The notes under the pieces are model-generated. The model ran no database searches and was not told where the DNA came from. It saw only the letters and a list, made by a program, of their open reading frames with translations. A DNA stretch of 64,000 nucleotides from Candidatus Eiseniibacteriota bacterium (lineage in GTDB: Bacteria > Orphanbacterota > Orphanbacteria > Orphanbacterales > Orphanbacteraceae): contig JAJCZU010000002.1 of NCBI GenBank assembly GCA_029262235.1, forward strand, positions 682,001-746,000. The letters are read 5' to 3'. Shown here piece by piece: positions 1-64,000 of this stretch. Position numbers and translations under genes: made by a program. Position 1 is the stretch's first letter; every line of letters begins with the position of its first letter.

Positions 1-2094
1 GGGTGGATCGATCCCGTCGTGATCGACGCGCCGGGGCCGCTCGCGATCACGGCATCGACGTTCGGTGAAGACGATACGACCGCGCGTTTTGCGATGGTCC
101 CGCTGAACGAGTCGGAGTACTTCCTCGTCGAGAATCGAATCGGTCTGGCGGGGGAAGACGATTTTGCCGCACGCCTCGATACGCTGAACAGCGTCGTGCT
201 CGGTCCCGTGACAAACGACGAGGCGCGGACGCCGACCGGCGACTACGACTTCCCGCTTCCGGGCTGGGGGACTTTGATCTGGCACATCAACGAACGGGTT
301 CTTTCGCCCATCAACATCTTTTTCAACACGGTCAATACGCAGTTCAATCAGAAGGGTCTGGAACTGGAAGAAGCGGACGGGATCCGTGAGATCGGCAATC
401 CCTTTTCCGCATACTGGGACGGGAGCCCGAACGATCCGTGGCGCGACGATACGGCTGAAGAGTTCGGTCCGCGCACCGCGCCGAACACGAACATGACCGA
501 CGGAGGGGTGACAGGCGTTTCGATCACGGGGTTCCCGGCGGTCGATACAGTCGTCACGATTCAGTTCGATGTGCGCTCGCCGCTCCCTGGTTTCCCGGTT
601 CCGATGACGGCCGATTCCATCGTGATCGAACCCGCCGGGCTTCACGTGTTTTCCGATCGTGCGGCGGCGTTCTGGATTTCGATCGATACCGCAGGCGCTC
701 TTTACGCAGGCGCGACGACGTACACCCCGGGAGAGAACGGCCCGACGATCACGCGCGACTCGCTTCCGGGGCTCCCGACCACGTTCGCGCTCGCCGGTTC
801 GTTCCGCGGCGGGCAGGGCGAGGAGGCTCTCACATTCGCGGAGGGGCGTGGGTATCTGCTCGATGCCGGCGGCGCGCTTCTGGAACTCGAGGGCGCGGTA
901 TTCGATACGCTGCTCGCGGATCCGATGGCGCTCTCTTTCGATGAGGCAACGGATGATCGCGTCGTCACGCTCGGCCCGGATTCTTCCCGCACGTTCGCGA
1001 TCAGCGGTGACTCTTTGATCGTCACCGACCGGACGGCCCTGCCCGCTCGGCCCCGTTCCAACGTTGCCGCGATCGAGTCCGCGGGGCGTTCCGAGTTCGC
1101 CTATGTGGGTGCGGGCGGAATGCTTCATGTACGCAATTTATTGACCGACGGGCCCCCGTGGGAGTCGGTAGCGGTTCTCGATGACACCTCGCGCGCCTGG
1201 TCGCTCTCGGGGAATGTCGATCGCGCCGGCTCCGACGAATGGATCGTGGCTTTCGAGTCGGGCAACATCGCGATTCTGCATGCGGACGGCTCGATGCACG
1301 ACGGCTGGCCCGTTACGATCGGACGCGCCGTCACCGGTGAGCCGTTCTTCACTGACAGAAACGGGGATGGCATACCCGAACTCGCGATCCCGACCGGAGA
1401 TCGCCTGCAGGTGCTGACCGAATACGGATTCCCGCAAAAAGAAACCCCGCTTCGCATTCCCGAGGTGCTGCGCGAAGAAGAGATCCTCGTGAATCACGGC
1501 GTCTCGGTCGACTTCGGCGATGGTCCGGAGCCGATCGCGACGGATGACGGGGGGCGTCTGTTCCGCTGGACCGGCCAGGACAGGCTGGTCGATTCGTGGC
1601 CTCGCTCCTCCGGGGCGTGGAACTCGCTGCTCCAGGTGGCGCCCGGCTTCGGGGAAGATTCGTATCATATTTATACGCTGGCCCGCGACGGTCACCTGTA
1701 TTCGTTTCCGCTCGCTCTCGACGCCGATGGGGTCGTTCTCTGGCCCGCCTCCGGCGGAGGGCCGGGGCGCCGCTTCGCGCTTGACGAGACACTGCTTGGA
1801 CCGCGTGCGGAACCGGCGCCGGGAGCCCCGCTTGATCTTTCGCGGGCGTACTGCTATCCGAATCCAGTCCGCGGCGAGAACGCGAAGCTGCGCTTCACGC
1901 TCACGAATGACGGGGACGTGGGGGTGCAGGTCGTCGATCTGGCGGGTCAGGAGATGCACGCACTGCGTGTTTCCGGCCATTTCGGGGAGAATGAAATCGT
2001 TCTCGACACAGGGAGCTGGGCTTCCGGGGTTTACGTCGTGAGACTGGAAGCCGGAGATCGGGTAGAATTCGTAAAGCTGGCCATCGTGCGATAG
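1..2094 (+). CDS. C-terminal part of a secreted M6-peptidase-like protein with a FlgD/Por-like tail (5' end outside window)
   Basis: The frame is open from the first base, so the gene starts upstream of the window; the GTG at 19 is only the first in-frame start codon. In residues numbered from 19, EYFLVENR (33-40), GWGTLIWHIN (82-91) and GLELEEADG (113-121) match the segment that follows the catalytic domain in M6 (immune inhibitor A-type) metalloproteases. The catalytic HExxH would lie outside the window and is not seen. The middle is rich in short beta-propeller or FG-GAP-like stretches such as DRNGDGIPELAI. The last ~80 residues (YCYPNP... to GVYVVRLEAG) form a FlgD-like Ig or Por-type C-terminal domain, which in FCB bacteria marks secreted, surface-bound proteins. 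Probably an extracellular protease or a degenerate relative. The stop codon lies inside a tandem repeat. Confidence 0.65.
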   Translation, partial: GWIDPVVIDAPGPLAITASTFGEDDTTARFAMVPLNESEYFLVENRIGLAGEDDFAARLDTLNSVVLGPVTNDEARTPTGDYDFPLPGWGTLIWHINERVLSPINIFFNTVNTQFNQKGLELEEADGIREIGNPFSAYWDGSPNDPWRDDTAEEFGPRTAPNTNMTDGGVTGVSITGFPAVDTVVTIQFDVRSPLPGFPVPMTADSIVIEPAGLHVFSDRAAAFWISIDTAGALYAGATTYTPGENGPTITRDSLPGLPTTFALAGSFRGGQGEEALTFAEGRGYLLDAGGALLELEGAVFDTLLADPMALSFDEATDDRVVTLGPDSSRTFAISGDSLIVTDRTALPARPRSNVAAIESAGRSEFAYVGAGGMLHVRNLLTDGPPWESVAVLDDTSRAWSLSGNVDRAGSDEWIVAFESGNIAILHADGSMHDGWPVTIGRAVTGEPFFTDRNGDGIPELAIPTGDRLQVLTEYGFPQKETPLRIPEVLREEEILVNHGVSVDFGDGPEPIATDDGGRLFRWTGQDRLVDSWPRSSGAWNSLLQVAPGFGEDSYHIYTLARDGHLYSFPLALDADGVVLWPASGGGPGRRFALDETLLGPRAEPAPGAPLDLSRAYCYPNPVRGENAKLRFTLTNDGDVGVQVVDLAGQEMHALRVSGHFGENEIVLDTGSWASGVYVVRLEAGDRVEFVKLAIVR

Positions 2095-2177
2095 GAATCG
2101 CAAAGACGCGATAGGAATCGCAAAGACGCGATAGGGAATCGCAAAGACGCGACAGGGAATCGCAAAGACGCGACAGA
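2088..2177. repeat. Tandem repeat, 20-21 bp unit, about 4.5 copies
   Basis: Four nearly identical units with consensus GCGATAGGAATCGCAAAGAC begin at 2088, 2108, 2128 and 2149. The last two units carry one extra G, and the fourth has C in place of T. A partial fifth unit starts at 2170. The first unit contains the final sense codons and the stop of the upstream gene. The array ends at the ribosome binding site of the next gene. Confidence 0.9.
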
Positions 2178-2192
2178 GGGAGAAGTTTCAGT

Positions 2193-2972
2193 TTGAGTCG
2201 AATGCTTCACATGGTAATCGTACTGCTGTTCGTTTCCGCGGCTGCTGCTGCTGCCTCCGGTATCGGGCCGCTGGAGAGCGCTTTGCGCTCCGAGATCCGC
2301 ATGCTTCCGGCCCCTGACGACGCGTCGGGGGGGCAGCAGGAAGCCGCGGGCTCGCGGCCGAACGCGCGCAACGCATTTCTCATGAGCCTGGCGCTTCCGG
2401 GCCTCGGGCAGTTTTATGCGTCCGGCTGGGATCCTGTTTCGCTCACGAGTGCGCGCGGGGTCGGCTATGTCGCGTTCGAAACGGTCGGCTGGATGCAGTA
2501 CGACGACAACCGGGACAAGGGATGGGACAAGCAGGTGGAGTACCGCGCCTACGCGGATGCGAACTGGCACTGGAAAGAGAATCCGTGCCTCATTCCGACG
2601 GCGTTTCGCGACTCGCTTCCCGAACCGGATCTTCAAAACGAAGCGGACTTTCTCGAGTTTTACGAAGACATTCACAAACTCCCCAAATGGATCTGCGGAT
2701 GGGACGACTACCCGGCCGAGGTCTTTATCTCCGGCGCGGGAGTCGAGGAGACGCCGATGCGTTCGTATTATTCGGAGCTCCGCAGGGAGCAGAATGATCT
2801 CCTTACGAAATCGCGCCGTTGGAAAACAGCGATTATCTTCAATCACATCGTGAGCGCATTCGATGCGTACTTCACGGTACGGTCCCGGGGAGATGATGCG
2901 GGTTTCGGGCTGCGTCTGGAAGATCCGACGAACGGGGTGGGAGGAGCTTTTGCTTTTGCGTATCAATTCTAG
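2193..2972 (+). CDS. Exported hypothetical protein with PGLGQFYA motif (DUF5683-like), paralogue of the next gene
   Basis: 259 residues. The TTG at 2193 is chosen because AGGGAG at about 2177-2182 is well placed; an ATG at 2202 would also give an intact signal peptide (MLHMVIVLLFVSAAAAAAS). After a short variable stretch comes ARNAFLMSLALPGLGQFYAS, a pattern also found in small DUF5683-type membrane-associated proteins of FCB bacteria. The rest is polar with many Trp, Tyr and Asp residues, and a second hydrophobic patch surrounds NHIVSAFDAYFTVRS near the C-terminus. It overlaps the next gene by 17 nt and shares its layout (signal peptide, PGxGQxYA, NHxxSAxxA). An envelope location is inferred; the biochemical role is unknown. 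Confidence 0.6.
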   Translation: MSRMLHMVIVLLFVSAAAAAASGIGPLESALRSEIRMLPAPDDASGGQQEAAGSRPNARNAFLMSLALPGLGQFYASGWDPVSLTSARGVGYVAFETVGWMQYDDNRDKGWDKQVEYRAYADANWHWKENPCLIPTAFRDSLPEPDLQNEADFLEFYEDIHKLPKWICGWDDYPAEVFISGAGVEETPMRSYYSELRREQNDLLTKSRRWKTAIIFNHIVSAFDAYFTVRSRGDDAGFGLRLEDPTNGVGGAFAFAYQF

Positions 2973-3753
2973 CGTCGTTCGCGGGATAGCGATGATCGCT
3001 GTTCTGTCGGGCCTGCTCGCGCCTGCTGCAGACGCTGCGGCTTCCCCGATCGAACTCGCGATGCGAGCCGAGCTCGAGGAGCTGCGCCTGGAAGCGCCGG
3101 ATGATGCCGGAGCGGCGGGTGCGGAACCGGGCGCGCGAAACGTGACCCGTTCAAAAGCGTTCCTTCGGTCCCTGCTCGTTCCCGGCTGGGGGCAGCATTA
3201 CGCGGGGAACAAGACGCGGAGCAAGATCTTTCTCGGCGTCGAAGCCGCAATCTGGACGAGCTTCATCGTGTTCAAAGCGCGGGAAACTCTGCGCACCGAT
3301 GAGTTCGAGGAGTTCGCGGGCGCGTATGCGGATGTGGACCCGGCAGGGAAGGATGAAGAGTACTATCGCATTCTGACGATCTTCAATTCGAGCGACGAAT
3401 ACAACACGGCGGTCCGCGCGGACGCGAGAGCGATCTATGGCACGCAGGCTTCCGAAGCGAAGTCGCGCTACATCGCTGACAATTCGTACTCGGGCGATCG
3501 CGAATACCGCTGGCAGTCGAACGACCGTCGCCTCGACTACCGGATCATTCGCAATGACGCACGGGACTCCGGCCAGCGTGCGGACTTTTCGCTCGTTGCC
3601 GCTGTTTTGAATCATGCGATCAGCGCGGTGGAAGCGGCGAAGAGTACCGGCCGAATGGGCACGATCCAGGATGCGGTCGGTCACCTCGAAGTGATTCCGC
3701 CGGCCGCACACGAAGCGCCACGGCTTCGCTTTGCGTGGCGCACCAGTTTCTGA
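2956..3753 (+). CDS. Exported hypothetical protein with PGWGQHYA motif, second tandem paralogue
   Basis: About 265 residues. The frame is open further upstream, but the best start is the TTG at 2956, 9-10 nt after GGAGGAG, giving a clean signal peptide (RINSSVVRGIAMIAVLSGLL then a small-residue cleavage region). It overlaps the upstream stop, suggesting translational coupling. SKAFLRSLLVPGWGQHYAGN is followed by a hydrophobic segment (IFLGVEAAIWTSFIVF), then a charged, Tyr-rich helical region (DEEYYRILTIFNSSDEYN). NHAISAVEAAKS near the end mirrors the first copy. The pair looks like an ancient duplication retained in one operon with the NHL, SprA-like and Omp85 genes, so a shared envelope-assembly role is possible but unproven. 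Confidence 0.6.
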   Translation: MRINSSVVRGIAMIAVLSGLLAPAADAAASPIELAMRAELEELRLEAPDDAGAAGAEPGARNVTRSKAFLRSLLVPGWGQHYAGNKTRSKIFLGVEAAIWTSFIVFKARETLRTDEFEEFAGAYADVDPAGKDEEYYRILTIFNSSDEYNTAVRADARAIYGTQASEAKSRYIADNSYSGDREYRWQSNDRRLDYRIIRNDARDSGQRADFSLVAAVLNHAISAVEAAKSTGRMGTIQDAVGHLEVIPPAAHEAPRLRFAWRTSF

Positions 3754-3775
3754 GCCACCCCGAAAGAGGTTCCCT

Positions 3776-4708
3776 TTGCGAACCGCATTCCGGCAAGCCG
3801 CCATTCTCCTTGTGACCGCGGGCGTCGTCTCCGCACAATCCATCGAAATCCATCCTGAATGGATCGCAACGGTCGGCCCCGCGTGGGCTGAGGGCGCCGA
3901 TCCGCTCCGGTCGCCGCGCGGCATCGCCGTATCGCTCGACGGTCGCGTGTTCGTCGCCGATCTCGGAAACGATCGTGTGGTGTCGTTCGACTCGCTCGGC
4001 GCGAAAGGGCGCCCGATCGGCTACGCCGGTTCAGGGGAAGGCCGCTTCGTCGATCCTGCGGACGTGGCAACAGAGGGACGCCATCTCTATGTGCTCGACG
4101 AGGGCAACGAACGCATCCAGATCTTCAATCGACATGACGTGTTCTCGGAGGTACTGCTTTCACGCGAGGCGGGCACGGTCGGCATTCCGTCACGATTCGC
4201 CGTTGATCTCTTCGGGCGTCTCTACGTGAGCGATATCGAGGAAGACGCCGTGCGCGTTTTCCGGTCGTACACGGGCGAAGAGGAGCTTCGGATCGGGGGG
4301 TACGGAAGCGAAGACGGCCTGTTCGTTTCACCGGGCGAGATCGCCGTGGACCGCGACAGAAACCTCTACGTGTGCGATCGCGGAAACGCGCGTGTCCAGA
4401 AGTTCGACCCTCTCGGAGGGTGGCTCATGACGACGGGTGCCGATGGACCCGGCGGCCTGCAGGACCCGTCCGCGATCGCCGTGGATCGACGCGGAAGAAT
4501 CTACGTTGCCGACGCCCGCGGGGGGCGCGTCGTCCTGTTCGAACGGGACGGGTCATATCGCGGCGAAATACGAACCGGCCCGGACGGAAAGCCTCTCTCG
4601 GATCCACAGGGCCTCGCATTCGGCCCGACAGGAATTCTCTATCTCGTGGAATCCGGCAGGGACCGCATCATCCTGTTCCGCCCGCCGCCCGATCTCGATG
4701 TCCGCTAG
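3776..4708 (+). CDS. Exported NHL-repeat beta-propeller protein
   Basis: 310 residues from the TTG at 3776, which lies 6 nt after AGAGG and gives a signal peptide (MRTAFRQAAILLVTAGVVSA). At least five NHL-type blades are visible, each with the core pattern P.GIAVD..GRVYVAD.GN.RV..FD: SPRGIAVSLDGRVFVADLGN, PADVATEGRHLYVLDEGNER, SPGEIAVDRDRNLYVCDRGN, DPSAIAVDRRGRIYVADARG and DPQGLAFGPTGILYLVESGR. NHL propellers are generally binding scaffolds. The gene overlaps the next one by 11 nt, so it is probably a periplasmic or surface partner of the outer-membrane proteins encoded downstream. Confidence 0.8.
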   Translation: MRTAFRQAAILLVTAGVVSAQSIEIHPEWIATVGPAWAEGADPLRSPRGIAVSLDGRVFVADLGNDRVVSFDSLGAKGRPIGYAGSGEGRFVDPADVATEGRHLYVLDEGNERIQIFNRHDVFSEVLLSREAGTVGIPSRFAVDLFGRLYVSDIEEDAVRVFRSYTGEEELRIGGYGSEDGLFVSPGEIAVDRDRNLYVCDRGNARVQKFDPLGGWLMTTGADGPGGLQDPSAIAVDRRGRIYVADARGGRVVLFERDGSYRGEIRTGPDGKPLSDPQGLAFGPTGILYLVESGRDRIILFRPPPDLDVR

Positions 4709-7700
4709 AACACTTCTCGCGATGGCCGCCATTCTTGCGGCGGGGTCATGCGCGGGGGCGCCCGCTCAGGCGGAAGACCCGCAGCCGCGCGTGTATCGCC
4801 TGGGACAGACCGCGACCCGGATCGCGGGCGAGGACCGAACGGGGCCGTATGCGCTCCCGCACCGCCTTCTCTACGAAGGGTCCGAGAAAGTCGTGTTCGG
4901 CGGCACCGTTCTCGTACGCGAAACCGACTACTGGATTCGCCATGACGCCGGCACGATCACGTTTCGGGAAGCGATCACACCCCGCGATACCGTGTATGTG
5001 TCGTACCGCTATCTCCCCGTCACTCTATCGCTCGAACGCGCTCTGAACGAACTCAAGCTGAACGATGACAGAAGCGAGGCGACGATCGCGCCGGTCGATG
5101 AGCGTGGACGTCTGCAGACGGGGCCTCTCGATCGCGGCGACCTTCGCGTGGGGGGAAGCAAGTCGTTCGCCGTGTTGATCGGATCGGGGCGCGAACTCGA
5201 ACTCGACCAGGCACTCAGAGTCAGCGTGCGTGGAAATCTGACGCCCGACGTCCGCGTGACCGCGCAGCTGAGTGACGAGAACCTGCCGTTTCAGCCTGAG
5301 GGGCGCTCGGAGCGCCTGGAAGAACTCGACGAAGTGCTGATCGAAATCGAAGGACCTCGCGTGTCCGCGACCTTCGGTGATTTCGACGTCGACTTCGAAA
5401 CCGGCACGTTCGGAAGTTACCAGCGGGTACTGCAGGGGGCGCTGGGTCGCTTCGAGGACGATCGGGTGTTCCTCGAAATTTCGGGGGGACGGGCGCGCGG
5501 TACGTTCGAGAACACCGAGATTCGGGGCGCCGAAGGAAAGCAGGGACCGTACCGGCTCGTTCCGCGCGAAGGAACCGCCGTTCTCGTGGCCGGCAGCGAA
5601 ACGGTCTGGATCAACGGCGAAAAAGCGCGGCGCGGCGAAGCGAACGATTACGTAATGGATTACGCCGATGGAACGGTGACGTTCAATCCCTCGCGGCCGA
5701 TCGATTCGGAAAGCCGGATCGCTGTCGATTTTCAACTGAGTGGCGAAGAGTATCGCCGCAGTTACGCGACGGCGCGCGGCGGGTATCGATGGGGGGATCG
5801 CGCGTTCCTGCGCGGAACGTTCTTCTCCGAAAGCGACGACGCCGATTCTCCGGAGGCGTTTCTGCTGACCGACGAGGACAGAGATTCGCTCGAGGCATCC
5901 GGGGATCGCCAGGCGCTGGTGCCGAGCGCCCGTGCCGTGGATAAAGGGGGCGATTACGATACGACCTCTGCGGGTTTCTTCGTGTACGCGGGGGAGGATT
6001 CGGGCGCGTTCACGGTGACGTTCCGCAATGTCGGGAGCGGGCAGGGATCGTATGTGCGTGAACTCTCGGCGGAATGGGGCCGGGAAGTCTTCGTGTTCAC
6101 CGGGGCGGGGGCGGGATCGTACGACCCCGTCATTCTGCTCCCGCTGCCGGCGTCGGAGCGCCTCGCCGCGTGGGAAGGGGAGCTCGCCGTAGCCGGGCCG
6201 CTCACCGTGCGGGGCGAGTGGGCCGTTTCCGACCGCGACCGGAACCGCGTTTCGTCGCTCGGCGACGACGACAATCGGGGCACGGCCTGGAAAACGGGGG
6301 CGGCGCTCGATCGATGGGCGCCGGGTGGCGACGCGGGCGGCGCGCTTTCCCTTCGCTGGTCCACCGAGCATACGGGGCGCGATTTCTTCACGCTGAGCCG
6401 AACGCGCCCCGCGCACTTCGATGAACTCTGGATGACGCCGGACGTAGCCGGTGTGCTCACGACGGATCGCACGAGTGATGATGTGATCGGCCAGGGAACG
6501 GCGGAGGCAAGCGGATTTCGCGAAGATCTCACGGTTGTGGAGGGCACCTGGGAACACCGGAGCAGGGCGGGCGCGTTCGTTCTTTCCGGGGATGGCGGGA
6601 CGCTGGGACGGTCCGCATTCGACGCCACGCGGCTTGCCCGCGGGATCTCGTGGCGCCCCGTCGCGGGTAGCGCATTCCGCTATCGTGCGAGCGAGGTGTC
6701 GTCTGACTTCGTGGATTCTTCAGGAGCGCTCGCGGGCGATCGTGTGGAGGAGTCGTGGTCCGGTCGCGCGCGTTATCGATTTCTGGAACCGATGCTGGAA
6801 CGGCGGTGGAGTGATCGATCACAGACTCGCGTCGACACACTGGCGAGCGGATTGCGCGGCGGCACGTGGCGCACGGGGCTCACCCTGTTTACAGGCGGCG
6901 CCGAGACCGGAGTCGTGTATACGAAGGAAGAGAGGGACTTCGCTGATTCGACCACAAACGCGTGGAACTCGTGGTATGAAAGCCGCACCGGCGAACTGAA
7001 TCTGCAATGGCGCCGGCCCGTGTCCGTTACGGCCCGTCTGCGCAGGCGGGAAGTCGAGTACGCGCCCGCCGTTTCCCGCGGAAACGAGACGAGCGATCTG
7101 GCGCGGATCGAAATCCGGCATGATGCGTTCGGAGGCGCATTGCGTGGCAGCTATACATATGAAGCGACATCGGAAGAACGTTCGCGCCGGGAGCGTATCC
7201 TGCTTCGCGCGCCCGAGGGTACCGAAGCGGACTACGACAGTCTCGGCAATTTTTTCCCGCGTGAAGGAACGTTCAATCTCGTCTTGCGCGAGGGAGAAGC
7301 GGAACCGCTTCTCGACCTGGCCGTCAGCGGAAGCGTGCGGTGGGAGCCGGTACGAAATCCCCGCTGGAAGGGGTCACGCTGGCGCGGCATTCGAACCGAA
7401 ACCTTTCTGCGCGTTACGGAAGTGTCGACCACGCAGGACCGCGCCGCCCTGCTCCTTCTCGAACCGGCCGCTTTCCAGCGGGACGCGACGACGATTCGAG
7501 GCGTAATCCGCGCGAGGCAGGAGATCCGGTGGGCGGATACGAAATCGGATCGCACGGCCCAGGTCCGGGTCGAGCGCGAAGACCGGGAAGTAAACGAATT
7601 CCAGGGGCGCAATCGAGACGATCTCGTCTGGACGATTCTGACTCGCGGAAAAACGCGCATCCGCTCCGATGCCCAGCTCGAAGCCACATGGGAGAGACGC

Positions 7701-8123
7701 ACCGAGAATGAAGTGCTGAACGGGGAGACCGTTGTCGACCTCGTGAGCAACGACATGGAGGCCGGCGTGCTTCTGCAGCCGACGCCGCGGCTCCGCGTGG
7801 AATCACGGGCCGCCGTGCGGGTGGATGACGAGCGCATCGCAGCGGAGAAAGTGACGACGCTTCGGATTACGCCTGAGTTCGCGTGGAACTTCTCCGACAA
7901 GAGCCGCTTCGACGGCGAAGTCACGTGGACGCATTTTCTGTCGGGCGGGATCGACGCGGTCAGTTCATTCCTTCGAACGAGGAAAGAGGGCATTCGATGG
8001 CGTACCGGCTTCGCCTATGACTGGAATCGCGCTCTCCGGTCAAGCCTGACGTATACGGGGGAGAACTTCAGGGGGGAACGAACCGAACAGCGCTTCCGCG
8101 CGGAGATGAGGGCGTTCTTCTGA
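4698..8123 (+). CDS. Large predicted outer-membrane beta-barrel protein (SprA-like pattern)
   Basis: 1141 residues from the ATG at 4698, which overlaps the NHL gene stop and is followed by a signal peptide (MSARTLLAMAAILAAGSC...); the frame is open upstream but without a plausible start. Two copies of a module occur at about 61-105 and 299-343: GSE.V..nG....DY...Y..GT(I/V)TF....I......I.V.Y. The motif is recalled from SprA-related and other FCB outer-membrane proteins. Between them, ATFGDFDVDFETGTFGSYQR resembles plug or strand segments. The C-terminal ~700 residues alternate charged and hydrophobic residues with many Arg, Trp and Tyr, and end in aromatic FF, as expected for a barrel. A 1-nt TGATG overlap links it to the Omp85 gene. 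Role in protein export or surface assembly is inferred. Confidence 0.6.
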   Translation: MSARTLLAMAAILAAGSCAGAPAQAEDPQPRVYRLGQTATRIAGEDRTGPYALPHRLLYEGSEKVVFGGTVLVRETDYWIRHDAGTITFREAITPRDTVYVSYRYLPVTLSLERALNELKLNDDRSEATIAPVDERGRLQTGPLDRGDLRVGGSKSFAVLIGSGRELELDQALRVSVRGNLTPDVRVTAQLSDENLPFQPEGRSERLEELDEVLIEIEGPRVSATFGDFDVDFETGTFGSYQRVLQGALGRFEDDRVFLEISGGRARGTFENTEIRGAEGKQGPYRLVPREGTAVLVAGSETVWINGEKARRGEANDYVMDYADGTVTFNPSRPIDSESRIAVDFQLSGEEYRRSYATARGGYRWGDRAFLRGTFFSESDDADSPEAFLLTDEDRDSLEASGDRQALVPSARAVDKGGDYDTTSAGFFVYAGEDSGAFTVTFRNVGSGQGSYVRELSAEWGREVFVFTGAGAGSYDPVILLPLPASERLAAWEGELAVAGPLTVRGEWAVSDRDRNRVSSLGDDDNRGTAWKTGAALDRWAPGGDAGGALSLRWSTEHTGRDFFTLSRTRPAHFDELWMTPDVAGVLTTDRTSDDVIGQGTAEASGFREDLTVVEGTWEHRSRAGAFVLSGDGGTLGRSAFDATRLARGISWRPVAGSAFRYRASEVSSDFVDSSGALAGDRVEESWSGRARYRFLEPMLERRWSDRSQTRVDTLASGLRGGTWRTGLTLFTGGAETGVVYTKEERDFADSTTNAWNSWYESRTGELNLQWRRPVSVTARLRRREVEYAPAVSRGNETSDLARIEIRHDAFGGALRGSYTYEATSEERSRRERILLRAPEGTEADYDSLGNFFPREGTFNLVLREGEAEPLLDLAVSGSVRWEPVRNPRWKGSRWRGIRTETFLRVTEVSTTQDRAALLLLEPAAFQRDATTIRGVIRARQEIRWADTKSDRTAQVRVEREDREVNEFQGRNRDDLVWTILTRGKTRIRSDAQLEATWERRTENEVLNGETVVDLVSNDMEAGVLLQPTPRLRVESRAAVRVDDERIAAEKVTTLRITPEFAWNFSDKSRFDGEVTWTHFLSGGIDAVSSFLRTRKEGIRWRTGFAYDWNRALRSSLTYTGENFRGERTEQRFRAEMRAFF

Positions 8124-9871
8124 TGCGCGCACGGTCCCTCATCGCGAAGTTCAAACCTGTCACGACTCTCCGGCCGGTCAGGCATGTCGTGCTTGCCACG
8201 CTCGCGTCGCTCGTACTCCTCGCGCTCTTCGGGCCGGAACGCGTGCGCGCGGAATGGACGATCGTCGGGGCGCACGTTCTCGACAATCGCGCGGTGCGCG
8301 AAGCGCTGGCGCTCCCCGACACGGCATACACACCAGCGGACGAAGCGGCTGCCGCCGGTAGACTCGGGGAGCGGTACGCGGCGGCCGGCTACTACGACGC
8401 CGTGTTCACGTTCACGGGCGATACTGTTCGGGTCGACGAGGGGGAACGACAGCCGATTCGCAGTCTCGACCTTCAGGGGCAGACGTACTGGACGCGCGGC
8501 GAGATTCTTCGCGAGTGGCGCACACGCGAGGGAGATGTACTGCGTCCGACCGTGTTCGAGCAGGACCTCGACCGCACCGTGAGTCTTTACGCCGACGAGG
8601 GGTATCCGTTCGCGCGCATCGTCATGCACGGCGTCACGCGCTCGCCGGAAGGCGGGATCAATCTGGCGCTTCGCGTTCTCGAAGGACCGCCTATCCGATT
8701 GCGCGACCTTTCGATCGAGGGAGATGCGCGCACGAAACCCGCGGTCGTGGCACGCCTGTCCGGCCTCACGTTCGGCTCCGTATACAAACAGAGTGCGGTG
8801 GACGAAAGCAGAGAGCGCCTCCTGCGAAGCGGCCTCTATCGTTTTGTGGGGGCGCCCGAAACGCGCGTCGACTGGACGACCAAGGAAGCGACGATCGTTT
8901 ACGATCTGACCGCGGCGAGGGCGAGCCGGGTGGAGGGCGTGTTCGGAGTGGCCCCGGATCCTGACGGCGGTTCCGCATTGATCACCGGGTTCTTCCGGGT
9001 CGATCTGCGGAACATCGCGGGTACGGCGCGACAGGGCCGCCTCTACTGGGAACGAACCGGCGCTGAATCGCGGGCCGTGGAAGTCGCCTACCGGGAACCG
9101 TGGCTGTTCGGTTCGCGCTTCGGTGTCGGCGCGGAGATCTATCAAACCATTCGCGATTCGACCTACGCGAAGGAAGAACTGAGCGGAACGCTGGACTTCG
9201 CGCTGACGCACCGGGTGCGGGCGTCGTTCACGCTTGGTGTCGGGAACCTGACGCCGCGGCGCGAGGAGTCTCTGATTCCGCGAAGCAACCGGCGCTGGGG
9301 CCGGGTGGGCGTCGTCTACGACAGCCGCGACGACCTCCTGAACCCCACGCGTGGCCTGCACTTCCGGTTCGAACCGGAGTATGCGGAACGAACCCTGGAC
9401 GCGGAGCCCGCACGCGGAATCGCAGGAGACGAGATCAAACAGTCCACGATGGACGCGACACTGGCGCTGTTCCGCCCTGTCTCCGGGAGCATGGTTCTGG
9501 CGTGGGAGGGGAACATACTCGCGCGCTACGACAACGGTCCTGTGGTTGCTGCCTACGATCAGTTTTTTCTGGGTGGCACACGCACTCTCCGTGGGTACGA
9601 GGAAGACCGGTTCCTGGGGTCGCGCCTGGCATGGCTGCGGACCGAACTCCGCTATCGCTTCGGCCCGCTCTCCCGTGCGTTTCTGTTTCTTGACTCGGGA
9701 TATGTATACTCCGAGAAGGACGAGGGGGATACGTCGTTCTGGCGCCAGGGTTACGGCGCCGGCGTGAGGCTCCCGTCCGGGATCGGAGTGATCGGGATCG
9801 ACTTCGGGCTCGGCCGCGGGGATGCCCTTGCGGACGGCAAACTGCACGTGATTGCGTCGGGAGAATTTTGA
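8123..9871 (+). CDS. Omp85-family outer-membrane assembly protein, TamA-like (three POTRA domains)
   Basis: 582 residues. After a basic N-terminus and hydrophobic signal (VVLATLASLVLLALFGPERV) come about three POTRA-like modules (roughly 40-115, 116-185 and 186-265; e.g. IRSLDLQGQTYWTRGEILRE and IRLRDLSIEGDARTKPAVVA). The remaining residues form a 16-strand-type Omp85 barrel. The family hallmark in loop 6 appears as GGTRTLRGYEEDRFLG, with Arg490-Gly-Tyr in the VRGF position. The length and POTRA number fit TamA (about 577 residues) better than BamA (five POTRAs). Known members fold or insert proteins into the outer membrane. The start overlaps the SprA-like gene by 1 nt, suggesting that gene product as a client or partner. 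Confidence 0.85.
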   Translation: MRARSLIAKFKPVTTLRPVRHVVLATLASLVLLALFGPERVRAEWTIVGAHVLDNRAVREALALPDTAYTPADEAAAAGRLGERYAAAGYYDAVFTFTGDTVRVDEGERQPIRSLDLQGQTYWTRGEILREWRTREGDVLRPTVFEQDLDRTVSLYADEGYPFARIVMHGVTRSPEGGINLALRVLEGPPIRLRDLSIEGDARTKPAVVARLSGLTFGSVYKQSAVDESRERLLRSGLYRFVGAPETRVDWTTKEATIVYDLTAARASRVEGVFGVAPDPDGGSALITGFFRVDLRNIAGTARQGRLYWERTGAESRAVEVAYREPWLFGSRFGVGAEIYQTIRDSTYAKEELSGTLDFALTHRVRASFTLGVGNLTPRREESLIPRSNRRWGRVGVVYDSRDDLLNPTRGLHFRFEPEYAERTLDAEPARGIAGDEIKQSTMDATLALFRPVSGSMVLAWEGNILARYDNGPVVAAYDQFFLGGTRTLRGYEEDRFLGSRLAWLRTELRYRFGPLSRAFLFLDSGYVYSEKDEGDTSFWRQGYGAGVRLPSGIGVIGIDFGLGRGDALADGKLHVIASGEF

Positions 9872-10347
9872 TGATCGTGCGTGCGGCGGCGGAAAAGGAT
9901 CGTGAATGGATCGAGTATGCGCTCGACCGCTGGTGGGGCTCGACCCGCATGATCTCGCGCGGAGTCGATCACGACCTGCTCGCGCAGACAACCTTGCTGG
10001 CCACACGCGCCAACGAGCCGGTTGGTCTGCTCATCTATCGTCAGGAGGGTGGCGAGTGCGAAGTCATCTCGCTGAACAGCGCATGGGAGGACAAGGGAAT
10101 CGGGACAGCGCTTCTGAACGGGGTCGAACAGCGGGCGAGGGACGCAGGATGCAAACGGATCTGGCTCGTCACGAGCAATGACAATCTGCGTGCGATCGGA
10201 TTCTATCAGCGGCGCGGGTACACCATCGCGGCGGTGCACAGAAACGCCATCGCGCTTGCACGGAAGCGGAAGCCGTCAATCCCGGAAATCGGCCTTCACA
10301 ACATACCGCTGAGGGACGAAATCGAGTTCGAGAAAGCACTTTCCTGA
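9871..10347 (+). CDS. GNAT-family N-acetyltransferase
   Basis: 158 residues from the ATG at 9871, which overlaps the Omp85 stop in TGATG; a TTG one codon earlier is also possible. The GNAT fold is clear: the acetyl-CoA loop DKGIGTALLNGVEQRARDAG (motif A, around residues 74-93) is followed by strand IWLVTSNDN and NLRAIGFYQRRGY (motif B). The N-terminal region (RAAAEKDREWI, STRMISRG) is typical of small RimI/GNAT-type enzymes. The acceptor substrate cannot be told from sequence. The coupling to an envelope operon may be only positional. Confidence 0.85.
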   Translation: MIVRAAAEKDREWIEYALDRWWGSTRMISRGVDHDLLAQTTLLATRANEPVGLLIYRQEGGECEVISLNSAWEDKGIGTALLNGVEQRARDAGCKRIWLVTSNDNLRAIGFYQRRGYTIAAVHRNAIALARKRKPSIPEIGLHNIPLRDEIEFEKALS

Positions 10348-10371
10348 TCGTGCCCGGGCGCGCTCCCCATG

Positions 10372-10380
10372 TGATATGAT
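10372..10380 (+). promoter_or_regulatory. Candidate extended -10 promoter element
   Basis: TGATATGAT has the TGn-TATGAT form of an extended -10. It lies 44 nt before the ATG at 10424 in a locally AT-richer spot. No good -35 is visible upstream, which extended -10 promoters can tolerate. It would drive the cytochrome gene separately from the envelope operon. Confidence 0.35.
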
Positions 10381-10423
10381 TTTCCGCACTTGTACTGATG
10401 CGGCCTCGGGACCAGGAGCTGTC

Positions 10424-13180
10424 ATGATACGGAAGCGTCTGCCGACACGGAATATCGTCCTGTTCGCCGCACTGTTCTTTCTTTTCCACTCTCCCGCTCT
10501 GCAGGCAAACGAACTGAACTTCGAGAGCGCGCCGGTCCATCCCGTAACGCTCTCTCTGGACGGCCAGTCATTGTTCGTCACTCATCTTGCCGATCATCGG
10601 CTCGTGGTATTCGATCTGACCGGGAACCATCCGGTTCGCTCGCAGGAAATCATGGTCGGGCTCGAACCGGTCACGGTACGTCAGAGAACCGCGAATGAAG
10701 TCTGGGTCGTGAATCATGTGTCGGACGACATCAGCGTCGTCGATCTTTCCCAGGGGCGCGTCGTAATGACGCTGCAGACCGGGGACGAACCGACCGACGT
10801 CTGCTTTGCGAACGGGCGGGCGTTCGTCGTCGTATCGCAGGAGGATCGTGTGCTCGTATTCGACACGAGCGATCTTACGATTCCGCCCGTAGCTGTCCAT
10901 CTCGCGCTCAGCGATCCGCGCTCGATCGCGCTTTCCGCCAGTGGAAACCACGTGTACGTGAACGCGCTCGAGGGGGGGAATCGTACGACGGCGATCGATT
11001 TTCAGGTCGTGAGCGCTGCCGGCGGGCCGCCGCCGCCGGATCCGCCGATGAACGGGGCGCTTCCCGCCGCTCCTGACGTCAGCCTGATCGTGCAGCAGAC
11101 CGGGGGCACATGGCTCGACGAGGACGGCGGCAACTGGAACGCGAGTGTGCCGTACACGGTACTCGATCACGATGTGGCGGAGATCGACGTCGCGACGCTG
11201 AACGTCACGCGCTACTTCGAGGATGTCGGAACGAACACGTATAACCTCGCCGTGAACCCGGTAACGGGTGAGATTCTGGTGACCGGGCAGGAAGCGGACA
11301 ATCTGACGCGTTTCGTTCCGAAGTTGAAAGCGGCTTTTGTCGAAAGCCGCGTGACCAGGATCGACGCGGTCACGGGAACTCCGGCACCCGTTCATCTGAA
11401 CACGCATATCAACTACGGCGATCCCGCGGGTAATCCGTCGGAGCGTGCGATGAGCCTTTCGATGCCGCTTGACGTCGCGTTCGATTCGAGCGGGAGCGCC
11501 GCGTATGTCGCCGCGTTCGGATCCGCGAAGGTCGGCGTGCTCGACGCTGCCGGAAACGTGACAGGCAGAATCAGCGTGGGGGGCGGACCCGCGGGAGTCG
11601 CCCTCGATGAAGCGCGGAACCGGCTATACGTGTATCACCGCTTCACGAGCACGCTCGGGGTCGTCAAGCTCGGTGACTACTCGCTCACTACACAATCGCT
11701 CGGTTTCGACCCCACTCCGCAGGATGTGCTCGACGGACGTCCGGTGTTCTACGAAACGGAAGACGCCTCCGCGCACGGCGATCTTTCCTGCGCGTCCTGC
11801 CATGTTTTCGGCGGTCTCGACGGCATCGCGTGGGATCTGGGCGACCCCACCGCTTCTTCGATGATCCCGCCGGCAAGCGACCCGTTCAATCTGATGCCGG
11901 ACTTCCATCCGATGAAGGGCCCCATGACTACGCAGAGTCTGAAGGGTCTTGCGGGAACCGAGCCCTTGCACTGGCGCGGGGACAAATCAGCCCTTGCGGA
12001 CTTCAACAGTACTTTCCCCGATCTTCTCGGCCGCGCTTCGACACTCTCGAGCGGCGCGTTTCAAATGATGGAAGATTTCATTTTCTCGCTGCGCTATCCG
12101 TCGAATCCGTTTCGCAGCCTCGACAATCAGGTGCCGGCGAGTTTGAACGGCGCGGATCCCGGGAACGGGGAGCAGCTGTTCCTCACGGGCGGAATCGTGG
12201 GAGGCGCGAACTGCGTCAGTTGTCATGCGTTGCCGACAGGTGAGAACGGCGTTATCATTCCCGCCGAAGCGATCGAGGAGTCCGAAGCGAAAATTGTGCC
12301 GCAGCTCCGCAACATGTACGAGAAGACACGCTTCGACAACCAGGCGGCAACGACCGTGCGCGGGTTCGGTTACATTCATGACGGCACCGTGGACGATCTC
12401 TTCACGTTTCTCGACTTCGGCGGCTTCGATTTCGCCAGCACCTCCGACCAGGAAGACGTGGCGGCGTTTCTGCTCGCGTTCGACACAGGGACACATCCCG
12501 GAATCGGCGCGCAATGGACGTTCGACGGCGGAGTCGACCCCACGGGCGCGGCGCGTCTCGCCACGCTGGCCCAGGAGGCGGACGCCGGCGCGATCGGACT
12601 CGTCGCGAAGGGCGCGGTTTCCTCGCAGGCACGGGGATGGACGTATGCGGGAAGTGGGTTCTGGACGCCTGACAAGGACAGCGAAGCGGACATTTCGGAA
12701 GCGGCGCTCCTCGCGACCGCCGGTGCGGGCACGGAGCTTACGATCACGGGCGTTCCGGACGGATGCCAGTGGAGGCTCGGCGTTGACCGCGATCTGGACG
12801 GATATCGTGACGGCGATGAAAGAGACGCCGGCTCCGACCCGGGCAATCCCGCGTCGACTCCGCAAACCGTAACCGATGTGGCCGGCCCCGGCGCCGTCGC
12901 GCCGACGGAACTGCGGATCGCGGGTGCCAACCCCGCGAGCACGGTTGCGCTGTTTCAATATAATGTAAGCGTTTCCGGTCCGGCCCGACTCGAAGTGTTC
13001 GATCTGCGCGGGCGACGGATTCGGACGCTTGCGAACGAGAGGCAGTCGAAGACGGGATCGTTCCAGACCCCCTGGGATCTGCGGAACGAAACGGGGATTC
13101 GTGTACCGTCGGGTGTCTATTTCGTGCGCCTCCGCACGGCCGACAAGACGGACGTCCGCAAGATCACCGTGATCCACTGA
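10424..13180 (+). CDS. Secreted YncE-like beta-propeller / di-haem cytochrome c fusion with FlgD/Por-like tail
   Basis: 918 residues from the ATG at 10424 (AGGAG six bases upstream), with signal peptide NIVLFAALFFLFHSPALQA. Residues ~25-430 form a YncE/surface-layer-type propeller (SLDGQSLFVTHLADHRLVVF, PTDVCFANGRAFVVVSQEDR). Two haem-c motifs follow, Cys456-Ala-Ser-Cys-His460 and Cys597-Val-Ser-Cys-His601, in a MauG/di-haem peroxidase-like arrangement with conserved pieces such as TTQSLKGLAGTEPLHWRGD and RNMYEKTRFDN. The last ~80 residues (RLEVFDLRGRRIRTLA, PSGVYFVRLRTADK) are the FlgD/Por-like C-terminal domain. Likely an extracytoplasmic, surface-attached redox protein; substrate or electron partner unknown. 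Confidence 0.8.
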   Translation: MIRKRLPTRNIVLFAALFFLFHSPALQANELNFESAPVHPVTLSLDGQSLFVTHLADHRLVVFDLTGNHPVRSQEIMVGLEPVTVRQRTANEVWVVNHVSDDISVVDLSQGRVVMTLQTGDEPTDVCFANGRAFVVVSQEDRVLVFDTSDLTIPPVAVHLALSDPRSIALSASGNHVYVNALEGGNRTTAIDFQVVSAAGGPPPPDPPMNGALPAAPDVSLIVQQTGGTWLDEDGGNWNASVPYTVLDHDVAEIDVATLNVTRYFEDVGTNTYNLAVNPVTGEILVTGQEADNLTRFVPKLKAAFVESRVTRIDAVTGTPAPVHLNTHINYGDPAGNPSERAMSLSMPLDVAFDSSGSAAYVAAFGSAKVGVLDAAGNVTGRISVGGGPAGVALDEARNRLYVYHRFTSTLGVVKLGDYSLTTQSLGFDPTPQDVLDGRPVFYETEDASAHGDLSCASCHVFGGLDGIAWDLGDPTASSMIPPASDPFNLMPDFHPMKGPMTTQSLKGLAGTEPLHWRGDKSALADFNSTFPDLLGRASTLSSGAFQMMEDFIFSLRYPSNPFRSLDNQVPASLNGADPGNGEQLFLTGGIVGGANCVSCHALPTGENGVIIPAEAIEESEAKIVPQLRNMYEKTRFDNQAATTVRGFGYIHDGTVDDLFTFLDFGGFDFASTSDQEDVAAFLLAFDTGTHPGIGAQWTFDGGVDPTGAARLATLAQEADAGAIGLVAKGAVSSQARGWTYAGSGFWTPDKDSEADISEAALLATAGAGTELTITGVPDGCQWRLGVDRDLDGYRDGDERDAGSDPGNPASTPQTVTDVAGPGAVAPTELRIAGANPASTVALFQYNVSVSGPARLEVFDLRGRRIRTLANERQSKTGSFQTPWDLRNETGIRVPSGVYFVRLRTADKTDVRKITVIH

Positions 13181-13249
13181 GACTCGAAAAGTTCCTCTCC
13201 CTGGCCCCTTCATGCCCTAAAATGGGCGACAGGAACAAGGAGAGCGTTT

Positions 13250-15274
13250 TTGGCCGTCAAGCCCGCCGTGAAGAAGCGCGTCAAGCAGCTTCGCTCGGAA
13301 ATCGAAGAACACAACCGTCGCTATTTCGTGGACGCGGATCCGGTAATTCCGGATGCCGAGTACGATGCGCTGATGGACGAGCTGCGCGCACTGGAACAGG
13401 CGCACCCGGAGCTTCGGTCGCCCGACTCGCCCACCATGCGCGTGGGGGAGCGCCCGGACGAAGGCTTCGAACAGGTCGAGCACTCCGCCCCGATGCTCTC
13501 TCTCGACAATACCTACAACGCCGATGATCTCCGCAGCTTCGACGAGCGCGTTCGCAAGCTGATCGACCTCGAGACCGTGCCCTATGTCGCGGAACTCAAG
13601 CTCGACGGCGTGGGCCTCGCCCTTCGGTACGAGCACGGCAAGCTGGTGCTTGCGGCCACGCGCGGCAACGGACGTACCGGGGACGACGTGACCCGAAACG
13701 CAGAGACGATCGATACCGTTCCGAAGATGCTGCGCGGCGACGGCCGGCATGCGCCGGTCGTCGAAGTGCGCGGGGAAGTGTACCTGACGTACGAGGGACT
13801 GGCGCAGATGAACGAAGGGCAGGAGGAGCGGGGGGATCGAGTTTTTGCGAATCCCAGGAACACGGCGGCCGGTACGCTCAAGATGCTCGACACGAGCATT
13901 GTCGCTACGCGCCCGCTTCAATTCGTTCCGTTTCAGCTGCTCTTCCCCGAACGGCACGGCGTTCTCTCGCAGTGGAAGGCGCTCGCCTACTTGCGCGAGG
14001 CTACCTTCACGCTTCCGCCGCATTCCCGGCTCTGCGCGGGGGGAATCGACGAGGTCATTGCCACAGCCGCGGAGCTGCAGGAGCTGCGGGACACGCTTCC
14101 TTTCGGCACGGACGGTGTCGTCGTAAAAGTGAACGAGTTCGATTGGTACGACTCACTTGGCACCACATCCAAATCACCGCGCTGGGGCATCGCCTACAAA
14201 TTCCCCGCGGAGCGGAAGACAACGCGCGTCGAATCGATCTTCCTGTCTGTCGGCAGGACAGGCGCGGTCACCCCGATCGCCTTCGTGGAACCGGTTGCTC
14301 TCGCGGGAACGATCGTGCGGCGCGCGTCGCTTCATAACGCCGACGAAGTGGCGCGGAAGGACGTGCGCGAAGGGGATACCGTCTGGATCGAGAAGAGCGG
14401 GGACATCATTCCTTATATCGTGGGTGTCGTGACAGAGAAGCGTCCGAAGGGGTTGAAAAAGTTCGTGATGCCGGACGCGTGCCCGGTTTGCGGGGAGACG
14501 CTCGAACGGCCCGGTGACGAAGTAGTCACGCGGTGCATCAACCCTGCCTGCGCCGCGCAGGTCCGTGGTCGTATGATTCATTTCGCGTCTCGCAACGCGA
14601 TGGATATCGACGGGCTCGGAACAAAAGTCGTTGACACGCTCGTCTCGGAAGGGCTCGCGAAGAGCATCGCCGACGTCTATCGCTTGAAGCACGAAGAGAT
14701 TGCCGGACTCGAACGTTTTGCGGAAAAGAGCGCTGCCAATCTTCTGGCCGGAATCGACGCGAGCCGGAAACGCCCGCTCGATCGCTTTCTGCACGGACTC
14801 GGAATCCGTCATGTCGGGCGGACCGTCGCGGAATTGCTGGCCGGGGCGTTCGGCACGCTCGACTCCCTGCGCAAAGCGGATGAAGAATCGGTCGCGGCCG
14901 TGGAAGGAATCGGTCCTGTTATTGCCGAGTCCGTCGTACACTTTTTTGCAAGTGAAGGCGGCCGCGCACTCATCGATGATCTGCTCGCCGCAGGCGTGGA
15001 TCCGGCGCCGGTGTTGCGCGAAGACAAGGTCGACGGCGCACTGTCCGGCAAACGATTCGTTCTCACCGGGACGTTGCCGACATGGAAGCGAAGCGATGCG
15101 AAGCGCGCGATCGAGGGGGCCGGAGGAAAGGTCGTGTCGGGCGTGAGCAAAGCGACGGATTACGTGGTCGCGGGGGAATCCCCCGGCTCGAAGCTGACGA
15201 AGGCGGAAGAACTGGGCGTACCCGTGCTGGGGGAGAGTGAATTGAAAGACCTGATCGAGGGAGGCAGCGCGTGA
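13250..15274 (+). CDS. ligA: NAD-dependent DNA ligase LigA
   Basis: 674 residues, the normal LigA length, starting at TTG 13250 seven nt after AAGGAG. Domains in order: Ia (YYxxD-type RRYFVDADP near 25), adenylation domain with the catalytic Lys117 in ELKLDG, motif III/IIIa (VEVRGEVYLTYE), motif IV (GTDGVVVKVNEF), motif V (WGIAYKFPAE), OB fold, zinc finger (CPVCGETL and the downstream Cys pair CINPAC), helix-hairpin-helix repeats (HGLGIRHVGRTVAELL, VEGIGPVIAESV) and a C-terminal BRCT domain (LSGKRFVLTGTLPTW). It seals nicks in replication and repair in the cytoplasm using NAD+. Its stop overlaps the hutH GTG by 4 nt, an unusual housekeeping-catabolic linkage. Confidence 0.97.
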   Translation: MAVKPAVKKRVKQLRSEIEEHNRRYFVDADPVIPDAEYDALMDELRALEQAHPELRSPDSPTMRVGERPDEGFEQVEHSAPMLSLDNTYNADDLRSFDERVRKLIDLETVPYVAELKLDGVGLALRYEHGKLVLAATRGNGRTGDDVTRNAETIDTVPKMLRGDGRHAPVVEVRGEVYLTYEGLAQMNEGQEERGDRVFANPRNTAAGTLKMLDTSIVATRPLQFVPFQLLFPERHGVLSQWKALAYLREATFTLPPHSRLCAGGIDEVIATAAELQELRDTLPFGTDGVVVKVNEFDWYDSLGTTSKSPRWGIAYKFPAERKTTRVESIFLSVGRTGAVTPIAFVEPVALAGTIVRRASLHNADEVARKDVREGDTVWIEKSGDIIPYIVGVVTEKRPKGLKKFVMPDACPVCGETLERPGDEVVTRCINPACAAQVRGRMIHFASRNAMDIDGLGTKVVDTLVSEGLAKSIADVYRLKHEEIAGLERFAEKSAANLLAGIDASRKRPLDRFLHGLGIRHVGRTVAELLAGAFGTLDSLRKADEESVAAVEGIGPVIAESVVHFFASEGGRALIDDLLAAGVDPAPVLREDKVDGALSGKRFVLTGTLPTWKRSDAKRAIEGAGGKVVSGVSKATDYVVAGESPGSKLTKAEELGVPVLGESELKDLIEGGSA

Positions 15275-16788
15275 AACCGCTCCTCCTGAACGGAAAAACA
15301 TTAACAGCCCGCGAGGTCGACGACGTGGCCCGCGCACATCGCTCGGTCCGGCTCGACAAATCGGTGAAAGCCGAAGTCGACGCCGGCGTCGCATGCGTGC
15401 GGGACGCGATTGCCGCGAAGAAGACTGTGTACGGCATCGATACCGGGTTCGGCGAGCTCGCTTCGGTCTCGATCGGAGAAAGTGACCTCGCTGCGCTCCA
15501 GCGCAATCTCGTCCGCAGTCATGCGGCCGCGGCCGGAGACCCGCTTCCGATCGAGGAAGTGCGTGCCATACTCGTGACGAAAGCGAACGGACTGCTTCGC
15601 CAGGAAGAGGGCGTGCGCTGGGAAGTAATCGAACTGCTGACACAGTTTCTGGAGCATGAAATTCACCCGGTCATTCCTTCGATCGGATCGCTCGGAGCGA
15701 GCGGCGATCTGGCGCAGCTGGCGCATCTTGCGCTGGCCTTGATCGGCGAAGGGGATGTGGTGTTCGAAGGTCGGCTTCAGAAGGCTTCGGACGCGATGAA
15801 GAGCGAGAAGCTGAAGCCGGTCGTACTCGGGCCGAAGGAAGGGCTCGGTCTCATCAACGGTACCCAGTGCATCTCGGCCGTTCTCTCGCTGGCGCTGCGA
15901 CGCGCCCGGCAGGTCGTGGAGCACGCGGAGATCGCGACGGTGCTGTCTACCGAAGCCCTTCGCGGGACCGACGAAGCGTGGGATGTTCGTCTCTTCGACG
16001 CACGGCCGCACCCGGGAAACCGGGCAGTGGCCTCGCGGCTCCGCGCCATGATGCGCGAAAGCGGCATTCGATCTTCGCACCTGAACTGCGGCCGCGTGCA
16101 GGATGCATACTCCGTGCGCTGCGCCCCGGTCGTGCTCGGCTCTGCGAGTGCGGTGATCGAGCGAAGCCGGGAGACGGTGGAGATCGAGTTGAACGCCGCG
16201 ACGGGCAATCCGCTCTGTGATCCGGCAACGGGCGACATATTGTCGGGCGGGAATTTTCATGGCGAACCCGTGGCGTTCGCCGCGGACTTCCTCGCCATTG
16301 CGCTTTGTGAAGTGGGCAGTATCGCGGAACGGCGCATGGCCCGGCTGGTCGATCCGAAACTGTCGGAACTGCCGGCCTACCTCGCCGTCAAGCCCGGCCT
16401 CGAATCGGGATACATGATCGCGCATTATACGGCCGCCGCGCTTGTCTCGGAGAACAAGGTCTCGTCCTTTCCGGCGTCGGTCGATTCGATCCCGACCTCG
16501 GGCAATCAGGAAGACCACGTAAGCATGGGATTTCACGCGGCGCGCAAAGCGCGCGATATCGGAAACCGCGTCGAACAGATCGTGGCGCTCGAACTGCTGC
16601 TCGCCGCGCAGGGGATCGAGTACCTGCGACCGCTCGAATCGAGCGCCTCGATCGAAGGCGTCATGAGCGTGATCAGGAAACGCATTCCGCCACTTGCGGG
16701 AGATCGTCCCGTCTCGCCGGACCTGCGCACGATGGTCGAAATCATGCGAAGCAACGAGCTGGTCGAAGCGGCCGGCGTTCACGATTAG
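15271..16788 (+). CDS. hutH: Histidine ammonia-lyase (histidase)
   Basis: 505 residues. Converts L-histidine to trans-urocanate plus ammonia, the first step of the hut pathway. The MIO cofactor tripeptide is Ala143-Ser144-Gly145 in [17 protein letters not shown]. Other family blocks are [53 protein letters not shown] and [15 protein letters not shown]. The GTG start overlaps the ligA stop by 4 nt (GTGA), so translation is probably coupled. hutU follows 10 nt downstream, with its ribosome binding site overlapping the hutH stop codon. Confidence 0.97.
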
Positions 16789-16798
16789 GAGCGGACAG

Positions 16799-18466
16799 AT
16801 GAAACTGAAAGAAACGATCCGTGCTCCGCGCGGCAATCGATTGACTTGTAAAGGATGGGTTCAGGAAGCGGCGTTCCGGATGATCCAGAACAACCTCGAC
16901 CCCGACGTCGCCGAACGGCCGGAGGACCTGATCGTCTACGGGGGGACGGGGAAGGCGGCGCGCAACCCTGCAGCCTTTCGCGCGATTCTGCGGAGCCTGC
17001 AGAGCCTCGAGGACGACGAAACGCTGCTCGTACAGAGCGGCAAGCCCGTGGGAATCTTTCGAACGACGCCCGAAGCGCCGCGCGTGCTGATCTCGAACTC
17101 CATGCTCGTTCCGCACTGGGCGAACTGGGACGAGTTTCGGCGCCTCGAAAAACTCGGCCTCACCATGTACGGGCAGATGACAGCCGGGTCCTGGATCTAT
17201 ATCGGTTCGCAGGGAATCGTGCAGGGTACGTATGAAACGCTCATGGCGCTCGCACGGAAACATTACGACGGCACGCTGCGCGGGAAGATCGTCGTAACGG
17301 GCGGGCTCGGGGGAATGGGAGGCGCGCAGCCTCTGGCCGTCACGATGAGCGGGGGCGTCTGCATTGCGGTCGAAGTGAATCCGGAGCGCATCAAGCGGCG
17401 TGTGGATACGCGCTATTGCGACGAGATGACCGACGATCTCGACGATGCCATCGCACGCGCCGAGAAGTACAAGGCCGCGGGCGAGGCGAAGTCGCTCGGC
17501 CTGCTCGGAAACTGCGCCGATGTCATCCCCGAAATGGCGCGCCGCCGCTGGGTGCCCGACGTTCTGACGGATCAGACCTCGGCACACGATCTTCTCGTGG
17601 GCTACGTGCCGAACGGAATGACGCGGGCAGAAGCCGATGTTTTACGCGAGAAAGACCCGAAAGCGTACGTTGCCGCGTCCGGGCGCGCCTGCGCGGAGCA
17701 CGTATCCGGCATGCTGGCGCTTCAGAAAGCGGGCGCGATCACGTTCGACTACGGCAACAACATTCGCGCACAGGCCGAGCAGTACGGTGTGAAGGACGCG
17801 TTCTCGTTTCCGGGATTCATCCCGGCCTATGTGCGCCCGCTCTTCTGTGAAGGGAAGGGGCCGTTTCGCTGGGTCGCTCTCTCCGGGGATCCGAAGGACA
17901 TACACAAGACGGACGAAATCGTGCGGGAGACTTTCCCCCACGACAAGATGCTGATGCGCTGGATCGACATGGCGCAGGAGCGGATCGAGTTTCAGGGATT
18001 GCCCGCCCGTATCTGCTGGCTCGGCTATGGCGACCGGGCCATTCTCGGGGCGAAGATCAACGAAGCCGTGCGCTCGGGCGAGATCTCGGCGCCGATCGTG
18101 ATCGGGCGCGACCATCTCGACACGGGCTCGGTCGCGTCCCCGTACCGCGAAACCGAGGATATGAAGGACGGCTCGGACGCCATCGCCGACTGGCCGATTC
18201 TGAACGCGCTGCTGAACGGCGTATCGGGCGCGAGCTGGGTTTCGGTTCATCACGGGGGCGGCGTCGGGATCGGGTACTCGATTCATGCCGGCATGGTGAT
18301 CGTGGCCGATGGCACGGACCGTGCCGCCGCGGCGCTCGAACGCGTGCTCACGTGCGATCCCGGGATCGGGGTGGCCCGTCATGCCGATGCCGGGTACGAA
18401 ATTGCCGAACGCGTCGCGCGCGAGCGGGGGGTACGGATTCCGATGACCGAAAACGAGGGGGAGTGA
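16799..18466 (+). CDS. hutU: Urocanate hydratase (urocanase)
   Basis: 555 residues from ATG 16799, matching the usual urocanase length; the frame is open further upstream inside hutH but TAGGAG just before 16799 fixes the start. Converts urocanate to 4-imidazolone-5-propionate using tightly bound NAD+. The sequence opens in family style ([30 protein letters not shown]). It contains the NAD-binding segment [12 protein letters not shown] (from about residue 167), [17 protein letters not shown], and the C-terminal signature [20 protein letters not shown]. Second enzyme of the hut operon; hutI follows 6 nt later. Confidence 0.97.
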
Positions 18467-18472
18467 GCGCCC

Positions 18473-19738
18473 GTGTCTGATCGACCTCCTGTGGATCTTC
18501 TGATCGAGAATGCGGATCGCGTCGTCACGCTGGCGGGCAGCGGCCCGGTCGCGAACGCGGGCTGGGACGATCTCGGCATCATCGAGCACGGTTCGGTTGC
18601 GATCGCGGGTGACCGCATCGCGGCCGTCGGAAGGACGGACGCGGTACGCGAGGCGGTTACGATCACCGGGGAGACCTGCGTGATCGACGCCCGGGGGCGC
18701 ATGGTCACGCCGGGCTTCGTAGACCCCCACACGCACTTTCTGTTCGCGGGAAATCGAGCCGAAGAGTACGGGATGCGGGTCGAGGGCGTGCCCTATCAGA
18801 CGATCCGAGAACAGGGGGGCGGGATCCGATCGACCGTGCGCGCTTTCCGGGAAGCCACCGATGACGAACTCACGGACGCGGGGCGGGCGCGCCTTTCGAT
18901 GATGCTGCAGGCCGGAACGACCACCGTCGAGGGGAAGAGCGGCTACGGCCTTTCGATGGCCGACGAGATGCGCGCGCTGCGCATCATACGGAAGTTAGGG
19001 GAAGAAATGCCCCTTACGATCGTGCCCACATTTCTCGGCGCCCACGACATTCCCCCCGAATTCGACGGGGACCGCGCCGGCTACATCGACCTCGTCATCC
19101 ATAAGATGATTCCCGAGGCCTCCCGCATCGCGGTCTTCTGCGACGTCTTCTGCGAGCAGGGTTACTTCGACCGCGCGGAATCGAAACGCATTCTGATGGC
19201 CGGCAGGGAACACGGGATGATCCCGAAGCTCCACGCCGAGGAGTTCGTTCCGATGGGCGGCGGCGAGCTGGCAGCCGAAGTGGGCGCCATCTCCGCCGAT
19301 CACCTGCTCGTGATTACGGATGAAGGAGTGGCGGCGATGGCGGATGCCGGCGTGATCGGCGTACTCCTGCCCGGCACGACGATCGGGCTCGCGTCCGGCC
19401 GCTGGGCCGATATCGAGAAGTTTCGCCGGGGCGGGCTCCCCGTCGCGCTTGCGACGGACTGCAATCCGGGAAGCAGCTACACGATCTCCCAGGCGTGCAT
19501 TCTGTCCCTCGCCTGCTCATTGCTCAAGATGACGGTGCCCGAAGCGTGGGCCGGTGTCACGCGAAACGCGGCGGCGGCGATCGGGCTCCAGGAGAGCGTT
19601 GGCACCCTCGAAACGGGCAAAATCGCCGATTGCCTCGTTTTTTCCGAAAATCATCCCGCGGCGGTTCCGTACCGATTCGGGCAGAATCTGATCGATTTTG
19701 TCATTCGGAACGGAAATCTTCTCCCATCATTCGATTAA
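18473..19738 (+). CDS. hutI: Imidazolonepropionase
   Basis: 421 residues from GTG 18473, preceded by GGGGGAG. This amidohydrolase-fold enzyme opens the imidazolone ring to give N-formimino-L-glutamate. The metal site is visible: His86-Thr-His88 in DPHTHFLFAGNR, with KLHAEEF and ALATDCNPGS (catalytic Asp) further on. The urocanase-histidase-imidazolonepropionase set is complete for the first three steps. No hutG (formiminoglutamase) or hutF follows, so the final step must be encoded elsewhere or use a folate-dependent formiminotransferase. Confidence 0.96.
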   Translation: MSDRPPVDLLIENADRVVTLAGSGPVANAGWDDLGIIEHGSVAIAGDRIAAVGRTDAVREAVTITGETCVIDARGRMVTPGFVDPHTHFLFAGNRAEEYGMRVEGVPYQTIREQGGGIRSTVRAFREATDDELTDAGRARLSMMLQAGTTTVEGKSGYGLSMADEMRALRIIRKLGEEMPLTIVPTFLGAHDIPPEFDGDRAGYIDLVIHKMIPEASRIAVFCDVFCEQGYFDRAESKRILMAGREHGMIPKLHAEEFVPMGGGELAAEVGAISADHLLVITDEGVAAMADAGVIGVLLPGTTIGLASGRWADIEKFRRGGLPVALATDCNPGSSYTISQACILSLACSLLKMTVPEAWAGVTRNAAAAIGLQESVGTLETGKIADCLVFSENHPAAVPYRFGQNLIDFVIRNGNLLPSFD

Positions 19739-19831
19739 GTTTTTCCCCGTTTGAGCCGAACTTTTCTGTAGCAACAGATGCAATTCATTTCCGATCCGGA
19801 ACCGTTGGCCTTTCGGAGGAGGAGTCCTCAC

Positions 19832-21184
19832 TTGGCGCCTGTATCAGAAGTATTGAAGAAAGCCCGGGAACTCGAAAAAAAGGGTGACTGGGATCGTGCC
19901 GCGCAGGAATACAAGAGCCTGCAGTCGCTCGAACATCCTCCGCCACTCGCGTTCAATCTCCTCGGGGACCTCTACCACAAGAAGGGGGACGAGGAGGAGG
20001 CGTACGTCTGGTACGAGAAAGCGATCGAAATGTACGCGGAGGAAGGTCTCTTCGCGAACGCGATCGGGATCTGTCGGAAGACGCTGCGGCAGGATCGAGA
20101 GCGGCTCGATATCCTCGAGAAGCTCGCCGACCTCTTTCATCAGCAGGGCCTCGCCCGCGAAGCCGTGAACCATCATCTGCTCTATGGGGCGACGATGGCG
20201 AAACGGGGGGCGGTCGATTCCGTGATCGCTTCGGCCGAGAGAATCCGCTCGATCATGCCCGAGGACCCGAAAGTCCGCGAGAAGATGGGTGAGCTGCTTC
20301 AGACGGTGGAAGCCGAACGAGAGGCGATGATCGAATTCGCCGCGGCGGAGACCGGGTACCGGAACCGCGGCGACGAAGAGGATGCGAACCGGCTTGCGGA
20401 AGTGCTCGGCGACTTCAGCCATGAAGTGGCTGCCGAGACAGCGGCGCCCGAGTCGCCGGAAGACTTCCCGGGCATGCAGAACATGAATATCGATATCGAC
20501 GAACCGGCGGCCGCGGACGGAGAGAACTCCACCGGAGATGGGCCGGAGACGGGATACGAGATCGATGCCGCCGCCACGCTCGACAATGCGGCGGACCGGA
20601 GTGACGACGGCGCGCTCGACATGCCGGAAGACCACGTCTTCGAGATCGATGAGAACGCGGCGTCGGATCTGCACGCGGATCAAGGCGCGTCCGAAACGAG
20701 CCGTACCGAACGGCCGGCGCCGAGCTCGCAGCACTATCCGGAGGACGATGAAAACGATTTCGTTCCCATGAGCGAGATTCTGCGTGAGTTCCAGGAAGGT
20801 GTGGAGCAAATCCTTGACGAGCATGACTACCAGTCGCATTATGACATGGGCATGTCGTACAAGGAGATGGGACTCTACGAAGAGGCGCTGCGCGAATTTC
20901 AGGCGGCCGCTCCTTCGCCCGAGCACCATCAAGCATGCCTGGAGATGCAGGCGGCGGTTCTGCTCGAACTGAGCCGCTTCGACGAAGCGATTGAAGTGGT
21001 CGAAGACCTCCTGACCGGCGATCTCGCCGAAAGCAAGAACGAGGCAAGCGGCCACTATCTGCTCGGCATGGCGTACGAGCGGAAGGGCGAGTCCGATCTC
21101 GCGCTGAACGAATACCGCAGAGTCGAGGAACTGGATCCCCATTTCGGGAACGTGCGTGAGAGAATCGCGCAAGTGAACAAGTGA
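19832..21184 (+). CDS. TPR-repeat protein of unknown function
   Basis: 450 residues from TTG 19832, set by the strong GGAGGAGG nine nt upstream; an open frame continues further 5' without a ribosome binding site. No signal peptide. The N-terminal ~150 residues hold tetratricopeptide repeats (LEKKGDWDRAAQEYKSLQSL, LLGDLYHKKGDEEEAYVWYE, LFANAIGICRKTLRQ, LADLFHQQGLAREAVNHHLL). A long acidic, low-complexity linker (about 205-310, rich in Asp, Glu and Ala) separates them from a C-terminal TPR set (YDMGMSYKEMGLYEEALREF, YLLGMAYERKGESDLALNEY). The layout suggests a cytoplasmic scaffold. It stands 93 nt after hutI and probably starts a new transcription unit. Confidence 0.75.
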   Translation: MAPVSEVLKKARELEKKGDWDRAAQEYKSLQSLEHPPPLAFNLLGDLYHKKGDEEEAYVWYEKAIEMYAEEGLFANAIGICRKTLRQDRERLDILEKLADLFHQQGLAREAVNHHLLYGATMAKRGAVDSVIASAERIRSIMPEDPKVREKMGELLQTVEAEREAMIEFAAAETGYRNRGDEEDANRLAEVLGDFSHEVAAETAAPESPEDFPGMQNMNIDIDEPAAADGENSTGDGPETGYEIDAAATLDNAADRSDDGALDMPEDHVFEIDENAASDLHADQGASETSRTERPAPSSQHYPEDDENDFVPMSEILREFQEGVEQILDEHDYQSHYDMGMSYKEMGLYEEALREFQAAAPSPEHHQACLEMQAAVLLELSRFDEAIEVVEDLLTGDLAESKNEASGHYLLGMAYERKGESDLALNEYRRVEELDPHFGNVRERIAQVNK

Positions 21185-21194
21185 ACATGATCGT

Positions 21195-22016
21195 TTGACA
21201 GTTATCCACGCGGATCTGCACAGCCATACACATCACTCCGACGGCGTCCTTTCCCCCGCCGAACTTCTTGCGCGCGCGATCGAAGTCGATCTGCGCGTGC
21301 TTTCCGTTACCGATCACGATACGACCGACGCGGTCCTTCCGCTGACCCTTGCCGCCGAGGACACTCCCGTTACGATCGTGCCGGGAGTCGAGCTCTCGAC
21401 CACGTGGGAGACGAAGGAGATTCATCTGCTCGGGTACTGGGTCGATCCCGGTTACGAGCCGCTGATCGAAACGCTCGCGACGATTCGCGGAGCGCGTTTC
21501 ACACGCGCCGAGAAAATCGTTGACCGCCTCAAAGACCAACAGATAACTTTGGATCTCGACGCCATCCGGGAGGCTACGCCGGGCGGGTTGATCGGACGCC
21601 CGCACATCGCGGACGCGATGGTGGACGGGGGATACGTCCCCGATCGGAACGCGGCCTTCGACGGGTATCTTGCCGACGGCATGCCCGCGGTCTCTCCGAA
21701 GAATTTTCTGACACCGCAGGAAGGGATCGCGCTGCTTCGTGAAGCGGGCGGATTCGTTTCCGTTGCCCATCCGGGAGCGACCCGGATTCTGTCTCTGCTT
21801 GAAGAGATGAGCGAGTGGGGCCTGCAGGGTGTGGAAGTGTGGCACCCGCAGCATTCGTACGGTGTCGTTCAGAAACTCAGCGCCGCGGCGGACGAACTCG
21901 GCCTCGTCCCGACGGGAGGCTCCGATTATCACGGCTTCGACGGGAATCGTACGGTCTTCGGTCGCTTCGGCCTCACGGAAGAGCGTTACCACGCGCTCGC
22001 CAGCGCGCCGCGCTGA
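21195..22016 (+). CDS. PHP-domain phosphoesterase (RNase AM / nucleoside bisphosphate phosphatase type)
   Basis: 273 residues from TTG 21195. The polymerase-and-histidinol-phosphatase metal site is evident: DLHSHTHHSDG (Asp7, His9, His11, Asp16), VTDHDTTD, PGVELSTTW, the insert with GRPHIADAMVDGGYV, SVAHPG and GGSDYHG. Stand-alone proteins of this size (about 270-290 residues) act as 5'-3' exonucleases on short RNAs or as 3',5'-nucleoside bisphosphate phosphatases. The precise substrate is inferred from the family. It begins 10 nt after the TPR gene and is co-transcribed with it. Confidence 0.85.
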   Translation: MTVIHADLHSHTHHSDGVLSPAELLARAIEVDLRVLSVTDHDTTDAVLPLTLAAEDTPVTIVPGVELSTTWETKEIHLLGYWVDPGYEPLIETLATIRGARFTRAEKIVDRLKDQQITLDLDAIREATPGGLIGRPHIADAMVDGGYVPDRNAAFDGYLADGMPAVSPKNFLTPQEGIALLREAGGFVSVAHPGATRILSLLEEMSEWGLQGVEVWHPQHSYGVVQKLSAAADELGLVPTGGSDYHGFDGNRTVFGRFGLTEERYHALASAPR

Positions 22017-22041
22017 TCGGCTGATCCCTCCGTTTCTACTA

Positions 22042-23841
22042 TTGCTCCTGCTGTTTCTCCTCTCCACGCCATGGAACGCGCGCGCTGATTCCACCGATAC
22101 CGCAATCCCGGCGGACTCGACCGGGGACGGCGATCCTGCCGTTGCGGCAGGGCCGGCATCTTTTGCGCCGGCGGGGGCACGCGCAGTCCTTCTCGAGGAA
22201 GCGTTCGCGCGCTACGCGATTCTTACCTGGTCTGACGCGCTCGCGGCCATCCCGGGTGGTCGCGTCGATCGATTCGGCCCTCTCGGCTTCTACGAAACCT
22301 ATCGCGTGGACGGTCTCGGCGCTCCCGCTGTTCTTTACGAAGGAATTCCGGTGCCCGGCGCCGGAAACGGGCTTGCGAACGGGAACGCGCTACCGTTTGC
22401 GGCGGTCGGACGGCTTGCCGTGACGGGACCGGGGATCGAAACGAGGGATGCCCGCGCGAACGCGGACGGCGCCATTCTGCTTGCGGCGGAACCGTGGGCC
22501 GGAGGCATCCCGCGCAGTCTCGTCTGGGTGGATCAGGGGGCGAGCGGCTATCAGCGCTATCTCGGACGCTTCTCCCGCGACATCGGTCGTTCGACATACG
22601 TGCGGGCTCATTTCCAGTTTCGCCAGAGCAGCAGTTTCGTGCCGGTGAACACCGAGAACTACCGGGGTCGGGAAGTCGACCTACGACTCGGTGGTTCGCT
22701 CGGGGCCGTTCGCTACGAACTCGGCTACTGGGACTATGGGGACGAACAGTACGTCTTTGACGACTCGCTCCGGGGCGAGAACGGTTTCTCGCACACCGGC
22801 GAGGAGAAGAAGCAGATCGCCCGGCTGCGCCTCACACTCCCGCGGGGAAGCACGGCTCAGCTCTACGCAACGAATGCCACACTGGACGCCGCCCCTCTGG
22901 CAGGCGACACGGCGCTTGCGGGCGAGGAGAGGCGTGACGGTGTCGTGATCGCGGCGCCGTTCCCGCTTGCGTCCGGCGCGATCGTGCTCTCGGCCCGTGC
23001 CGAACGCCGCGAGGCGACGGCCGGGGCGACCACGCGCGACCGCTGGGAGTCCGGCGGGTTCGCGGAGGTAAGCCGTCCGTTCCCGCTCGGCGTGGTAACG
23101 GCCCGGGCGGGAGGCGTGATTCCGTCCGGTACAGACGGTGCCGTAGTCGGAAACGGCGAACTCCGGATCGAGCGCACGCGCGAACAGTGGGGAAGTCACG
23201 TTTCGCTCGTGCGGGCCCGGCGGGAGGCTTCGGCCGAGCAGTTTGCGCGCGGTGCGGATCATTTCGGGATTGCGAACCAGGTGGAAGTCGGCATGCACGG
23301 GCCGGGAGCAGAGGGAACGTGGCGGCTCCGGTACGCGTTTCGATACGTCGAGGACGCGCTGGTTCCCCTCGCCGTGGACCCGTTCTTTTCGGAGTACTAC
23401 CGGTATGAGGAAAGCGCCCATATCGCGGAAGCGTCCTGTGCGTGGGATGCCGGGCCCGCGGCCGCGGAACTGTCCTATCTCTTCAGCCGATCGCGTGAAG
23501 AAGGGGCGGACCGGCCCCCGCCGTATCAGTCGGATCACGTCGTACGGGGCAGGGTTGCCCTTTCCCGCGTGGTCCCGTACATTCAGGCTCTCGGGCGGAT
23601 CGACCTGCTCGGCGAGTGGCGTTCGGACCGCTTTGCGCCGGGCCGGGATGTCCCCATGGATGACTATTACTACCTGCGGGGACGTTTCACGCTGGAACTC
23701 CGCGGCGCGGACGTATACTGCCAGGCAGAACGCGTCACGGGGCATCGTCTCGAATATCGCGACGGGATCGGGGGCGCAGCCGGCGTCCTTTCCGGGACAT
23801 TTCAGATCTACTTCGGTGTCCGGTGGCCCCTGGAGGACTAG
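22042..23841 (+). CDS. Predicted outer-membrane protein with TonB-plug-like N-terminus
   Basis: About 600 residues. The start is uncertain: the frame is open far upstream inside the PHP gene. A signal peptide (LLLLLLFLLSTPWNARA) begins right after the PHP stop, so the start is either TTG 22042 or the rare CTG 22021; neither has a good ribosome binding site. After the signal, YAILTWSDALAAIPGGRVDR and YRVDGLGAPAVLYEGIPVPG resemble the plug domain of TonB-dependent receptors. The remainder shows alternating aromatic beta-strands (YRYEESAHIAEASC, DDYYYLRGRFTLEL) and ends IYFGVRWPLED. No TonB box is recognisable. Function unknown; probably a barrel lacking or with a shortened plug. Confidence 0.6.
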   Translation: MLLLFLLSTPWNARADSTDTAIPADSTGDGDPAVAAGPASFAPAGARAVLLEEAFARYAILTWSDALAAIPGGRVDRFGPLGFYETYRVDGLGAPAVLYEGIPVPGAGNGLANGNALPFAAVGRLAVTGPGIETRDARANADGAILLAAEPWAGGIPRSLVWVDQGASGYQRYLGRFSRDIGRSTYVRAHFQFRQSSSFVPVNTENYRGREVDLRLGGSLGAVRYELGYWDYGDEQYVFDDSLRGENGFSHTGEEKKQIARLRLTLPRGSTAQLYATNATLDAAPLAGDTALAGEERRDGVVIAAPFPLASGAIVLSARAERREATAGATTRDRWESGGFAEVSRPFPLGVVTARAGGVIPSGTDGAVVGNGELRIERTREQWGSHVSLVRARREASAEQFARGADHFGIANQVEVGMHGPGAEGTWRLRYAFRYVEDALVPLAVDPFFSEYYRYEESAHIAEASCAWDAGPAAAELSYLFSRSREEGADRPPPYQSDHVVRGRVALSRVVPYIQALGRIDLLGEWRSDRFAPGRDVPMDDYYYLRGRFTLELRGADVYCQAERVTGHRLEYRDGIGGAAGVLSGTFQIYFGVRWPLED

Positions 23842-23844
23842 CGC

Positions 23845-24414
23845 GTGACGATCATCGACATTCTGCTCGGCGTTGCCGTTCTCCTGTTCGTGATCCGGGG
23901 TGTTCTGAAGGGCCTCATTCAGGAGCTCTTTTCGCTGGCCGCCGTCGTCGTGGGCTGGGTCGCCGCGTCCCGCTATCACATCATGCTCGACGCCTACGTG
24001 CCCGAAGTCGTGAACGACCCGGCGATCCGGCGTCTCATTCTGTTCGGCGCCACGTTTCTGATCGCGGCCGGCGCCGTGCGCCTCATCGGGTATCTCTTTC
24101 ACAAACTGCTGGCCGACTCGCCGCTCAGCGCCGTGAATCGGGCCCTCGGCGGCGTCGTGGGGGGGATCGTCGGCATGACGCTGATCGGCGTACTTCTCCT
24201 CGCGCTCACCACGTATCTTCCCTACGGGCAGAGTGTCTTTCGGAATTCGGAACTCTACCCTTACTTCACGTCCGTCGTTCGGATTCTCGCGGGCGCGCTT
24301 CCGGAACCCGCGCGCGAACTGTTCGAGAAGCACTTTCACCAGAACCTCGAACCGGCCGACGACGACAAATACGTACACTGGACAATTCATGAGAACTCCA
24401 AGGAGACGATATGA
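23845..24414 (+). CDS. CvpA-family inner-membrane protein
   Basis: 189 residues from GTG 23845, preceded by TGGAGGA. Four hydrophobic helices are visible: IDILLGVAVLLFVIRGV, LIQELFSLAAVVVGWVAAS, LILFGATFLIAAGAVRLIGY and GGVVGGIVGMTLIGVLLLAL. The early pattern D..(L)G..(L)...RG...G...E.FSL is the CvpA/colicin V production signature. The C-terminal ~50 residues are polar and probably cytoplasmic. CvpA proteins support envelope integrity in several species, though the molecular role is unsettled. The ATGA overlap with the phosphomannomutase gene indicates coupling. Confidence 0.85.
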   Translation: MTIIDILLGVAVLLFVIRGVLKGLIQELFSLAAVVVGWVAASRYHIMLDAYVPEVVNDPAIRRLILFGATFLIAAGAVRLIGYLFHKLLADSPLSAVNRALGGVVGGIVGMTLIGVLLLALTTYLPYGQSVFRNSELYPYFTSVVRILAGALPEPARELFEKHFHQNLEPADDDKYVHWTIHENSKETI

Positions 24415-25787
24415 ATCGCGCCATCTTTCGGGAGTATGACATCCGCGGAATTGTCGACCGCGATCTGACACTCGAGATCGTAGAAACGCTCGGCCGCGGC
24501 ATCGGGACCTGGCTCAAACGAAAATACAAGGGCGACATGGTCGTCGGCCGTGACGTGCGCCACAGCTCGAAGCCGTTCGCGGATGCGCTCATGAAGGGCC
24601 TGAACGCATGCGGTCTCGACTGCGTGGAACTCGGCATGGTGCCGACGCCCCTGCTCTACTACGCGGTGAATCGTGAAGGGCCCGACTCGTACTGCGGCGG
24701 GATCATGATCACGGGCAGTCACAATCCGCCGGAGTTCAACGGTTTCAAGATCTGCCATGGCGCGGTGCCCGTGTTCGGCCCCGACATTCAGGAGATCTAC
24801 GAACTCATCGCGAAGAAGGACTTCGAGTCGGGAACGGGGTCCGTTCGTCAGATGGACGTCATTCCGGACTACATCGAGGAAGTCGCGGGCCAGATCGAGA
24901 TCGCGCGTCCCGTGAAAGTGGTCGTCGACTGCGGCAACGGTGTGGCGGGGCCGGTGGCGATCCCGCTTCTCGAGAAGCTCGGCTGCGACGTGCGGCCGCT
25001 GTTCGAAGAACCCGACGGCAACTTCCCGAACCATCACCCGGATCCGACGGTCGTGAAGTACATTCAGCAATTGATTCATGAAACGAAGTCGAGCGACGCG
25101 GAACTCGGGATCGGCTACGACGGAGACGCGGATCGCATCGGTGCGATCGACGAGAACGGCGACATTCTGTTCGGCGACACGCTCACGGGAATCTTCTCGA
25201 AACCCATTCTCGCCGCGAACCCGGGCGCCAAAATCCTGTTCGACGTGAAATGTTCGCAGGGGCTCGTGGAAGCGATCCGGGCGTTCGGCGGGACGCCGTT
25301 CATGTGGAAGACCGGACACTCGCATCTGAAGAACAAACTCAAAGTCGAGAAGGCGGTCATGGCGGGGGAGATGAGCGGACACGTATTTTTCGCGGACCGC
25401 TACTACGGATACGACGACGCGATTTACGCGTCGTGCCGCCTGCTCGAAATCGTTTCGAAGGAGAAACGCCCGCTCTCGGCCATCGCGTCGGACATACCGA
25501 AGTACTTCACGACGCCGGAGATTCGCATCGACTGCCCGGACGACCAGAAGTTCGCGGTCGTCGACAAGATGCTGAAGCGTTTCCAGGACGAGTACGAGGT
25601 AAACGATATCGACGGGGCGCGCATCAATTTTCCGAACGGCTGGGGTCTCATTCGTTCTTCGAACACGCAGCCTGTGCTCGTGCTTCGATTCGAGGGCAAG
25701 ACAGCGAAGGACCGCGACGCGATTCAGCGCGAGATCGTCGGCGCCCTTTCCGAACACATCACAATCCCCGCGGAGCTCAAAGTCTGA
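24411..25787 (+). CDS. manB: Phosphomannomutase / phosphoglucomutase
   Basis: 458 residues. Interconverts hexose 6- and 1-phosphates, here most likely mannose for GDP-mannose synthesis given the next gene. The phosphoserine loop is ITGSHNPPEFNGFK with Ser103. The metal loop is GYDGDADRIG with Asp237, Asp239 and Asp241. The sugar-binding loop is GEMSGHVFF, and the C-terminal phosphate loop is RSSNTQPVLVLRFEG. Length matches AlgC/ManB-type enzymes (about 460). The start overlaps the CvpA stop by 4 nt, and the stop overlaps the ATG of the guanylyltransferase by 1 nt. Gene-name choice between manB and algC is by context. Confidence 0.93.
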   Translation: MNRAIFREYDIRGIVDRDLTLEIVETLGRGIGTWLKRKYKGDMVVGRDVRHSSKPFADALMKGLNACGLDCVELGMVPTPLLYYAVNREGPDSYCGGIMITGSHNPPEFNGFKICHGAVPVFGPDIQEIYELIAKKDFESGTGSVRQMDVIPDYIEEVAGQIEIARPVKVVVDCGNGVAGPVAIPLLEKLGCDVRPLFEEPDGNFPNHHPDPTVVKYIQQLIHETKSSDAELGIGYDGDADRIGAIDENGDILFGDTLTGIFSKPILAANPGAKILFDVKCSQGLVEAIRAFGGTPFMWKTGHSHLKNKLKVEKAVMAGEMSGHVFFADRYYGYDDAIYASCRLLEIVSKEKRPLSAIASDIPKYFTTPEIRIDCPDDQKFAVVDKMLKRFQDEYEVNDIDGARINFPNGWGLIRSSNTQPVLVLRFEGKTAKDRDAIQREIVGALSEHITIPAELKV

Positions 25788-26851
25788 TGATTGCCGTCAT
25801 CATGGCAGGGGGGAGCGGCACCCGTTTCTGGCCCGCGAGCCGGCGGGCGGAGCCGAAGCAGTTTCTGAAACTGACCGGCGACCGGTCGCTGCTGCAGGCC
25901 ACGGTTGACCGCATCGCTCCGCTCGTTCCGATCGATCGCGTGATCGTCGTTACGAACGCGCGCTTCGTGGATCGCGTGGCCGAAGATCTGCCGGACCTGC
26001 CGCGCGAAAACATTCTGGGCGAGCCGGTCGGCCGCAACACGGCGCCGTGCGTTGCGCTCGCAACCGCCTGGACGGAGTCGCGCTTCGGCCCGGACGAAGT
26101 CATGGCGGTGCTTCCGGCCGACCACTACATCGGCGATGAAGCCGGGTATCGGTCCGTGCTGGCCGCGGCCGAATCCGTGGCTGCCCGCGACGGGGGGCTC
26201 GTGACGATCGGGATCAAGCCCACCCGCCCCGAGACCGGATACGGCTATCTCGAACTCGGCGACGAAGAATCGGCCATGCAGGGTCACGCAGTCCGTCGCG
26301 TGGCTCGCTTCGTCGAAAAGCCCGACCGCGAACGCGCCATGGAATACATGAAGGGCGGGAATCATCTCTGGAACTCGGGCATGTTCGTCTGGAAGGCCGC
26401 GAGCATCCGTACGGAGATCGAACGCCAGATTCCCGACCTCGTGGCCGGCATGAACGCCTTTCGCGATACGCGGGATCTCACGGCCGAACTCGCGCGCCGC
26501 TACCCGGCGTTCCCTTCCGTCAGTATCGATTACGGGGTCATGGAAGGTGCGGCCGCCGTTCGTGCGATCCCGGGTGATTTCGCCTGGAACGACGTCGGCA
26601 GCTGGGAAGCCTTGCGCGATCTCGGCCCGCTCGACGAAGCCGGCAACGTGGTCCGCGGCGATGCCGTCCTGGTCGAATCGCACGACTGTGTCGTAGCCGG
26701 CGACGGGAAGCTGATCGCGGCTGTGGGAGTCCGCGATCTCATCATCGTGCAATCCGGGGACGCGATTCTGGTCTGCCCGCGCGACCGCGCGCAGGACGTC
26801 CGTCTCATCGTGGATCGGCTCGCGGAATCGGGGCGCGACGGCATTCTCTGA
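25787..26851 (+). CDS. manC: Mannose-1-phosphate guanylyltransferase
   Basis: 354 residues from ATG 25787, overlapping the upstream TGA. The nucleotidyltransferase signature is MAGGSGTRFWPASR with PKQFL, followed by EPVGRNTAPCVALA, VLPADHYIG, ETGYGYLELG, FVEKPD, LWNSGMFVWKA and the C-terminal FAWNDVGSWEAL. It makes GDP-mannose from mannose 1-phosphate and GTP. The protein is the short, single-domain form: the C-terminal cupin isomerase domain of bifunctional AlgA/ManC enzymes is absent. Together with the mutase it supplies GDP-mannose for O-antigen, exopolysaccharide or glycan modification. Confidence 0.95.
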   Translation: MIAVIMAGGSGTRFWPASRRAEPKQFLKLTGDRSLLQATVDRIAPLVPIDRVIVVTNARFVDRVAEDLPDLPRENILGEPVGRNTAPCVALATAWTESRFGPDEVMAVLPADHYIGDEAGYRSVLAAAESVAARDGGLVTIGIKPTRPETGYGYLELGDEESAMQGHAVRRVARFVEKPDRERAMEYMKGGNHLWNSGMFVWKAASIRTEIERQIPDLVAGMNAFRDTRDLTAELARRYPAFPSVSIDYGVMEGAAAVRAIPGDFAWNDVGSWEALRDLGPLDEAGNVVRGDAVLVESHDCVVAGDGKLIAAVGVRDLIIVQSGDAILVCPRDRAQDVRLIVDRLAESGRDGIL

Positions 26852-27056
26852 CATCCTCCCGCAACCCTCACTGCATTTTGCCCTCTCTCTTTCCGGTCAT
26901 TTTCGAATTGCGAATCGACGCGTTTTTCCGCGAATTGTACTTCTCTGTCCAACATTCTGAATGCGTTTCGGGGAGCATCTTCAGCGTGGGCCCGTCCAGC
27001 CGAAAGGTAGTTTGAAGGGACACCATGTGCTCGCTCCCCGCCGAGGGAGGTTCGTC

Positions 27057-27440
27057 ATGACGAACAGTGAGCGCTGGGTCGTCTGGATGCTGGTATTTCT
27101 GCTCCTGCTGGGAGCCGCCGGCCGCCGACTCGATATCAGCAGGAACGGCACGCTTCCGTGGAGCGTCCCTGATACGACCGAAGCAGAACCGGCGCCGGAG
27201 GAAAGTGCGGAAACGCCCGCTCCCCTGGTGGTCGACTTGAACCGCTGCGATCGCGAAGAGCTGGAGACCCTGCCCGGGCTCGGGCCGTCGAAAGCCGCGG
27301 CCGTGATTGCGTGGCGCGAGGAGCAGGGACCGTTCGAAACGGTCGAGGGGCTGCTCGCGGTGCCCGGTATCGGGCCGAAGACGCTGGAAAGACTGAAACC
27401 GCACTTATCCCTGGAAAGGGAAGGGGACCGGGCGCCATGA
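27057..27440 (+). CDS. ComEA-like membrane-anchored helix-hairpin-helix protein
   Basis: 127 residues from ATG 27057, 6 nt after GAGGGAGG; an open frame reaches back to 26961 without a better start. One N-terminal membrane helix (WVVWMLVFLLLLGAAG) is followed by a Pro/Glu-rich linker and tandem helix-hairpin-helix motifs: DLNRCDREELETLPGLGPSK and EGLLAVPGIGPKTLERL. This is the architecture of ComEA, which binds incoming DNA in the periplasm during transformation. It directly precedes and overlaps pilB by 4 nt. With dprA at 62.5 kb, this supports natural competence driven by the type IV pilus. Confidence 0.8.
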   Translation: MTNSERWVVWMLVFLLLLGAAGRRLDISRNGTLPWSVPDTTEAEPAPEESAETPAPLVVDLNRCDREELETLPGLGPSKAAAVIAWREEQGPFETVEGLLAVPGIGPKTLERLKPHLSLEREGDRAP

Positions 27441-29125
27441 GTTTCGATCTGGTGGAGCTGCTCACCGAAGCCCAGTTGATGACCGCCGACCAGTCGAGGA
27501 CGGTGAAGAAGCAGGGAGAGTCGTCCGGAGATCCGGTCGACGGCTGCATCGTCAAGCTGGGCATCATGCAGGAGGCCGACCTCCTTTCGTTTCTGAGCCA
27601 GCATTTCAAGGTGCCCAAAGTCGACCTGCACTCCCTGCAGCTCGACACGCACATCATCGATCTCGTTCCCGGTGAAATCGCCTCGAAGTTCAACGTGGTT
27701 CCCGTAGGCAAGCAGGGGCGCGTTCTTCATGTCGCGATGGCGAATCCTTCCAATATCTATGCCGTAGAAGACATCAAGTTTCTGACCGGGTATGAAGTGC
27801 AGCCCGTCGTGGCGCCCGAGTACCGGATCAAAGAGGCGATCGGCAACTACTACGACAACACGGCGGAAGCGCTCGAAAACCTCATGAAGGATTTCGAGGA
27901 CGAGGACGTCGAGGTCGTCGAAAGCGATGACGGCAGCGGCGAGGCCGCGGATGGGGAGATCGACGCCCCTGTCGTCAAACTCGTGAACTCGATCATCGCC
28001 GAAGCGGTACAGCGCCGTGCGAGTGATATTCATATCGAACCGTTCGAGAAGATGCTGCGCGTTCGCTTTCGAATCGACGGCAGTCTGTACGAGATCATGC
28101 ACCCCCCGGTTCGCATGCGAAACGCGATCACGTCGCGTCTCAAGATCATGGCGGAACTGGACATCGCCGAACGGCGCGTACCGCAGGACGGCAACATCAA
28201 GATCCGCGTGACGAACCGCACGATCGATCTGCGCGTCTCGACGCTGCCGACCGTCTTCGGCGAAAAGATCGTGATGCGTATTCTCGACCAGTCGAACCTG
28301 AACGTCGATCTCTCGAAACTGGGCTTCAGCGCGCAGGCGATGAAGGACTTCGAGGCCGCGATCCGCGCGCCGTGGGGAATGGTGCTCGTCACCGGCCCGA
28401 CCGGGAGCGGAAAGACGACCACGCTTTACTCGGCACTCTCCGCGATCAATACGCCCGATACGAACATCATGACGGCCGAAGACCCCGTGGAATACAACCT
28501 CGAGGGGATCAACCAGGTCGCGATTCACGAGCAGTCCGGGATGACGTTCCCGAAAGCGCTCCGCGCGTTTCTGCGGCAGGATCCGAACATCGTCATGGTC
28601 GGGGAGATTCGCGACATCGACACCGGTTCGATCGCGACGAAAGCAGCCCTTACGGGGCACCTCGTCCTTTCCACGCTGCATACGAACGACGCGCCGAGCA
28701 CCATCAACAGGATCATCGACATGGGAATTCAGCCGTTCCTGGTCTCGTCCTCGGTCCGCCTCGTGCTTGCGCAGCGCCTGGTGCGTCGCATCTGCGCCGG
28801 CTGCACGGAGCCGTTCGAAGCGCATCCCGAAGCTCTCGAAGAACTGGGGGTCGACAAGAACTGGGCGAAGGACAAGAAGATGCTCAAGGGAGCCGGCTGC
28901 GACGCCTGCAACAACACGGGATACTCGGGCCGTCTCGGCCTTTACGAAGTGATGATGGTGACGCCGGAAATGTCGCAGCTCATTCTGGACAAGGCGTCGA
29001 CAGCGGATCTCCGCAAGCTTGCCCGCTCGCAGGGCATGAAGACCCTGCGTGAAGACGGGATCTGGAAAGTCGGGCAGGGGATCACGACGATCGAAGAGAT
29101 TTTGAAGGAGACGGCCGCCGTTTAA
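27437..29125 (+). CDS. pilB: Type IV pilus extension ATPase PilB
   Basis: 562 residues from ATG 27437, overlapping the ComEA-like stop by 4 nt. The N-terminal MshEN/GspE_N domain (about 10-150) binds the platform protein or c-di-GMP in relatives. The hexameric ATPase core follows: Walker A GPTGSGKT at 320-327, an Asp box (GSIATKAALTGHLVLSTLHT) and Walker B GEIRD at 389-393. A zinc-binding tetracysteine (Cys453, Cys456, Cys488, Cys491) is typical of PilB/GspE and absent from PilT. It powers pilin polymerisation at the inner membrane. First gene of the pilB-pilT-pilC motor operon. Confidence 0.95.
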   Translation: MSFDLVELLTEAQLMTADQSRTVKKQGESSGDPVDGCIVKLGIMQEADLLSFLSQHFKVPKVDLHSLQLDTHIIDLVPGEIASKFNVVPVGKQGRVLHVAMANPSNIYAVEDIKFLTGYEVQPVVAPEYRIKEAIGNYYDNTAEALENLMKDFEDEDVEVVESDDGSGEAADGEIDAPVVKLVNSIIAEAVQRRASDIHIEPFEKMLRVRFRIDGSLYEIMHPPVRMRNAITSRLKIMAELDIAERRVPQDGNIKIRVTNRTIDLRVSTLPTVFGEKIVMRILDQSNLNVDLSKLGFSAQAMKDFEAAIRAPWGMVLVTGPTGSGKTTTLYSALSAINTPDTNIMTAEDPVEYNLEGINQVAIHEQSGMTFPKALRAFLRQDPNIVMVGEIRDIDTGSIATKAALTGHLVLSTLHTNDAPSTINRIIDMGIQPFLVSSSVRLVLAQRLVRRICAGCTEPFEAHPEALEELGVDKNWAKDKKMLKGAGCDACNNTGYSGRLGLYEVMMVTPEMSQLILDKASTADLRKLARSQGMKTLREDGIWKVGQGITTIEEILKETAAV

Positions 29126-29155
29126 CTCGGCCGAACGCCACAAGGGGAACAGTTT

Positions 29156-30274
29156 ATGCCATCGCTACGCGGCCTTCTGGAAGAGATGCTCGAACGGAAC
29201 GCCTCCGATCTTCATGTATCAGCAGGACAGCCGGCCCAGCTTCGGATCGACGGATCGCTTACGGCGAGCCGGTCGGAGAATCTGACGTCGGAAATGACGA
29301 TGCAACTCGCGTACTCGATCCTGACCGAGGAGCAGAAGAAGCGCTTCGAGAACGACAAGGAACTCGATCTCGCGTTCGGGATTCAAGGGCTGTCGCGTTT
29401 TCGCGCGAACATCTATCAGCAACGCGGCGTCGTTTCGGTCGCCATTCGAAAGATTCCGTATCAGATCCTCTCGTTCGAGGAGCTCGGTCTTCCTCCGGTC
29501 GTGAAGGAGCTGGCCAAGAAGCAGAAGGGGTTGATTCTCGTCTGCGGGCCGACGGGTTCGGGGAAATCGACGACACTGGCTTCGATCATCGACAAGATCA
29601 ACCAGGAGCGCGCCTCCCATATCGTGACGGTCGAGGATCCGATCGAATACGTACACAAGCACAAGCAGTCCACGATCAACCAGCGCGAAGTGGGCGCGGA
29701 TACCGCGAGCTTCACGCAGGCGCTCAAATATGTACTGCGACAGGATCCGGACGTGATCCTGATCGGGGAAATGAGAGACCTGGAGACGATCCAGGCGGCG
29801 CTCACGATTGCGGAAACCGGGCACCTTGCGCTGGCAACGCTCCATACGAACTCCGCCGCGGAATCCATCAACCGTATCGTTGACGTGTTTCCCGCGGGTG
29901 TGAAAGCGCAGGTAGCGGCGCAGCTCGCGTTCGTGCTGCAGGGCGTGCTCTGTCAGCAGCTGCTGCCGAAATCGTACGGCGCGGGGCGCGTCATGTCGGC
30001 CGAGTGCCTGATCTGTACGCCGGCCATTCGGGCCGTGATCCGCGAAGGCAAGATTCACCAGGTTTACGGGATGATGCAGGCCGGGACGAAGTACGGCATG
30101 CAGACAATGAACCAGTCGCTCCTGCATCACGTGCAGCGACGCGCTCTGACTCGGGAGGCTGCTCTGGAATACAGCCCCGACACGACAGAATTCGAACAGA
30201 TGCTGGCACGCCCGACCGACGGGCCCGGCCAACGACCGCGACCGGGCGGTCGCCCCAAAGCGGGCAGCCGGTAA
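29156..30274 (+). CDS. pilT: Type IV pilus retraction ATPase PilT
   Basis: 372 residues. N-terminal PilT signature ASDLHVSAGQPAQLRIDG, Walker A GPTGSGKS at 131-138, Walker B GEMRDLETIQAALTIAETGH and the C-terminal AIRAVIREGKIHQVYGMMQA block (the AIRNLIRE-like motif needed for retraction). It lacks the zinc tetracysteine of PilB. It depolymerises pili for twitching motility and DNA uptake. The last ~15 residues are a Pro/Gly/Arg-rich tail beyond the usual end. The gene lies 30 nt after pilB and 15 nt before pilC. Confidence 0.96.
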   Translation: MPSLRGLLEEMLERNASDLHVSAGQPAQLRIDGSLTASRSENLTSEMTMQLAYSILTEEQKKRFENDKELDLAFGIQGLSRFRANIYQQRGVVSVAIRKIPYQILSFEELGLPPVVKELAKKQKGLILVCGPTGSGKSTTLASIIDKINQERASHIVTVEDPIEYVHKHKQSTINQREVGADTASFTQALKYVLRQDPDVILIGEMRDLETIQAALTIAETGHLALATLHTNSAAESINRIVDVFPAGVKAQVAAQLAFVLQGVLCQQLLPKSYGAGRVMSAECLICTPAIRAVIREGKIHQVYGMMQAGTKYGMQTMNQSLLHHVQRRALTREAALEYSPDTTEFEQMLARPTDGPGQRPRPGGRPKAGSR

Positions 30275-30289
30275 GAAGGGGGATACGAA

Positions 30290-31504
30290 GTGGCCGTCAC
30301 ATTCGCATGGCAGGGTAAGAACTCCGCGGGAGAAGCGGTCAGCGGTGAGCTGACCGTCGAAAACCGGAGTGAACTGCAAAGCATACTGAGGAAACGCCGC
30401 ATCATCACGTCATCCGTGACGGAGAAGCGCGTCAAGAAGGACAAGAAGAAGAAGGGCAAGATCGGCACGAAGGATCTCGCCATCTTCACACGGCAGTTCG
30501 CGACCATGATCAATGCCGGACTTCCGATCATTCAATGTCTGGACACGCTCGCGAAGCAGGTTACCAAAGAGAATTTCCGCGATGTGATTGCGGCTGTACA
30601 GAAAGACGTCGAATCGGGGTCCACGCTGGCCGAAGGGCTCGCGAAGCATAAGGAAGTCTTTCCCGACCTCTATGTGAGCATGGTGGAAGCGGGGGAACTC
30701 GGCGGGATCCTGGACGTCATTCTTCTGCGCCTCGCCACATTCCTGGAAAAGCTCGACGCGCTGAAGCGCAAAGTGCAGACGGCCATGATGTATCCCTCGG
30801 TCGTGCTCGTGATCGCGCTGCTCGCTACGAGCTTCCTGCTCATCTTCATTATTCCGACATTCGCCAGGCTGTTCTCGGACTTCGGCGGCGAGCTGCCGCT
30901 TCCGACGAAGATCGTCATGGTTCTGTCCGACTTCCTCCGCACGAAGTGGTTCCTGATCATCGGCGTCATCACGGGTGCGGTCTGGGCGTTCAAGAAGTAT
31001 CGAAAGACGGAGAAGGGCAAGTTCAAGACCGATCAGATCCTCCTGAACATGCCCGCGATCGGGGACATCGTCCGCAAGGCCGCCGTCGCGCGATTCACGC
31101 GGACGCTCGGAACTCTCATTTCGTCCGGGGTTCCGATTCTCGACGGTCTGAACATTACCGCCAAGACGTCGGGGAACCAGGTCGTGCACGACGCGATCAT
31201 GGCCACGCGCTCCAGTATTCGTGAAGGGCAGACGATCGCGGAACCGCTGCGCCACAGCGGCGTGTTCCCGCCCATGGTCGTGCAGATGATTTCGATCGGG
31301 GAGGACACGGGCGCGCTCGACAACATGCTCGAGAAGATCGCCGACTTCTATGAAGAGGAAGTGGATACGGCGGTCGACGGTCTCACGTCGATCATCGAAC
31401 CGATCATGATCGTGTTCATGGGGGGCATCGTCGGCACGATGGTGGTCGCCATGTACCTTCCGATCTTCAAGATGGTCAACGTCATCATGGCCGGGACCCA
31501 CTAA
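30290..31504 (+). CDS. pilC: Type IV pilus inner-membrane platform protein PilC
   Basis: 404 residues from GTG 30290. Two T2SSF domains are present (about 65-190 and 270-395). The first contains IFTRQFATMINAGLPIIQCL and the second VARFTRTLGTLISSGVPILD. Three membrane helices are visible (SVVLVIALLATSFLLIFIIP, WFLIIGVITGAVWAFKKY and the C-terminal IMIVFMGGIVGTMVVAMYLP). Early residues (FAWQGKNSAGEAVSGELTVE) match the canonical PilC/GspF start. It couples the PilB and PilT motors to pilin insertion. The pilS gene starts 11 nt later. Confidence 0.95.
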   Translation: MAVTFAWQGKNSAGEAVSGELTVENRSELQSILRKRRIITSSVTEKRVKKDKKKKGKIGTKDLAIFTRQFATMINAGLPIIQCLDTLAKQVTKENFRDVIAAVQKDVESGSTLAEGLAKHKEVFPDLYVSMVEAGELGGILDVILLRLATFLEKLDALKRKVQTAMMYPSVVLVIALLATSFLLIFIIPTFARLFSDFGGELPLPTKIVMVLSDFLRTKWFLIIGVITGAVWAFKKYRKTEKGKFKTDQILLNMPAIGDIVRKAAVARFTRTLGTLISSGVPILDGLNITAKTSGNQVVHDAIMATRSSIREGQTIAEPLRHSGVFPPMVVQMISIGEDTGALDNMLEKIADFYEEEVDTAVDGLTSIIEPIMIVFMGGIVGTMVVAMYLPIFKMVNVIMAGTH

Positions 31505-31515
31505 GGAGCGATCGC

Positions 31516-33225
31516 TTGTCGTTGTTTCGAGGCGAAGAAGTCACGCGGAAGGCACTCAAGACCTGGATCGGTTTCCGGTTCCTTGTCGTGTCGGTTCTGC
31601 TCGGTCTCGGGATCGCACTCCTGCATGGCAAGGGGGGCGACGATCAAACGCCCTTCTTCGTGCTTCTCTGCGCGACGGCGTTTCTCTCCCTGACCTACTG
31701 GATTGCGGCCGCGAAGGCGGGAAGTCCCCGATTCCAGGCTGTCTGTCAACTTGTGATCGATGTTGTTCTCGTCACATGCATGGTTCATTACACGGGGGGA
31801 GTGAGCTCCCCCCTTGCTTTACTTTACGTGCTCGTCATCAGCGCGGGGTCGTCCTTTCTGCTCGTACGCGGCACGCTCTTTCTCGCCCTGCTCTGCACGG
31901 CGGCTTATGCGCTGCTGCTCGGCGCGGAACAGGCGGGTGTCCTGACGCCGACGTTCGAAGGGCCCGGCGCCGGCGCCGAATCGATGCGGCTCGTGGCTCT
32001 CCAGGTGACGCTGTACGGAATCACGTTCCTGTCGCTTGCGCTGCTGTCGGGCTATCTGTCGTTTCGCGTGTATCGAAGGGGCGTGGCGCTCAAGGCGGTT
32101 CGCTCCCGGCTTCACCAGGTCAACCTCGATACCGACCAGATTCTGCGTTCGATGTCGAGCGGCCTTCTGAGCGTCGATCGTGACGGTCTTGTCGTGCATT
32201 TCAATCCGGCTGCGGCCGAGATCTTCGGCATCGACCCGAACGACGCGATCGGAGCGACGTGCGAAGACATTCTCGCGAAGCGCGCGCCGCGGCTGCTCGT
32301 CATGATCCGCGAAATCCTGGCCGGAGGCGAGGATGTGCTGCGCGAGGAAACCGACATCGAGTGCGTCGACGGCAGTTCGACTCCGATCGGCGTTTCCGGA
32401 ACGTGTCTTCGTGCGCAGGATCAGAGAATCGCCGGCGTGGTCGCGATCTTCCAGGATCTGACCGAGGTGCGCAAGATGCAGGAACAGCTGCGGCAGTCGG
32501 ACCGGCTTGCGGCCATCGGCGAACTCTCGGCGGGCATCGCGCACGAGATACGCAATCCGCTCGCGACCATCAGCGGTTCGATCCAGGTGCTGCAGAACGA
32601 ACTCCCGGTGCAGGGAGAGCAGGTGCGGCTTCTGGGCCTCATCGTGAAGGAATCGGACCGACTGCACCGGATCATGGAAGATTTCCTCGATTTCGCGCGG
32701 CCGCGGCCCACCAACAAGGTGCGTGTTCGTCTTCCGCAGATGCTGCGGGACATGATCTCGCTCCTCGGGAACCATCCGAAACGGCGCAAGGGAGTCTCGG
32801 TACGTTTCGAAACCGATGAGAACGATCTCGTGGTCATGCTCGACGACGAGCAGATCAGGCGGGTCTTCATCAATCTTGCCGTAAACGGGATGGAAGCGAT
32901 CGAAGAAGAGGGTTCCGTGACGATCCGGCTCGAACGCGTGCCGGAGCGACAGGACGGGGACAGGGGAGCGGGAGAGGGCGACTGGGTGCGCGTTGTGTTC
33001 GAAGACAGCGGCATCGGCATCCCGGAAAGCGCCCGCGCCGAGCTCTTCGACCCGTTCTACACGACGAAGAAGGGCGGTACGGGGCTCGGCCTGTCGATCG
33101 CACAGAAGATCGTTCTCAGTCACGGGGGACGAATCACCGTGGAGAGCGGACCGAATGGGACGAGATTCACAGTACATCTGCCCGGCGCAGCGGTCGGGAG
33201 CGGCGAGGAACTTCTCGTCTCATAA
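31516..33225 (+). CDS. pilS: Sensor histidine kinase PilS
   Basis: 569 residues from TTG 31516. The N-terminal ~200 residues contain about six membrane helices (e.g. FRFLVVSVLLGLGIALLHG and LLYVLVISAGSSFLLVRGTL), the PilS-type membrane sensor. A PAS domain follows (about 200-310), then HisKA with the phospho-acceptor His343 in SAGIAHEIRNPLATISGS. The HATPase domain has its N box around VFINLAVNGMEAI, G1 DSGIGIP and G2 GGTGLGLSIAQKI. In known systems PilS senses pilin in the membrane and controls PilR-dependent pilA transcription. Placement between pilC and pilR supports that assignment. Confidence 0.92.
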   Translation: MSLFRGEEVTRKALKTWIGFRFLVVSVLLGLGIALLHGKGGDDQTPFFVLLCATAFLSLTYWIAAAKAGSPRFQAVCQLVIDVVLVTCMVHYTGGVSSPLALLYVLVISAGSSFLLVRGTLFLALLCTAAYALLLGAEQAGVLTPTFEGPGAGAESMRLVALQVTLYGITFLSLALLSGYLSFRVYRRGVALKAVRSRLHQVNLDTDQILRSMSSGLLSVDRDGLVVHFNPAAAEIFGIDPNDAIGATCEDILAKRAPRLLVMIREILAGGEDVLREETDIECVDGSSTPIGVSGTCLRAQDQRIAGVVAIFQDLTEVRKMQEQLRQSDRLAAIGELSAGIAHEIRNPLATISGSIQVLQNELPVQGEQVRLLGLIVKESDRLHRIMEDFLDFARPRPTNKVRVRLPQMLRDMISLLGNHPKRRKGVSVRFETDENDLVVMLDDEQIRRVFINLAVNGMEAIEEEGSVTIRLERVPERQDGDRGAGEGDWVRVVFEDSGIGIPESARAELFDPFYTTKKGGTGLGLSIAQKIVLSHGGRITVESGPNGTRFTVHLPGAAVGSGEELLVS

Positions 33226-33247
33226 TTAGATAGGGGGCTACCGTTCG

Positions 33248-34600
33248 ATGGCGTCTGGAAAGATCCTGATCATCGATGACGAAGAGAGCATGTGTCAGTT
33301 CCTTTCGATCATGCTTCGAAAGGAAGGCTACGACGTGCAGACGTTCACGTCGGGCCGCAGTGCGCTCGAGAAACTGCAGGCCGACTCGTTCGACCTCGTC
33401 ATCACGGACATTCATATGCCGGAGATGGACGGCCTCGAAGTACTTTCGGGCGTCAAGGAGTCCGATCCCACGACGCCGGTCGTCATTCTTACGGCGTACG
33501 CCTCGCTCGAAACGGCGATCGAAGCCGTGAACCGGGGCGCGTTCCACTACCTTACGAAGCAGGCGAAGAACGAAGAGATCAAAATGGTCGTGAAGAAAGC
33601 GCTCGAGCATCGGCGCCTTCGCAAGGAAAACCGTTTTCTCAAGAAACAGCTTCGTATGCAGCACGAAACGAAAAAAATGATCGGAAAGAGTCCGATGATG
33701 AACGAAGTCTTCGAACTCGTGCATCGGGCGGCGCCGACGGATTCCACGATGCTGATTCACGGGGAATCGGGTACGGGGAAAGAGCTGATCGCGAAAGAGA
33801 TTCATTACGCGTCGAAACGCGCGGACGGGCCGTTCGTGAGCATCAACTGCGGTGCGCTCCCCGAGACCCTGCTCGAAAGCGAGCTGTTCGGCCACGTGCG
33901 TGGATCGTTCACGGGCGCCGTGAAAGACAAGGAAGGCCTGTTCGCCGTGGCAAGCGGGGGCACGTTCTTCCTCGACGAAGTCGGAGACTGCTCTCCCGGG
34001 ATCCAGGTGAAGCTCCTGCGCGTCCTTCAGGAGCGCGAGATCATCCCGGTCGGGGGTACGCGTCCGATCGATGTCGATGTCCGTGTCGTGGCCGCTACGA
34101 ACGCGGATCTCGAACTCGGGATCGAGGAAGGGCGGTTTCGGGCCGATCTCTACTATCGCCTGAACGTCATTCCGCTGACACTGCCGCCGCTCCGCAGCCG
34201 CAGGGACGACATTCCGCTTCTGGTCGACCATTTCCTCAAGTCGCTTTCCGCGAACGGTGAGAAGAAGTTGACCCCCGCCGCCCTCGAACTGCTCACGCAG
34301 TACGACTGGCCAGGGAATGTGCGCGAGCTGGAGAACATCGTCGAGCGCATGGTCATTCTGAACGAGAAAGACCTGCTCGAAGGAGATGACGTGCCTCCGC
34401 GCATCAGGAACTACGGGAACGAGCCTGTGCCCGTGGACGATCAGGACCTCGGTAACATGTCTCTGCAGGATCTCGAGAAACAACACCTCATTCGGATCCT
34501 GAACGACGTCGGTTGGCAGAAAAGAAAAGCATCCACCATTTTAGGCATCAATACATCGACGTTGTACCGCAAGCTCCAGCGCTACGGCCTGGAACAATAG
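33248..34600 (+). CDS. pilR: Sigma-54-dependent response regulator PilR
   Basis: 450 residues. Receiver domain with phospho-acceptor Asp54 in [15 protein letters not shown]+ domain with Walker A GESGTGKE at 172-179, Walker [12 protein letters not shown], arginine-finger region [14 protein letters not shown], and the sigma-54 contact loop as GSFTGA instead of the common GAFTGA. The C-terminal Fis-type helix-turn-helix ends [20 protein letters not shown]. It activates transcription from -24/-12 promoters. An excellent such promoter lies 141 nt downstream of its stop, ahead of the pilin gene, giving a concrete regulatory target. Confidence 0.95.
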
Positions 34601-34637
34601 TGAACAGCATTGCAGCTTGGGAAGCGGCATCTCGCAA

Positions 34638-34679
34638 TGTGCGATGCACGGCCGGGCTCCGCGCAGGATGCATCGTGCA
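34638..34679 (+). promoter_or_regulatory. Inverted repeat, candidate PilR enhancer site
   Basis: Arms TGTGCGATGCA (34638-34648) and TGCATCGTGCA (34669-34679) pair over 11 positions with two G-T pairs and seven perfect central pairs. The centre lies about 80 bp upstream of the -24 element at 34741, in the zone where NtrC-family activators bind. No T-run follows, so a terminator for pilR is less likely. Confidence 0.4.
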
Positions 34680-34740
34680 ACACGAATCTGAAGCGATTGA
34701 TTTCAGGGTACTTGAGCCGACTGATGATGCGGATGCCTCT

Positions 34741-34756
34741 TGGCACACCGATTGCA
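34741..34756 (+). promoter_or_regulatory. Sigma-54 (-24/-12) promoter of pilA
   Basis: TGGCACACCGATTGCA fits the consensus TGGCACG-N4-TTGCW with a single mismatch, and the essential GG and GC are exactly 10 nt apart. Transcription would begin near 34768, leaving a leader of about 120 nt before the pilA ATG at 34887. The sigma-54 activator gene pilR lies immediately upstream, as in other pilA systems. Confidence 0.88.
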
Positions 34757-34886
34757 AAAGCATCACCTCAGTTGGAAACATGGGTTGGAAACCCGGCGTC
34801 CGGTATCAACAACCGGAGAGAGCTAACTTCAGTGGCGCCGGGACCAACTCGAAACACTGGGACGACAGTCCCAAGGGGGAAACAAC

Positions 34887-35315
34887 ATGAAGGGCAACCG
34901 AGGATTTACTCTGATCGAATTGATGATCGTCGTGGTCATCATCGGTATTCTTGCCGCGATCGCAATCCCGAACTTCCTGAGCATGCAGAGTCGTGCGAAA
35001 GAAGCCGGGGTCAAGGGCAACATGCATACGATTCAGCTCGCGTTTGAAGATTTCAACGTGCTGAGCGACGGTGTTTACCCGACGACGCTCGCCTCGACCA
35101 CGCCGGGCGGCGATGACATCACCGACCTGCTTCCGGGTGGCGCGTTCCCGAACAATCCGTTCACGGCTGCGGCTACGCCGTTCGCCTGGGGTGCGGCTGC
35201 TGCGGCTTCGGCCGGTGCCTGCGCTGCCACGGCAGCTTCGGTTTCGACTTACACCATTCAGGGACGCGGTGCCGATACGGCTGCGTACCTCTCGCTTAGC
35301 TTAAGCAACTCGTAA
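34887..35315 (+). CDS. pilA: Type IV major pilin, copy 1
   Basis: 142 residues. Type IVa prepilin: short leader MKGNRG, cleavage after Gly6, mature N-terminal Phe and Glu5 (residue 11), and the hydrophobic assembly helix [20 protein letters not shown]. The globular domain (about 110 residues) has an Ala-rich stretch and only one Cys, so there is no disulfide-bonded D-loop of the classic type. The C-terminus [20 protein letters not shown] closely parallels the next gene. It has its own sigma-54 promoter and is followed by a terminator, as expected for a strongly expressed structural subunit. Confidence 0.93.
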
Positions 35316-35327
35316 GTCACCTGAATC

Positions 35328-35366
35328 GAGCGCGGGTCCATCGAGGGCCCGCGCTCTTTCGTTTTC
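35328..35366 (+). terminator. Rho-independent terminator after the first pilin
   Basis: A perfect 9-bp stem GAGCGCGGG/CCCGCGCTC (35328-35336 with 35348-35356) with an 11-nt loop, followed by TTTCGTTTTC. It lies 13 nt after the first pilin stop and would limit readthrough into the second pilin gene. Confidence 0.85.
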
Positions 35367-35402
35367 AGCCGGAGAGACCAGCCGCACAGAGGCGAAAGCA
35401 TT

Positions 35403-35834
35403 ATGAAAGCCACGGAAAAAGGATTCACACTGATCGAACTCATGATCGTTGTCGTGATCATCGGGATTCTTGCGGCGATTGCGATTCCGAACATGGCAAA
35501 TATGACGGGACGGGCGAAGGAAGCGAGTGTGAAGGGGAACATGTACAACATTCAACTCGCATTCGAAGACTTCGGCGTACTGAGCGACGGGATCTATCCG
35601 GTAAGCGCAGCCGATGCGACGCCGTCCGGAGAAACGATCCTGGACCTCCTGAGCGGGGGATCGTTCCCCACGAACCCGTTCGACGGCAATGTAACGCCGT
35701 TCACCTGGAACGGTGCCGCCGCGGCCTCGGCCGGCGCGGTGGCCGCCACGGCAGCCACGGTCACGGGCTACACCCTGCAGGGACGCGGCGTGGACATCGC
35801 CAACTACCTGGGACTGAGTCTCACCAACGGATAA
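35403..35834 (+). CDS. Type IV pilin, copy 2 (tandem paralogue)
   Basis: 143 residues. Leader MKATEKG, cleavage after Gly7, mature [20 protein letters not shown] with Glu5 at residue 12. Strong similarity to copy 1 through the helix and in the pattern [20 protein letters not shown]...SDGIYP and YTLQGRGVDIANYLGLSLTN, but with a different mid-region and no cysteine. It lies between two terminators with no clear sigma-54 site of its own in the 87-nt gap, so expression would need readthrough or an unrecognised promoter. It could be an alternative major pilin or a recent duplicate under divergence. Confidence 0.92.
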   Translation: MKATEKGFTLIELMIVVVIIGILAAIAIPNMANMTGRAKEASVKGNMYNIQLAFEDFGVLSDGIYPVSAADATPSGETILDLLSGGSFPTNPFDGNVTPFTWNGAAAASAGAVAATAATVTGYTLQGRGVDIANYLGLSLTNG

Positions 35835-35865
35835 ACGCGGATTACGCGTCCGTTCAGAAGCCGCA

Positions 35866-35887
35866 GAGGACCCTTCGGGGTCTTCTT
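35866..35887 (+). terminator. Probable terminator after the second pilin
   Basis: An 8-bp stem GAGGACCC/GGGTCTTC (one G-T pair) closed by a very stable TTCG tetraloop at 35874-35877, 31 nt after the pilin stop. The T-tract is short (TCTTCTT), so efficiency may be moderate. It would separate pilin transcription from the ABC genes. Confidence 0.7.
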
Positions 35888-35981
35888 GCGTACTCCCCCG
35901 CTTTTCCTTTCGCGACACCTGCCGATATATAGAACGGAACGACTGGCGCAATTCTGCCCTGCCGGACGAGGAGTCCTACCT

Positions 35982-36758
35982 ATGATTCGCGTGGAAAACG
36001 TCAGCAAGGATTTTCGCAGTGACTTTCTGCGTCGCCGCCGTGCTGTTGTCCGGGACCTCTCATTCGAGATCCGGCCCGGCGAAACCTTCGCCCTTCTCGG
36101 AGCGAACGGAGCCGGCAAGACGACGACAATGAAGATGATCCTCGATCTGATCCGCCCCGATACGGGATCGATCACGATCGGGGGAACCGATTCCCGCAAT
36201 CCGATGGCCCGGAGCACGCTCGGCTACCTTCCGGAGCAGCCGTACTTTTCGCCTCACCTGACGGGGTTCGAGCTGATCCGCTATTACGGCGCGCTCGCCG
36301 GCGTAGGGCGTGAGATGCGTGAGGAACGCTCCCGCAATCTGATCCGCCAGCTCGGCCTCCAGGGCGCGGAGAATCGAAGAATTCGACATTACTCCAAGGG
36401 AATGATGCAGCGCCTCGGTTTCGCGCAGGTGCTGATCTCGGATCCCTCGATTCTGATTCTGGACGAACCGATGTCGGGACTCGATCCCGTCGGTCGCAAA
36501 GAGATCCGCGACGTTCTGCTGGCGCAGAAAGAGAAGGGGAAGACGATTCTGCTCTCCTCGCACATTCTCGAAGACGTCGAAAGAATCTGCGACAGGGCCG
36601 GTTTCCTCGTCGAGGGCCGCATGGAAGAAGTCGTCGAGACGATGCCGGCTGTCGCGCCCCGCCGACGCGAGGACGACGCTCCCCGCGACGTGCCGTCACT
36701 CGAGCGCCTGTTTGTCGAACATGTCCACTCCCGATACAAGGAGAAGATCGCCGAATGA
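35982..36758 (+). CDS. ABC transporter ATP-binding protein (PilH-like by position)
   Basis: 258 residues from ATG 35982 (GAGGAG ten nt upstream). Walker A GANGAGKT at 40-47, the Q-loop region LPEQPYFSPHLTGFELIRYY, a signature variant YSKGMMQRLGFAQ, Walker B plus D-loop LILDEPMSGLDP and the switch His in LLSSHILEDVERI. Most similar in style to ABC-2/gliding-type ATPases. In Myxococcus xanthus an ABC ATPase and permease (PilH, PilI) sit just after pilA and are needed for pilus export. The same position here suggests a homologous accessory role, unproven. The permease gene overlaps by 4 nt. Confidence 0.85.
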   Translation: MIRVENVSKDFRSDFLRRRRAVVRDLSFEIRPGETFALLGANGAGKTTTMKMILDLIRPDTGSITIGGTDSRNPMARSTLGYLPEQPYFSPHLTGFELIRYYGALAGVGREMREERSRNLIRQLGLQGAENRRIRHYSKGMMQRLGFAQVLISDPSILILDEPMSGLDPVGRKEIRDVLLAQKEKGKTILLSSHILEDVERICDRAGFLVEGRMEEVVETMPAVAPRRREDDAPRDVPSLERLFVEHVHSRYKEKIAE

Positions 36759-37549
36759 GCAGCAACAGCTATGCCAGCCGCAGCTCGCGGGCGTTCCATG
36801 TTGCGACGCACACGCTTCTCGAAACGATCCGCGATCGTGTGTTCGGCGTGTCCATTCTCTTCTGCGCCATGCTGCTCGGCGCCGCGCTCGTGTTATCGCC
36901 GCTCGCGGCCGGGGAGCAGGACAAGATCATCATGGATCTCGGTCTCGCCGGCATCAGCGTGATCGGACTCTTTCTGGCGCTCTTCATCGGGGCCAGTCTC
37001 GTTTTTCGCGAAGTGGAGCGGCGCAGCATCTACACGATTCTGTCGAAGCCGATCGCGCGCGACGAATACATTCTGGGCAAGTACTTCGGTTCCGTGCTCA
37101 CGATCGTACTGAACGTACTCATGATGAGCGTGCTCTACGTTCTGCTCGTCAGCCTGCATCTCAAGACGTTTCACATGGGGCTGCTCTCCGCGATCTATCT
37201 GATCGCACTCGAGCTGGCGGTCATCGCCGCCTTTTCCCTTTTCTTTTCCGTCGTGTCGAGTCCGTTCATGGGAGCGTTCTTCACGCTGGCCCTCTTCGTC
37301 GCGGGGCACCTGGCGCGCGACATTCTGCATTTCGCGGAACTCGTGCCCGCGCAGAGCGGGCGCATGATCCTGAAAGGGATCACATATCTGCTCCCCAATC
37401 TCGAATACTTTAATGTAAAGGGAATGGCGGTGTACGGAAAGCCGATCCCGCCCGATCTGCTCCTTTTCGCGACGAGCTACGGTGCGCTTTACATCGTCGG
37501 CATTCTTCTGCTTACGATGCTGATCTTCCGCAGGAAGGATCTGCAGTAA
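36755..37549 (+). CDS. ABC-2 type transporter permease (PilI-like by position)
   Basis: 264 residues. About six membrane helices: VFGVSILFCAMLLGAALVL, GISVIGLFLALFIGASLVFR, VLTIVLNVLMMSVLYVLLV, IYLIALELAVIAAFSLFF, FFTLALFVAGHLARDIL and YGALYIVGILLLTMLIF. The loop REVERRSIYTILSKPIARDEYILGK is characteristic of ABC-2 permeases. It overlaps the ATPase gene by 4 nt and the following TPR gene by 1 nt (TAATG). Substrate unknown; likely forms a dimeric channel with the upstream ATPase. Confidence 0.85.
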   Translation: MSSNSYASRSSRAFHVATHTLLETIRDRVFGVSILFCAMLLGAALVLSPLAAGEQDKIIMDLGLAGISVIGLFLALFIGASLVFREVERRSIYTILSKPIARDEYILGKYFGSVLTIVLNVLMMSVLYVLLVSLHLKTFHMGLLSAIYLIALELAVIAAFSLFFSVVSSPFMGAFFTLALFVAGHLARDILHFAELVPAQSGRMILKGITYLLPNLEYFNVKGMAVYGKPIPPDLLLFATSYGALYIVGILLLTMLIFRRKDLQ

Positions 37550-38598
37550 TGTACAAGACGGCGGTGCTTACGATGTTCGCGCTGGCCCTGATCGGCGTGG
37601 CCAACGCGCAGCTCGGCCCTCAGATCGAATCGCGCATGATCTCGACCGAGAGCGATCGCGAGCTTTCGTATTTCCCCTCCGGCGTTCTGCTCGAACCGAT
37701 CGTATGCGGTTTCGATAACATCGTGGCGGACCTTCTCTGGCTTCGCGCGATCCAGTACTACGGCCGGCATCGCCAGACGGATCTCATGTTCGGACGCGTG
37801 GACCACGTGTTTCGCACCCTGACCGAACTCGATCCCCATTTTATCGAAGCGTTCCGTTTCGGCGCGCTCGTACTCGTCGAAGATGCGCAGATGCCGGAAG
37901 AAGGGTACGAGCTGCTGAAGAGCGGCATTCGTAGTAACCCCGAAGACGGCGGGCTCTACTTCGACCTCGGCTTCCACTGCTACCTGAACGGGGAATACAA
38001 CCGCGCGTCCATCTATTTCGGGCATGCCGTGAACAAGGAAGGGGCCCCGGACAAGGCCGCCCGTTTCGCCGCATTTGCCCAGAACAGGCAGGGGAATCTC
38101 GACATTGCCGAGGAGCTGTGGATCGAGATTTACGACGGGACAACGAACGAAAGAACCCGGGCGTCAGCCGAGTTTGCGCTGAAGAGCATCGCGGCGGCAA
38201 GGGACACGATCTACCTCGCCGAGCGTGCGCGTGCGTATCATGCGCGATTCGGACAATATCCCCGGAGCGTTGACGATCTCGTGAAGAGCGCTTTCGCGCC
38301 GGCCGTGCCGGAAGAACCGTTTCAGACGAACTACATCATTCACCCGGAAACCGGCGAGGTACGGTCGTGGTATCTGCTCGGCCGCGAGCTGAAACGCGAC
38401 GTCTCCGTACTGAGCGATTTCGTGACTCGCTTTCAGGAAGAGTGGGGGCGCTTTCCGAAGGACGCCGCCGAAATCGTCGAGTACGGCTATCTCGAGGAGG
38501 AACCGCGCCCGTTCGGCGCGCGCTACGTCGTCGATCCCGCATCCGGCGAAGTGCAGGTCGTTCTGGAAACGGAGCCCCGCGCGGAGCGTGACCTGTGA
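37549..38598 (+). CDS. Exported or membrane-anchored TPR-like protein of the pil cluster
   Basis: 349 residues. One N-terminal hydrophobic segment (AVLTMFALALIGVANAQ) is a signal peptide or anchor. The region 45-210 has helical TPR-like repeats (HFIEAFRFGALVLVEDAQMP, LYFDLGFHCYLNGEYNRASI, AARFAAFAQNRQGNLDIAEE). The rest holds two copies of a short module with GQYPRSVDDLVK/GRFPKDAAEIVE followed by P......Y...P.TGEV, which resembles the C-terminal part of some pseudopilins. Coupled to the ABC permease by a 1-nt overlap. By position it could correspond to PilG of Myxococcus, but I see no decisive motif. Confidence 0.6.
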   Translation: MYKTAVLTMFALALIGVANAQLGPQIESRMISTESDRELSYFPSGVLLEPIVCGFDNIVADLLWLRAIQYYGRHRQTDLMFGRVDHVFRTLTELDPHFIEAFRFGALVLVEDAQMPEEGYELLKSGIRSNPEDGGLYFDLGFHCYLNGEYNRASIYFGHAVNKEGAPDKAARFAAFAQNRQGNLDIAEELWIEIYDGTTNERTRASAEFALKSIAAARDTIYLAERARAYHARFGQYPRSVDDLVKSAFAPAVPEEPFQTNYIIHPETGEVRSWYLLGRELKRDVSVLSDFVTRFQEEWGRFPKDAAEIVEYGYLEEEPRPFGARYVVDPASGEVQVVLETEPRAERDL

Positions 38599-39977
38599 AC
38601 GAGCTCGTCCGCCTGATCCCCGTATTTCTGCTCTTCGGATCCGCGTTCTTCTTCATCCTGATGTTCGCGTTCTCCCGTTTTACGAAACAATGGTCGAAGA
38701 AGGAGCCGCGCAAGGATGAAACGGCGCTCATGCTCCGTACGGTGGACGATGTCGTGCGCGGAATCCGCGAAAGCGAAACGGGTCTCCGCGACCTCTATTC
38801 ACGCGCCGAAAAGAAAGCTTCGTTTCTCGAGCACTACCATCACAGCATTCTGGAATCCGTCGATACGGGCGTGCTCGCCTGCAACCGCGCGGGACAGGTC
38901 ACGGCACTGAACCGCGCCTGCGAAGAAGTGCTGCATCTGAAAGAACCGGCGCGCGGCAAGTCTCTTTCCTCGCTCCTCGGGCGCCAGAATCTGTTCGACG
39001 CGATTCTGGAGCGGATCAAAGCGGGCGAGGCGGTGCGCGACTCGGTCGAAATCAGAATCAGGCGCAGGGGGGACGACACGCGCTGGATCGAGCTCAGGAC
39101 CTCGCCGCTCAAGGGGCGCGCGGGGCAGGTCGTGGGCGCCACGTTTCTGCTGAACGACATCACCGACAAGCACATGCTGCGGCGTGAGGTGGAACTGAAA
39201 GAACGCCTTGCCGCGATGGGCGAGGTATCAGCCGGGCTCGCGCACGAGTTCCGGAACGCGATTCATTCGCTGAACGGCCTCGCCAAACTGATCCGGCGAC
39301 GAGCGGACGGAAACGAACGCATCGTTCCTCTCGCCGACGAGATTCTGAGCGAAAACGGGGAGCTCGAACGCTCGCTGAACGAGCTGCTTACGTTTCTGAA
39401 ACCGCAGCGCACGCGGAACGAACCGATCGATCTCGCGCTTCTTTTCGAGACGATTCTCGTTCCGTTCCGCGAACAGGCCGCCGACCGCGTCGAGTTCACG
39501 CTCGAGTCGGGGACGCTTCCGGTTTTCCGGGGCGATCGCGGGCTGCTGACGCAGGCGTTTCGCAACCTCGTGCAGAACGGGGCCGAAGCCATGCCGCCAT
39601 CGGGCGGGAAGCTCCAGGTGCGGCTCTCGAGTATCGCGCCGAAGGGAGCGCTGGGCCGCACGCGCCCCTATATCGTGATCACGATCAAGGACTCCGGCAG
39701 CGGCATTCCCGATCACGTAAAAGCCAAGATCTTCACGCCGTTCTTCACGACCCGGCGTAAAGGCACCGGCCTCGGCCTTCCGATGGTGCAGAAAATCGTG
39801 GCCGCACACGGAGGCAGCATCGACGTGGATTCCGTGGTCGATCGCGGCACCACCTTCCGGCTCTTCCTGCCTGCCGCAAGTATACCGGTCGGCCTTTCCA
39901 CGGACTCCGCCGGATTCGGCGGGGCGCCCGCACCCTCCGTTGCCCAGGATGACGCAAACGACGGAATCTCCGCCTGA
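38595..39977 (+). CDS. Sensor histidine kinase, second system of the pil cluster (PilS2-like)
   Basis: 460 residues from GTG 38595, overlapping the upstream stop by 4 nt. A single N-terminal membrane helix (LIPVFLLFGSAFFFILMFAF), then a PAS domain (about 90-200), HisKA with His217 and an HATPase domain (N box FRNLVQNGAEAM, G1 DSGSGIP, G2 GTGLGLPMVQKI). The H box reads SAGLAHEFRNAIHSLNGLAK; the common Pro after Asn is replaced by Ala. No extracytoplasmic sensor domain, so it senses cytoplasmic or membrane signals. Its partner regulator follows 60 nt downstream. The last ~30 residues are low-complexity Ala/Gly/Pro. Confidence 0.88.
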   Translation: MNELVRLIPVFLLFGSAFFFILMFAFSRFTKQWSKKEPRKDETALMLRTVDDVVRGIRESETGLRDLYSRAEKKASFLEHYHHSILESVDTGVLACNRAGQVTALNRACEEVLHLKEPARGKSLSSLLGRQNLFDAILERIKAGEAVRDSVEIRIRRRGDDTRWIELRTSPLKGRAGQVVGATFLLNDITDKHMLRREVELKERLAAMGEVSAGLAHEFRNAIHSLNGLAKLIRRRADGNERIVPLADEILSENGELERSLNELLTFLKPQRTRNEPIDLALLFETILVPFREQAADRVEFTLESGTLPVFRGDRGLLTQAFRNLVQNGAEAMPPSGGKLQVRLSSIAPKGALGRTRPYIVITIKDSGSGIPDHVKAKIFTPFFTTRRKGTGLGLPMVQKIVAAHGGSIDVDSVVDRGTTFRLFLPAASIPVGLSTDSAGFGGAPAPSVAQDDANDGISA

Positions 39978-40037
39978 TTCTTCATGATTCGCTAAAAAAG
40001 AACTCCCATCGTCCGATCTTAGGAGAGAGGAGTGGAA

Positions 40038-41393
40038 ATGAACGAACGGCGCATTCTGATTGTCGAAGACCGGCCGGCCACGCGGCGGATGCTGGAGGAG
40101 ACCCTCCAGGACGAAGGCTGGGATACGACGGGAATCGAAGACGGTGGCGATGCGGTCAAGCGTCTCCGGGAAGAGAGCTTCGACCTCGTCCTGACAGATC
40201 TGGAGCTGCCGGGGAAGGACGGCCTTCAGGTTCTCGCAGCGTGCCGTGAAAGCGATCCCCTGGCGCCGGTTATCGTCATGACCGCACACGGTACGGTGGA
40301 GACAGCCGTGGAAGCGATGAAGCGCGGCGCCTACGACTTCCTGACGAAACCCGTCGATACGGACCGCCTGCTCCTGCTCGTCGAGCGCGCAGCCGAACGC
40401 CGCTCGCTCGAGCTGAGGACCCGGGTGACCGAAGACAGCGCCCGCCCGCCGATCATCGCGGGTGAGAGCCCTGCCATCCAGAAGGTGCTGCGTCTCGCGG
40501 AGAAAGTGGCGCCCTCGGATTCTTCCGTGCTCATTCTCGGCGAAAGCGGTACAGGCAAAGAGCTCTTCGCCCGTTATATCCACAGCAAGAGCCGTCGCGC
40601 GAAAAACCAGCTCGTGGCGCTCAACTGTGCCGCGATTCCGCGCGAGCTGATCGAGTCCGAACTCTTCGGCGCGGAAAAGGGGTCGTATACGGGAGCCGAT
40701 CGGAGACGCCTCGGGAAGTTCGAACTCGCGAACAGCGGGACACTCTTCTTCGACGAAATCGGGGAACTGGAGCGGGATCTGCAGTCGAAGCTGCTTCGCG
40801 TTCTCGAAAATCGCGTGATCGAACGCGTGGGGGGATCGCGTTCGATTCGCGTGGACGTGCGCCTGATCACGGCCACGAACCAGAGTCTCGAACAGGAAGT
40901 GTCGGAAGGGCGCTTTCGCGACGACCTCTACTATCGCCTGAACGTATTTCCGATCCACCTTCCGCCGCTTCGCTTTCGTCGCGAAGATATCCCGATTCTC
41001 GCGGAGCATCTTCTCGCGGGTTTCTCGGTCGAGATGGGGCGCCCCGCACTCGGGCTGTCGCCGAAGGCACTCGCCGCGCTGCAGGAGTACGACTGGCCCG
41101 GCAACGTGCGCGAACTCAGAAACACGCTGGAACGCGCGGTGATTCTCACCGAAGGAAACGAAATCCCCGCGGAAGTGATCGCGGTGGGCGGAACGCACAA
41201 AGCCGCCCCCGCATCAGTCGCAAGCTATTCGGATCTCCATGCGGCCGTGCGCGATTCGACGCGGCGAACGGAGATCGATTGCATCAGTCGATCGCTCAAG
41301 GAGTGCGACGGAAACAAGAGTGAAGTCGCACGCCGGCTGAAGGTGAGCTACCGCTCTCTCTGGGCGAAGATCAAGGAGTATGAACTCGAATGA
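40038..41393 (+). CDS. Sigma-54-dependent NtrC-family response regulator (PilR2-like)
   Basis: 451 residues from ATG 40038 (GAGAGGAG just upstream; GTG 40032 is the alternative). Receiver with Asp54 in VLTDLELPGKDG, AAA+ domain with GESGTGKE, Walker B SGTLFFDEIGELE and [14 protein letters not shown], and a Fis-type C-terminal helix-turn-helix (GNKSEVARRLKVSYRSLWAK). The sigma-54 contact loop is GSYTGA; Tyr replaces the usual Phe, a tolerated but uncommon change. Paired with the kinase upstream and coupled to the next gene by a 4-nt overlap. Likely targets include the minor-pilin operon downstream, where sigma-54-like elements with 9-nt spacing are seen. Confidence 0.92.
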   Translation: MNERRILIVEDRPATRRMLEETLQDEGWDTTGIEDGGDAVKRLREESFDLVLTDLELPGKDGLQVLAACRESDPLAPVIVMTAHGTVETAVEAMKRGAYDFLTKPVDTDRLLLLVERAAERRSLELRTRVTEDSARPPIIAGESPAIQKVLRLAEKVAPSDSSVLILGESGTGKELFARYIHSKSRRAKNQLVALNCAAIPRELIESELFGAEKGSYTGADRRRLGKFELANSGTLFFDEIGELERDLQSKLLRVLENRVIERVGGSRSIRVDVRLITATNQSLEQEVSEGRFRDDLYYRLNVFPIHLPPLRFRREDIPILAEHLLAGFSVEMGRPALGLSPKALAALQEYDWPGNVRELRNTLERAVILTEGNEIPAEVIAVGGTHKAAPASVASYSDLHAAVRDSTRRTEIDCISRSLKECDGNKSEVARRLKVSYRSLWAKIKEYELE

Positions 41394-42760
41394 AACGCAT
41401 CCTGACGACCACCTTTCTCCTGCTTTGCAGCGGGGCGCTCGCGCCGGCCGCCGAGTGGGAAGTGCACCATCCGGACTCCGTCCTCGTCGGCGCATGGACC
41501 GTGCCTGTTTTCGCGCACGCGGATTCCGCGGCACGGGATCTCCGCGCGGTGCTCGCGACGAACACCGACACACTCGAGTTCGCATTCGTCTCGCTTCCTG
41601 CGGCGCCGGGGCGGGCGAGTTTCGGCCTGTATGTGGAAGAGCCGCTCCTGTTTCTGCAGGAGAAGGGAAACGTTTCGATTCGCGTCTTCGCAGGGTCGCG
41701 CCAGGAACCTGTTTACACAGGAAACATGCCGGTTACGGATCACCTCGCCAACTCGTGGATCCTTTCGATCGACGACGGCGGCCGCACGGTTCTCTGGGAG
41801 GGCGACGGGGCCGGCGGTCTGATCTCCATCGACACGCTGCCCGAAGACATTCTGCTCGAGGATGCGCTGCTGATTGAGAACGGGCTCGGCGGAGTCGACG
41901 TGGCGGCGGTGACGACGAGCGGCGAAATCGTGCTCTGGACATTGCGCGGCGAACTGGAAGAGAAGTTCCGCATTGCCATGGGCGGGCATGGCGCGTGCAT
42001 CGCGCCGCTTCCGGGACGCGACGACTTCCTTGTCGGCTTCGTGGACGGACGCATCTGCCTCGTCGATACGCACACGGAAGACGTGAAGACCGTGGCGTCC
42101 GTGCAGGGGATACCGACGAGTCTCGCTGTGGGTGATGGCGCCGGGGACATCGAAGAAGATCTGATCGTGACGGTTCTCGAGATGAGTCGTTCGACCCTGG
42201 TCTGCTTTCGGGGACAGCCGGACGGCTACTGGGGAGACCCGGAACCGACCGAGAGCGCGCTGCCGTCCATGGGGCGACAGGTGATCTTCGCGGACCTCGA
42301 CGCGGGCGGGAAAGAAGAACTGCTGCTGCTGCTCGATGGCGGGCGTGCTCTGCTTTCCGCCGTCATGCTCTGGGGAATCGAAGGGACCTATGCGATCCCC
42401 GAAAACCTCGACCTCGCCGGCGTCGGTGACCGGCCGCTTCATCATCTCTTCAAAGGCGACTGGAATGCGGACGGCCGTGTCGATGTCGGCGTCGTGCACG
42501 GATCGGGCGAAAGCGTGCTGGAACTCTTCGTCCAGAACGCGGGAGACGCGCGTTCGTTCTCGGCCGTGGACATCCTGCCCGTGGGGGGGGCCGAAGTCGG
42601 CATCGTGGTGGCGGATCTCGACAGAAACGGCGCTTCGGACATCATCGTGGCTGAGGGGAACTTCGGAGTCTGGCTGAACGACGGGCGCGGACGCCTCTAT
42701 CGACATCCGAGTCCGCCGCGGGGACGCCCGGCGCGTCTCTTTGCGATCGCGGCCCATTGA
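41390..42760 (+). CDS. Secreted FG-GAP/VCBS-type repeat protein upstream of minor pilins
   Basis: 456 residues. Signal peptide MKRILTTTFLLLCSGALAPA. The body is a beta-propeller-like repeat protein: blades with Asp-rich turns such as DLDAGGKEELLLLLDG, DWNADGRVDVGVVHGSGES and DLDRNGASDIIVAEGNFG resemble FG-GAP/VCBS calcium-binding loops (DxDxNGxxD). It overlaps the response regulator gene by 4 nt and is 182 nt before the minor pilins. In many type IV pilus loci a propeller-bearing PilY1 tip protein is encoded with the minor pilins. This protein lacks a von Willebrand A domain and is shorter, so a PilY1-like role is only a hypothesis. Confidence 0.6.
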   Translation: MKRILTTTFLLLCSGALAPAAEWEVHHPDSVLVGAWTVPVFAHADSAARDLRAVLATNTDTLEFAFVSLPAAPGRASFGLYVEEPLLFLQEKGNVSIRVFAGSRQEPVYTGNMPVTDHLANSWILSIDDGGRTVLWEGDGAGGLISIDTLPEDILLEDALLIENGLGGVDVAAVTTSGEIVLWTLRGELEEKFRIAMGGHGACIAPLPGRDDFLVGFVDGRICLVDTHTEDVKTVASVQGIPTSLAVGDGAGDIEEDLIVTVLEMSRSTLVCFRGQPDGYWGDPEPTESALPSMGRQVIFADLDAGGKEELLLLLDGGRALLSAVMLWGIEGTYAIPENLDLAGVGDRPLHHLFKGDWNADGRVDVGVVHGSGESVLELFVQNAGDARSFSAVDILPVGGAEVGIVVADLDRNGASDIIVAEGNFGVWLNDGRGRLYRHPSPPRGRPARLFAIAAH

Positions 42761-42768
42761 GGCGCATT

Positions 42769-42806
42769 CGGCAAACCATTGCCGGATAAAGCGGCACCCC
42801 CTTGCA
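42769..42806 (+). promoter_or_regulatory. Two sigma-54-like elements (9-nt spacing) before the minor-pilin operon
   Basis: CGGCAAACCATTGC (42769-42782) and CGGCACCCCCTTGC (42792-42805) agree at 11 of 14 positions and begin 23 nt apart. Both resemble -24/-12 promoters, but GG and GC are 9 rather than 10 nt apart. The first also forms an inverted repeat CGGCAA-N4-TTGCCG. They may be weak sigma-54 promoters or duplicated operators. Confidence 0.35.
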
Positions 42807-42942
42807 GAGTGCGCGATATCTGAACAGGCAGGGTTTGCGTGCGCCGCTGGTAAGCGTCACCGCGGCAGTCACTTACAACGAAACGAGAGACAGGTTCGGC
42901 ATGGTACGCGTCTTGCGAAGTAACCAGCCGAGGAGAAAAACC

Positions 42943-43398
42943 ATGAAACGGCTCTTACAAAAACAGGACGGGTTCTCTCTCGTCGAACTCATGGTGGCCA
43001 TGGTCGTCATGAGCGTCGGATTTCTTGCCATGAGTCACATCTTCATGGCGGCGATGGAGCACTCGAAGCAGGGGAAGCACGATATGGCGGCCCTGACTCT
43101 CGCCAACGAGATCCTCGAACGCGTTCGCGCGACGCCCTACGAACAGGTGTACGCCACGTATGACGGGATGACCACGACGAACGTCGCCACGATTCCCGCA
43201 GCCGCCCGGAACTGGGCGACGCATGCCGCGAACGAGCTGCCGCACGGCGATTTCGACGTAAACGTTTATAAGAACGGCCAGAAATCCTACATCACGGAGA
43301 ACGGCATTCTGGAAGTGGAAGTTCTTGCTTCATGGCAGGAGCGGGGAAACACGCGGTCGATGCGTACGAGTACCTTCATTGTCCGCATGGGAAGCTAG
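42943..43398 (+). CDS. Type IV pilus minor pilin, PilV-like
   Basis: 151 residues from ATG 42943 (GAGGAG about 8 nt upstream); an open frame extends upstream without a pilin start. Prepilin leader MKRLLQKQDG, cleavage after Gly10, mature FSLVELMVAMVVMSVGFLAM with Glu5 at residue 15. EHSKQGKHDMAALTLANEIL and ERVRATPYEQV are typical of PilV/GspI-type proteins, which cap or prime pilus assembly. First gene of a four-gene minor-pilin operon; its stop is 7 nt from the next start. Confidence 0.88.
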   Translation: MKRLLQKQDGFSLVELMVAMVVMSVGFLAMSHIFMAAMEHSKQGKHDMAALTLANEILERVRATPYEQVYATYDGMTTTNVATIPAAARNWATHAANELPHGDFDVNVYKNGQKSYITENGILEVEVLASWQERGNTRSMRTSTFIVRMGS

Positions 43399-43405
43399 CG
43401 AGGAA

Positions 43406-44956
43406 ATGATGACGAACACTTTACGAAATGAACGTGGTTCGGCGCTTATCCTGGCGCTGCTCGTCCTGACGGGAATCTCCCTGTTCGGAATCAGTCTCGC
43501 GCTGACCACGATCACCGACAGAAACATCGCGAAGTTCGACCGCGAGAGCATGGAGGCGCTTCATGCCGCGGAATCCGGAATCGCGCGGGCCAAGCGGGCG
43601 ATCCAGGACAGGGGCGTCACGTTCGGTGACGCGGACGGAGACGGACTGCCCGACTTTCAGATGACGGACTCGCTCTCCTGGGGCGGGGCGTTCGAGGTCT
43701 TCGGCGAGTCGGATATCCCGAGCTCGGGATCTGCCGGCGGCTACGCGGCCGATATCATTCGCATCACGGCAGTGGGACGATCCAAAGGCGCCTATCGCTC
43801 CGTGCTGTCTGAAATTCGTCACGATTCGTTCCTGAAATACGCGCGCTTCGTGCAGGCCACCGGCGTCAGCTACGGCTGCGGAGCCGTGCTCTCGGGAGAG
43901 GTGTATTCCGGCGGAACGATCGGGCTTCCGAGTGGTTGCAGTTCGACGGAGAAAGTAACGTTTCTCGAGATGGTGGCCGCGGTCAGCGGCATTTCGAATC
44001 TCTCCGAAGGAATCTTTCACAAGGGATACAACGACTCCGCCACAGTGGTCGATCTGCAGGCGTCCGTCGACTTCGATCTGATCCGTGAAAAGGCGGACGG
44101 AAGCTGTGCGGAATGCGAGTGCGACGGCTTCGGGCGCAAAGGCATCTACATGGACGACGATCCTCTCGGAATCGGAACGAACGGCACGATCAACCTCTCG
44201 CTCTTCGACTTCCAGTTCGAGGATCCGGGGTCGGGCGATACGGTCGTAACCTACAACGGCGCGTTCGTGATGGATCCCACCACGGGGAACCCGCTTCTGC
44301 GGGACGATTACAACGGCATCATCTTCTTCGAAGGCGATGGCTTCGTGCGCGGAACCTCAGACGGTGTCGGAGGACGCGCGCTCACGATCTGGGCCACCGA
44401 CGACATCTTCGTCGAAGGGGACATCATCACGGGGTACACGGGGTTCGATCCCGTGACGCGCCTTCCGGACGGCACAGGCTTCCCGGTCAATATCGGTCTC
44501 GTCGCGAGTGACTACATCTACATCGGTGCCGTCAATCGTATCGCGCAGATCGACGCCGTACTGATGGCCGTCAACTCGAACTGGCGTGTCTGGGACACGG
44601 CGCTTGCCGCGCATCCTCCCGCGCCGATCGGGAACTACGACCTGGACCAGGACGGCATCGTCGGGGAATCGCCCGTGAACCACGACCCGAATGTCGGAAC
44701 AGGCTGGGACGAGGTCATCACCGCAGGCAATCGCAACGACACCTGGGTCCTGAATATCAACGGACCCATCATTACCTACGACGGGGGGAGCGCGTACCCG
44801 TGGAACGCCGGTTCGGTACTGTCCGCCGCGACGGGCCCGACGCGCCGTTACAACTACGACCTCGACGTAACCGACTATCCGCCGCCCTGCTTCCCGGTGC
44901 CGCTCAATCTCTGGGTGGACCACGCATGGGCCGAGATCTACGACGTGGAGAACTAG
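43406..44956 (+). CDS. Oversized PilX-type minor pilin
   Basis: 516 residues; start ATG 43406 or 43409, both after GAGGA. The N-terminus MTNTLRNERG then SALILALLVLTGISLFGISL has the PilX form: Gly before the cleavage site, no Glu5, and ITDRNIAKFDRESMEALHAA downstream as in PilX/GspK-like proteins. PilX proteins are usually under 250 residues; here about 350 extra residues follow. These include a Cys-rich patch (CAECECDGFGRKG) and Asp/Gly-rich beta segments (FEGDGFVRGTSDGVGGRALT, YDLDQDGIVGES). It may be a pilus-tip component or adhesive extension. Stop and next start are separated by 2 nt. Confidence 0.75.
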   Translation: MMTNTLRNERGSALILALLVLTGISLFGISLALTTITDRNIAKFDRESMEALHAAESGIARAKRAIQDRGVTFGDADGDGLPDFQMTDSLSWGGAFEVFGESDIPSSGSAGGYAADIIRITAVGRSKGAYRSVLSEIRHDSFLKYARFVQATGVSYGCGAVLSGEVYSGGTIGLPSGCSSTEKVTFLEMVAAVSGISNLSEGIFHKGYNDSATVVDLQASVDFDLIREKADGSCAECECDGFGRKGIYMDDDPLGIGTNGTINLSLFDFQFEDPGSGDTVVTYNGAFVMDPTTGNPLLRDDYNGIIFFEGDGFVRGTSDGVGGRALTIWATDDIFVEGDIITGYTGFDPVTRLPDGTGFPVNIGLVASDYIYIGAVNRIAQIDAVLMAVNSNWRVWDTALAAHPPAPIGNYDLDQDGIVGESPVNHDPNVGTGWDEVITAGNRNDTWVLNINGPIITYDGGSAYPWNAGSVLSAATGPTRRYNYDLDVTDYPPPCFPVPLNLWVDHAWAEIYDVEN

Positions 44957-44958
44957 CC

Positions 44959-45441
44959 ATGAAGAGATGGAATCAATCGGGATTCAGTGCCGTCGAGCTC
45001 ATGGTGGTCGTGACCATTTTCGGGATCACGGCCGTCGCTCTCGCGCCGGGATTCTCGCGCAGCTGGAAGCGTTCGGCGCTCGATTCGAACGCGATCAAAA
45101 TGGAAACGGCCATGAAGCTCTGCCGTCAGAAGGCAATCATGAACCGGCGGCCGTACAGGCTCATCATGGATCCCTCGGACCATACGTTCTATTCGATGCG
45201 TCGCGACTCGGGCGGTGTCTGGGTCATGGATCCGCCGGAAACGACATTCATCAAGGACCAGATCAACTTTATCTCGCGCGGCGACAACCACGACCTGTTC
45301 TTCGAGACACGGGGCACGGTGGCGGCGAGTGACTCGCCGGCGGAAGTCCGGTTCTTCAACGACCGCGGCGAAACGCTCGCGATCAATCTGGTTCGTACGG
45401 GACGGATCCGCGTGGTGCGGACTGCCGGCCCGTCATCCTAG
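44959..45441 (+). CDS. Type IV pilus minor pilin, FimT/GspH-like
   Basis: 160 residues from ATG 44959; the open frame upstream overlaps the PilX-like gene and is not used. Leader MKRWNQSG, cleavage after Gly8, mature FSAVELMVVVTIFGITAVAL with Glu5 at residue 13. The following pattern (NAIKMETAMKLCRQKAIMNR...YRLIMDPSDHTFYSMRRD) is the FimT/GspH/FimU class, in which an early helix carries R.KA..N. FimT has been shown to bind DNA in competent bacteria, which fits the ComEA-like and DprA genes here, but binding residues were not identified. Confidence 0.85.
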   Translation: MKRWNQSGFSAVELMVVVTIFGITAVALAPGFSRSWKRSALDSNAIKMETAMKLCRQKAIMNRRPYRLIMDPSDHTFYSMRRDSGGVWVMDPPETTFIKDQINFISRGDNHDLFFETRGTVAASDSPAEVRFFNDRGETLAINLVRTGRIRVVRTAGPSS

Positions 45442-45453
45442 GAGGCCTTCGTG

Positions 45454-48294
45454 ATGCAGCGGACACGAGGATTTACATTAGTGGAACTGGCGATCGGCCT
45501 CTTCATCCTGGGGGTCGTGGGGACGGTTGCGTACCAGATCATGCACCGTACGACGAACACGTACAAGCTGCATCGCGACGTCACCGAGACTACCCAGAAC
45601 GCGCGTCTGGCGATGGAAACGATCACGACGGATCTGCGGCAGGTAAGCTACGGAAAAGACGTGACGCAGGCGTCGATCGTGCACGCGAGCCTCGACTCGA
45701 TCGTGTTCATCGCCGACTTTTACGACTCGATTCCCGGCGCCGAAACCGTGGCGCTCTATCTGACGGCGCATCTCGATTCGGGGACGCGAAATCCGTCCGA
45801 CAGGCTTGTTTACCGGGCCGTGAGTGATACGAGTGGTTCTGTGATCGAAGAGGGTCCTGTCGCATACGGCGTGGCCGACTCCGGGCTTACGTTCCTGTAC
45901 TTCGATCGGGATGGCGCCGCAATGTCGTTCCCGATCGTGCAGCCGGAACATATCGCGGAGATCGAAATCGCCGTGACGACCCAGACCGCACACTATGAGC
46001 AGGGGATCGGGTATCGGGATGTCACGCTGACGAATATCGTGTACCCGCGCAACCTCCCGTTCTCGCCGCCCCGCGCGCGGCCGAACAGCCCCGGGTGCGT
46101 CTCACTCACGTCACCGAACTGCGGGTCGCTGACCGCGAAATGGACGCGGCCGACTTCGAACACGGACGGCAGTGAGCTCAAGTTCAACGACGTCAGTCAT
46201 TTCACGGTGTACTACGGAACTCACCCCGACTCCATGAAGATGGATACACGCCTTGCGCGTAATCTGGACGAATGGACGGTGAAGGATCTCACCGCGGGGA
46301 ACACGTACCGGATCGCCGTTACCGTGACTACGCAGGCCGGGATCGAAAGCGAAGCGTGCCTGCAGATCGGGGCCGTCGGTACGACTGCGCCCCCGAAGGC
46401 ACCGGGCGGCTTCTCCGGGCTCGGAGGACCGAGCGGCATGAATCTGTCCTGGAGCCCCGTCACGCAGGACTCCGCGAATGTCGCGATCACGGCCCAGGTT
46501 CTCTATGACCTGTATCGGTCGACATCGCCCGTCTTCCCGCTCGACGGGACGACCGAGGTCGTGAACGGCTGGATCGACAGCACGTACTTCGATGCCATTA
46601 TCGATACCTGCAATACCTACTACTACGCGGTGCGTGCCCGCGCGTGCGGAGTCAACGGGATCCCGTCAACGGTGATCGGCGTCTCGACCGCTCCGCCGCC
46701 GAGCTGCCCTTCCGCGGTGGACGCATACGAAGGCACGCTCTCGGGCAACATCACGGTCACGTGGTCGCCGCCGACTACGCGTGCCGACGGCAGCCCTCTC
46801 ACGACGGGGGAGATCAAGGGTTTCTATGTCTACTGGTCGCTGACCTCGGGCTCCTACACGGACTCTGTGTACGTCTCAGGCGGGACGTCGAATCTGCACG
46901 ACCTGCTCGGCCTCGCGTTCTGCCAGACATTCTACGCGAACGTGCGCGCCGTGGATCAGTGCGGAAACACCGGTTCTGTCTGCGTCAATCTCGAAGGCGT
47001 GGCGCGTACGAAGGCGCCCTGTAACGCGCTCCCGCCTCAGCCCGTTTCGAATGTTGCGGTAGTCGGCGGCTCCGAGAGAGTCGACATCACGTTCAATCCG
47101 AACACGTTCGACTGCGATCTCGACGGTTACTACATCTACTACGGGACCAGCTCGGGCGATCTCTTCGGCACCGGCGCCACGCAGGGCCCGTCGCCGATCT
47201 ATGTCGATGCCGCGTCCGTTCAGCTCGACACGAGCAATGCGGCGTATTCGCTGACCGGTCTCTCGGCCTGTCTCGAGTACTTCATTACGATCACGTCTGT
47301 CGACAACTGTTCTCCCGCGAATCAGAGTTCGTACAGTACCGAAGAGAGCGACTTCGTTCTCTGCACGAGTTGTGACCTGTCGAAGGGGTGCGTCACGGAA
47401 GTGGCGGAGGGGAACTTCCAGGAACGCCTCGTCTTTGATGTGGCGAACGATGCCGGCTCGGACGTACTCGTGGATGAGATGGAGATTACCTGGACGAGCG
47501 GCGTCCAACTCGTCGAGATCCTCGTCGAGAACATCTCGCTCTGGACCGGTACCGGAAATTCGGGCGACAACTTCGACGTCACGGATTTCCTCCTGTACGA
47601 TTTCGAGAACTTCGACTATCCCGTGCCGATGACGCTGGTGTTCACCGGGTCAATCAACGGTGACATGGTAGACGTCAGCTACAGCACGGATCAGGGGCAG
47701 TGCACGCTCGAATTGAACCCGTGCGGCATCATGTTTGCCGACGCAATCAACTACGGCGACCAGAACGGCGTGCCCGGCTGGACTCCGCGAACGGGGAGCT
47801 GGGAAGTGGACGGCAACGCCATGTACAACGGCGAAGACGGCCGCATTACGCCCGATGCCTTCGGGTTCGCGAACACCGACTACACGGCGGAGATGGACGT
47901 GCGCGGCAACAGCGGGCGTTCGAACGCGCGCGTGGGGCTGTATGTGCGCTACCAGGACACCGGGAATTACTATCTGGTCCGCTACTACCCGAACCTGGGG
48001 ACGCTCCAGTTCCTGAAGAAGGTCGGGAGCGGTTCCCTGATCACGATCGAGGATACCTACATTGGCAGCCTCGTGACGAACGGATGGGTCAATATCAAGA
48101 TCTCGGCTCTCGGGTCGCAGTTCCGTGTGTGGATCGATGGAGCGATCATAGACTGGCCTGGAACGGGCACCGTGATCGCCGACGGGTCGCTGCCGACCGG
48201 GAATATCTGCACCTACGCCTGGAACGTGGACGACGCCTGGTTCGACAACGCAAGAGTAGACCCCACATGTGGTTGCGGGGGTATCATCCCGTAA
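45454..48294 (+). CDS. Giant PilW-type minor pilin fused to FN3 domains and a lectin-like C-terminus
   Basis: 946 residues from ATG 45454 (GGAGG eight nt upstream; GTG 45451 is the alternative). Prepilin leader MQRTRG, cleavage after Gly6, mature FTLVELAIGLFILGVVGTVA with Glu5 at residue 11, then a PilW/PilJ-like domain to about 205 (NARLAMETITTDLRQVSYG). About four fibronectin type III-like domains follow (about 215-630; e.g. TAKWTRPTSNTDGSELK, GMNLSWSPVTQD, NITVTWSPP, YYIYYGTSSGDL), rich in paired Cys. A linker beta domain (640-755) precedes a ConA-like/LamG or DUF1080-type domain (about 759-946) with YTAEMDVRG, GLYVRYQDTGNYYLVRY and GSQFRVWIDG. PilW is normally 200-350 residues. Likely a pilus-tip adhesin. 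Confidence 0.85.
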   Translation: MQRTRGFTLVELAIGLFILGVVGTVAYQIMHRTTNTYKLHRDVTETTQNARLAMETITTDLRQVSYGKDVTQASIVHASLDSIVFIADFYDSIPGAETVALYLTAHLDSGTRNPSDRLVYRAVSDTSGSVIEEGPVAYGVADSGLTFLYFDRDGAAMSFPIVQPEHIAEIEIAVTTQTAHYEQGIGYRDVTLTNIVYPRNLPFSPPRARPNSPGCVSLTSPNCGSLTAKWTRPTSNTDGSELKFNDVSHFTVYYGTHPDSMKMDTRLARNLDEWTVKDLTAGNTYRIAVTVTTQAGIESEACLQIGAVGTTAPPKAPGGFSGLGGPSGMNLSWSPVTQDSANVAITAQVLYDLYRSTSPVFPLDGTTEVVNGWIDSTYFDAIIDTCNTYYYAVRARACGVNGIPSTVIGVSTAPPPSCPSAVDAYEGTLSGNITVTWSPPTTRADGSPLTTGEIKGFYVYWSLTSGSYTDSVYVSGGTSNLHDLLGLAFCQTFYANVRAVDQCGNTGSVCVNLEGVARTKAPCNALPPQPVSNVAVVGGSERVDITFNPNTFDCDLDGYYIYYGTSSGDLFGTGATQGPSPIYVDAASVQLDTSNAAYSLTGLSACLEYFITITSVDNCSPANQSSYSTEESDFVLCTSCDLSKGCVTEVAEGNFQERLVFDVANDAGSDVLVDEMEITWTSGVQLVEILVENISLWTGTGNSGDNFDVTDFLLYDFENFDYPVPMTLVFTGSINGDMVDVSYSTDQGQCTLELNPCGIMFADAINYGDQNGVPGWTPRTGSWEVDGNAMYNGEDGRITPDAFGFANTDYTAEMDVRGNSGRSNARVGLYVRYQDTGNYYLVRYYPNLGTLQFLKKVGSGSLITIEDTYIGSLVTNGWVNIKISALGSQFRVWIDGAIIDWPGTGTVIADGSLPTGNICTYAWNVDDAWFDNARVDPTCGCGGIIP

Positions 48295-48309
48295 GATCTG
48301 AGGACCTTT

Positions 48310-48395
48310 CACAAGAAGAGCGGTCCCTTCGCCCCGTTCGCCCTGGCTGAACCAGCCAATGGGGCTCAGGGGCTTCGGGACCGCATCTTCTTGTG
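48310..48395 (+). terminator. Long imperfect hairpin after the PilW fusion gene
   Basis: Arms CACAAGAAGAGCGGTCCC (48310-48327) and GGGACCGCATCTTCTTGTG (48377-48395) pair along 18 positions with one bulged base. Inside, CCCC/GGGG and a small TGGCTG-AAC-CAGCCA hairpin extend the structure. It starts 15 nt after the pilin stop. No T-tract follows, so it may stabilise mRNA ends or act as a Rho-type or processing signal rather than a simple intrinsic terminator. Immediately downstream CGGGGC-TGC-GCCCCG (48406-48420) forms a second perfect hairpin. Confidence 0.6.
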
Positions 48396-48577
48396 GATAG
48401 TTCCTCGGGGCTGCGCCCCGGCGTTGCGTGGCGGCGGAAAACAGAAGAGCGTGAATTCCATTCCGCCTCTTCTCCTCCTCGGCCTCTTCTCGCCGTTTTT
48501 GTCCTGATTCCGGCACCTTCCGGTTTCGGTCCTGCTTTCTCCTGTTTCTTCCCGCTCCCCTCACCGTCCTGGTTCTG

Positions 48578-48663
48578 GGGGCCGTGAAGGACTTCCCGGA
48601 GCGAGCGAGGCCCATTGGCCGTACGCCAGGACGAGGGAGTGGAGGGAAGCCCTTCACGGCCCC
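48578..48663. repeat. 20-bp inverted repeat, 46 nt apart
   Basis: GGGGCCGTGAAGGACTTCCC (48578-48597) and GGGAAGCCCTTCACGGCCCC (48644-48663) are complementary at 19 of 20 positions. The loop contains the first copy of the direct repeat described next. The arms are too long and precise for chance at this GC content. Confidence 0.85.
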
Positions 48664-48729
48664 AAAGCCCCGACGCCCTCTGGCCGTGCGCCAGGACGAG
48701 CAAGCGGAGGTGGAGCCCATCGCGGCCCC
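48616..48729. repeat. Imperfect direct repeat, ~49 bp, two copies 65 nt apart
   Basis: TGGCCGTACGCCAGGACGAG at 48616 recurs as TGGCCGTGCGCCAGGACGAG at 48681 (19/20). Similarity continues weakly for about 29 more bases in each copy, both ending in CACGGCCCC/CGCGGCCCC. The first copy overlaps the right arm of the 20-bp inverted repeat. Confidence 0.8.
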
Positions 48730-48935
48730 GGCCACAGATGCCCCCGAGATGCTCACGGAAAGGGCACGGAGAGCGCCTCCAGAGGCTGCCTGCTCAGCTT
48801 CTGAACAAACTGTGCCAACTGTCCTCACTTCCGGACTCTTTTTCTCATCCGTCTCTGTTCAAGTTTTCCTCCGCGGGGTCGAATCTCAGTAGGAAGAAAA
48901 CCCGGCCTGCACGGAGAAGGAGTCACTGGGAAGAA

Positions 48936-49985
48936 ATGGGACTATTCGACACCTTCATGAGAAGCGACCCTACGGTAGTGGGGATCGATATCGGTAGCCA
49001 CGCCATCAAGGTCGTGGAGGTCTCACGCAAAGGGGACCGCGCTACGGTTTCGAACTATGGAGTCGGCTACCTGCCGCCCGACGCGATCGTCGACGGCGAG
49101 GTGATGGACTCCGAGATCGTAGTCGAGTGCATTCAGGACCTGCTGAACGAACGGGGCATCTCCGGAAAGAACGTCGCTTCGGCGATCTCCGGACGCTCGG
49201 TCATCGTAAAGCGGATCCAGATGGATCGGATGAGCGAGGAAGAAGCCGCCGACGCTATTTACTGGGAGGCGGAACAGCACGTCCCCTACGGCATCGACGA
49301 AATTTCTCTCGATTATCAGATTCTCGGGGACAGCGAAGAAGAAGGGAAGATGGACGTTCTGCTCGTCGCGGCGAAACGCGAGACGGTGGAAATGCACACG
49401 GCCCTGCTTCGCGACGCCGGCCTTACGCCGTACGTCGTGGATGTTGATTCTTTCGCCGTTCAAAACTCGTTCGAAGCGAACTACGAGTCCGAAGAGGGAG
49501 AACGCGTTCTCCTGCTGAACGTGGGCGCGTCCGTTACGAACGTCAATCTGCTGAGCAACGGAGCGCCGCTGATCACGCGTGACCTTTCGGTCGCGGGCAG
49601 CGCGTTCGCAGACGAAGTGCAGCGGACGCTCGAAGTCGACCGGGAAGAGGCGCTCAAGATCATTCAGAGCGACTCCGAGGAAGACCAGGAACGGATCTCT
49701 CCGATCCTGGAGACGGTCGGGCAGGATCTGCTGCTCGGCATCGAACGCTCTCTTTCGTATCTCAAGGGGAATTCGGGTGCGAGCGACGTCAGTCGCGCCA
49801 TCCTTTCCGGCGGCGGTTCGTGCCTGGCGGGACTCCAGTCCTACCTCTCGACACGCCTCGGGATTCCCGTCGATATCGCCAATCCGCTGAAGGAGATCGA
49901 GTACGACCCGAATCTCTTCGCGGATATGGAAGTGGATCGAATCGGCCCGTCGCTGATGGTGGCGCTGGGCCTGGCGCTCCGGTGA
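48936..49985 (+). CDS. pilM: Type IV pilus alignment protein PilM
   Basis: 349 residues from ATG 48936; the frame is open upstream across the repeat region, but family similarity begins at MGLFDTFMRSDPTVVGIDIG. The actin-like ATPase fold shows phosphate-1 loop VVGIDIGSHAIKVVEV (about 14-29), LNVGASVTNVNLLSNG and the C-terminal LSGGGSCLAGLQSYLSTRLG. In known systems PilM is a cytoplasmic ring component binding the PilN N-terminus (INLIP). First gene of pilM-N-O-P-Q, all within a few nt of each other. Confidence 0.93.
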   Translation: MGLFDTFMRSDPTVVGIDIGSHAIKVVEVSRKGDRATVSNYGVGYLPPDAIVDGEVMDSEIVVECIQDLLNERGISGKNVASAISGRSVIVKRIQMDRMSEEEAADAIYWEAEQHVPYGIDEISLDYQILGDSEEEGKMDVLLVAAKRETVEMHTALLRDAGLTPYVVDVDSFAVQNSFEANYESEEGERVLLLNVGASVTNVNLLSNGAPLITRDLSVAGSAFADEVQRTLEVDREEALKIIQSDSEEDQERISPILETVGQDLLLGIERSLSYLKGNSGASDVSRAILSGGGSCLAGLQSYLSTRLGIPVDIANPLKEIEYDPNLFADMEVDRIGPSLMVALGLALR

Positions 49986-49992
49986 GGATGAC

Positions 49993-50616
49993 ATGATTCG
50001 TATCAATCTCATTCCCGTGGAAGAAAGAATCGTAACGACCACCTCCGGTCCGAACTGGACGGTGATCGCAGTGACTGTGGCGCCGGTGGTCTTCGGACTG
50101 ATCCTGTTCACGGTGTTCATGTATCAGAACCATCAGCTCACGATGCTGACGGAACAGATCAACCAGGAAGAGTCGACGCTGGCAAAGTACAAACCGGCGG
50201 TCGCGAAACTGAAGCAGCTCCGTGAAGAACAGACGGAGATTCAGGCTCGCCTCGACGCTCTTCACGAGATCGATGAATACCGCGCGCTTCCGGTTCAGAT
50301 GATGGAAGCCGTGAACCGCAGCGTACCCCGCTACCTCTGGCTGGAAACGGTCGAGGAGACGGGCGGGGGCGGTGTCGAGCTCAAGATTACAGGCAGCACG
50401 TTCTCGAACCTGATCGTGTCGGACTTCCTGGATCGACTGGAAGACTCGCACATGTTCGTGGTTCCGGAACTCAATATTGCCGAAGAGAAGAAGATCGGAC
50501 AGACGAAGGTCGTGAACTTCACGCTCATCGCACGCGGCGATCCGAATGCCGACGACACGAGTGGCGACGTCAGCACGGCAAGCCTCGCCGAGATCGGAGA
50601 GATCCATGAATATTAA
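49993..50616 (+). CDS. pilN: Type IV pilus assembly protein PilN
   Basis: 207 residues. The cytoplasmic N-terminus MIRINLIPVEER carries the INLxP motif that docks onto PilM. One membrane helix (VIAVTVAPVVFGLILFTVFM), a coiled coil (LTEQINQEESTLAKYKPAVAK to RLDALHEI) and a periplasmic ferredoxin-like domain (LETVEETGGGGVELKITGST) follow. It is one of the inner-membrane alignment complex proteins and pairs with PilO. The stop overlaps the pilO start by 11 nt. Confidence 0.92.
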   Translation: MIRINLIPVEERIVTTTSGPNWTVIAVTVAPVVFGLILFTVFMYQNHQLTMLTEQINQEESTLAKYKPAVAKLKQLREEQTEIQARLDALHEIDEYRALPVQMMEAVNRSVPRYLWLETVEETGGGGVELKITGSTFSNLIVSDFLDRLEDSHMFVVPELNIAEEKKIGQTKVVNFTLIARGDPNADDTSGDVSTASLAEIGEIHEY

Positions 50617-51343
50617 GATGCCAGATATCAACTTTCGCGATACGAAAGTGCAGATTGCGGCGGTCGGGATCTTTCTCTTCCTGGGCGTGAACTATCTGTA
50701 CTTCTTCTCGAGCTACCTGCCGTTCTTCTATCAGCCCAAGAAGGTGGAAGTGCAGCAGCAGGAAGAGCGGTATCGCAAGCTCGCGATCGAAGTCGCCGAA
50801 GCGAAGCGCGCTTCGGAAGACCTTCGCAAGCTTGAAAAGGAACTGGTGGCCCTCCACAAGGAATGGGAGATCGCTCTCGCGTCCCTGCCGGAGAAGAGAG
50901 AGATCGCCTCGCTGCTGCGCCGCGTCACGCTGGCGGGTGAGCGTTCGGGGATCCGCTTTCAGTTATTCGAACCGCAGACTGTCGTGTATCACGGCGTGTA
51001 CGACGAACATCCTGTGAACGTCAAAGTCGAAGGAGGGTTCCACGAGATCGGAACGTTCTTCGGCCGCTTGAACAACATGGATCGTGTCGTGCACGTGTCG
51101 AACATATCCCTGGAAGGGGAGCGGAACGACGAAGACGCAAGCGTCGTCCGCGGCGAGATGCAGATCTCGGCTTTTACGGTTCCTTCGGCCCCCGCCGCTG
51201 ATGCGGAAGGGGATGCAACGGTCGGCTCATCGCCGTCCGGTGCGAGTGCGAAGGTGGCTGCGAAGGCCGGTCAATCCGGTAACACCCGAGTCAAAGGGAA
51301 GACGAATGGTAGAACGGCTTCGACACACGATTCAGACGAATAA
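50606..51343 (+). CDS. pilO: Type IV pilus assembly protein PilO
   Basis: 245 residues from ATG 50606, inside the end of pilN. Membrane helix VQIAAVGIFLFLGVNYLYFF, then a long coiled coil (QQQEERYRKLAIEVAEAKRA, DLRKLEKELVALHKEWEIAL) and the PilO ferredoxin-like domain (GIRFQLFEPQ, VKVEGGFHEIGTFFGRLNNM). The last ~45 residues are an extra Ala/Ser/Gly/Lys-rich low-complexity tail, part of which overlaps pilP in another frame. Forms the PilN-PilO periplasmic heterodimer in known systems. Confidence 0.9.
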   Translation: MNIKMPDINFRDTKVQIAAVGIFLFLGVNYLYFFSSYLPFFYQPKKVEVQQQEERYRKLAIEVAEAKRASEDLRKLEKELVALHKEWEIALASLPEKREIASLLRRVTLAGERSGIRFQLFEPQTVVYHGVYDEHPVNVKVEGGFHEIGTFFGRLNNMDRVVHVSNISLEGERNDEDASVVRGEMQISAFTVPSAPAADAEGDATVGSSPSGASAKVAAKAGQSGNTRVKGKTNGRTASTHDSDE

Positions 51344-52112
51344 GCGCGCCGTACTGATCGGAAGCGTGCTTGTCGTCGGCTTGTTGGCGCTGCTCGCATT
51401 CCGGGGCGGGACGCTGTTCCAGGCCGCAGGCGACGCCGGTTCTTCCGTCGTCGGCAAGGTGGTCGGTTCTGTCGCGTACAAGGACAAAGCGCCGGCCCCG
51501 GCATCGAGCACCGAACCGAACCAGCAGGCGGCCGTCGCCAGCTCCGGCAAGAAGGCCGTCGCCAGCTCCGGCCAGGCGGGTGAGGAGATGCCGCGGGGCT
51601 ACCTCGACCCGAGGGCGGCGGATGACGCACGGGAAGAAGCACGACTCGCAGCCGAAGCGAGGTCCGGTATGACGGAGCCCGCGCCGGCCGAGGGGCGTGC
51701 GGGAGTCACCGTCATTGCGGAGCAGAGTGCCACGGAAGAGCTTCCGGAAGTCACGCTGCAGCAGCCGGAAGAGGAAACCGAGAACATGCGACCGCACTAC
51801 GAACCGTATCGTTCGTACGGGTTGCGTGATCCGATGGTTCCCCTCGTGATCGCCGGCAAGACGGACGCTTCGGATTCCCGATTCAGTATTTACAACCTGG
51901 CTCTTGTCGGAATTGCCTGGAAGAGCGGCGATCGTGTCGCGCTGCTCGAGGACAAGAAGGGCAAGAGCTACCTGTACCGCAAAGGCGACCTGATTTCTGA
52001 CGGCGCCCGCGTAGTCGAGATCGGCAAAGATACGATTACGTTCGCGGTCGTCAAATATGGTGAAACCACTCGCTTCACATTGAAGGTGGTTACGAAAGAG
52101 GAGGAGAACTAA
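51306..52112 (+). CDS. pilP: Type IV pilus PilP-like protein, membrane-anchored form
   Basis: 268 residues from ATG 51306 (GGAAG upstream), overlapping pilO by 38 nt. Typical PilP is a lipoprotein, but this one has no lipobox and instead a single membrane helix (RAVLIGSVLVVGLLALLAF, about 14-32). A Pro/Ala/Glu-rich linker includes the repeat AVASSGKKAVASSG. The C-terminal ~90 residues (YGLRDPMVPLVIAGKTD, YNLALVGIAWKSGDRVALLE, GDLISDGARVVEIGKDTITF) form the PilP beta-sandwich that contacts the secretin N0 domain. Assignment rests on this domain and on position between pilO and pilQ. Confidence 0.85.
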   Translation: MVERLRHTIQTNKRAVLIGSVLVVGLLALLAFRGGTLFQAAGDAGSSVVGKVVGSVAYKDKAPAPASSTEPNQQAAVASSGKKAVASSGQAGEEMPRGYLDPRAADDAREEARLAAEARSGMTEPAPAEGRAGVTVIAEQSATEELPEVTLQQPEEETENMRPHYEPYRSYGLRDPMVPLVIAGKTDASDSRFSIYNLALVGIAWKSGDRVALLEDKKGKSYLYRKGDLISDGARVVEIGKDTITFAVVKYGETTRFTLKVVTKEEEN

Positions 52113-53416
52113 TGATGACTCGTACCATGCCCCGGCTGAGGCGTGGCATGAGGGGCTTGCGCAGTCTTGTTGCGCTCGCAATCCTCCTGACCGCGTCGCC
52201 CGCCTTCTGTGAAGAGGAGAGCATCTCGCTCGACGTACAGCAGGCAGACATTCTGACGATCCTCCGGACGATCTCCGATCTGTCCGGCAAGAATATCGTT
52301 CCCGGTCCCGAAGTGAAGGGGAACGTGACGGTCCGCGTCGTGGATGTGCCATGGCCGAGCGCCCTCGATGTGGTGCTGAAGGCACACGGATACGGCTGGA
52401 AATACGATATGTCCGGCATCATTCGTGTCACCACGATTTCGTCGCTCCAGAACGAAGACCTCGAACGCGAAGCCGCGGAACGGAAGAAGGAAGATCTGCT
52501 TCCTCTCGTGACGCGGATGTACGCGATCAACTTCGCCAAGGCCGAAGAGCTGAAGCCCACGATGGAAACGGTTCTGTCGAAGCGCGGGGAAGTCGAATTC
52601 GACGAACGAACCAATTCGATCATTATCAAAGACATTGAGCAGAATATCGAGAGGGCGGAGGAACTGATCCACCGCCTCGATAAGATCACGCAGCAGGTGG
52701 AGATCGTGGCCAAGCTCGTCGACATGGACGCGCAGGTCTCCCAGGAGCTCGGGATCAACTGGATGGCGTCGGAGCTGAACAACGACGGGATCGACGCTGT
52801 GGCGTCGGGCGGTGTCGATGCTCCGATCGCAACCCCGATCGGTACGTTCAATGTCGGTACGGCCGGTCCCGGCGGCAACCTCGACGCGACGCTGCAGGCG
52901 CTCGCATCGGAAAACAAAGCCGAGATCATTTCGAACCCGCGCATCACGACCCTCGACAATCAGGAAGCAACGATTCTCGTGGGGCAGAAGATTCCGCTCA
53001 TCGTCTCGGATCCGTCGGGGAACCCGATTACCGAGCTCACGACGATCGGGATTCAGATGCGCGTCATCCCGCACGTTCACACGGACGGTAACATCACGCT
53101 CGAACTGCACCCGGAAGTGAGTGATCTCTCTTCGCAGGCTACCGTGCAGGGCGGCATCATCATTGTGACGAGTGAAGCGAATACCCGCGTCATGGTGAAG
53201 AGCGGACATACAGCCGTTATCGGGGGACTCGTTCGCAAGAACGTCTCCGAAACGGTCTCCGGCGTGCCCCTCCTGAGAGACATTCCTCTCTTCGGGCACC
53301 TCTTCAAATCGACGACGAACGTGGAGCAGCAGCGTGAACTGCTGATCTTCGTGACGCCGACGATCATCGATGTGGAAAGCGTTTCGCAGGTTACGGAAAC
53401 TTCGGAGGCTCAATAA
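52112..53416 (+). CDS. pilQ: Type IV pilus secretin PilQ (short form)
   Basis: 434 residues with signal peptide (LRSLVALAILLTASPAFC). N0/STN domain at about 35-110 (ISLDVQQADILTILRTISDL, GNVTVRVVDVPWPSALDVVL), an N1/KH-type domain (about 130-200, LVTRMYAINFAKAEELKPTM) and the secretin core (about 215-425) with VGQKIPLIV, the signature VPLLRDIPLFGHLF and ELLIFVTPTII. Many PilQ proteins have extra N-terminal AMIN domains and 700-900 residues; none is present here, so peptidoglycan anchoring must be provided by another protein. The start shares one base with the pilP stop (TAATG). Confidence 0.93.
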   Translation: MMTRTMPRLRRGMRGLRSLVALAILLTASPAFCEEESISLDVQQADILTILRTISDLSGKNIVPGPEVKGNVTVRVVDVPWPSALDVVLKAHGYGWKYDMSGIIRVTTISSLQNEDLEREAAERKKEDLLPLVTRMYAINFAKAEELKPTMETVLSKRGEVEFDERTNSIIIKDIEQNIERAEELIHRLDKITQQVEIVAKLVDMDAQVSQELGINWMASELNNDGIDAVASGGVDAPIATPIGTFNVGTAGPGGNLDATLQALASENKAEIISNPRITTLDNQEATILVGQKIPLIVSDPSGNPITELTTIGIQMRVIPHVHTDGNITLELHPEVSDLSSQATVQGGIIIVTSEANTRVMVKSGHTAVIGGLVRKNVSETVSGVPLLRDIPLFGHLFKSTTNVEQQRELLIFVTPTIIDVESVSQVTETSEAQ

Positions 53417-53418
53417 CG

Positions 53419-56400
53419 ATGAGAGCGAAACGAATCAACCGCCTGGCGCTGATGACGCTCGCTCTGGTGGGTGGGCTCGGGCTCTTCGCGGCAGGCTGCC
53501 AGGATGAAGGTTCGATCAATCCGTTCGAACCGACTGCGCTGCCCAACGCGTTTCTCCAGTCGTTCTCTGTGTTCCCGACGACGCTCGGGCTCGGAGGACG
53601 AACGGCAACGATGACGGCTTACGTCGTCGACGCCGAGGGGAACCCGGTAGAGGGTGTGGACGTCGCATTCATCACGGACATCGGTACCGTGGATGAATCC
53701 GCGGTCTCCGATGGTTCGGGGATTGCATCCGCCACATTCACGAGCGGAAGTCAGAAGGGAACCGCGACCGTGATCGCTTCGATCGGGTCCGTACAGTTCC
53801 AGGCTTCGATCCTGATCGGGGCCAACGAGTTAACATTAGAACGGTCGACCGCCCTCGCGGACGGCCGCACCGAGATACTGGTAGGGGCTTCGGTCTTCAG
53901 GCCCGACGGTTCGGCCGCGCAGCGTGCTTTCGTCACGTTCAGCTCGACGGCGGGTACGATCCAGGCTTCGGCGCTTACGGATTCCTCGGGCTATGTCGGC
54001 GTGAAGCTGACGGCGCCCGCCAGCGAGTCCGACATTCAGGCGGAAGTCGTCTGCAGCGTCGAAGGAAGCGAGATCGACCCGACGGGGGCCTTCGGTGTTC
54101 CGCCGGATGAAGAGCAGACAGTCGGAATCGGCATCATCGCATTCCGCGGGATAACGCTGAGCGTTTCCACGAAGAAGAGTCAGATCGTGGCGTCGGGTTC
54201 CGACTCCACGGAAGTGCTCTGCAGTGTGACAGAAACGGTGAGCAAGATCCCGGTAACGAACATGGATGTGTCGTTCGCGACCGATCTCGGCGCGATTTCA
54301 TCGCCGGAACGCACGAGCGGATCCGGCATCGCGACCGCGAAAATCTGGTCTGACATCTATCCGGGCACCGTGAACATCGTCGCTTCGATCGAGACTCTCA
54401 AGGACTCGACGACGATGCAGTTCACGCCGCTGACCCTGACGCCGCTGAAAGCGACGCCGCGGTCGATTCTTCGGAGCGGTGACAAGTCCGTCATTTCGAC
54501 GAAGCTTCTGAATCAGAATAACAACCCTGTAGAGGGCATGACCGTTACGTTCAGTACGGACATGGGAGTGATTCCGGGCGAAGGCATCACCGACAGCCTC
54601 GGTGTTGTCGACGTCGAACTGACGAGCGGAGACTCTGTGGGGACTGCTACCGTCTTTGCTCGCTTCGGCTCGCTCGAAACGAGCACGGTGGTTCAGTTCA
54701 CGAATCCGGTCGTGGAACCGATTCGCCTCGAAAATCTCTGGTGGGAGCCGCTTCCGATCGCCGATGGCGTGAGCGGTACCTATGTGAAGACGAGAATGCT
54801 GAACTCGACGAACAACCCGGTTGTCGGACGCGTCGTCGAATTCGCAACGGATCTCGGTGTCATCGCCGAAAGCGACACGACCGACTCGCTCGGAATCGTG
54901 AAAGCCTGGCTTTACGGGATCGAAGATCTCGACACCGTGTTTGCGCATGTAACGGCGTCGCACGGCAGCCTGACTGTCGAGGCCGACGTGCCGTTCTATC
55001 CGCCGGGATCGCAGACTCCGGTGGCCATGACGCTGACGTCGGCACGGAACGACGTGCAGGTTTCCGGTTCGAGCGGCCTGGAAAGCGTGGTTCTGACCGC
55101 AACGGCATTCGACGCCTCGGGCGATACGGTGCTGAGCGGATCGGACGTCACGTTCCGAATCATCTCGAGCCCCGGTGGCGGCGAGTTTCTGGTCTGGCCC
55201 GATTCAGGGCAGGGCTCCGAAGTCACCGTGCCGATCAAGAACAACTCTGCCCGCGTGACGCTGAACGCCGGTACGATCAGCGGGATCGTCGCGCTCCAGG
55301 CGGAAACGCAGGGCAACGTCATCGCCTATGCCGAAGTCGGCATTACGGCGGGGCCGCCGGCGTACGCCACTGTTGCGATCGACTCGATCGTAAGCGTGGT
55401 CTCCGGTGGTGGTGTGTTTGCGTGGAAGGTCGCGTGCCTCGTGACCGACAAATACTCGAACCCTGTCATCAACGGGACCCCGGTCTTCCTTACGCTGCAC
55501 GAAGATACGTGCGGTACGGGCAATGCGCCGTCGGGTCTTTCGATCTCCGGTAACGTAACGACGTTCAACGTACCGAGTTGTCAGGCTCTGCAGCCCGAAC
55601 CGGGCATTGCATACGCCTGTATCATCGGGCCGCACCGACTCTTCTCCGAATTCCCGAGTTTCGGGATCGAAGCGAGATCGGGCTCGAACAACAAGCTCGG
55701 CTGCCTGAACATCGATCATGGCTCGGCGAACAACGAACCCGCGGCGATCGCGCTCCGCTCCGTAAGCGACAGCGTGCTCTCCGTGAAGGGTGTCGGTGGC
55801 GACGAAGCCTCCGTGCTGCAGTTCGAAGTCACAGACGCACGCGGCTACCCGCTTTCGAGCGCGAACGCCGTCGATGTCGACTTCGAGATCGTGGCACAGC
55901 CGGGTGGCGTCATCGTGGAACCGATGACGGTGCGTACGAATGTGGCCGGTCTCGTGAATGTGACCGTCCGCTCCGGTACCTCGGCCGGCGTCGTCAAGCT
56001 CCGCGCTTCGACGGGTGCCATCGAATCGAGCGTGGCTTCGATCACGATCACGGGCGGTCCGCCGGATGCGGCGCACTTCTCGGTCGCAACGAGCCCGGTC
56101 AATATCCCCGGCCTCCTGCTCCTCGGACAGGAAGCTACACTGACGGCCTTCGTCTTCGACAAGTTCTCGAACCCTGTGCCTGTCGGTACGGCCGTGTACT
56201 TCACGACCAACTTCGGCGGCATCCTGGGATCGGGACAGACCGGACCTACGGGCCAGGCTCAGGTGACGCTGTTCTCGGCGGATCCGCTGCCGACCTGCGG
56301 GGACGGTGGTCTTGTCACCGTGACGGCGAGCACGATCGGGGAAGACAACTCGACCATTCAGACATCAACGGATGTTCTCTTCTCAGGTTCCACGATGATC

Positions 56401-56724
56401 AGTGCGAATCCGAGCACGTTCGCCATCGGGCCGGGCGGGTTCCAGGACATTATCGTGACGGTCAGCGACCAGTGCGGCAATCCGCTTGTGGCAGGTACCA
56501 CGATCGACATCTCCACTTCGGGTGGAAGTCTGGTCGGGAACGTGTCCTATACGATGCCGGACACGCGCTCCTCGTCCTTCACTCAGTTCTGGGTGCGTCT
56601 CTCCGACGATGAAGCGGCCGAGCCTGACTCGAATGCGCCGCCGCCGGAGAACCATTCGATCGAAGTGGAAGTCGTGAGCCCGAACGGGAACGCGTCGCAG
56701 GTCATCTTTGGAACGATTGATTAA
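53419..56724 (+). CDS. Giant lipoprotein with about ten Ig-like (Big_1/invasin-type) domains, next to pilQ
   Basis: 1101 residues, starting 2 nt after the pilQ stop. Lipobox FAAGC with Cys27, so it is predicted to be lipid-anchored in the outer membrane (Gln at +2). The body consists of about ten ~100-residue Ig-like repeats of invasin/Big_1 type, each with the core NPV.G..V.F.T..G.......TDS.G.A...L (e.g. AEGNPVEGVDVAFITDIGT, NNNPVEGMTVTFSTDMGV, STNNPVVGRVVEFATDLGV, DKFSNPVPVGTAVYFTTNFG, DQCGNPLVAGTTIDISTSGG). Such domains build rigid rods. Tight coupling to pilQ suggests a role at the pilus exit pore (pilotin-like anchor, periplasmic brace or surface fibre), but no known pilotin fold is seen. 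Confidence 0.8.
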   Translation: MRAKRINRLALMTLALVGGLGLFAAGCQDEGSINPFEPTALPNAFLQSFSVFPTTLGLGGRTATMTAYVVDAEGNPVEGVDVAFITDIGTVDESAVSDGSGIASATFTSGSQKGTATVIASIGSVQFQASILIGANELTLERSTALADGRTEILVGASVFRPDGSAAQRAFVTFSSTAGTIQASALTDSSGYVGVKLTAPASESDIQAEVVCSVEGSEIDPTGAFGVPPDEEQTVGIGIIAFRGITLSVSTKKSQIVASGSDSTEVLCSVTETVSKIPVTNMDVSFATDLGAISSPERTSGSGIATAKIWSDIYPGTVNIVASIETLKDSTTMQFTPLTLTPLKATPRSILRSGDKSVISTKLLNQNNNPVEGMTVTFSTDMGVIPGEGITDSLGVVDVELTSGDSVGTATVFARFGSLETSTVVQFTNPVVEPIRLENLWWEPLPIADGVSGTYVKTRMLNSTNNPVVGRVVEFATDLGVIAESDTTDSLGIVKAWLYGIEDLDTVFAHVTASHGSLTVEADVPFYPPGSQTPVAMTLTSARNDVQVSGSSGLESVVLTATAFDASGDTVLSGSDVTFRIISSPGGGEFLVWPDSGQGSEVTVPIKNNSARVTLNAGTISGIVALQAETQGNVIAYAEVGITAGPPAYATVAIDSIVSVVSGGGVFAWKVACLVTDKYSNPVINGTPVFLTLHEDTCGTGNAPSGLSISGNVTTFNVPSCQALQPEPGIAYACIIGPHRLFSEFPSFGIEARSGSNNKLGCLNIDHGSANNEPAAIALRSVSDSVLSVKGVGGDEASVLQFEVTDARGYPLSSANAVDVDFEIVAQPGGVIVEPMTVRTNVAGLVNVTVRSGTSAGVVKLRASTGAIESSVASITITGGPPDAAHFSVATSPVNIPGLLLLGQEATLTAFVFDKFSNPVPVGTAVYFTTNFGGILGSGQTGPTGQAQVTLFSADPLPTCGDGGLVTVTASTIGEDNSTIQTSTDVLFSGSTMISANPSTFAIGPGGFQDIIVTVSDQCGNPLVAGTTIDISTSGGSLVGNVSYTMPDTRSSSFTQFWVRLSDDEAAEPDSNAPPPENHSIEVEVVSPNGNASQVIFGTID

Positions 56725-56752
56725 TTCCCCGAGTGGGAAGGGAGTGGATGCA

Positions 56753-57505
56753 ATGAGAATCGGGAAGTTAGCTTGGCTGGGAATGCTCGCGATCGGGCTT
56801 CCGACATTAGCCGGCGCGACCTCGGTCAATCTTCCCCTCACCCATGAGGGGGGGCCGTACCTGGCCGGTTTCGAAGTCGAAACCATGACGGACCAGGTGA
56901 ACGGGCAGGAGATTCAGGCGATTCGCTATCTGGCGCGCCTGTCGTGGAAGCCGCAGAAGTACACGGGGCTTTCGCTCCGGATCGGCGGCAGCGACATGAA
57001 CGTCAGTACGACGATTCACGGGCAGGGTGTGAACTTCGACGGAACGCCGAAGATGGCGCTCGGTCTGGGGGCCAGTCAGATGGTGCCCCTCGCCGACACG
57101 CGCTTCTCGTTCTTCGCGGACGCCCAGTTGCTCTATACTCTGTCCTATGGAACGACGGCGTTCGAAACGACGATTCAGTCGAGCACGTTCCGCGAGGACT
57201 ATGAGAATCGCTATGCCTGGAATGAAATACAGGGTGCGCTCGGAATGCAGACGGAAATTGCGTGGGGCCGCGTCTACGCTGGTGCGGTCGTGCGTTCCGT
57301 GGACGGTTCGGTCTCCCGGAAGACCTGGCAGACGGGTACGCTCGTCGTGGACGAACGCGAGGACTTTTCGAAAAGTCCCACGTCCTTTGCGATGTTCGGG
57401 CTCGACATTCCGTTCGCCAATCGTTTCCAGTTCTCGGTCAATGCGCAGGGGCGCGACGAGAACCGGTACGGCTGGGCTGTCGCCATTACGGAGTTCTCAC
57501 GCTAA
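56753..57505 (+). CDS. Small predicted outer-membrane beta-barrel protein
   Basis: 250 residues from ATG 56753 (AAGGGAG about 9 nt upstream; GTG 56744 is an alternative). Signal peptide MRIGKLAWLGMLAIGLPTLA ending ATS. The mature part shows regular amphipathic strands (YLARLSWKPQKYTGLSLRIG, RFSFFADAQLLYTLSYG, VYAGAVVRSVDGSVSRKTW, RFQFSVNAQGRDENRYGWAV) consistent with an 8-12-stranded porin-like barrel. It lies 28 nt after the Ig-like lipoprotein gene and before a terminator, so it ends the pilM-Q transcription unit. Function unknown. Confidence 0.65.
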   Translation: MRIGKLAWLGMLAIGLPTLAGATSVNLPLTHEGGPYLAGFEVETMTDQVNGQEIQAIRYLARLSWKPQKYTGLSLRIGGSDMNVSTTIHGQGVNFDGTPKMALGLGASQMVPLADTRFSFFADAQLLYTLSYGTTAFETTIQSSTFREDYENRYAWNEIQGALGMQTEIAWGRVYAGAVVRSVDGSVSRKTWQTGTLVVDEREDFSKSPTSFAMFGLDIPFANRFQFSVNAQGRDENRYGWAVAITEFSR

Positions 57506-57533
57506 GAGCGCTTCGTATATCGTACAAAAAAGG

Positions 57534-57568
57534 AAAGGCCCCACCCCTTGCGGGAGGGGCCTTTTTTT
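57534..57568 (+). terminator. Rho-independent terminator ending the pilus operon
   Basis: 9-bp stem AAAGGCCCC/GGGGCCTTT (57534-57542 with 57556-57564), inner CCC/GGG pairing in the loop, and a run of seven T at 57562-57568. Located 28 nt after the small outer-membrane protein gene and only 3 nt before the predicted aroK start. Confidence 0.92.
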
Positions 57569-57571
57569 GTC

Positions 57572-58114
57572 GTGAAGAAACACAGGAACATCGTACTGGT
57601 CGGCATGATGGGGTCGGGCAAGAGCGCGGTCGGAAGAGCTCTCGCGCGCGAACTCGGCTGGCTCCACCGCGATCTCGATGAACGGATCGAACGCGACGCG
57701 CAATGCACGATCCCCGCGATCTTCGACCGGGAGGGGGAGGAAGGCTTCCGTGACCGGGAGTCCGCGGCGATCCGGGACGTGACGGCATGCACACACACGG
57801 TCCTGAGCACCGGAGGCGGCGCCGTTCTGCGGGAACGAAACCGCGCGCTCATGCGCCGGTGGGGCCTCGTCGTGCTTCTCGATGCCGACCTCGCCTGCCT
57901 CGTCCGCAGGCTTGCCCCCGAGGTCGAGTCGCGGCCCCTCATTGCACACGAAACGGACCTTCACGGGAAGCTGGCGGAACTGCGGAAGCGTCGTGAGACA
58001 GCCTACACGCAGGCGGCGCACCACGTAATCGACACCGGGGAGCTCACGGTAAGCGAAGTCGTGGCGCGGATTCTGGCTCTGGCGACCCTTGATCGCGAAG
58101 AAGACGCTCTCTAG
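57572..58114 (+). CDS. aroK: Shikimate kinase
   Basis: 180 residues from GTG 57572. The reading frame opens further upstream but only through the terminator hairpin. Walker A GMMGSGKS at 11-18, the shikimate-binding DLDERIE segment, EEGFRDRES (the FR..E motif), the GGG loop STGGGAVL and the lid region RPLI. It phosphorylates shikimate in aromatic amino-acid biosynthesis. No ribosome binding site can be present because the T-run of the terminator occupies that position, so translation may be leaderless or the true start may differ. Confidence 0.9.
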   Translation: MKKHRNIVLVGMMGSGKSAVGRALARELGWLHRDLDERIERDAQCTIPAIFDREGEEGFRDRESAAIRDVTACTHTVLSTGGGAVLRERNRALMRRWGLVVLLDADLACLVRRLAPEVESRPLIAHETDLHGKLAELRKRRETAYTQAAHHVIDTGELTVSEVVARILALATLDREEDAL

Positions 58115-58123
58115 AATCAGAAT

Positions 58124-58714
58124 ATGCGTATTATCGCGGGAGTGCACAGAGGGAGCCGGATCTATACGGGGCGGGGCAGAACGGTACGCCCCACGTCGGA
58201 TCGTGTCCGGGAAGCGCTGTTCAGCATCCTCGGCGATGAAGTGGACGGCGCCCGCGTTCTCGACCTGTTCGCCGGGTCCGGCGCGCTCGGGTTCGAAGCC
58301 CTCTCCCGGGGAGCCGCGTTCGTGCGGTTCATCGAGAAGGAGTCCGCGGTGACCGGCTGGATCGACCGGAACCGGGTCGGCCTCGGAATCGAAAACGTGG
58401 AAATCGTGCGCGGCGATGTGGTTTCGCGCCTTACCCGGGCGCGCGATCTCGCCACATTCGATCTCGCGTTTCTCGATCCGCCGTATCGCATGGGACTTGC
58501 CGAGCCCGCCGTCGCGGCCCTCAGGGCGGGCGGGTTTTGCGGGCTGGCCGTGGTCGAACGCGACAAGCGGGAGGAGCTCCCGGCCGCGGCCGATGTTCCC
58601 CGCTGGACGCGCGCGCGGACTTACGGAGACACGGTTCTCGATTTCCTGAGTATCGGGAGCGAGAAAGAAGCGGGGCCCGACGGCGAGCCCGGGCTCGAGG
58701 AGGATGGATCATGA
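58124..58714 (+). CDS. rsmD: 16S rRNA (guanine966-N2)-methyltransferase RsmD
   Basis: 196 residues. The N-terminal family pattern MRIIAGVHRGSRIYT with RPTSDRVREALFSIL is diagnostic of RsmD. The SAM-binding site is ARVLDLFAGSGALGFEALSR, and the catalytic motif is DPPYRMGL. It methylates G966 of 16S rRNA in the 30S subunit. The pair rsmD-coaD is a widespread conserved neighbourhood, seen here with a 4-nt overlap (ATGA). The C-terminal tail is Gly/Glu/Pro-rich and longer than usual. Confidence 0.94.
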   Translation: MRIIAGVHRGSRIYTGRGRTVRPTSDRVREALFSILGDEVDGARVLDLFAGSGALGFEALSRGAAFVRFIEKESAVTGWIDRNRVGLGIENVEIVRGDVVSRLTRARDLATFDLAFLDPPYRMGLAEPAVAALRAGGFCGLAVVERDKREELPAAADVPRWTRARTYGDTVLDFLSIGSEKEAGPDGEPGLEEDGS

Positions 58715-59202
58715 GAATCGCACTCTTTGCCGGCACGTTCGACCCGCTGCACAACGGACATCGCAATCTGATCGAGCGGGGCCTCACGCTGTTCGACCGC
58801 GTCGTGGTCGCCGTGGCAGCCGGGCACCACAAGAACGCGCTCTTCACGCCCGAAGCGCGTCTCGCACTCGTTCGCGAAGCAACGGCCGACCTGCCGGGGA
58901 TCCGGGTCGTCCCGTTCGACGGCCTGCTGATCGATATTGCCGGGGCCGAAAACGCCTCGGCGCTCCTTCGCGGCATTCGAACCGGCGTCGACCTCGACTA
59001 CGAACGGAGTATGGTGTTCATGAATCACCGTATGAGCGCCGATCTCGAAACGGTGTTTCTGCTCGCGGACGATGCCGTGGGACCGATCACGTCGTCTCTC
59101 GTGCGCGAGATCGCGGTTCTCGGTGGCGACGTGGCACCCTTCGTTCCGCCCTCTGTGTTCGATCGCGTCACGATCCGGGTGCGGGAACTGAACGGCTCGT
59201 GA
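58711..59202 (+). CDS. coaD: Phosphopantetheine adenylyltransferase CoaD
   Basis: 163 residues from ATG 58711, overlapping the rsmD stop; the frame is open upstream inside rsmD. Nucleotidyltransferase signature AGTFDPLHNGH, with the later RGIRTGVDLDYERSM and ITSSLVREIAVLGG (ISSS-type) motifs. It makes dephospho-CoA from 4'-phosphopantetheine and ATP, the penultimate step of coenzyme A synthesis. Length matches the bacterial family (about 160). Followed by a 4-nt overlap with the NUDIX gene. Confidence 0.95.
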   Translation: MRIALFAGTFDPLHNGHRNLIERGLTLFDRVVVAVAAGHHKNALFTPEARLALVREATADLPGIRVVPFDGLLIDIAGAENASALLRGIRTGVDLDYERSMVFMNHRMSADLETVFLLADDAVGPITSSLVREIAVLGGDVAPFVPPSVFDRVTIRVRELNGS

Positions 59203-59735
59203 AGAAGTGGGAGACGCTCTCGCGCGAGACCGTGTTCACGAATCCGTGGTACACGTTCCGGCGCGACCGCTACGTTCTGCCGGACGGATCCCCCGGCGAT
59301 TATCATTATATACACACGCATGGCGCCGTCATGATCGTGCCCGTTCACGAGAACGGGACACTGGCGCTCGTGAAACAGTATCGCTACCTTCTCGGACGGG
59401 AGTCGATCGAGTTCCCGGCGGGCGGTGTGCCGGAAGGCGCCTCCCCGGAGGAACACGCGGCGCGTGAGCTTGCCGAAGAGTCCGGGCTCCGGGCGACCCG
59501 CTGGAAGCGACTCGGGAGCTTCGCGTCGTGGAACGGAGCGACGAACGAAGAGTGCGTCGTTTTCGAAGCGCGCGGTTTTGCGCCTGTCGAGACGGCGCAG
59601 GACGTGACCGAAGAAATCGAACGTCTGGCCGTTTCGCCCGACACGTTCGAAGAGTGGATCCGATCAGGACGTATCGACGATGGAATGACCCTCGCCTCGT
59701 TCCTGATCTGGCAGAGTGCGACCGGCCGGCGGTAG
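59199..59735 (+). CDS. NUDIX hydrolase, ADP-ribose pyrophosphatase-like
   Basis: 178 residues from GTG 59199, overlapping the coaD stop. The NUDIX box is [20 protein letters not shown] followed by GL; the REL.EE.GL catalytic core is intact, but the first conserved Glu of the box is replaced by Ala. Upstream [20 protein letters not shown] and [12 protein letters not shown] match ADP-ribose/NudF-type enzymes, which hydrolyse ADP-sugars. C-terminal [20 protein letters not shown] is also typical. Substrate not certain. Confidence 0.85.
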
Positions 59736-59746
59736 AGGAGAGACCA

Positions 59747-60037
59747 GTGCCGACATATGAATACGAATGCACGCATTGCGGGCATCAGTTCGAAAAGTTT
59801 CAGTCGATGACGGAGCCGCCCGTCAAGCGCTGTCCCGAGTGTCGTCACAAAGTAAAAAAGCTTCTGTCCGGCGGGGCCGGGATCATCTTCAAGGGATCCG
59901 GTTTCTACCAGACGGACTATCGCAGCAGCGAGTATAAGAAGCAGGCGAAAGAGGAGTCGAAGCAGGCGAAGGATGCCTCTTCCGATAACAAGAAGAAGAC
60001 CACCGACAAAAAGAAGAAGAAGAAAACGGCCGACTGA
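59747..60037 (+). CDS. FmdB-family zinc-ribbon protein
   Basis: 96 residues from GTG 59747, 7 nt after GAGGAG. Begins [20 protein letters not shown], the FmdB/CxxC_CXXC_SSSS signature, with the second Cys pair in RCPECRHK, and [19 protein letters not shown], which also recurs in this family. The C-terminal ~35 residues are a Lys-rich low-complexity tail ([15 protein letters not shown]). Proposed as a regulator in the family literature, but its function is not established. Last gene of the aroK-rsmD-coaD-NUDIX group. Confidence 0.88.
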
Positions 60038-60048
60038 GAGCCGGGTGG

Positions 60049-60117
60049 ATCCGGCCAGGCGCCAGGTGAATCCGGCCAGGCGCCGGGGAATCCGGGTGGC
60101 AGCCGGGAGAATCCGCA
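60049..60117. repeat. Degenerate tandem repeat, 20-21 bp period, four copies
   Basis: Units starting ATCCGG recur at 60049, 60070 and 60090, with a degraded ATCCGC at 60111. The first two share ATCCGGCCAGGCGCC exactly. The array lies just after the zinc-ribbon gene and before the icd promoter. Confidence 0.75.
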
Positions 60118-60130
60118 ACGCGTCCCCACG

Positions 60131-60160
60131 TTGACACTTTCCCTGCTGCGGCGGTACGAT
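60131..60160 (+). promoter_or_regulatory. Sigma-70-type promoter for icd
   Basis: TTGACA (60131-60136, perfect -35) and TACGAT (60155-60160, 4/6 match to -10) separated by 18 nt. It precedes the icd start by about 70 nt. The best housekeeping-type promoter seen in the window. Confidence 0.75.
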
Positions 60161-60228
60161 CGAGCCTGTAGAGGCCGCCGTAAGGCGGACACCCCGGCCC
60201 CCACCCGTATTCGGAAAGAGAGATCGCA

Positions 60229-61485
60229 GTGAAAATGACCTCCTTCGAGAAAGTAACCGTTCCCGCGAATGGCGAGCGGATCGAGCGCAGGAATGACGGA
60301 AGCCTGAAGGTGCCCGCCCGGCCGATCATCCCGGTGATCGAAGGGGACGGCATCGGACCCGATATCATGCGTGCCACACGGATCGTGATCGACGCAGCCG
60401 TGCAGAAGGCGTACGGCGGCGACCGCTCGATCGCGTGGATGGACGTCTATTGCGGTGAAAACGCACTGCCCGTCTACGGCGAAAGCCTCCCGGAAGAAAC
60501 GCTGGCCGCCATCCGCGAGTTCGTCGTCGCGCTCAAGGGCCCCCTTACGACCCCGGTCGGCGGCGGTTTCCGGTCACTGAACGTGTCTTTGCGTCAGATC
60601 CTGAATCTCTACGCCTGCGTGCGCCCCGTGAAGTACTACGCGGGAGTGCCCGCGCCCGTCAAGAATCCCGAACTGATGGACATGGTGATCTTTCGTGAAA
60701 ACACGGAAGACGTGTACGCGGGGATCGAATGGGAGGCGGGTTCACCGGAAGTGCGTCGTGTGCTTACGTTCCTGAAAGAGGAGATGGGGAAGGAGATCCG
60801 CTCCGACTCCGGCATCGGGATCAAACCGATCAGCGCGACCGGCACGAAGCAGCTCGTGCGCATGGCTATCAAGTACGCGATCGACAACGACCGCACGAGC
60901 GTCACCCTCGTCCACAAAGGCAACATCATGAAGTTCACCGAAGGTGCGTTTCGTGACTGGGGCTACGAAGTGGCGCGCGACGAGTTCGGCGACCGCACGA
61001 TTACGGAAGACGAAGTCTGGAAGAAGCACGACGGCAAGGCGCCCGCCGGAAAAGTCGTGATCAAGGACCGCATCGCGGACAGCATGTTCCAGCAGATTCT
61101 GACGCGGACGAGCGACTACGACGTCGTGGCGACGCCCAATTTGAACGGCGATTATCTTTCCGATGCCTGCGCCGCGCAGGTGGGTGGTCTCGGCATGGCG
61201 CCGGGCGCGAACATCGGCGATGAAGCGGCGTTGTTTGAAGCGACGCACGGCACGGCCCCGAAATACGCGGGGCTGGACAAGGTGAACCCCGGCTCGGTGA
61301 TCCTCTCGGCTGTCATGATGCTGCGGCATCTGGGCTGGGACGAAGCAGGCGATCTGGTCGAGAAGGGAATTTCCCGCGCGATCCTCGACAAGGCGGTCAC
61401 GTACGACCTCGCACGCCAGATGGACAACGTGACGCCGATCGGCACTTCTGCTTTCGGGCAGGCGATCATCGACCGAATGGATTGA
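60229..61485 (+). CDS. icd: Isocitrate dehydrogenase, NADP-dependent type
   Basis: 418 residues from GTG 60229 (ATG 60235 is close by). Homodimeric E. coli-type enzyme: [32 protein letters not shown] (with the regulatory-type Ser and substrate Arg), [69 protein letters not shown] (metal Asp residues) and [13 protein letters not shown]. It oxidises isocitrate to 2-oxoglutarate in the citric-acid cycle. Cofactor preference is inferred from overall similarity. It has its own promoter and a 10-nt gap to obg. Confidence 0.94.
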
Positions 61486-61495
61486 GCATCCGTTC

Positions 61496-62482
61496 ATGAA
61501 TCGCTTTGTTGACCGTGCCACGATTGAAGTGGAGTCGGGCGGTGGTGGGAACGGCTGTGTCAGCTTCCGTCGTGAACGCTCCATGCCCAAGGGTGGGCCT
61601 GACGGCGGCGATGGCGGGTCCGGCGGCGACGTCATCCTCCATGTCGATCCTGGCAAACGCACACTCCTCGATTTCCACTACCAGCGCCACTTCCGTGCCG
61701 GCCGCGGCATGCACGGCCAGGGCTCGAACCACAACGGGAAGGACGGGGCCGACACGGTCATCGCCATTCCGCCCGGAACGACCGTGGTCGATGTCGAGTC
61801 GGGCAGGGAAGTCGCCGACCTGCTCGAAGAGGGTGATCGCTACGTAGCGGTGCGCGGGGGCAGGGGCGGAAAGGGCAATTCCCAGTTCGCGACGGCCACG
61901 AACCGCGCCCCCCGAACGGCCGAACCCGGCGGCGCGTCGCGCAAGCGCAAACTCGTTCTCGAACTGAAGCTTCTGGCGGACGTGGGACTCGTCGGTTTGC
62001 CGAACGCGGGGAAGTCCACGTTCCTCGCGCGTGTTACCGCCGCGCGTCCGAAGATCGCAAACTATCCCTTCACGACATTGTCCCCGAATCTCGGTCTCGT
62101 TCGTGTGGGCGACGCCGGCAGTTTTCTGCTGGCCGACCTTCCCGGTCTGATCGAAGGCGCCAGCGAGGGGAAGGGACTCGGTTTCGACTTTCTGCGTCAT
62201 ATCGAGCGATGCCGCGTTCTGCTCTTTCTGATCGACGCCACGGATCCCGATCCGGAGGAGGATCTGCGCGTCCTGCGGGCCGAGCTCGAGGCGTACGACG
62301 CCACGCTGCTTGAGCGTCGCATCATTTATGCGTGGAATAAACTGGATGCTGTTCCGGATGACTGGGAGTCGCCCGACCTCCCGGGAGCTCATCGTATTTC
62401 TGCTGTTTCGGGCGAGGGGGTGCAGGGGCTGATCCATCAGTTGCACGACTTGATACGGGAGGTGGAGGAAGATGGGGAATGA
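61496..62482 (+). CDS. obg: Obg-family GTPase
   Basis: 328 residues. The Gly-rich N-terminal Obg fold is unmistakable (GGGGNGCVSFRRE, GGPDGGDGGSGGDVIL, GRGGKGNSQFATATNRAPR). The G domain has G1 GLPNAGKST, G3 DLPGLIEG and G4 NKLD. It ends soon after the G domain: the C-terminal OCT domain found in some species is absent, which is normal for the ~330-residue class. Acts in late 50S ribosome assembly and stress control. The dprA ATG lies 11 nt inside its 3' end. Confidence 0.95.
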   Translation: MNRFVDRATIEVESGGGGNGCVSFRRERSMPKGGPDGGDGGSGGDVILHVDPGKRTLLDFHYQRHFRAGRGMHGQGSNHNGKDGADTVIAIPPGTTVVDVESGREVADLLEEGDRYVAVRGGRGGKGNSQFATATNRAPRTAEPGGASRKRKLVLELKLLADVGLVGLPNAGKSTFLARVTAARPKIANYPFTTLSPNLGLVRVGDAGSFLLADLPGLIEGASEGKGLGFDFLRHIERCRVLLFLIDATDPDPEEDLRVLRAELEAYDATLLERRIIYAWNKLDAVPDDWESPDLPGAHRISAVSGEGVQGLIHQLHDLIREVEEDGE

Positions 62483-63605
62483 ACGTGCCTGGCTTACGCT
62501 GCATCACAAACCGCTTGGCGAGATTCACAAGAAGGCTCTGATTGAAGAGTGCGGAACACCCGAGGCTGTGCTCGGGCTCACGATGCTTGAAATCGCGGAG
62601 ATCACCAGGGAAAGGTCCCCGGAGATCTCGCAGTTTCAGCGCGCGCGCGTCGATTGCCAGGCGATCGAAGGTTCCATGCGTGAGCATGGAATCAGAATCA
62701 TACCGTTTACTCATGAACAGTATCCTCCGCTGCTGCGTGAGATCCCGGATCCTCCTGCGCTTCTCTACGCGCGCGGCGATGCGAGTGTTCTGACACGCCG
62801 TTCGATATCAGTCGTCGGTTCCCGTCTGGCGGATCGCGGGGCCGTGAAATGGACGGAAGCTTTCGGGGAACTCGCCGGTGCTGCGGGTGCGCTGGTTACC
62901 AGCGGGCTTGCACTCGGCATCGACGCCGCCGCGCATCGCGGCGCGATTCGGACCGGTGTCACTGCCGCGGTTCTCGGAAACGGACTGGCACATGTCTTCC
63001 CGTCCCGCAACCGGGAGCTGGCGCGTGCCATCGAAAACAGCGGGGGTGTGATGTTGAGCGAATACGCCCCGGACGTGCAGCCGGACCGGCACCACTTTCC
63101 GAAGCGGAACCGCATCGTGGCGGGGATCTCGGAGGGAGTCGTACTGGTGCAGGCGGCGTACCGGAGCGGGGCGAACATCACGGCGCGTCTCGCGGGGGAC
63201 TGCGGCCGCGAGCTTTTCGCTCTCGCTGCGCAGCCGTGGGACGGGCGCTTCGCCGGCAATCACCGTTTTCAGCGCGACGGGGCCACGTTCGTGGTGGATC
63301 CTGAGGACGCACTCGGCAGTCTCGGCTTCAAACTCCCCCCGGCCGCCGGGAAAAAGAAGAGCAGCCCGCAGAACAACCCGTTTACATCCACGCCTCGGCC
63401 ATTCCCGGAATCGTGGGGCGAAACGACGCGGTCGATCGCAGAGAAGCTCATCATGGACGACACGGACCTCGAAACTTTATGCGCAAGGCTTACCCTTCGG
63501 TCGGACGACGTCCTGCACCGGATTGCGCGCCTCGAAATGGACGGCTTCGTCGAAGAGCTTCCGGGACAGCGGTTCCGCTGGAACGGGCCGGTGGGAGAAC
63601 GATGA
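62472..63605 (+). CDS. dprA: DNA-processing protein DprA
   Basis: 377 residues. N-terminal SAM-like/HhH region, then the Rossmann-like core: SVVGSRLADRG, LVTSGLALGIDAAAHRGAI, AVLGNGLAHVFPSRNRELA, SEYAPDVQPDRHHFPKRNRI and GVVLVQAAYRSGANITARLA. C-terminal winged-helix domain (LRSDDVLHRIARLEMDGFVE). It loads RecA on incoming single-stranded DNA during transformation. Together with the type IV pilus and the ComEA-like gene it supports natural competence. No ComEC or ComM is in the window. Overlaps obg by 11 nt and the next gene by 4 nt. Confidence 0.93.
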   Translation: MGNERAWLTLHHKPLGEIHKKALIEECGTPEAVLGLTMLEIAEITRERSPEISQFQRARVDCQAIEGSMREHGIRIIPFTHEQYPPLLREIPDPPALLYARGDASVLTRRSISVVGSRLADRGAVKWTEAFGELAGAAGALVTSGLALGIDAAAHRGAIRTGVTAAVLGNGLAHVFPSRNRELARAIENSGGVMLSEYAPDVQPDRHHFPKRNRIVAGISEGVVLVQAAYRSGANITARLAGDCGRELFALAAQPWDGRFAGNHRFQRDGATFVVDPEDALGSLGFKLPPAAGKKKSSPQNNPFTSTPRPFPESWGETTRSIAEKLIMDDTDLETLCARLTLRSDDVLHRIARLEMDGFVEELPGQRFRWNGPVGER

Positions 63606-64000
63606 CCCGCAAACGCCGCCCGGCCGTCTGGAAACATCGCCTGGAGGATGCGGCGCTCACGCTCATTTCGGGAATCAACCGACCGCTCGGATGGCGCGGG
63701 TCGCAGAAGTTCGGCTCGCTGCTCGGCACTCTCTGGTACTACGGGTACAGGCGGCGTGTCGACGTTTCCCGGGAGAACATCCTGCGCGCCTTTCCCGGCA
63801 TGAGCGATAAAGACGCGGCCCGCATCGCCTCGGCTTCGTTTCGCAGCATCGCCGCGACGTTCATGGAGTTTGCACGCTTCCCGTACATGAACGCGGCGGA
63901 CGCGGCTCGCCGGGCGCGCGTGACTACGCCTGAACTGCTGGAGCGTCTGCGCGACGAAGGGAAGGGCGGCATTCTCGTTACCGGGCACTACGGAAACTGG
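63602..64000 (+). CDS. Lipid A biosynthesis acyltransferase, LpxL/HtrB-like (3' end outside window)
   Basis: The first 133 residues are present; the frame is still open at the window edge. The N-terminus (RLEDAALTLISGINRPLG, LGTLWYYGYRRRVDVSRENI, RAFPGMSDKDAARIASASFR) matches the LpxL/LpxM family. The sequence ends ILVTGHYGNW, the start of the catalytic HX4D-type motif (His present; the Asp/Glu falls outside). Such enzymes add secondary acyl chains to Kdo2-lipid A at the inner membrane, implying lipopolysaccharide. Start overlaps the dprA stop by 4 nt. Confidence 0.85.
   Translation, partial: MTRKRRPAVWKHRLEDAALTLISGINRPLGWRGSQKFGSLLGTLWYYGYRRRVDVSRENILRAFPGMSDKDAARIASASFRSIAATFMEFARFPYMNAADAARRARVTTPELLERLRDEGKGGILVTGHYGNW

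Follow-up and report, generated by a model that had tools for sequence, protein, structure and literature searches.

A candidate tip adhesin built as a modular minor prepilin with four FN3 domains, a prepilin-associated domain and a ConA/CBM66-like C-terminus

Introduction

Tip adhesion of diderm type IV pili (T4P) is usually explained by PilY1. Modular pilins, in which further domains follow an N-terminal pilin module, were catalogued in 2021 by Raynaud et al., who reported more than 1,200 proteins in 264 architectures; the FN3 entry IPR003961 is among the 15 most frequent modular-pilin architectures (PMC8179133). A lectin case is PilC of S. sanguinis, a minor pilin whose ConA-like lectin module binds glycans. 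It has been solved and tested, and a tip position and a role in glycan adhesion were proposed for it (PMC9934059). PilB of S. sanguinis has an effector module grafted onto a minor pilin and was likewise proposed to sit at the tip (PMC8179133). The complex of the minor pilins H, I, J and K caps the T4P (PMC9934059). Outside the pilus field, members of the carbohydrate-binding family CBM66 bind fructan ends or modified xanthan, a bacterial exopolysaccharide (PMC11002231).

The gene described here (45454..48294, + strand) encodes a 946-aa modular minor prepilin, J/PilW-type by gene position, which consists of a pilin module, four FN3 domains, a domain that we call X and a ConA/CBM66-like C-terminal module. 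Like PilC of S. sanguinis (PMC9934059) it joins an N-terminal pilin module to a C-terminal ConA-like lectin, but the host of PilC is monoderm and PilC is described without an FN3 array or X between pilin and lectin. The likeness is one of architecture, and the lectin is tested in PilC and predicted here. The order N_methyl then FN3 is shared with the published FN3 modular pilins (PMC8179133); the difference is that four FN3 domains, X and a ConA-like end are found here together on a J-type minor pilin, as a phylum-wide feature. PilB shares the grafting of an effector module onto a minor pilin with a proposed tip position; its module, however, is a protein-binding vWA domain and not a lectin (PMC8179133). 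The presumed role, to present an adhesive module on the complex of minor pilins, is the one filled in diderm T4P by the PilY1/PilC tip adhesin (PF05567), whereas the PF05567 propeller is absent from the 946-aa protein and from the seven genomes of the lineage. By profile, the C-terminus resembles over about 160 residues the CBM66 module of the SacC levanase, a family that also includes a Cohnella xanthanase module (PMC11002231), but the carrier is a pilin here and a glycoside hydrolase there.

An earlier note on this DNA, made from the sequence alone, had regarded the fusion as a distinct solution for pilus adhesion. This cannot be maintained, as papers of 2021 to 2023 had already described modular pilins, among them FN3 and ConA-lectin types (PMC8179133, PMC9934059), and our survey found large minor pilins, several of them with FN3 arrays, in unrelated families. 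A literature search for PilW with FN3 found nothing, and the four-part architecture was not found described as a phylum-wide feature. The principle is known; the four-part combination and the X domain appear undescribed.

The type IV pilus locus and the modular pilin gene

The window (the whole stretch of 64,000 nucleotides that was analysed) contains a complete T4P locus, in which the features listed below, from pilB to pilQ, lie on the + strand. pilB (27173-29122), pilT (29126-30271) and a pilC-like platform gene (30275-31501) form the block 27173..31501; the two ATPases match PF00437 (at G000:C2:709962 and 711165) and the pilC-like gene was assigned by sequence only. Two major-type pilins (34887..35834) match N_methyl with E values of 4.9e-10 and 4.2e-9. 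Two sensor/regulator pairs are also part of the locus, and the one recognised prepilin peptidase is encoded on a different contig of the genome. The minor-pilin genes are headed by a gene for a secreted FG-GAP beta-propeller protein (41390..42760; PF13517, E 8.2e-14), which may be a pilus-tip partner. It is followed by a PilV-type (I) minor pilin (42943..43398; TIGR02523, 52.6 bits, above the cut-off of 52.2), a PilX-type (K) minor pilin of about 516 aa (43406..44956; PilX_N, E 2.7e-5, just below the cut-off) and a FimU/GspH-type (H) minor pilin (44953..45441; N_methyl above the cut-off, TIGR01708 E 3.4e-8 and below it). Since the PilX-type subunit has no Glu5, as in K subunits, the minor-pilin set resembles the H-I-J-K complex. 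The PilX-type pilin is unusually large, and with 63-73% identity across genera it is more conserved than the fusion protein.

The 946-aa gene begins 12 bases past the FimU-type gene and lies between the other three minor pilins and pilM, pilN, pilO, pilP and pilQ (48936..53416; the first three recognised by Pfam and the last two by sequence, in a conserved order). The PilV-, PilX- and FimU-type genes directly upstream, in conserved order, place it at the position of the J subunit. Gene position and weak profile similarity are what suggest the J/PilW-type label. The gspJ model matched at E 9.5e-4 with 19.0 bits, far below its cut-off of 64.85, the Verru_Chthon C model at E 1.9e-6, also far below its cut-off, and the Pfam PilW model gave no match at E <= 1. 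The PilW-like domain of the earlier note is thus backed by gene position and not by the PilW/GspJ models, all of which fell short of their cut-offs or gave no match.

The reading frame runs uninterrupted for 946 codons from the ATG at 45454 to the stop codon at 48292-48294, with zero internal stops and an alternative GTG start at 45451. It starts with a class III prepilin leader (45454..45471), MQRTRG|FTLVE, for which cleavage after Gly6 is predicted. Pfam N_methyl (PF07963) scores 27.1 bits against a cut-off of 21.2 (E 2.8e-6). It was concluded that the earlier description as one 946-residue protein with a canonical leader, cut after Gly6 to leave Glu5 in the mature form, was right. No homopolymer run of six or more equal bases was found within 45454-48294, and phase variation via a homopolymer tract was rejected on this count. 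The gene is separated from pilM by a 640-base gap (48295-48935), which exceeds the gap of relatives. Two repeats are found in it, one direct (40 bases) and one inverted (20 bases), and it may be a decayed or inserted element.

The pilin module (residues 7-204; 45472..46065) contains no cysteines and is similar in alignments to minor pilins of many families. Four FN3 domains follow, as the earlier note had proposed: three stretches were detected by PF00041 (E 4.9e-12, 46.3 bits, cut-off 25) and the second repeat by a family profile. FN3-1 (residues about 205-312; 46066..46389) contains the PF00041 stretch 213-298. FN3-2 (about 313-414; 46390..46695) is the weakest by sequence and becomes visible with the family profile only, by matches to the solved FN3 chains 3mpc (profile 345-409, E 0.002) and contactin-2 (310-505, E 0.046). 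FN3-3 (about 415-522; 46696..47019) resembles FN3-1 and has an Ig_RIMBP2 match at 415-461, and FN3-4 (about 523-636; 47020..47361), among the PF00041 stretches, is conserved in all homologues. The cysteines that the earlier note had remarked on all lie outside the pilin module. The protein has 21, of which 20 are invariant across six homologues, enough for up to ten disulfide bonds in a stalk that is exported.

X (residues 637-757; 47362..47724) is a separate domain of about 110-125 residues between FN3-4 and the ConA-like module that the earlier note had missed. No model in Pfam or NCBIfam matches it.

The predicted lectin module and its function

The C-terminal module (residues 758-946; 47725..48291) was described earlier as a ConA-like domain of LamG or DUF1080 type. 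A six-sequence profile of the module matches 4b1l/4azz, which we take to be the CBM66 of the B. subtilis SacC (the structure table itself reads LEVANASE), with an E value of 1.7e-9 over about 160 residues (profile positions 14-174 of 187). The ConA-like fold assignment thus agrees with a whole-module similarity to CBM66. The second half of the description holds in part: PF06439 (DUF1080 family) matches five of six homologues and one homologue also matches Laminin_G_3, but the protein itself scores below the PF06439 cut-off (E 0.0026, 18.3 bits against 26.8). The last residues of the protein are the invariant motif PTCGCGG. AlphaFold with single-sequence input returned a mean pLDDT of 32.5 for residues 608-946, too low for the model to be informative. 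Outside the lineage, the module has its closest copies on secreted proteins; the two best belong to pectate-lyase-like enzymes of one genome (G058). With relatives on secreted proteins, and with fructan ends or modified xanthan as ligands of CBM66 members, binding to a polysaccharide is what one would expect, and we infer that the C-terminal module binds a glycan.

The gene is present at the matching place in all seven genomes of the lineage (one family, five genera). In GTDB, 'Ca. Femapiota' goes under the placeholder name JABDJQ01 (PMC11382960), and we infer that the lineage corresponds to this phylum. Gene order from a TPR gene to a Big_1 gene is identical throughout, within reach of the contigs. 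The earlier note had named an internal stop or frameshift in other assemblies of the species as a sign against the fusion. The nearest copy, from the same genus and 96% identical (JABDJQ010000442.1), is intact up to the contig end that cuts the gene. Among wider homologues, four copies from other genera are full-length and intact (48-61% identity), whereas in G005 a small deletion at the pilin-FN3 junction splits the gene (L037:9031-9100). An unrelated FN3-type minor-pilin gene in G213 (L127:1490-1530) also changes frame at this junction or close to it, where a short tandem duplication is found. The two splits may reflect strain polymorphism, phase variation or assembly error.

PilY1 (PF05567) was found neither in the 946-aa protein nor in any of the seven lineage genomes. 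The same search detected PilY1 in 43 of the 290 sampled genomes, which served as the positive control because the named control genomes contain essentially no PilY1, and a PilY1 hidden elsewhere in the lineage genomes was rejected on the result of this search. The proposal of the earlier note, an adhesin carried on a minor pilin instead of on PilY1, fits this distribution.

We consider it fairly probable that the 946-aa protein is a glycan-binding modular minor pilin of a retractable type IVa pilus, located at the tip and doing the adhesive job of PilY1. The tip location is suggested by analogy to the HIJK model and to S. sanguinis PilB and PilC. Prepilin peptidase would cleave the N-terminal pilin module, which would then pack with the PilV-, PilX- and FimU-type subunits into a complex that starts and caps the pilus. 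The four FN3 domains, presumably disulfide-stabilised, and X would make up a stalk; as the fibre grows, this stalk would be threaded through PilQ and bring the ConA/CBM66-like module to the outside. Binding of this module to polysaccharide would let PilB/PilT cycles attach and pull, and the 946-aa pilin would in this way assume the adhesive part of the role of PilY1. As its gene is split at the pilin-FN3 junction, the G005 cell may manage without the fusion. If the model is true, expression of one domain of about 190 residues would give direct experimental access to the ligand in an uncultured phylum.

A sub-case of this reading, with a different ligand, is that the lectin binds the exopolysaccharide (EPS) of the cell itself or of its neighbours for aggregation or for movement over EPS. 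T4P in Myxococcus use EPS as an anchor. Within CBM66 there is a module whose ligand, modified xanthan, is a bacterial exopolysaccharide (PMC11002231). Self and foreign glycans are equally compatible with the present evidence, however, and we regard EPS as a possible but not a probable ligand.

In another explanation the FN3-X-lectin part serves assembly or docking: it would prime the pilus in the stead of PilY1, or it would hold a secreted protein such as the FG-GAP propeller, which would then be the real adhesin. The neighbouring FG-GAP protein is a second adhesin candidate and counts against a lectin adhesin. Its gene stands at the head of the minor-pilin genes and is syntenic in every lineage genome with the locus, six other lineages have a large PilW-type pilin with fused FG-GAP repeats (L072, L076, L078, L080, L081 and L086), and CofB of enterotoxigenic E. 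coli, the carrier of CofJ, is a precedent (PMC8179133). A CBM66-like module would be an odd choice for protein docking, though; FG-GAP repeats are common, gene neighbourhood is weak evidence, and the FN3-type PilW proteins of other families have no FG-GAP. We consider docking unlikely. Least of all do we expect an enzyme, a DUF1080 or 3-keto-disaccharide hydrolase domain carried on the pilus, in spite of the PF06439 matches in the homologues (best E 1.6e-5), because the protein itself stays below the cut-off of that family (the hydrolase name was rejected as the primary one on this ground), the profile prefers CBM66 to the putative glycosyl hydrolase 4jqt (E 0.59, 35 residues only), and PF06439 also matches modules joined to separate catalytic domains.

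Related large pilins in other lineages

The pilin-module profile was searched against 290 genomes, mostly one per family, and J-like prepilins were found in 101 of them; many of these have no PilY1 match. Outside the lineage, 18 genomes contain open frames of more than 800 codons with a J-like pilin module. Pfam scanning of 19 such large proteins detected FN3 arrays in three (L079, L082 and L084). The six with FG-GAP repeats named above also contain SdrD_B/CarboxypepD_reg-type domains; others contain Calx-beta or Big domains, and several have no domain recognisable by Pfam. Large modular minor pilins occur in many unrelated families. Three ConA-like-looking stretches in a 1798-aa pilin (L074) were supported neither by hhalign (probability 2.6%) nor by Pfam and were dropped. 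PilY1 above the cut-off was present in none of the 18 J-positive genomes with a large J pilin and in 11 of the 76 without one; mutual exclusion of the two was not accepted, the difference being a trend only (Fisher p 0.12).

The X domain was found in some of these proteins. The lineage X profile matched L084 by hhalign at E 1.5e-5. Leave-one-out X profiles scored 37.9 bits for L084, 19.8 for L077, 15.2 for L082 (little above its best shuffle of 12.9) and 9.7 against 4.9 for L079; X in L075 was rejected with 1.1 bits, under the shuffles. A profile of X alone, searched against the 290 genomes, matched nine genomes outside the lineage, four of which had been members of the profile. All five independent matches are prepilins or lie within a prepilin locus: X is found on GspG-like proteins with N_methyl in L102 and L103, in about four tandem copies on PilX/MshP-like proteins in pilin clusters in L128 and L129, and in L127 (G213) in an FN3-X frame that follows directly on a PilW-like frame. 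The sample is limited and the two weakest of the matches have E values of about 1e-5; X, which is Ig-like in look, may also blend into broader families. Judged from these matches X would be a prepilin-associated domain, for which no description was found, and it provides a sequence handle for finding more pilus-displayed proteins.

We put forward tentatively, and with some doubt, a wider interpretation. A diderm T4P lineage would have given up PilY1, with the J-type pilin as its tip adhesin. FN3, as a disulfide-stabilised stalk, and the prepilin-specific X would carry an exchangeable effector, which in 'Ca. Femapiota' would be a CBM66-like lectin and in other lineages a different end, and X would mark a pilus-displayed class missed by current libraries. 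Should adhesion indeed be performed by large J-type pilins, the adhesin would be covalently part of the pilus and its end module would be swapped by domain shuffling. One genome, G277 (L082), has a locus syntenic with that of the window, including the Big_1 gene after pilQ. Its PilW-type pilin contains FN3 and X and has a different C-terminal region, which is expected if the end is an exchangeable effector.

In the window, the gene directly after pilQ (53419-56724) encodes a putative lipoprotein of 1101 aa with seven Big_1 (invasin-like) domains. This gene is conserved in the lineage, and the G277 homologue is found in the matching place (L082:17126-19864).
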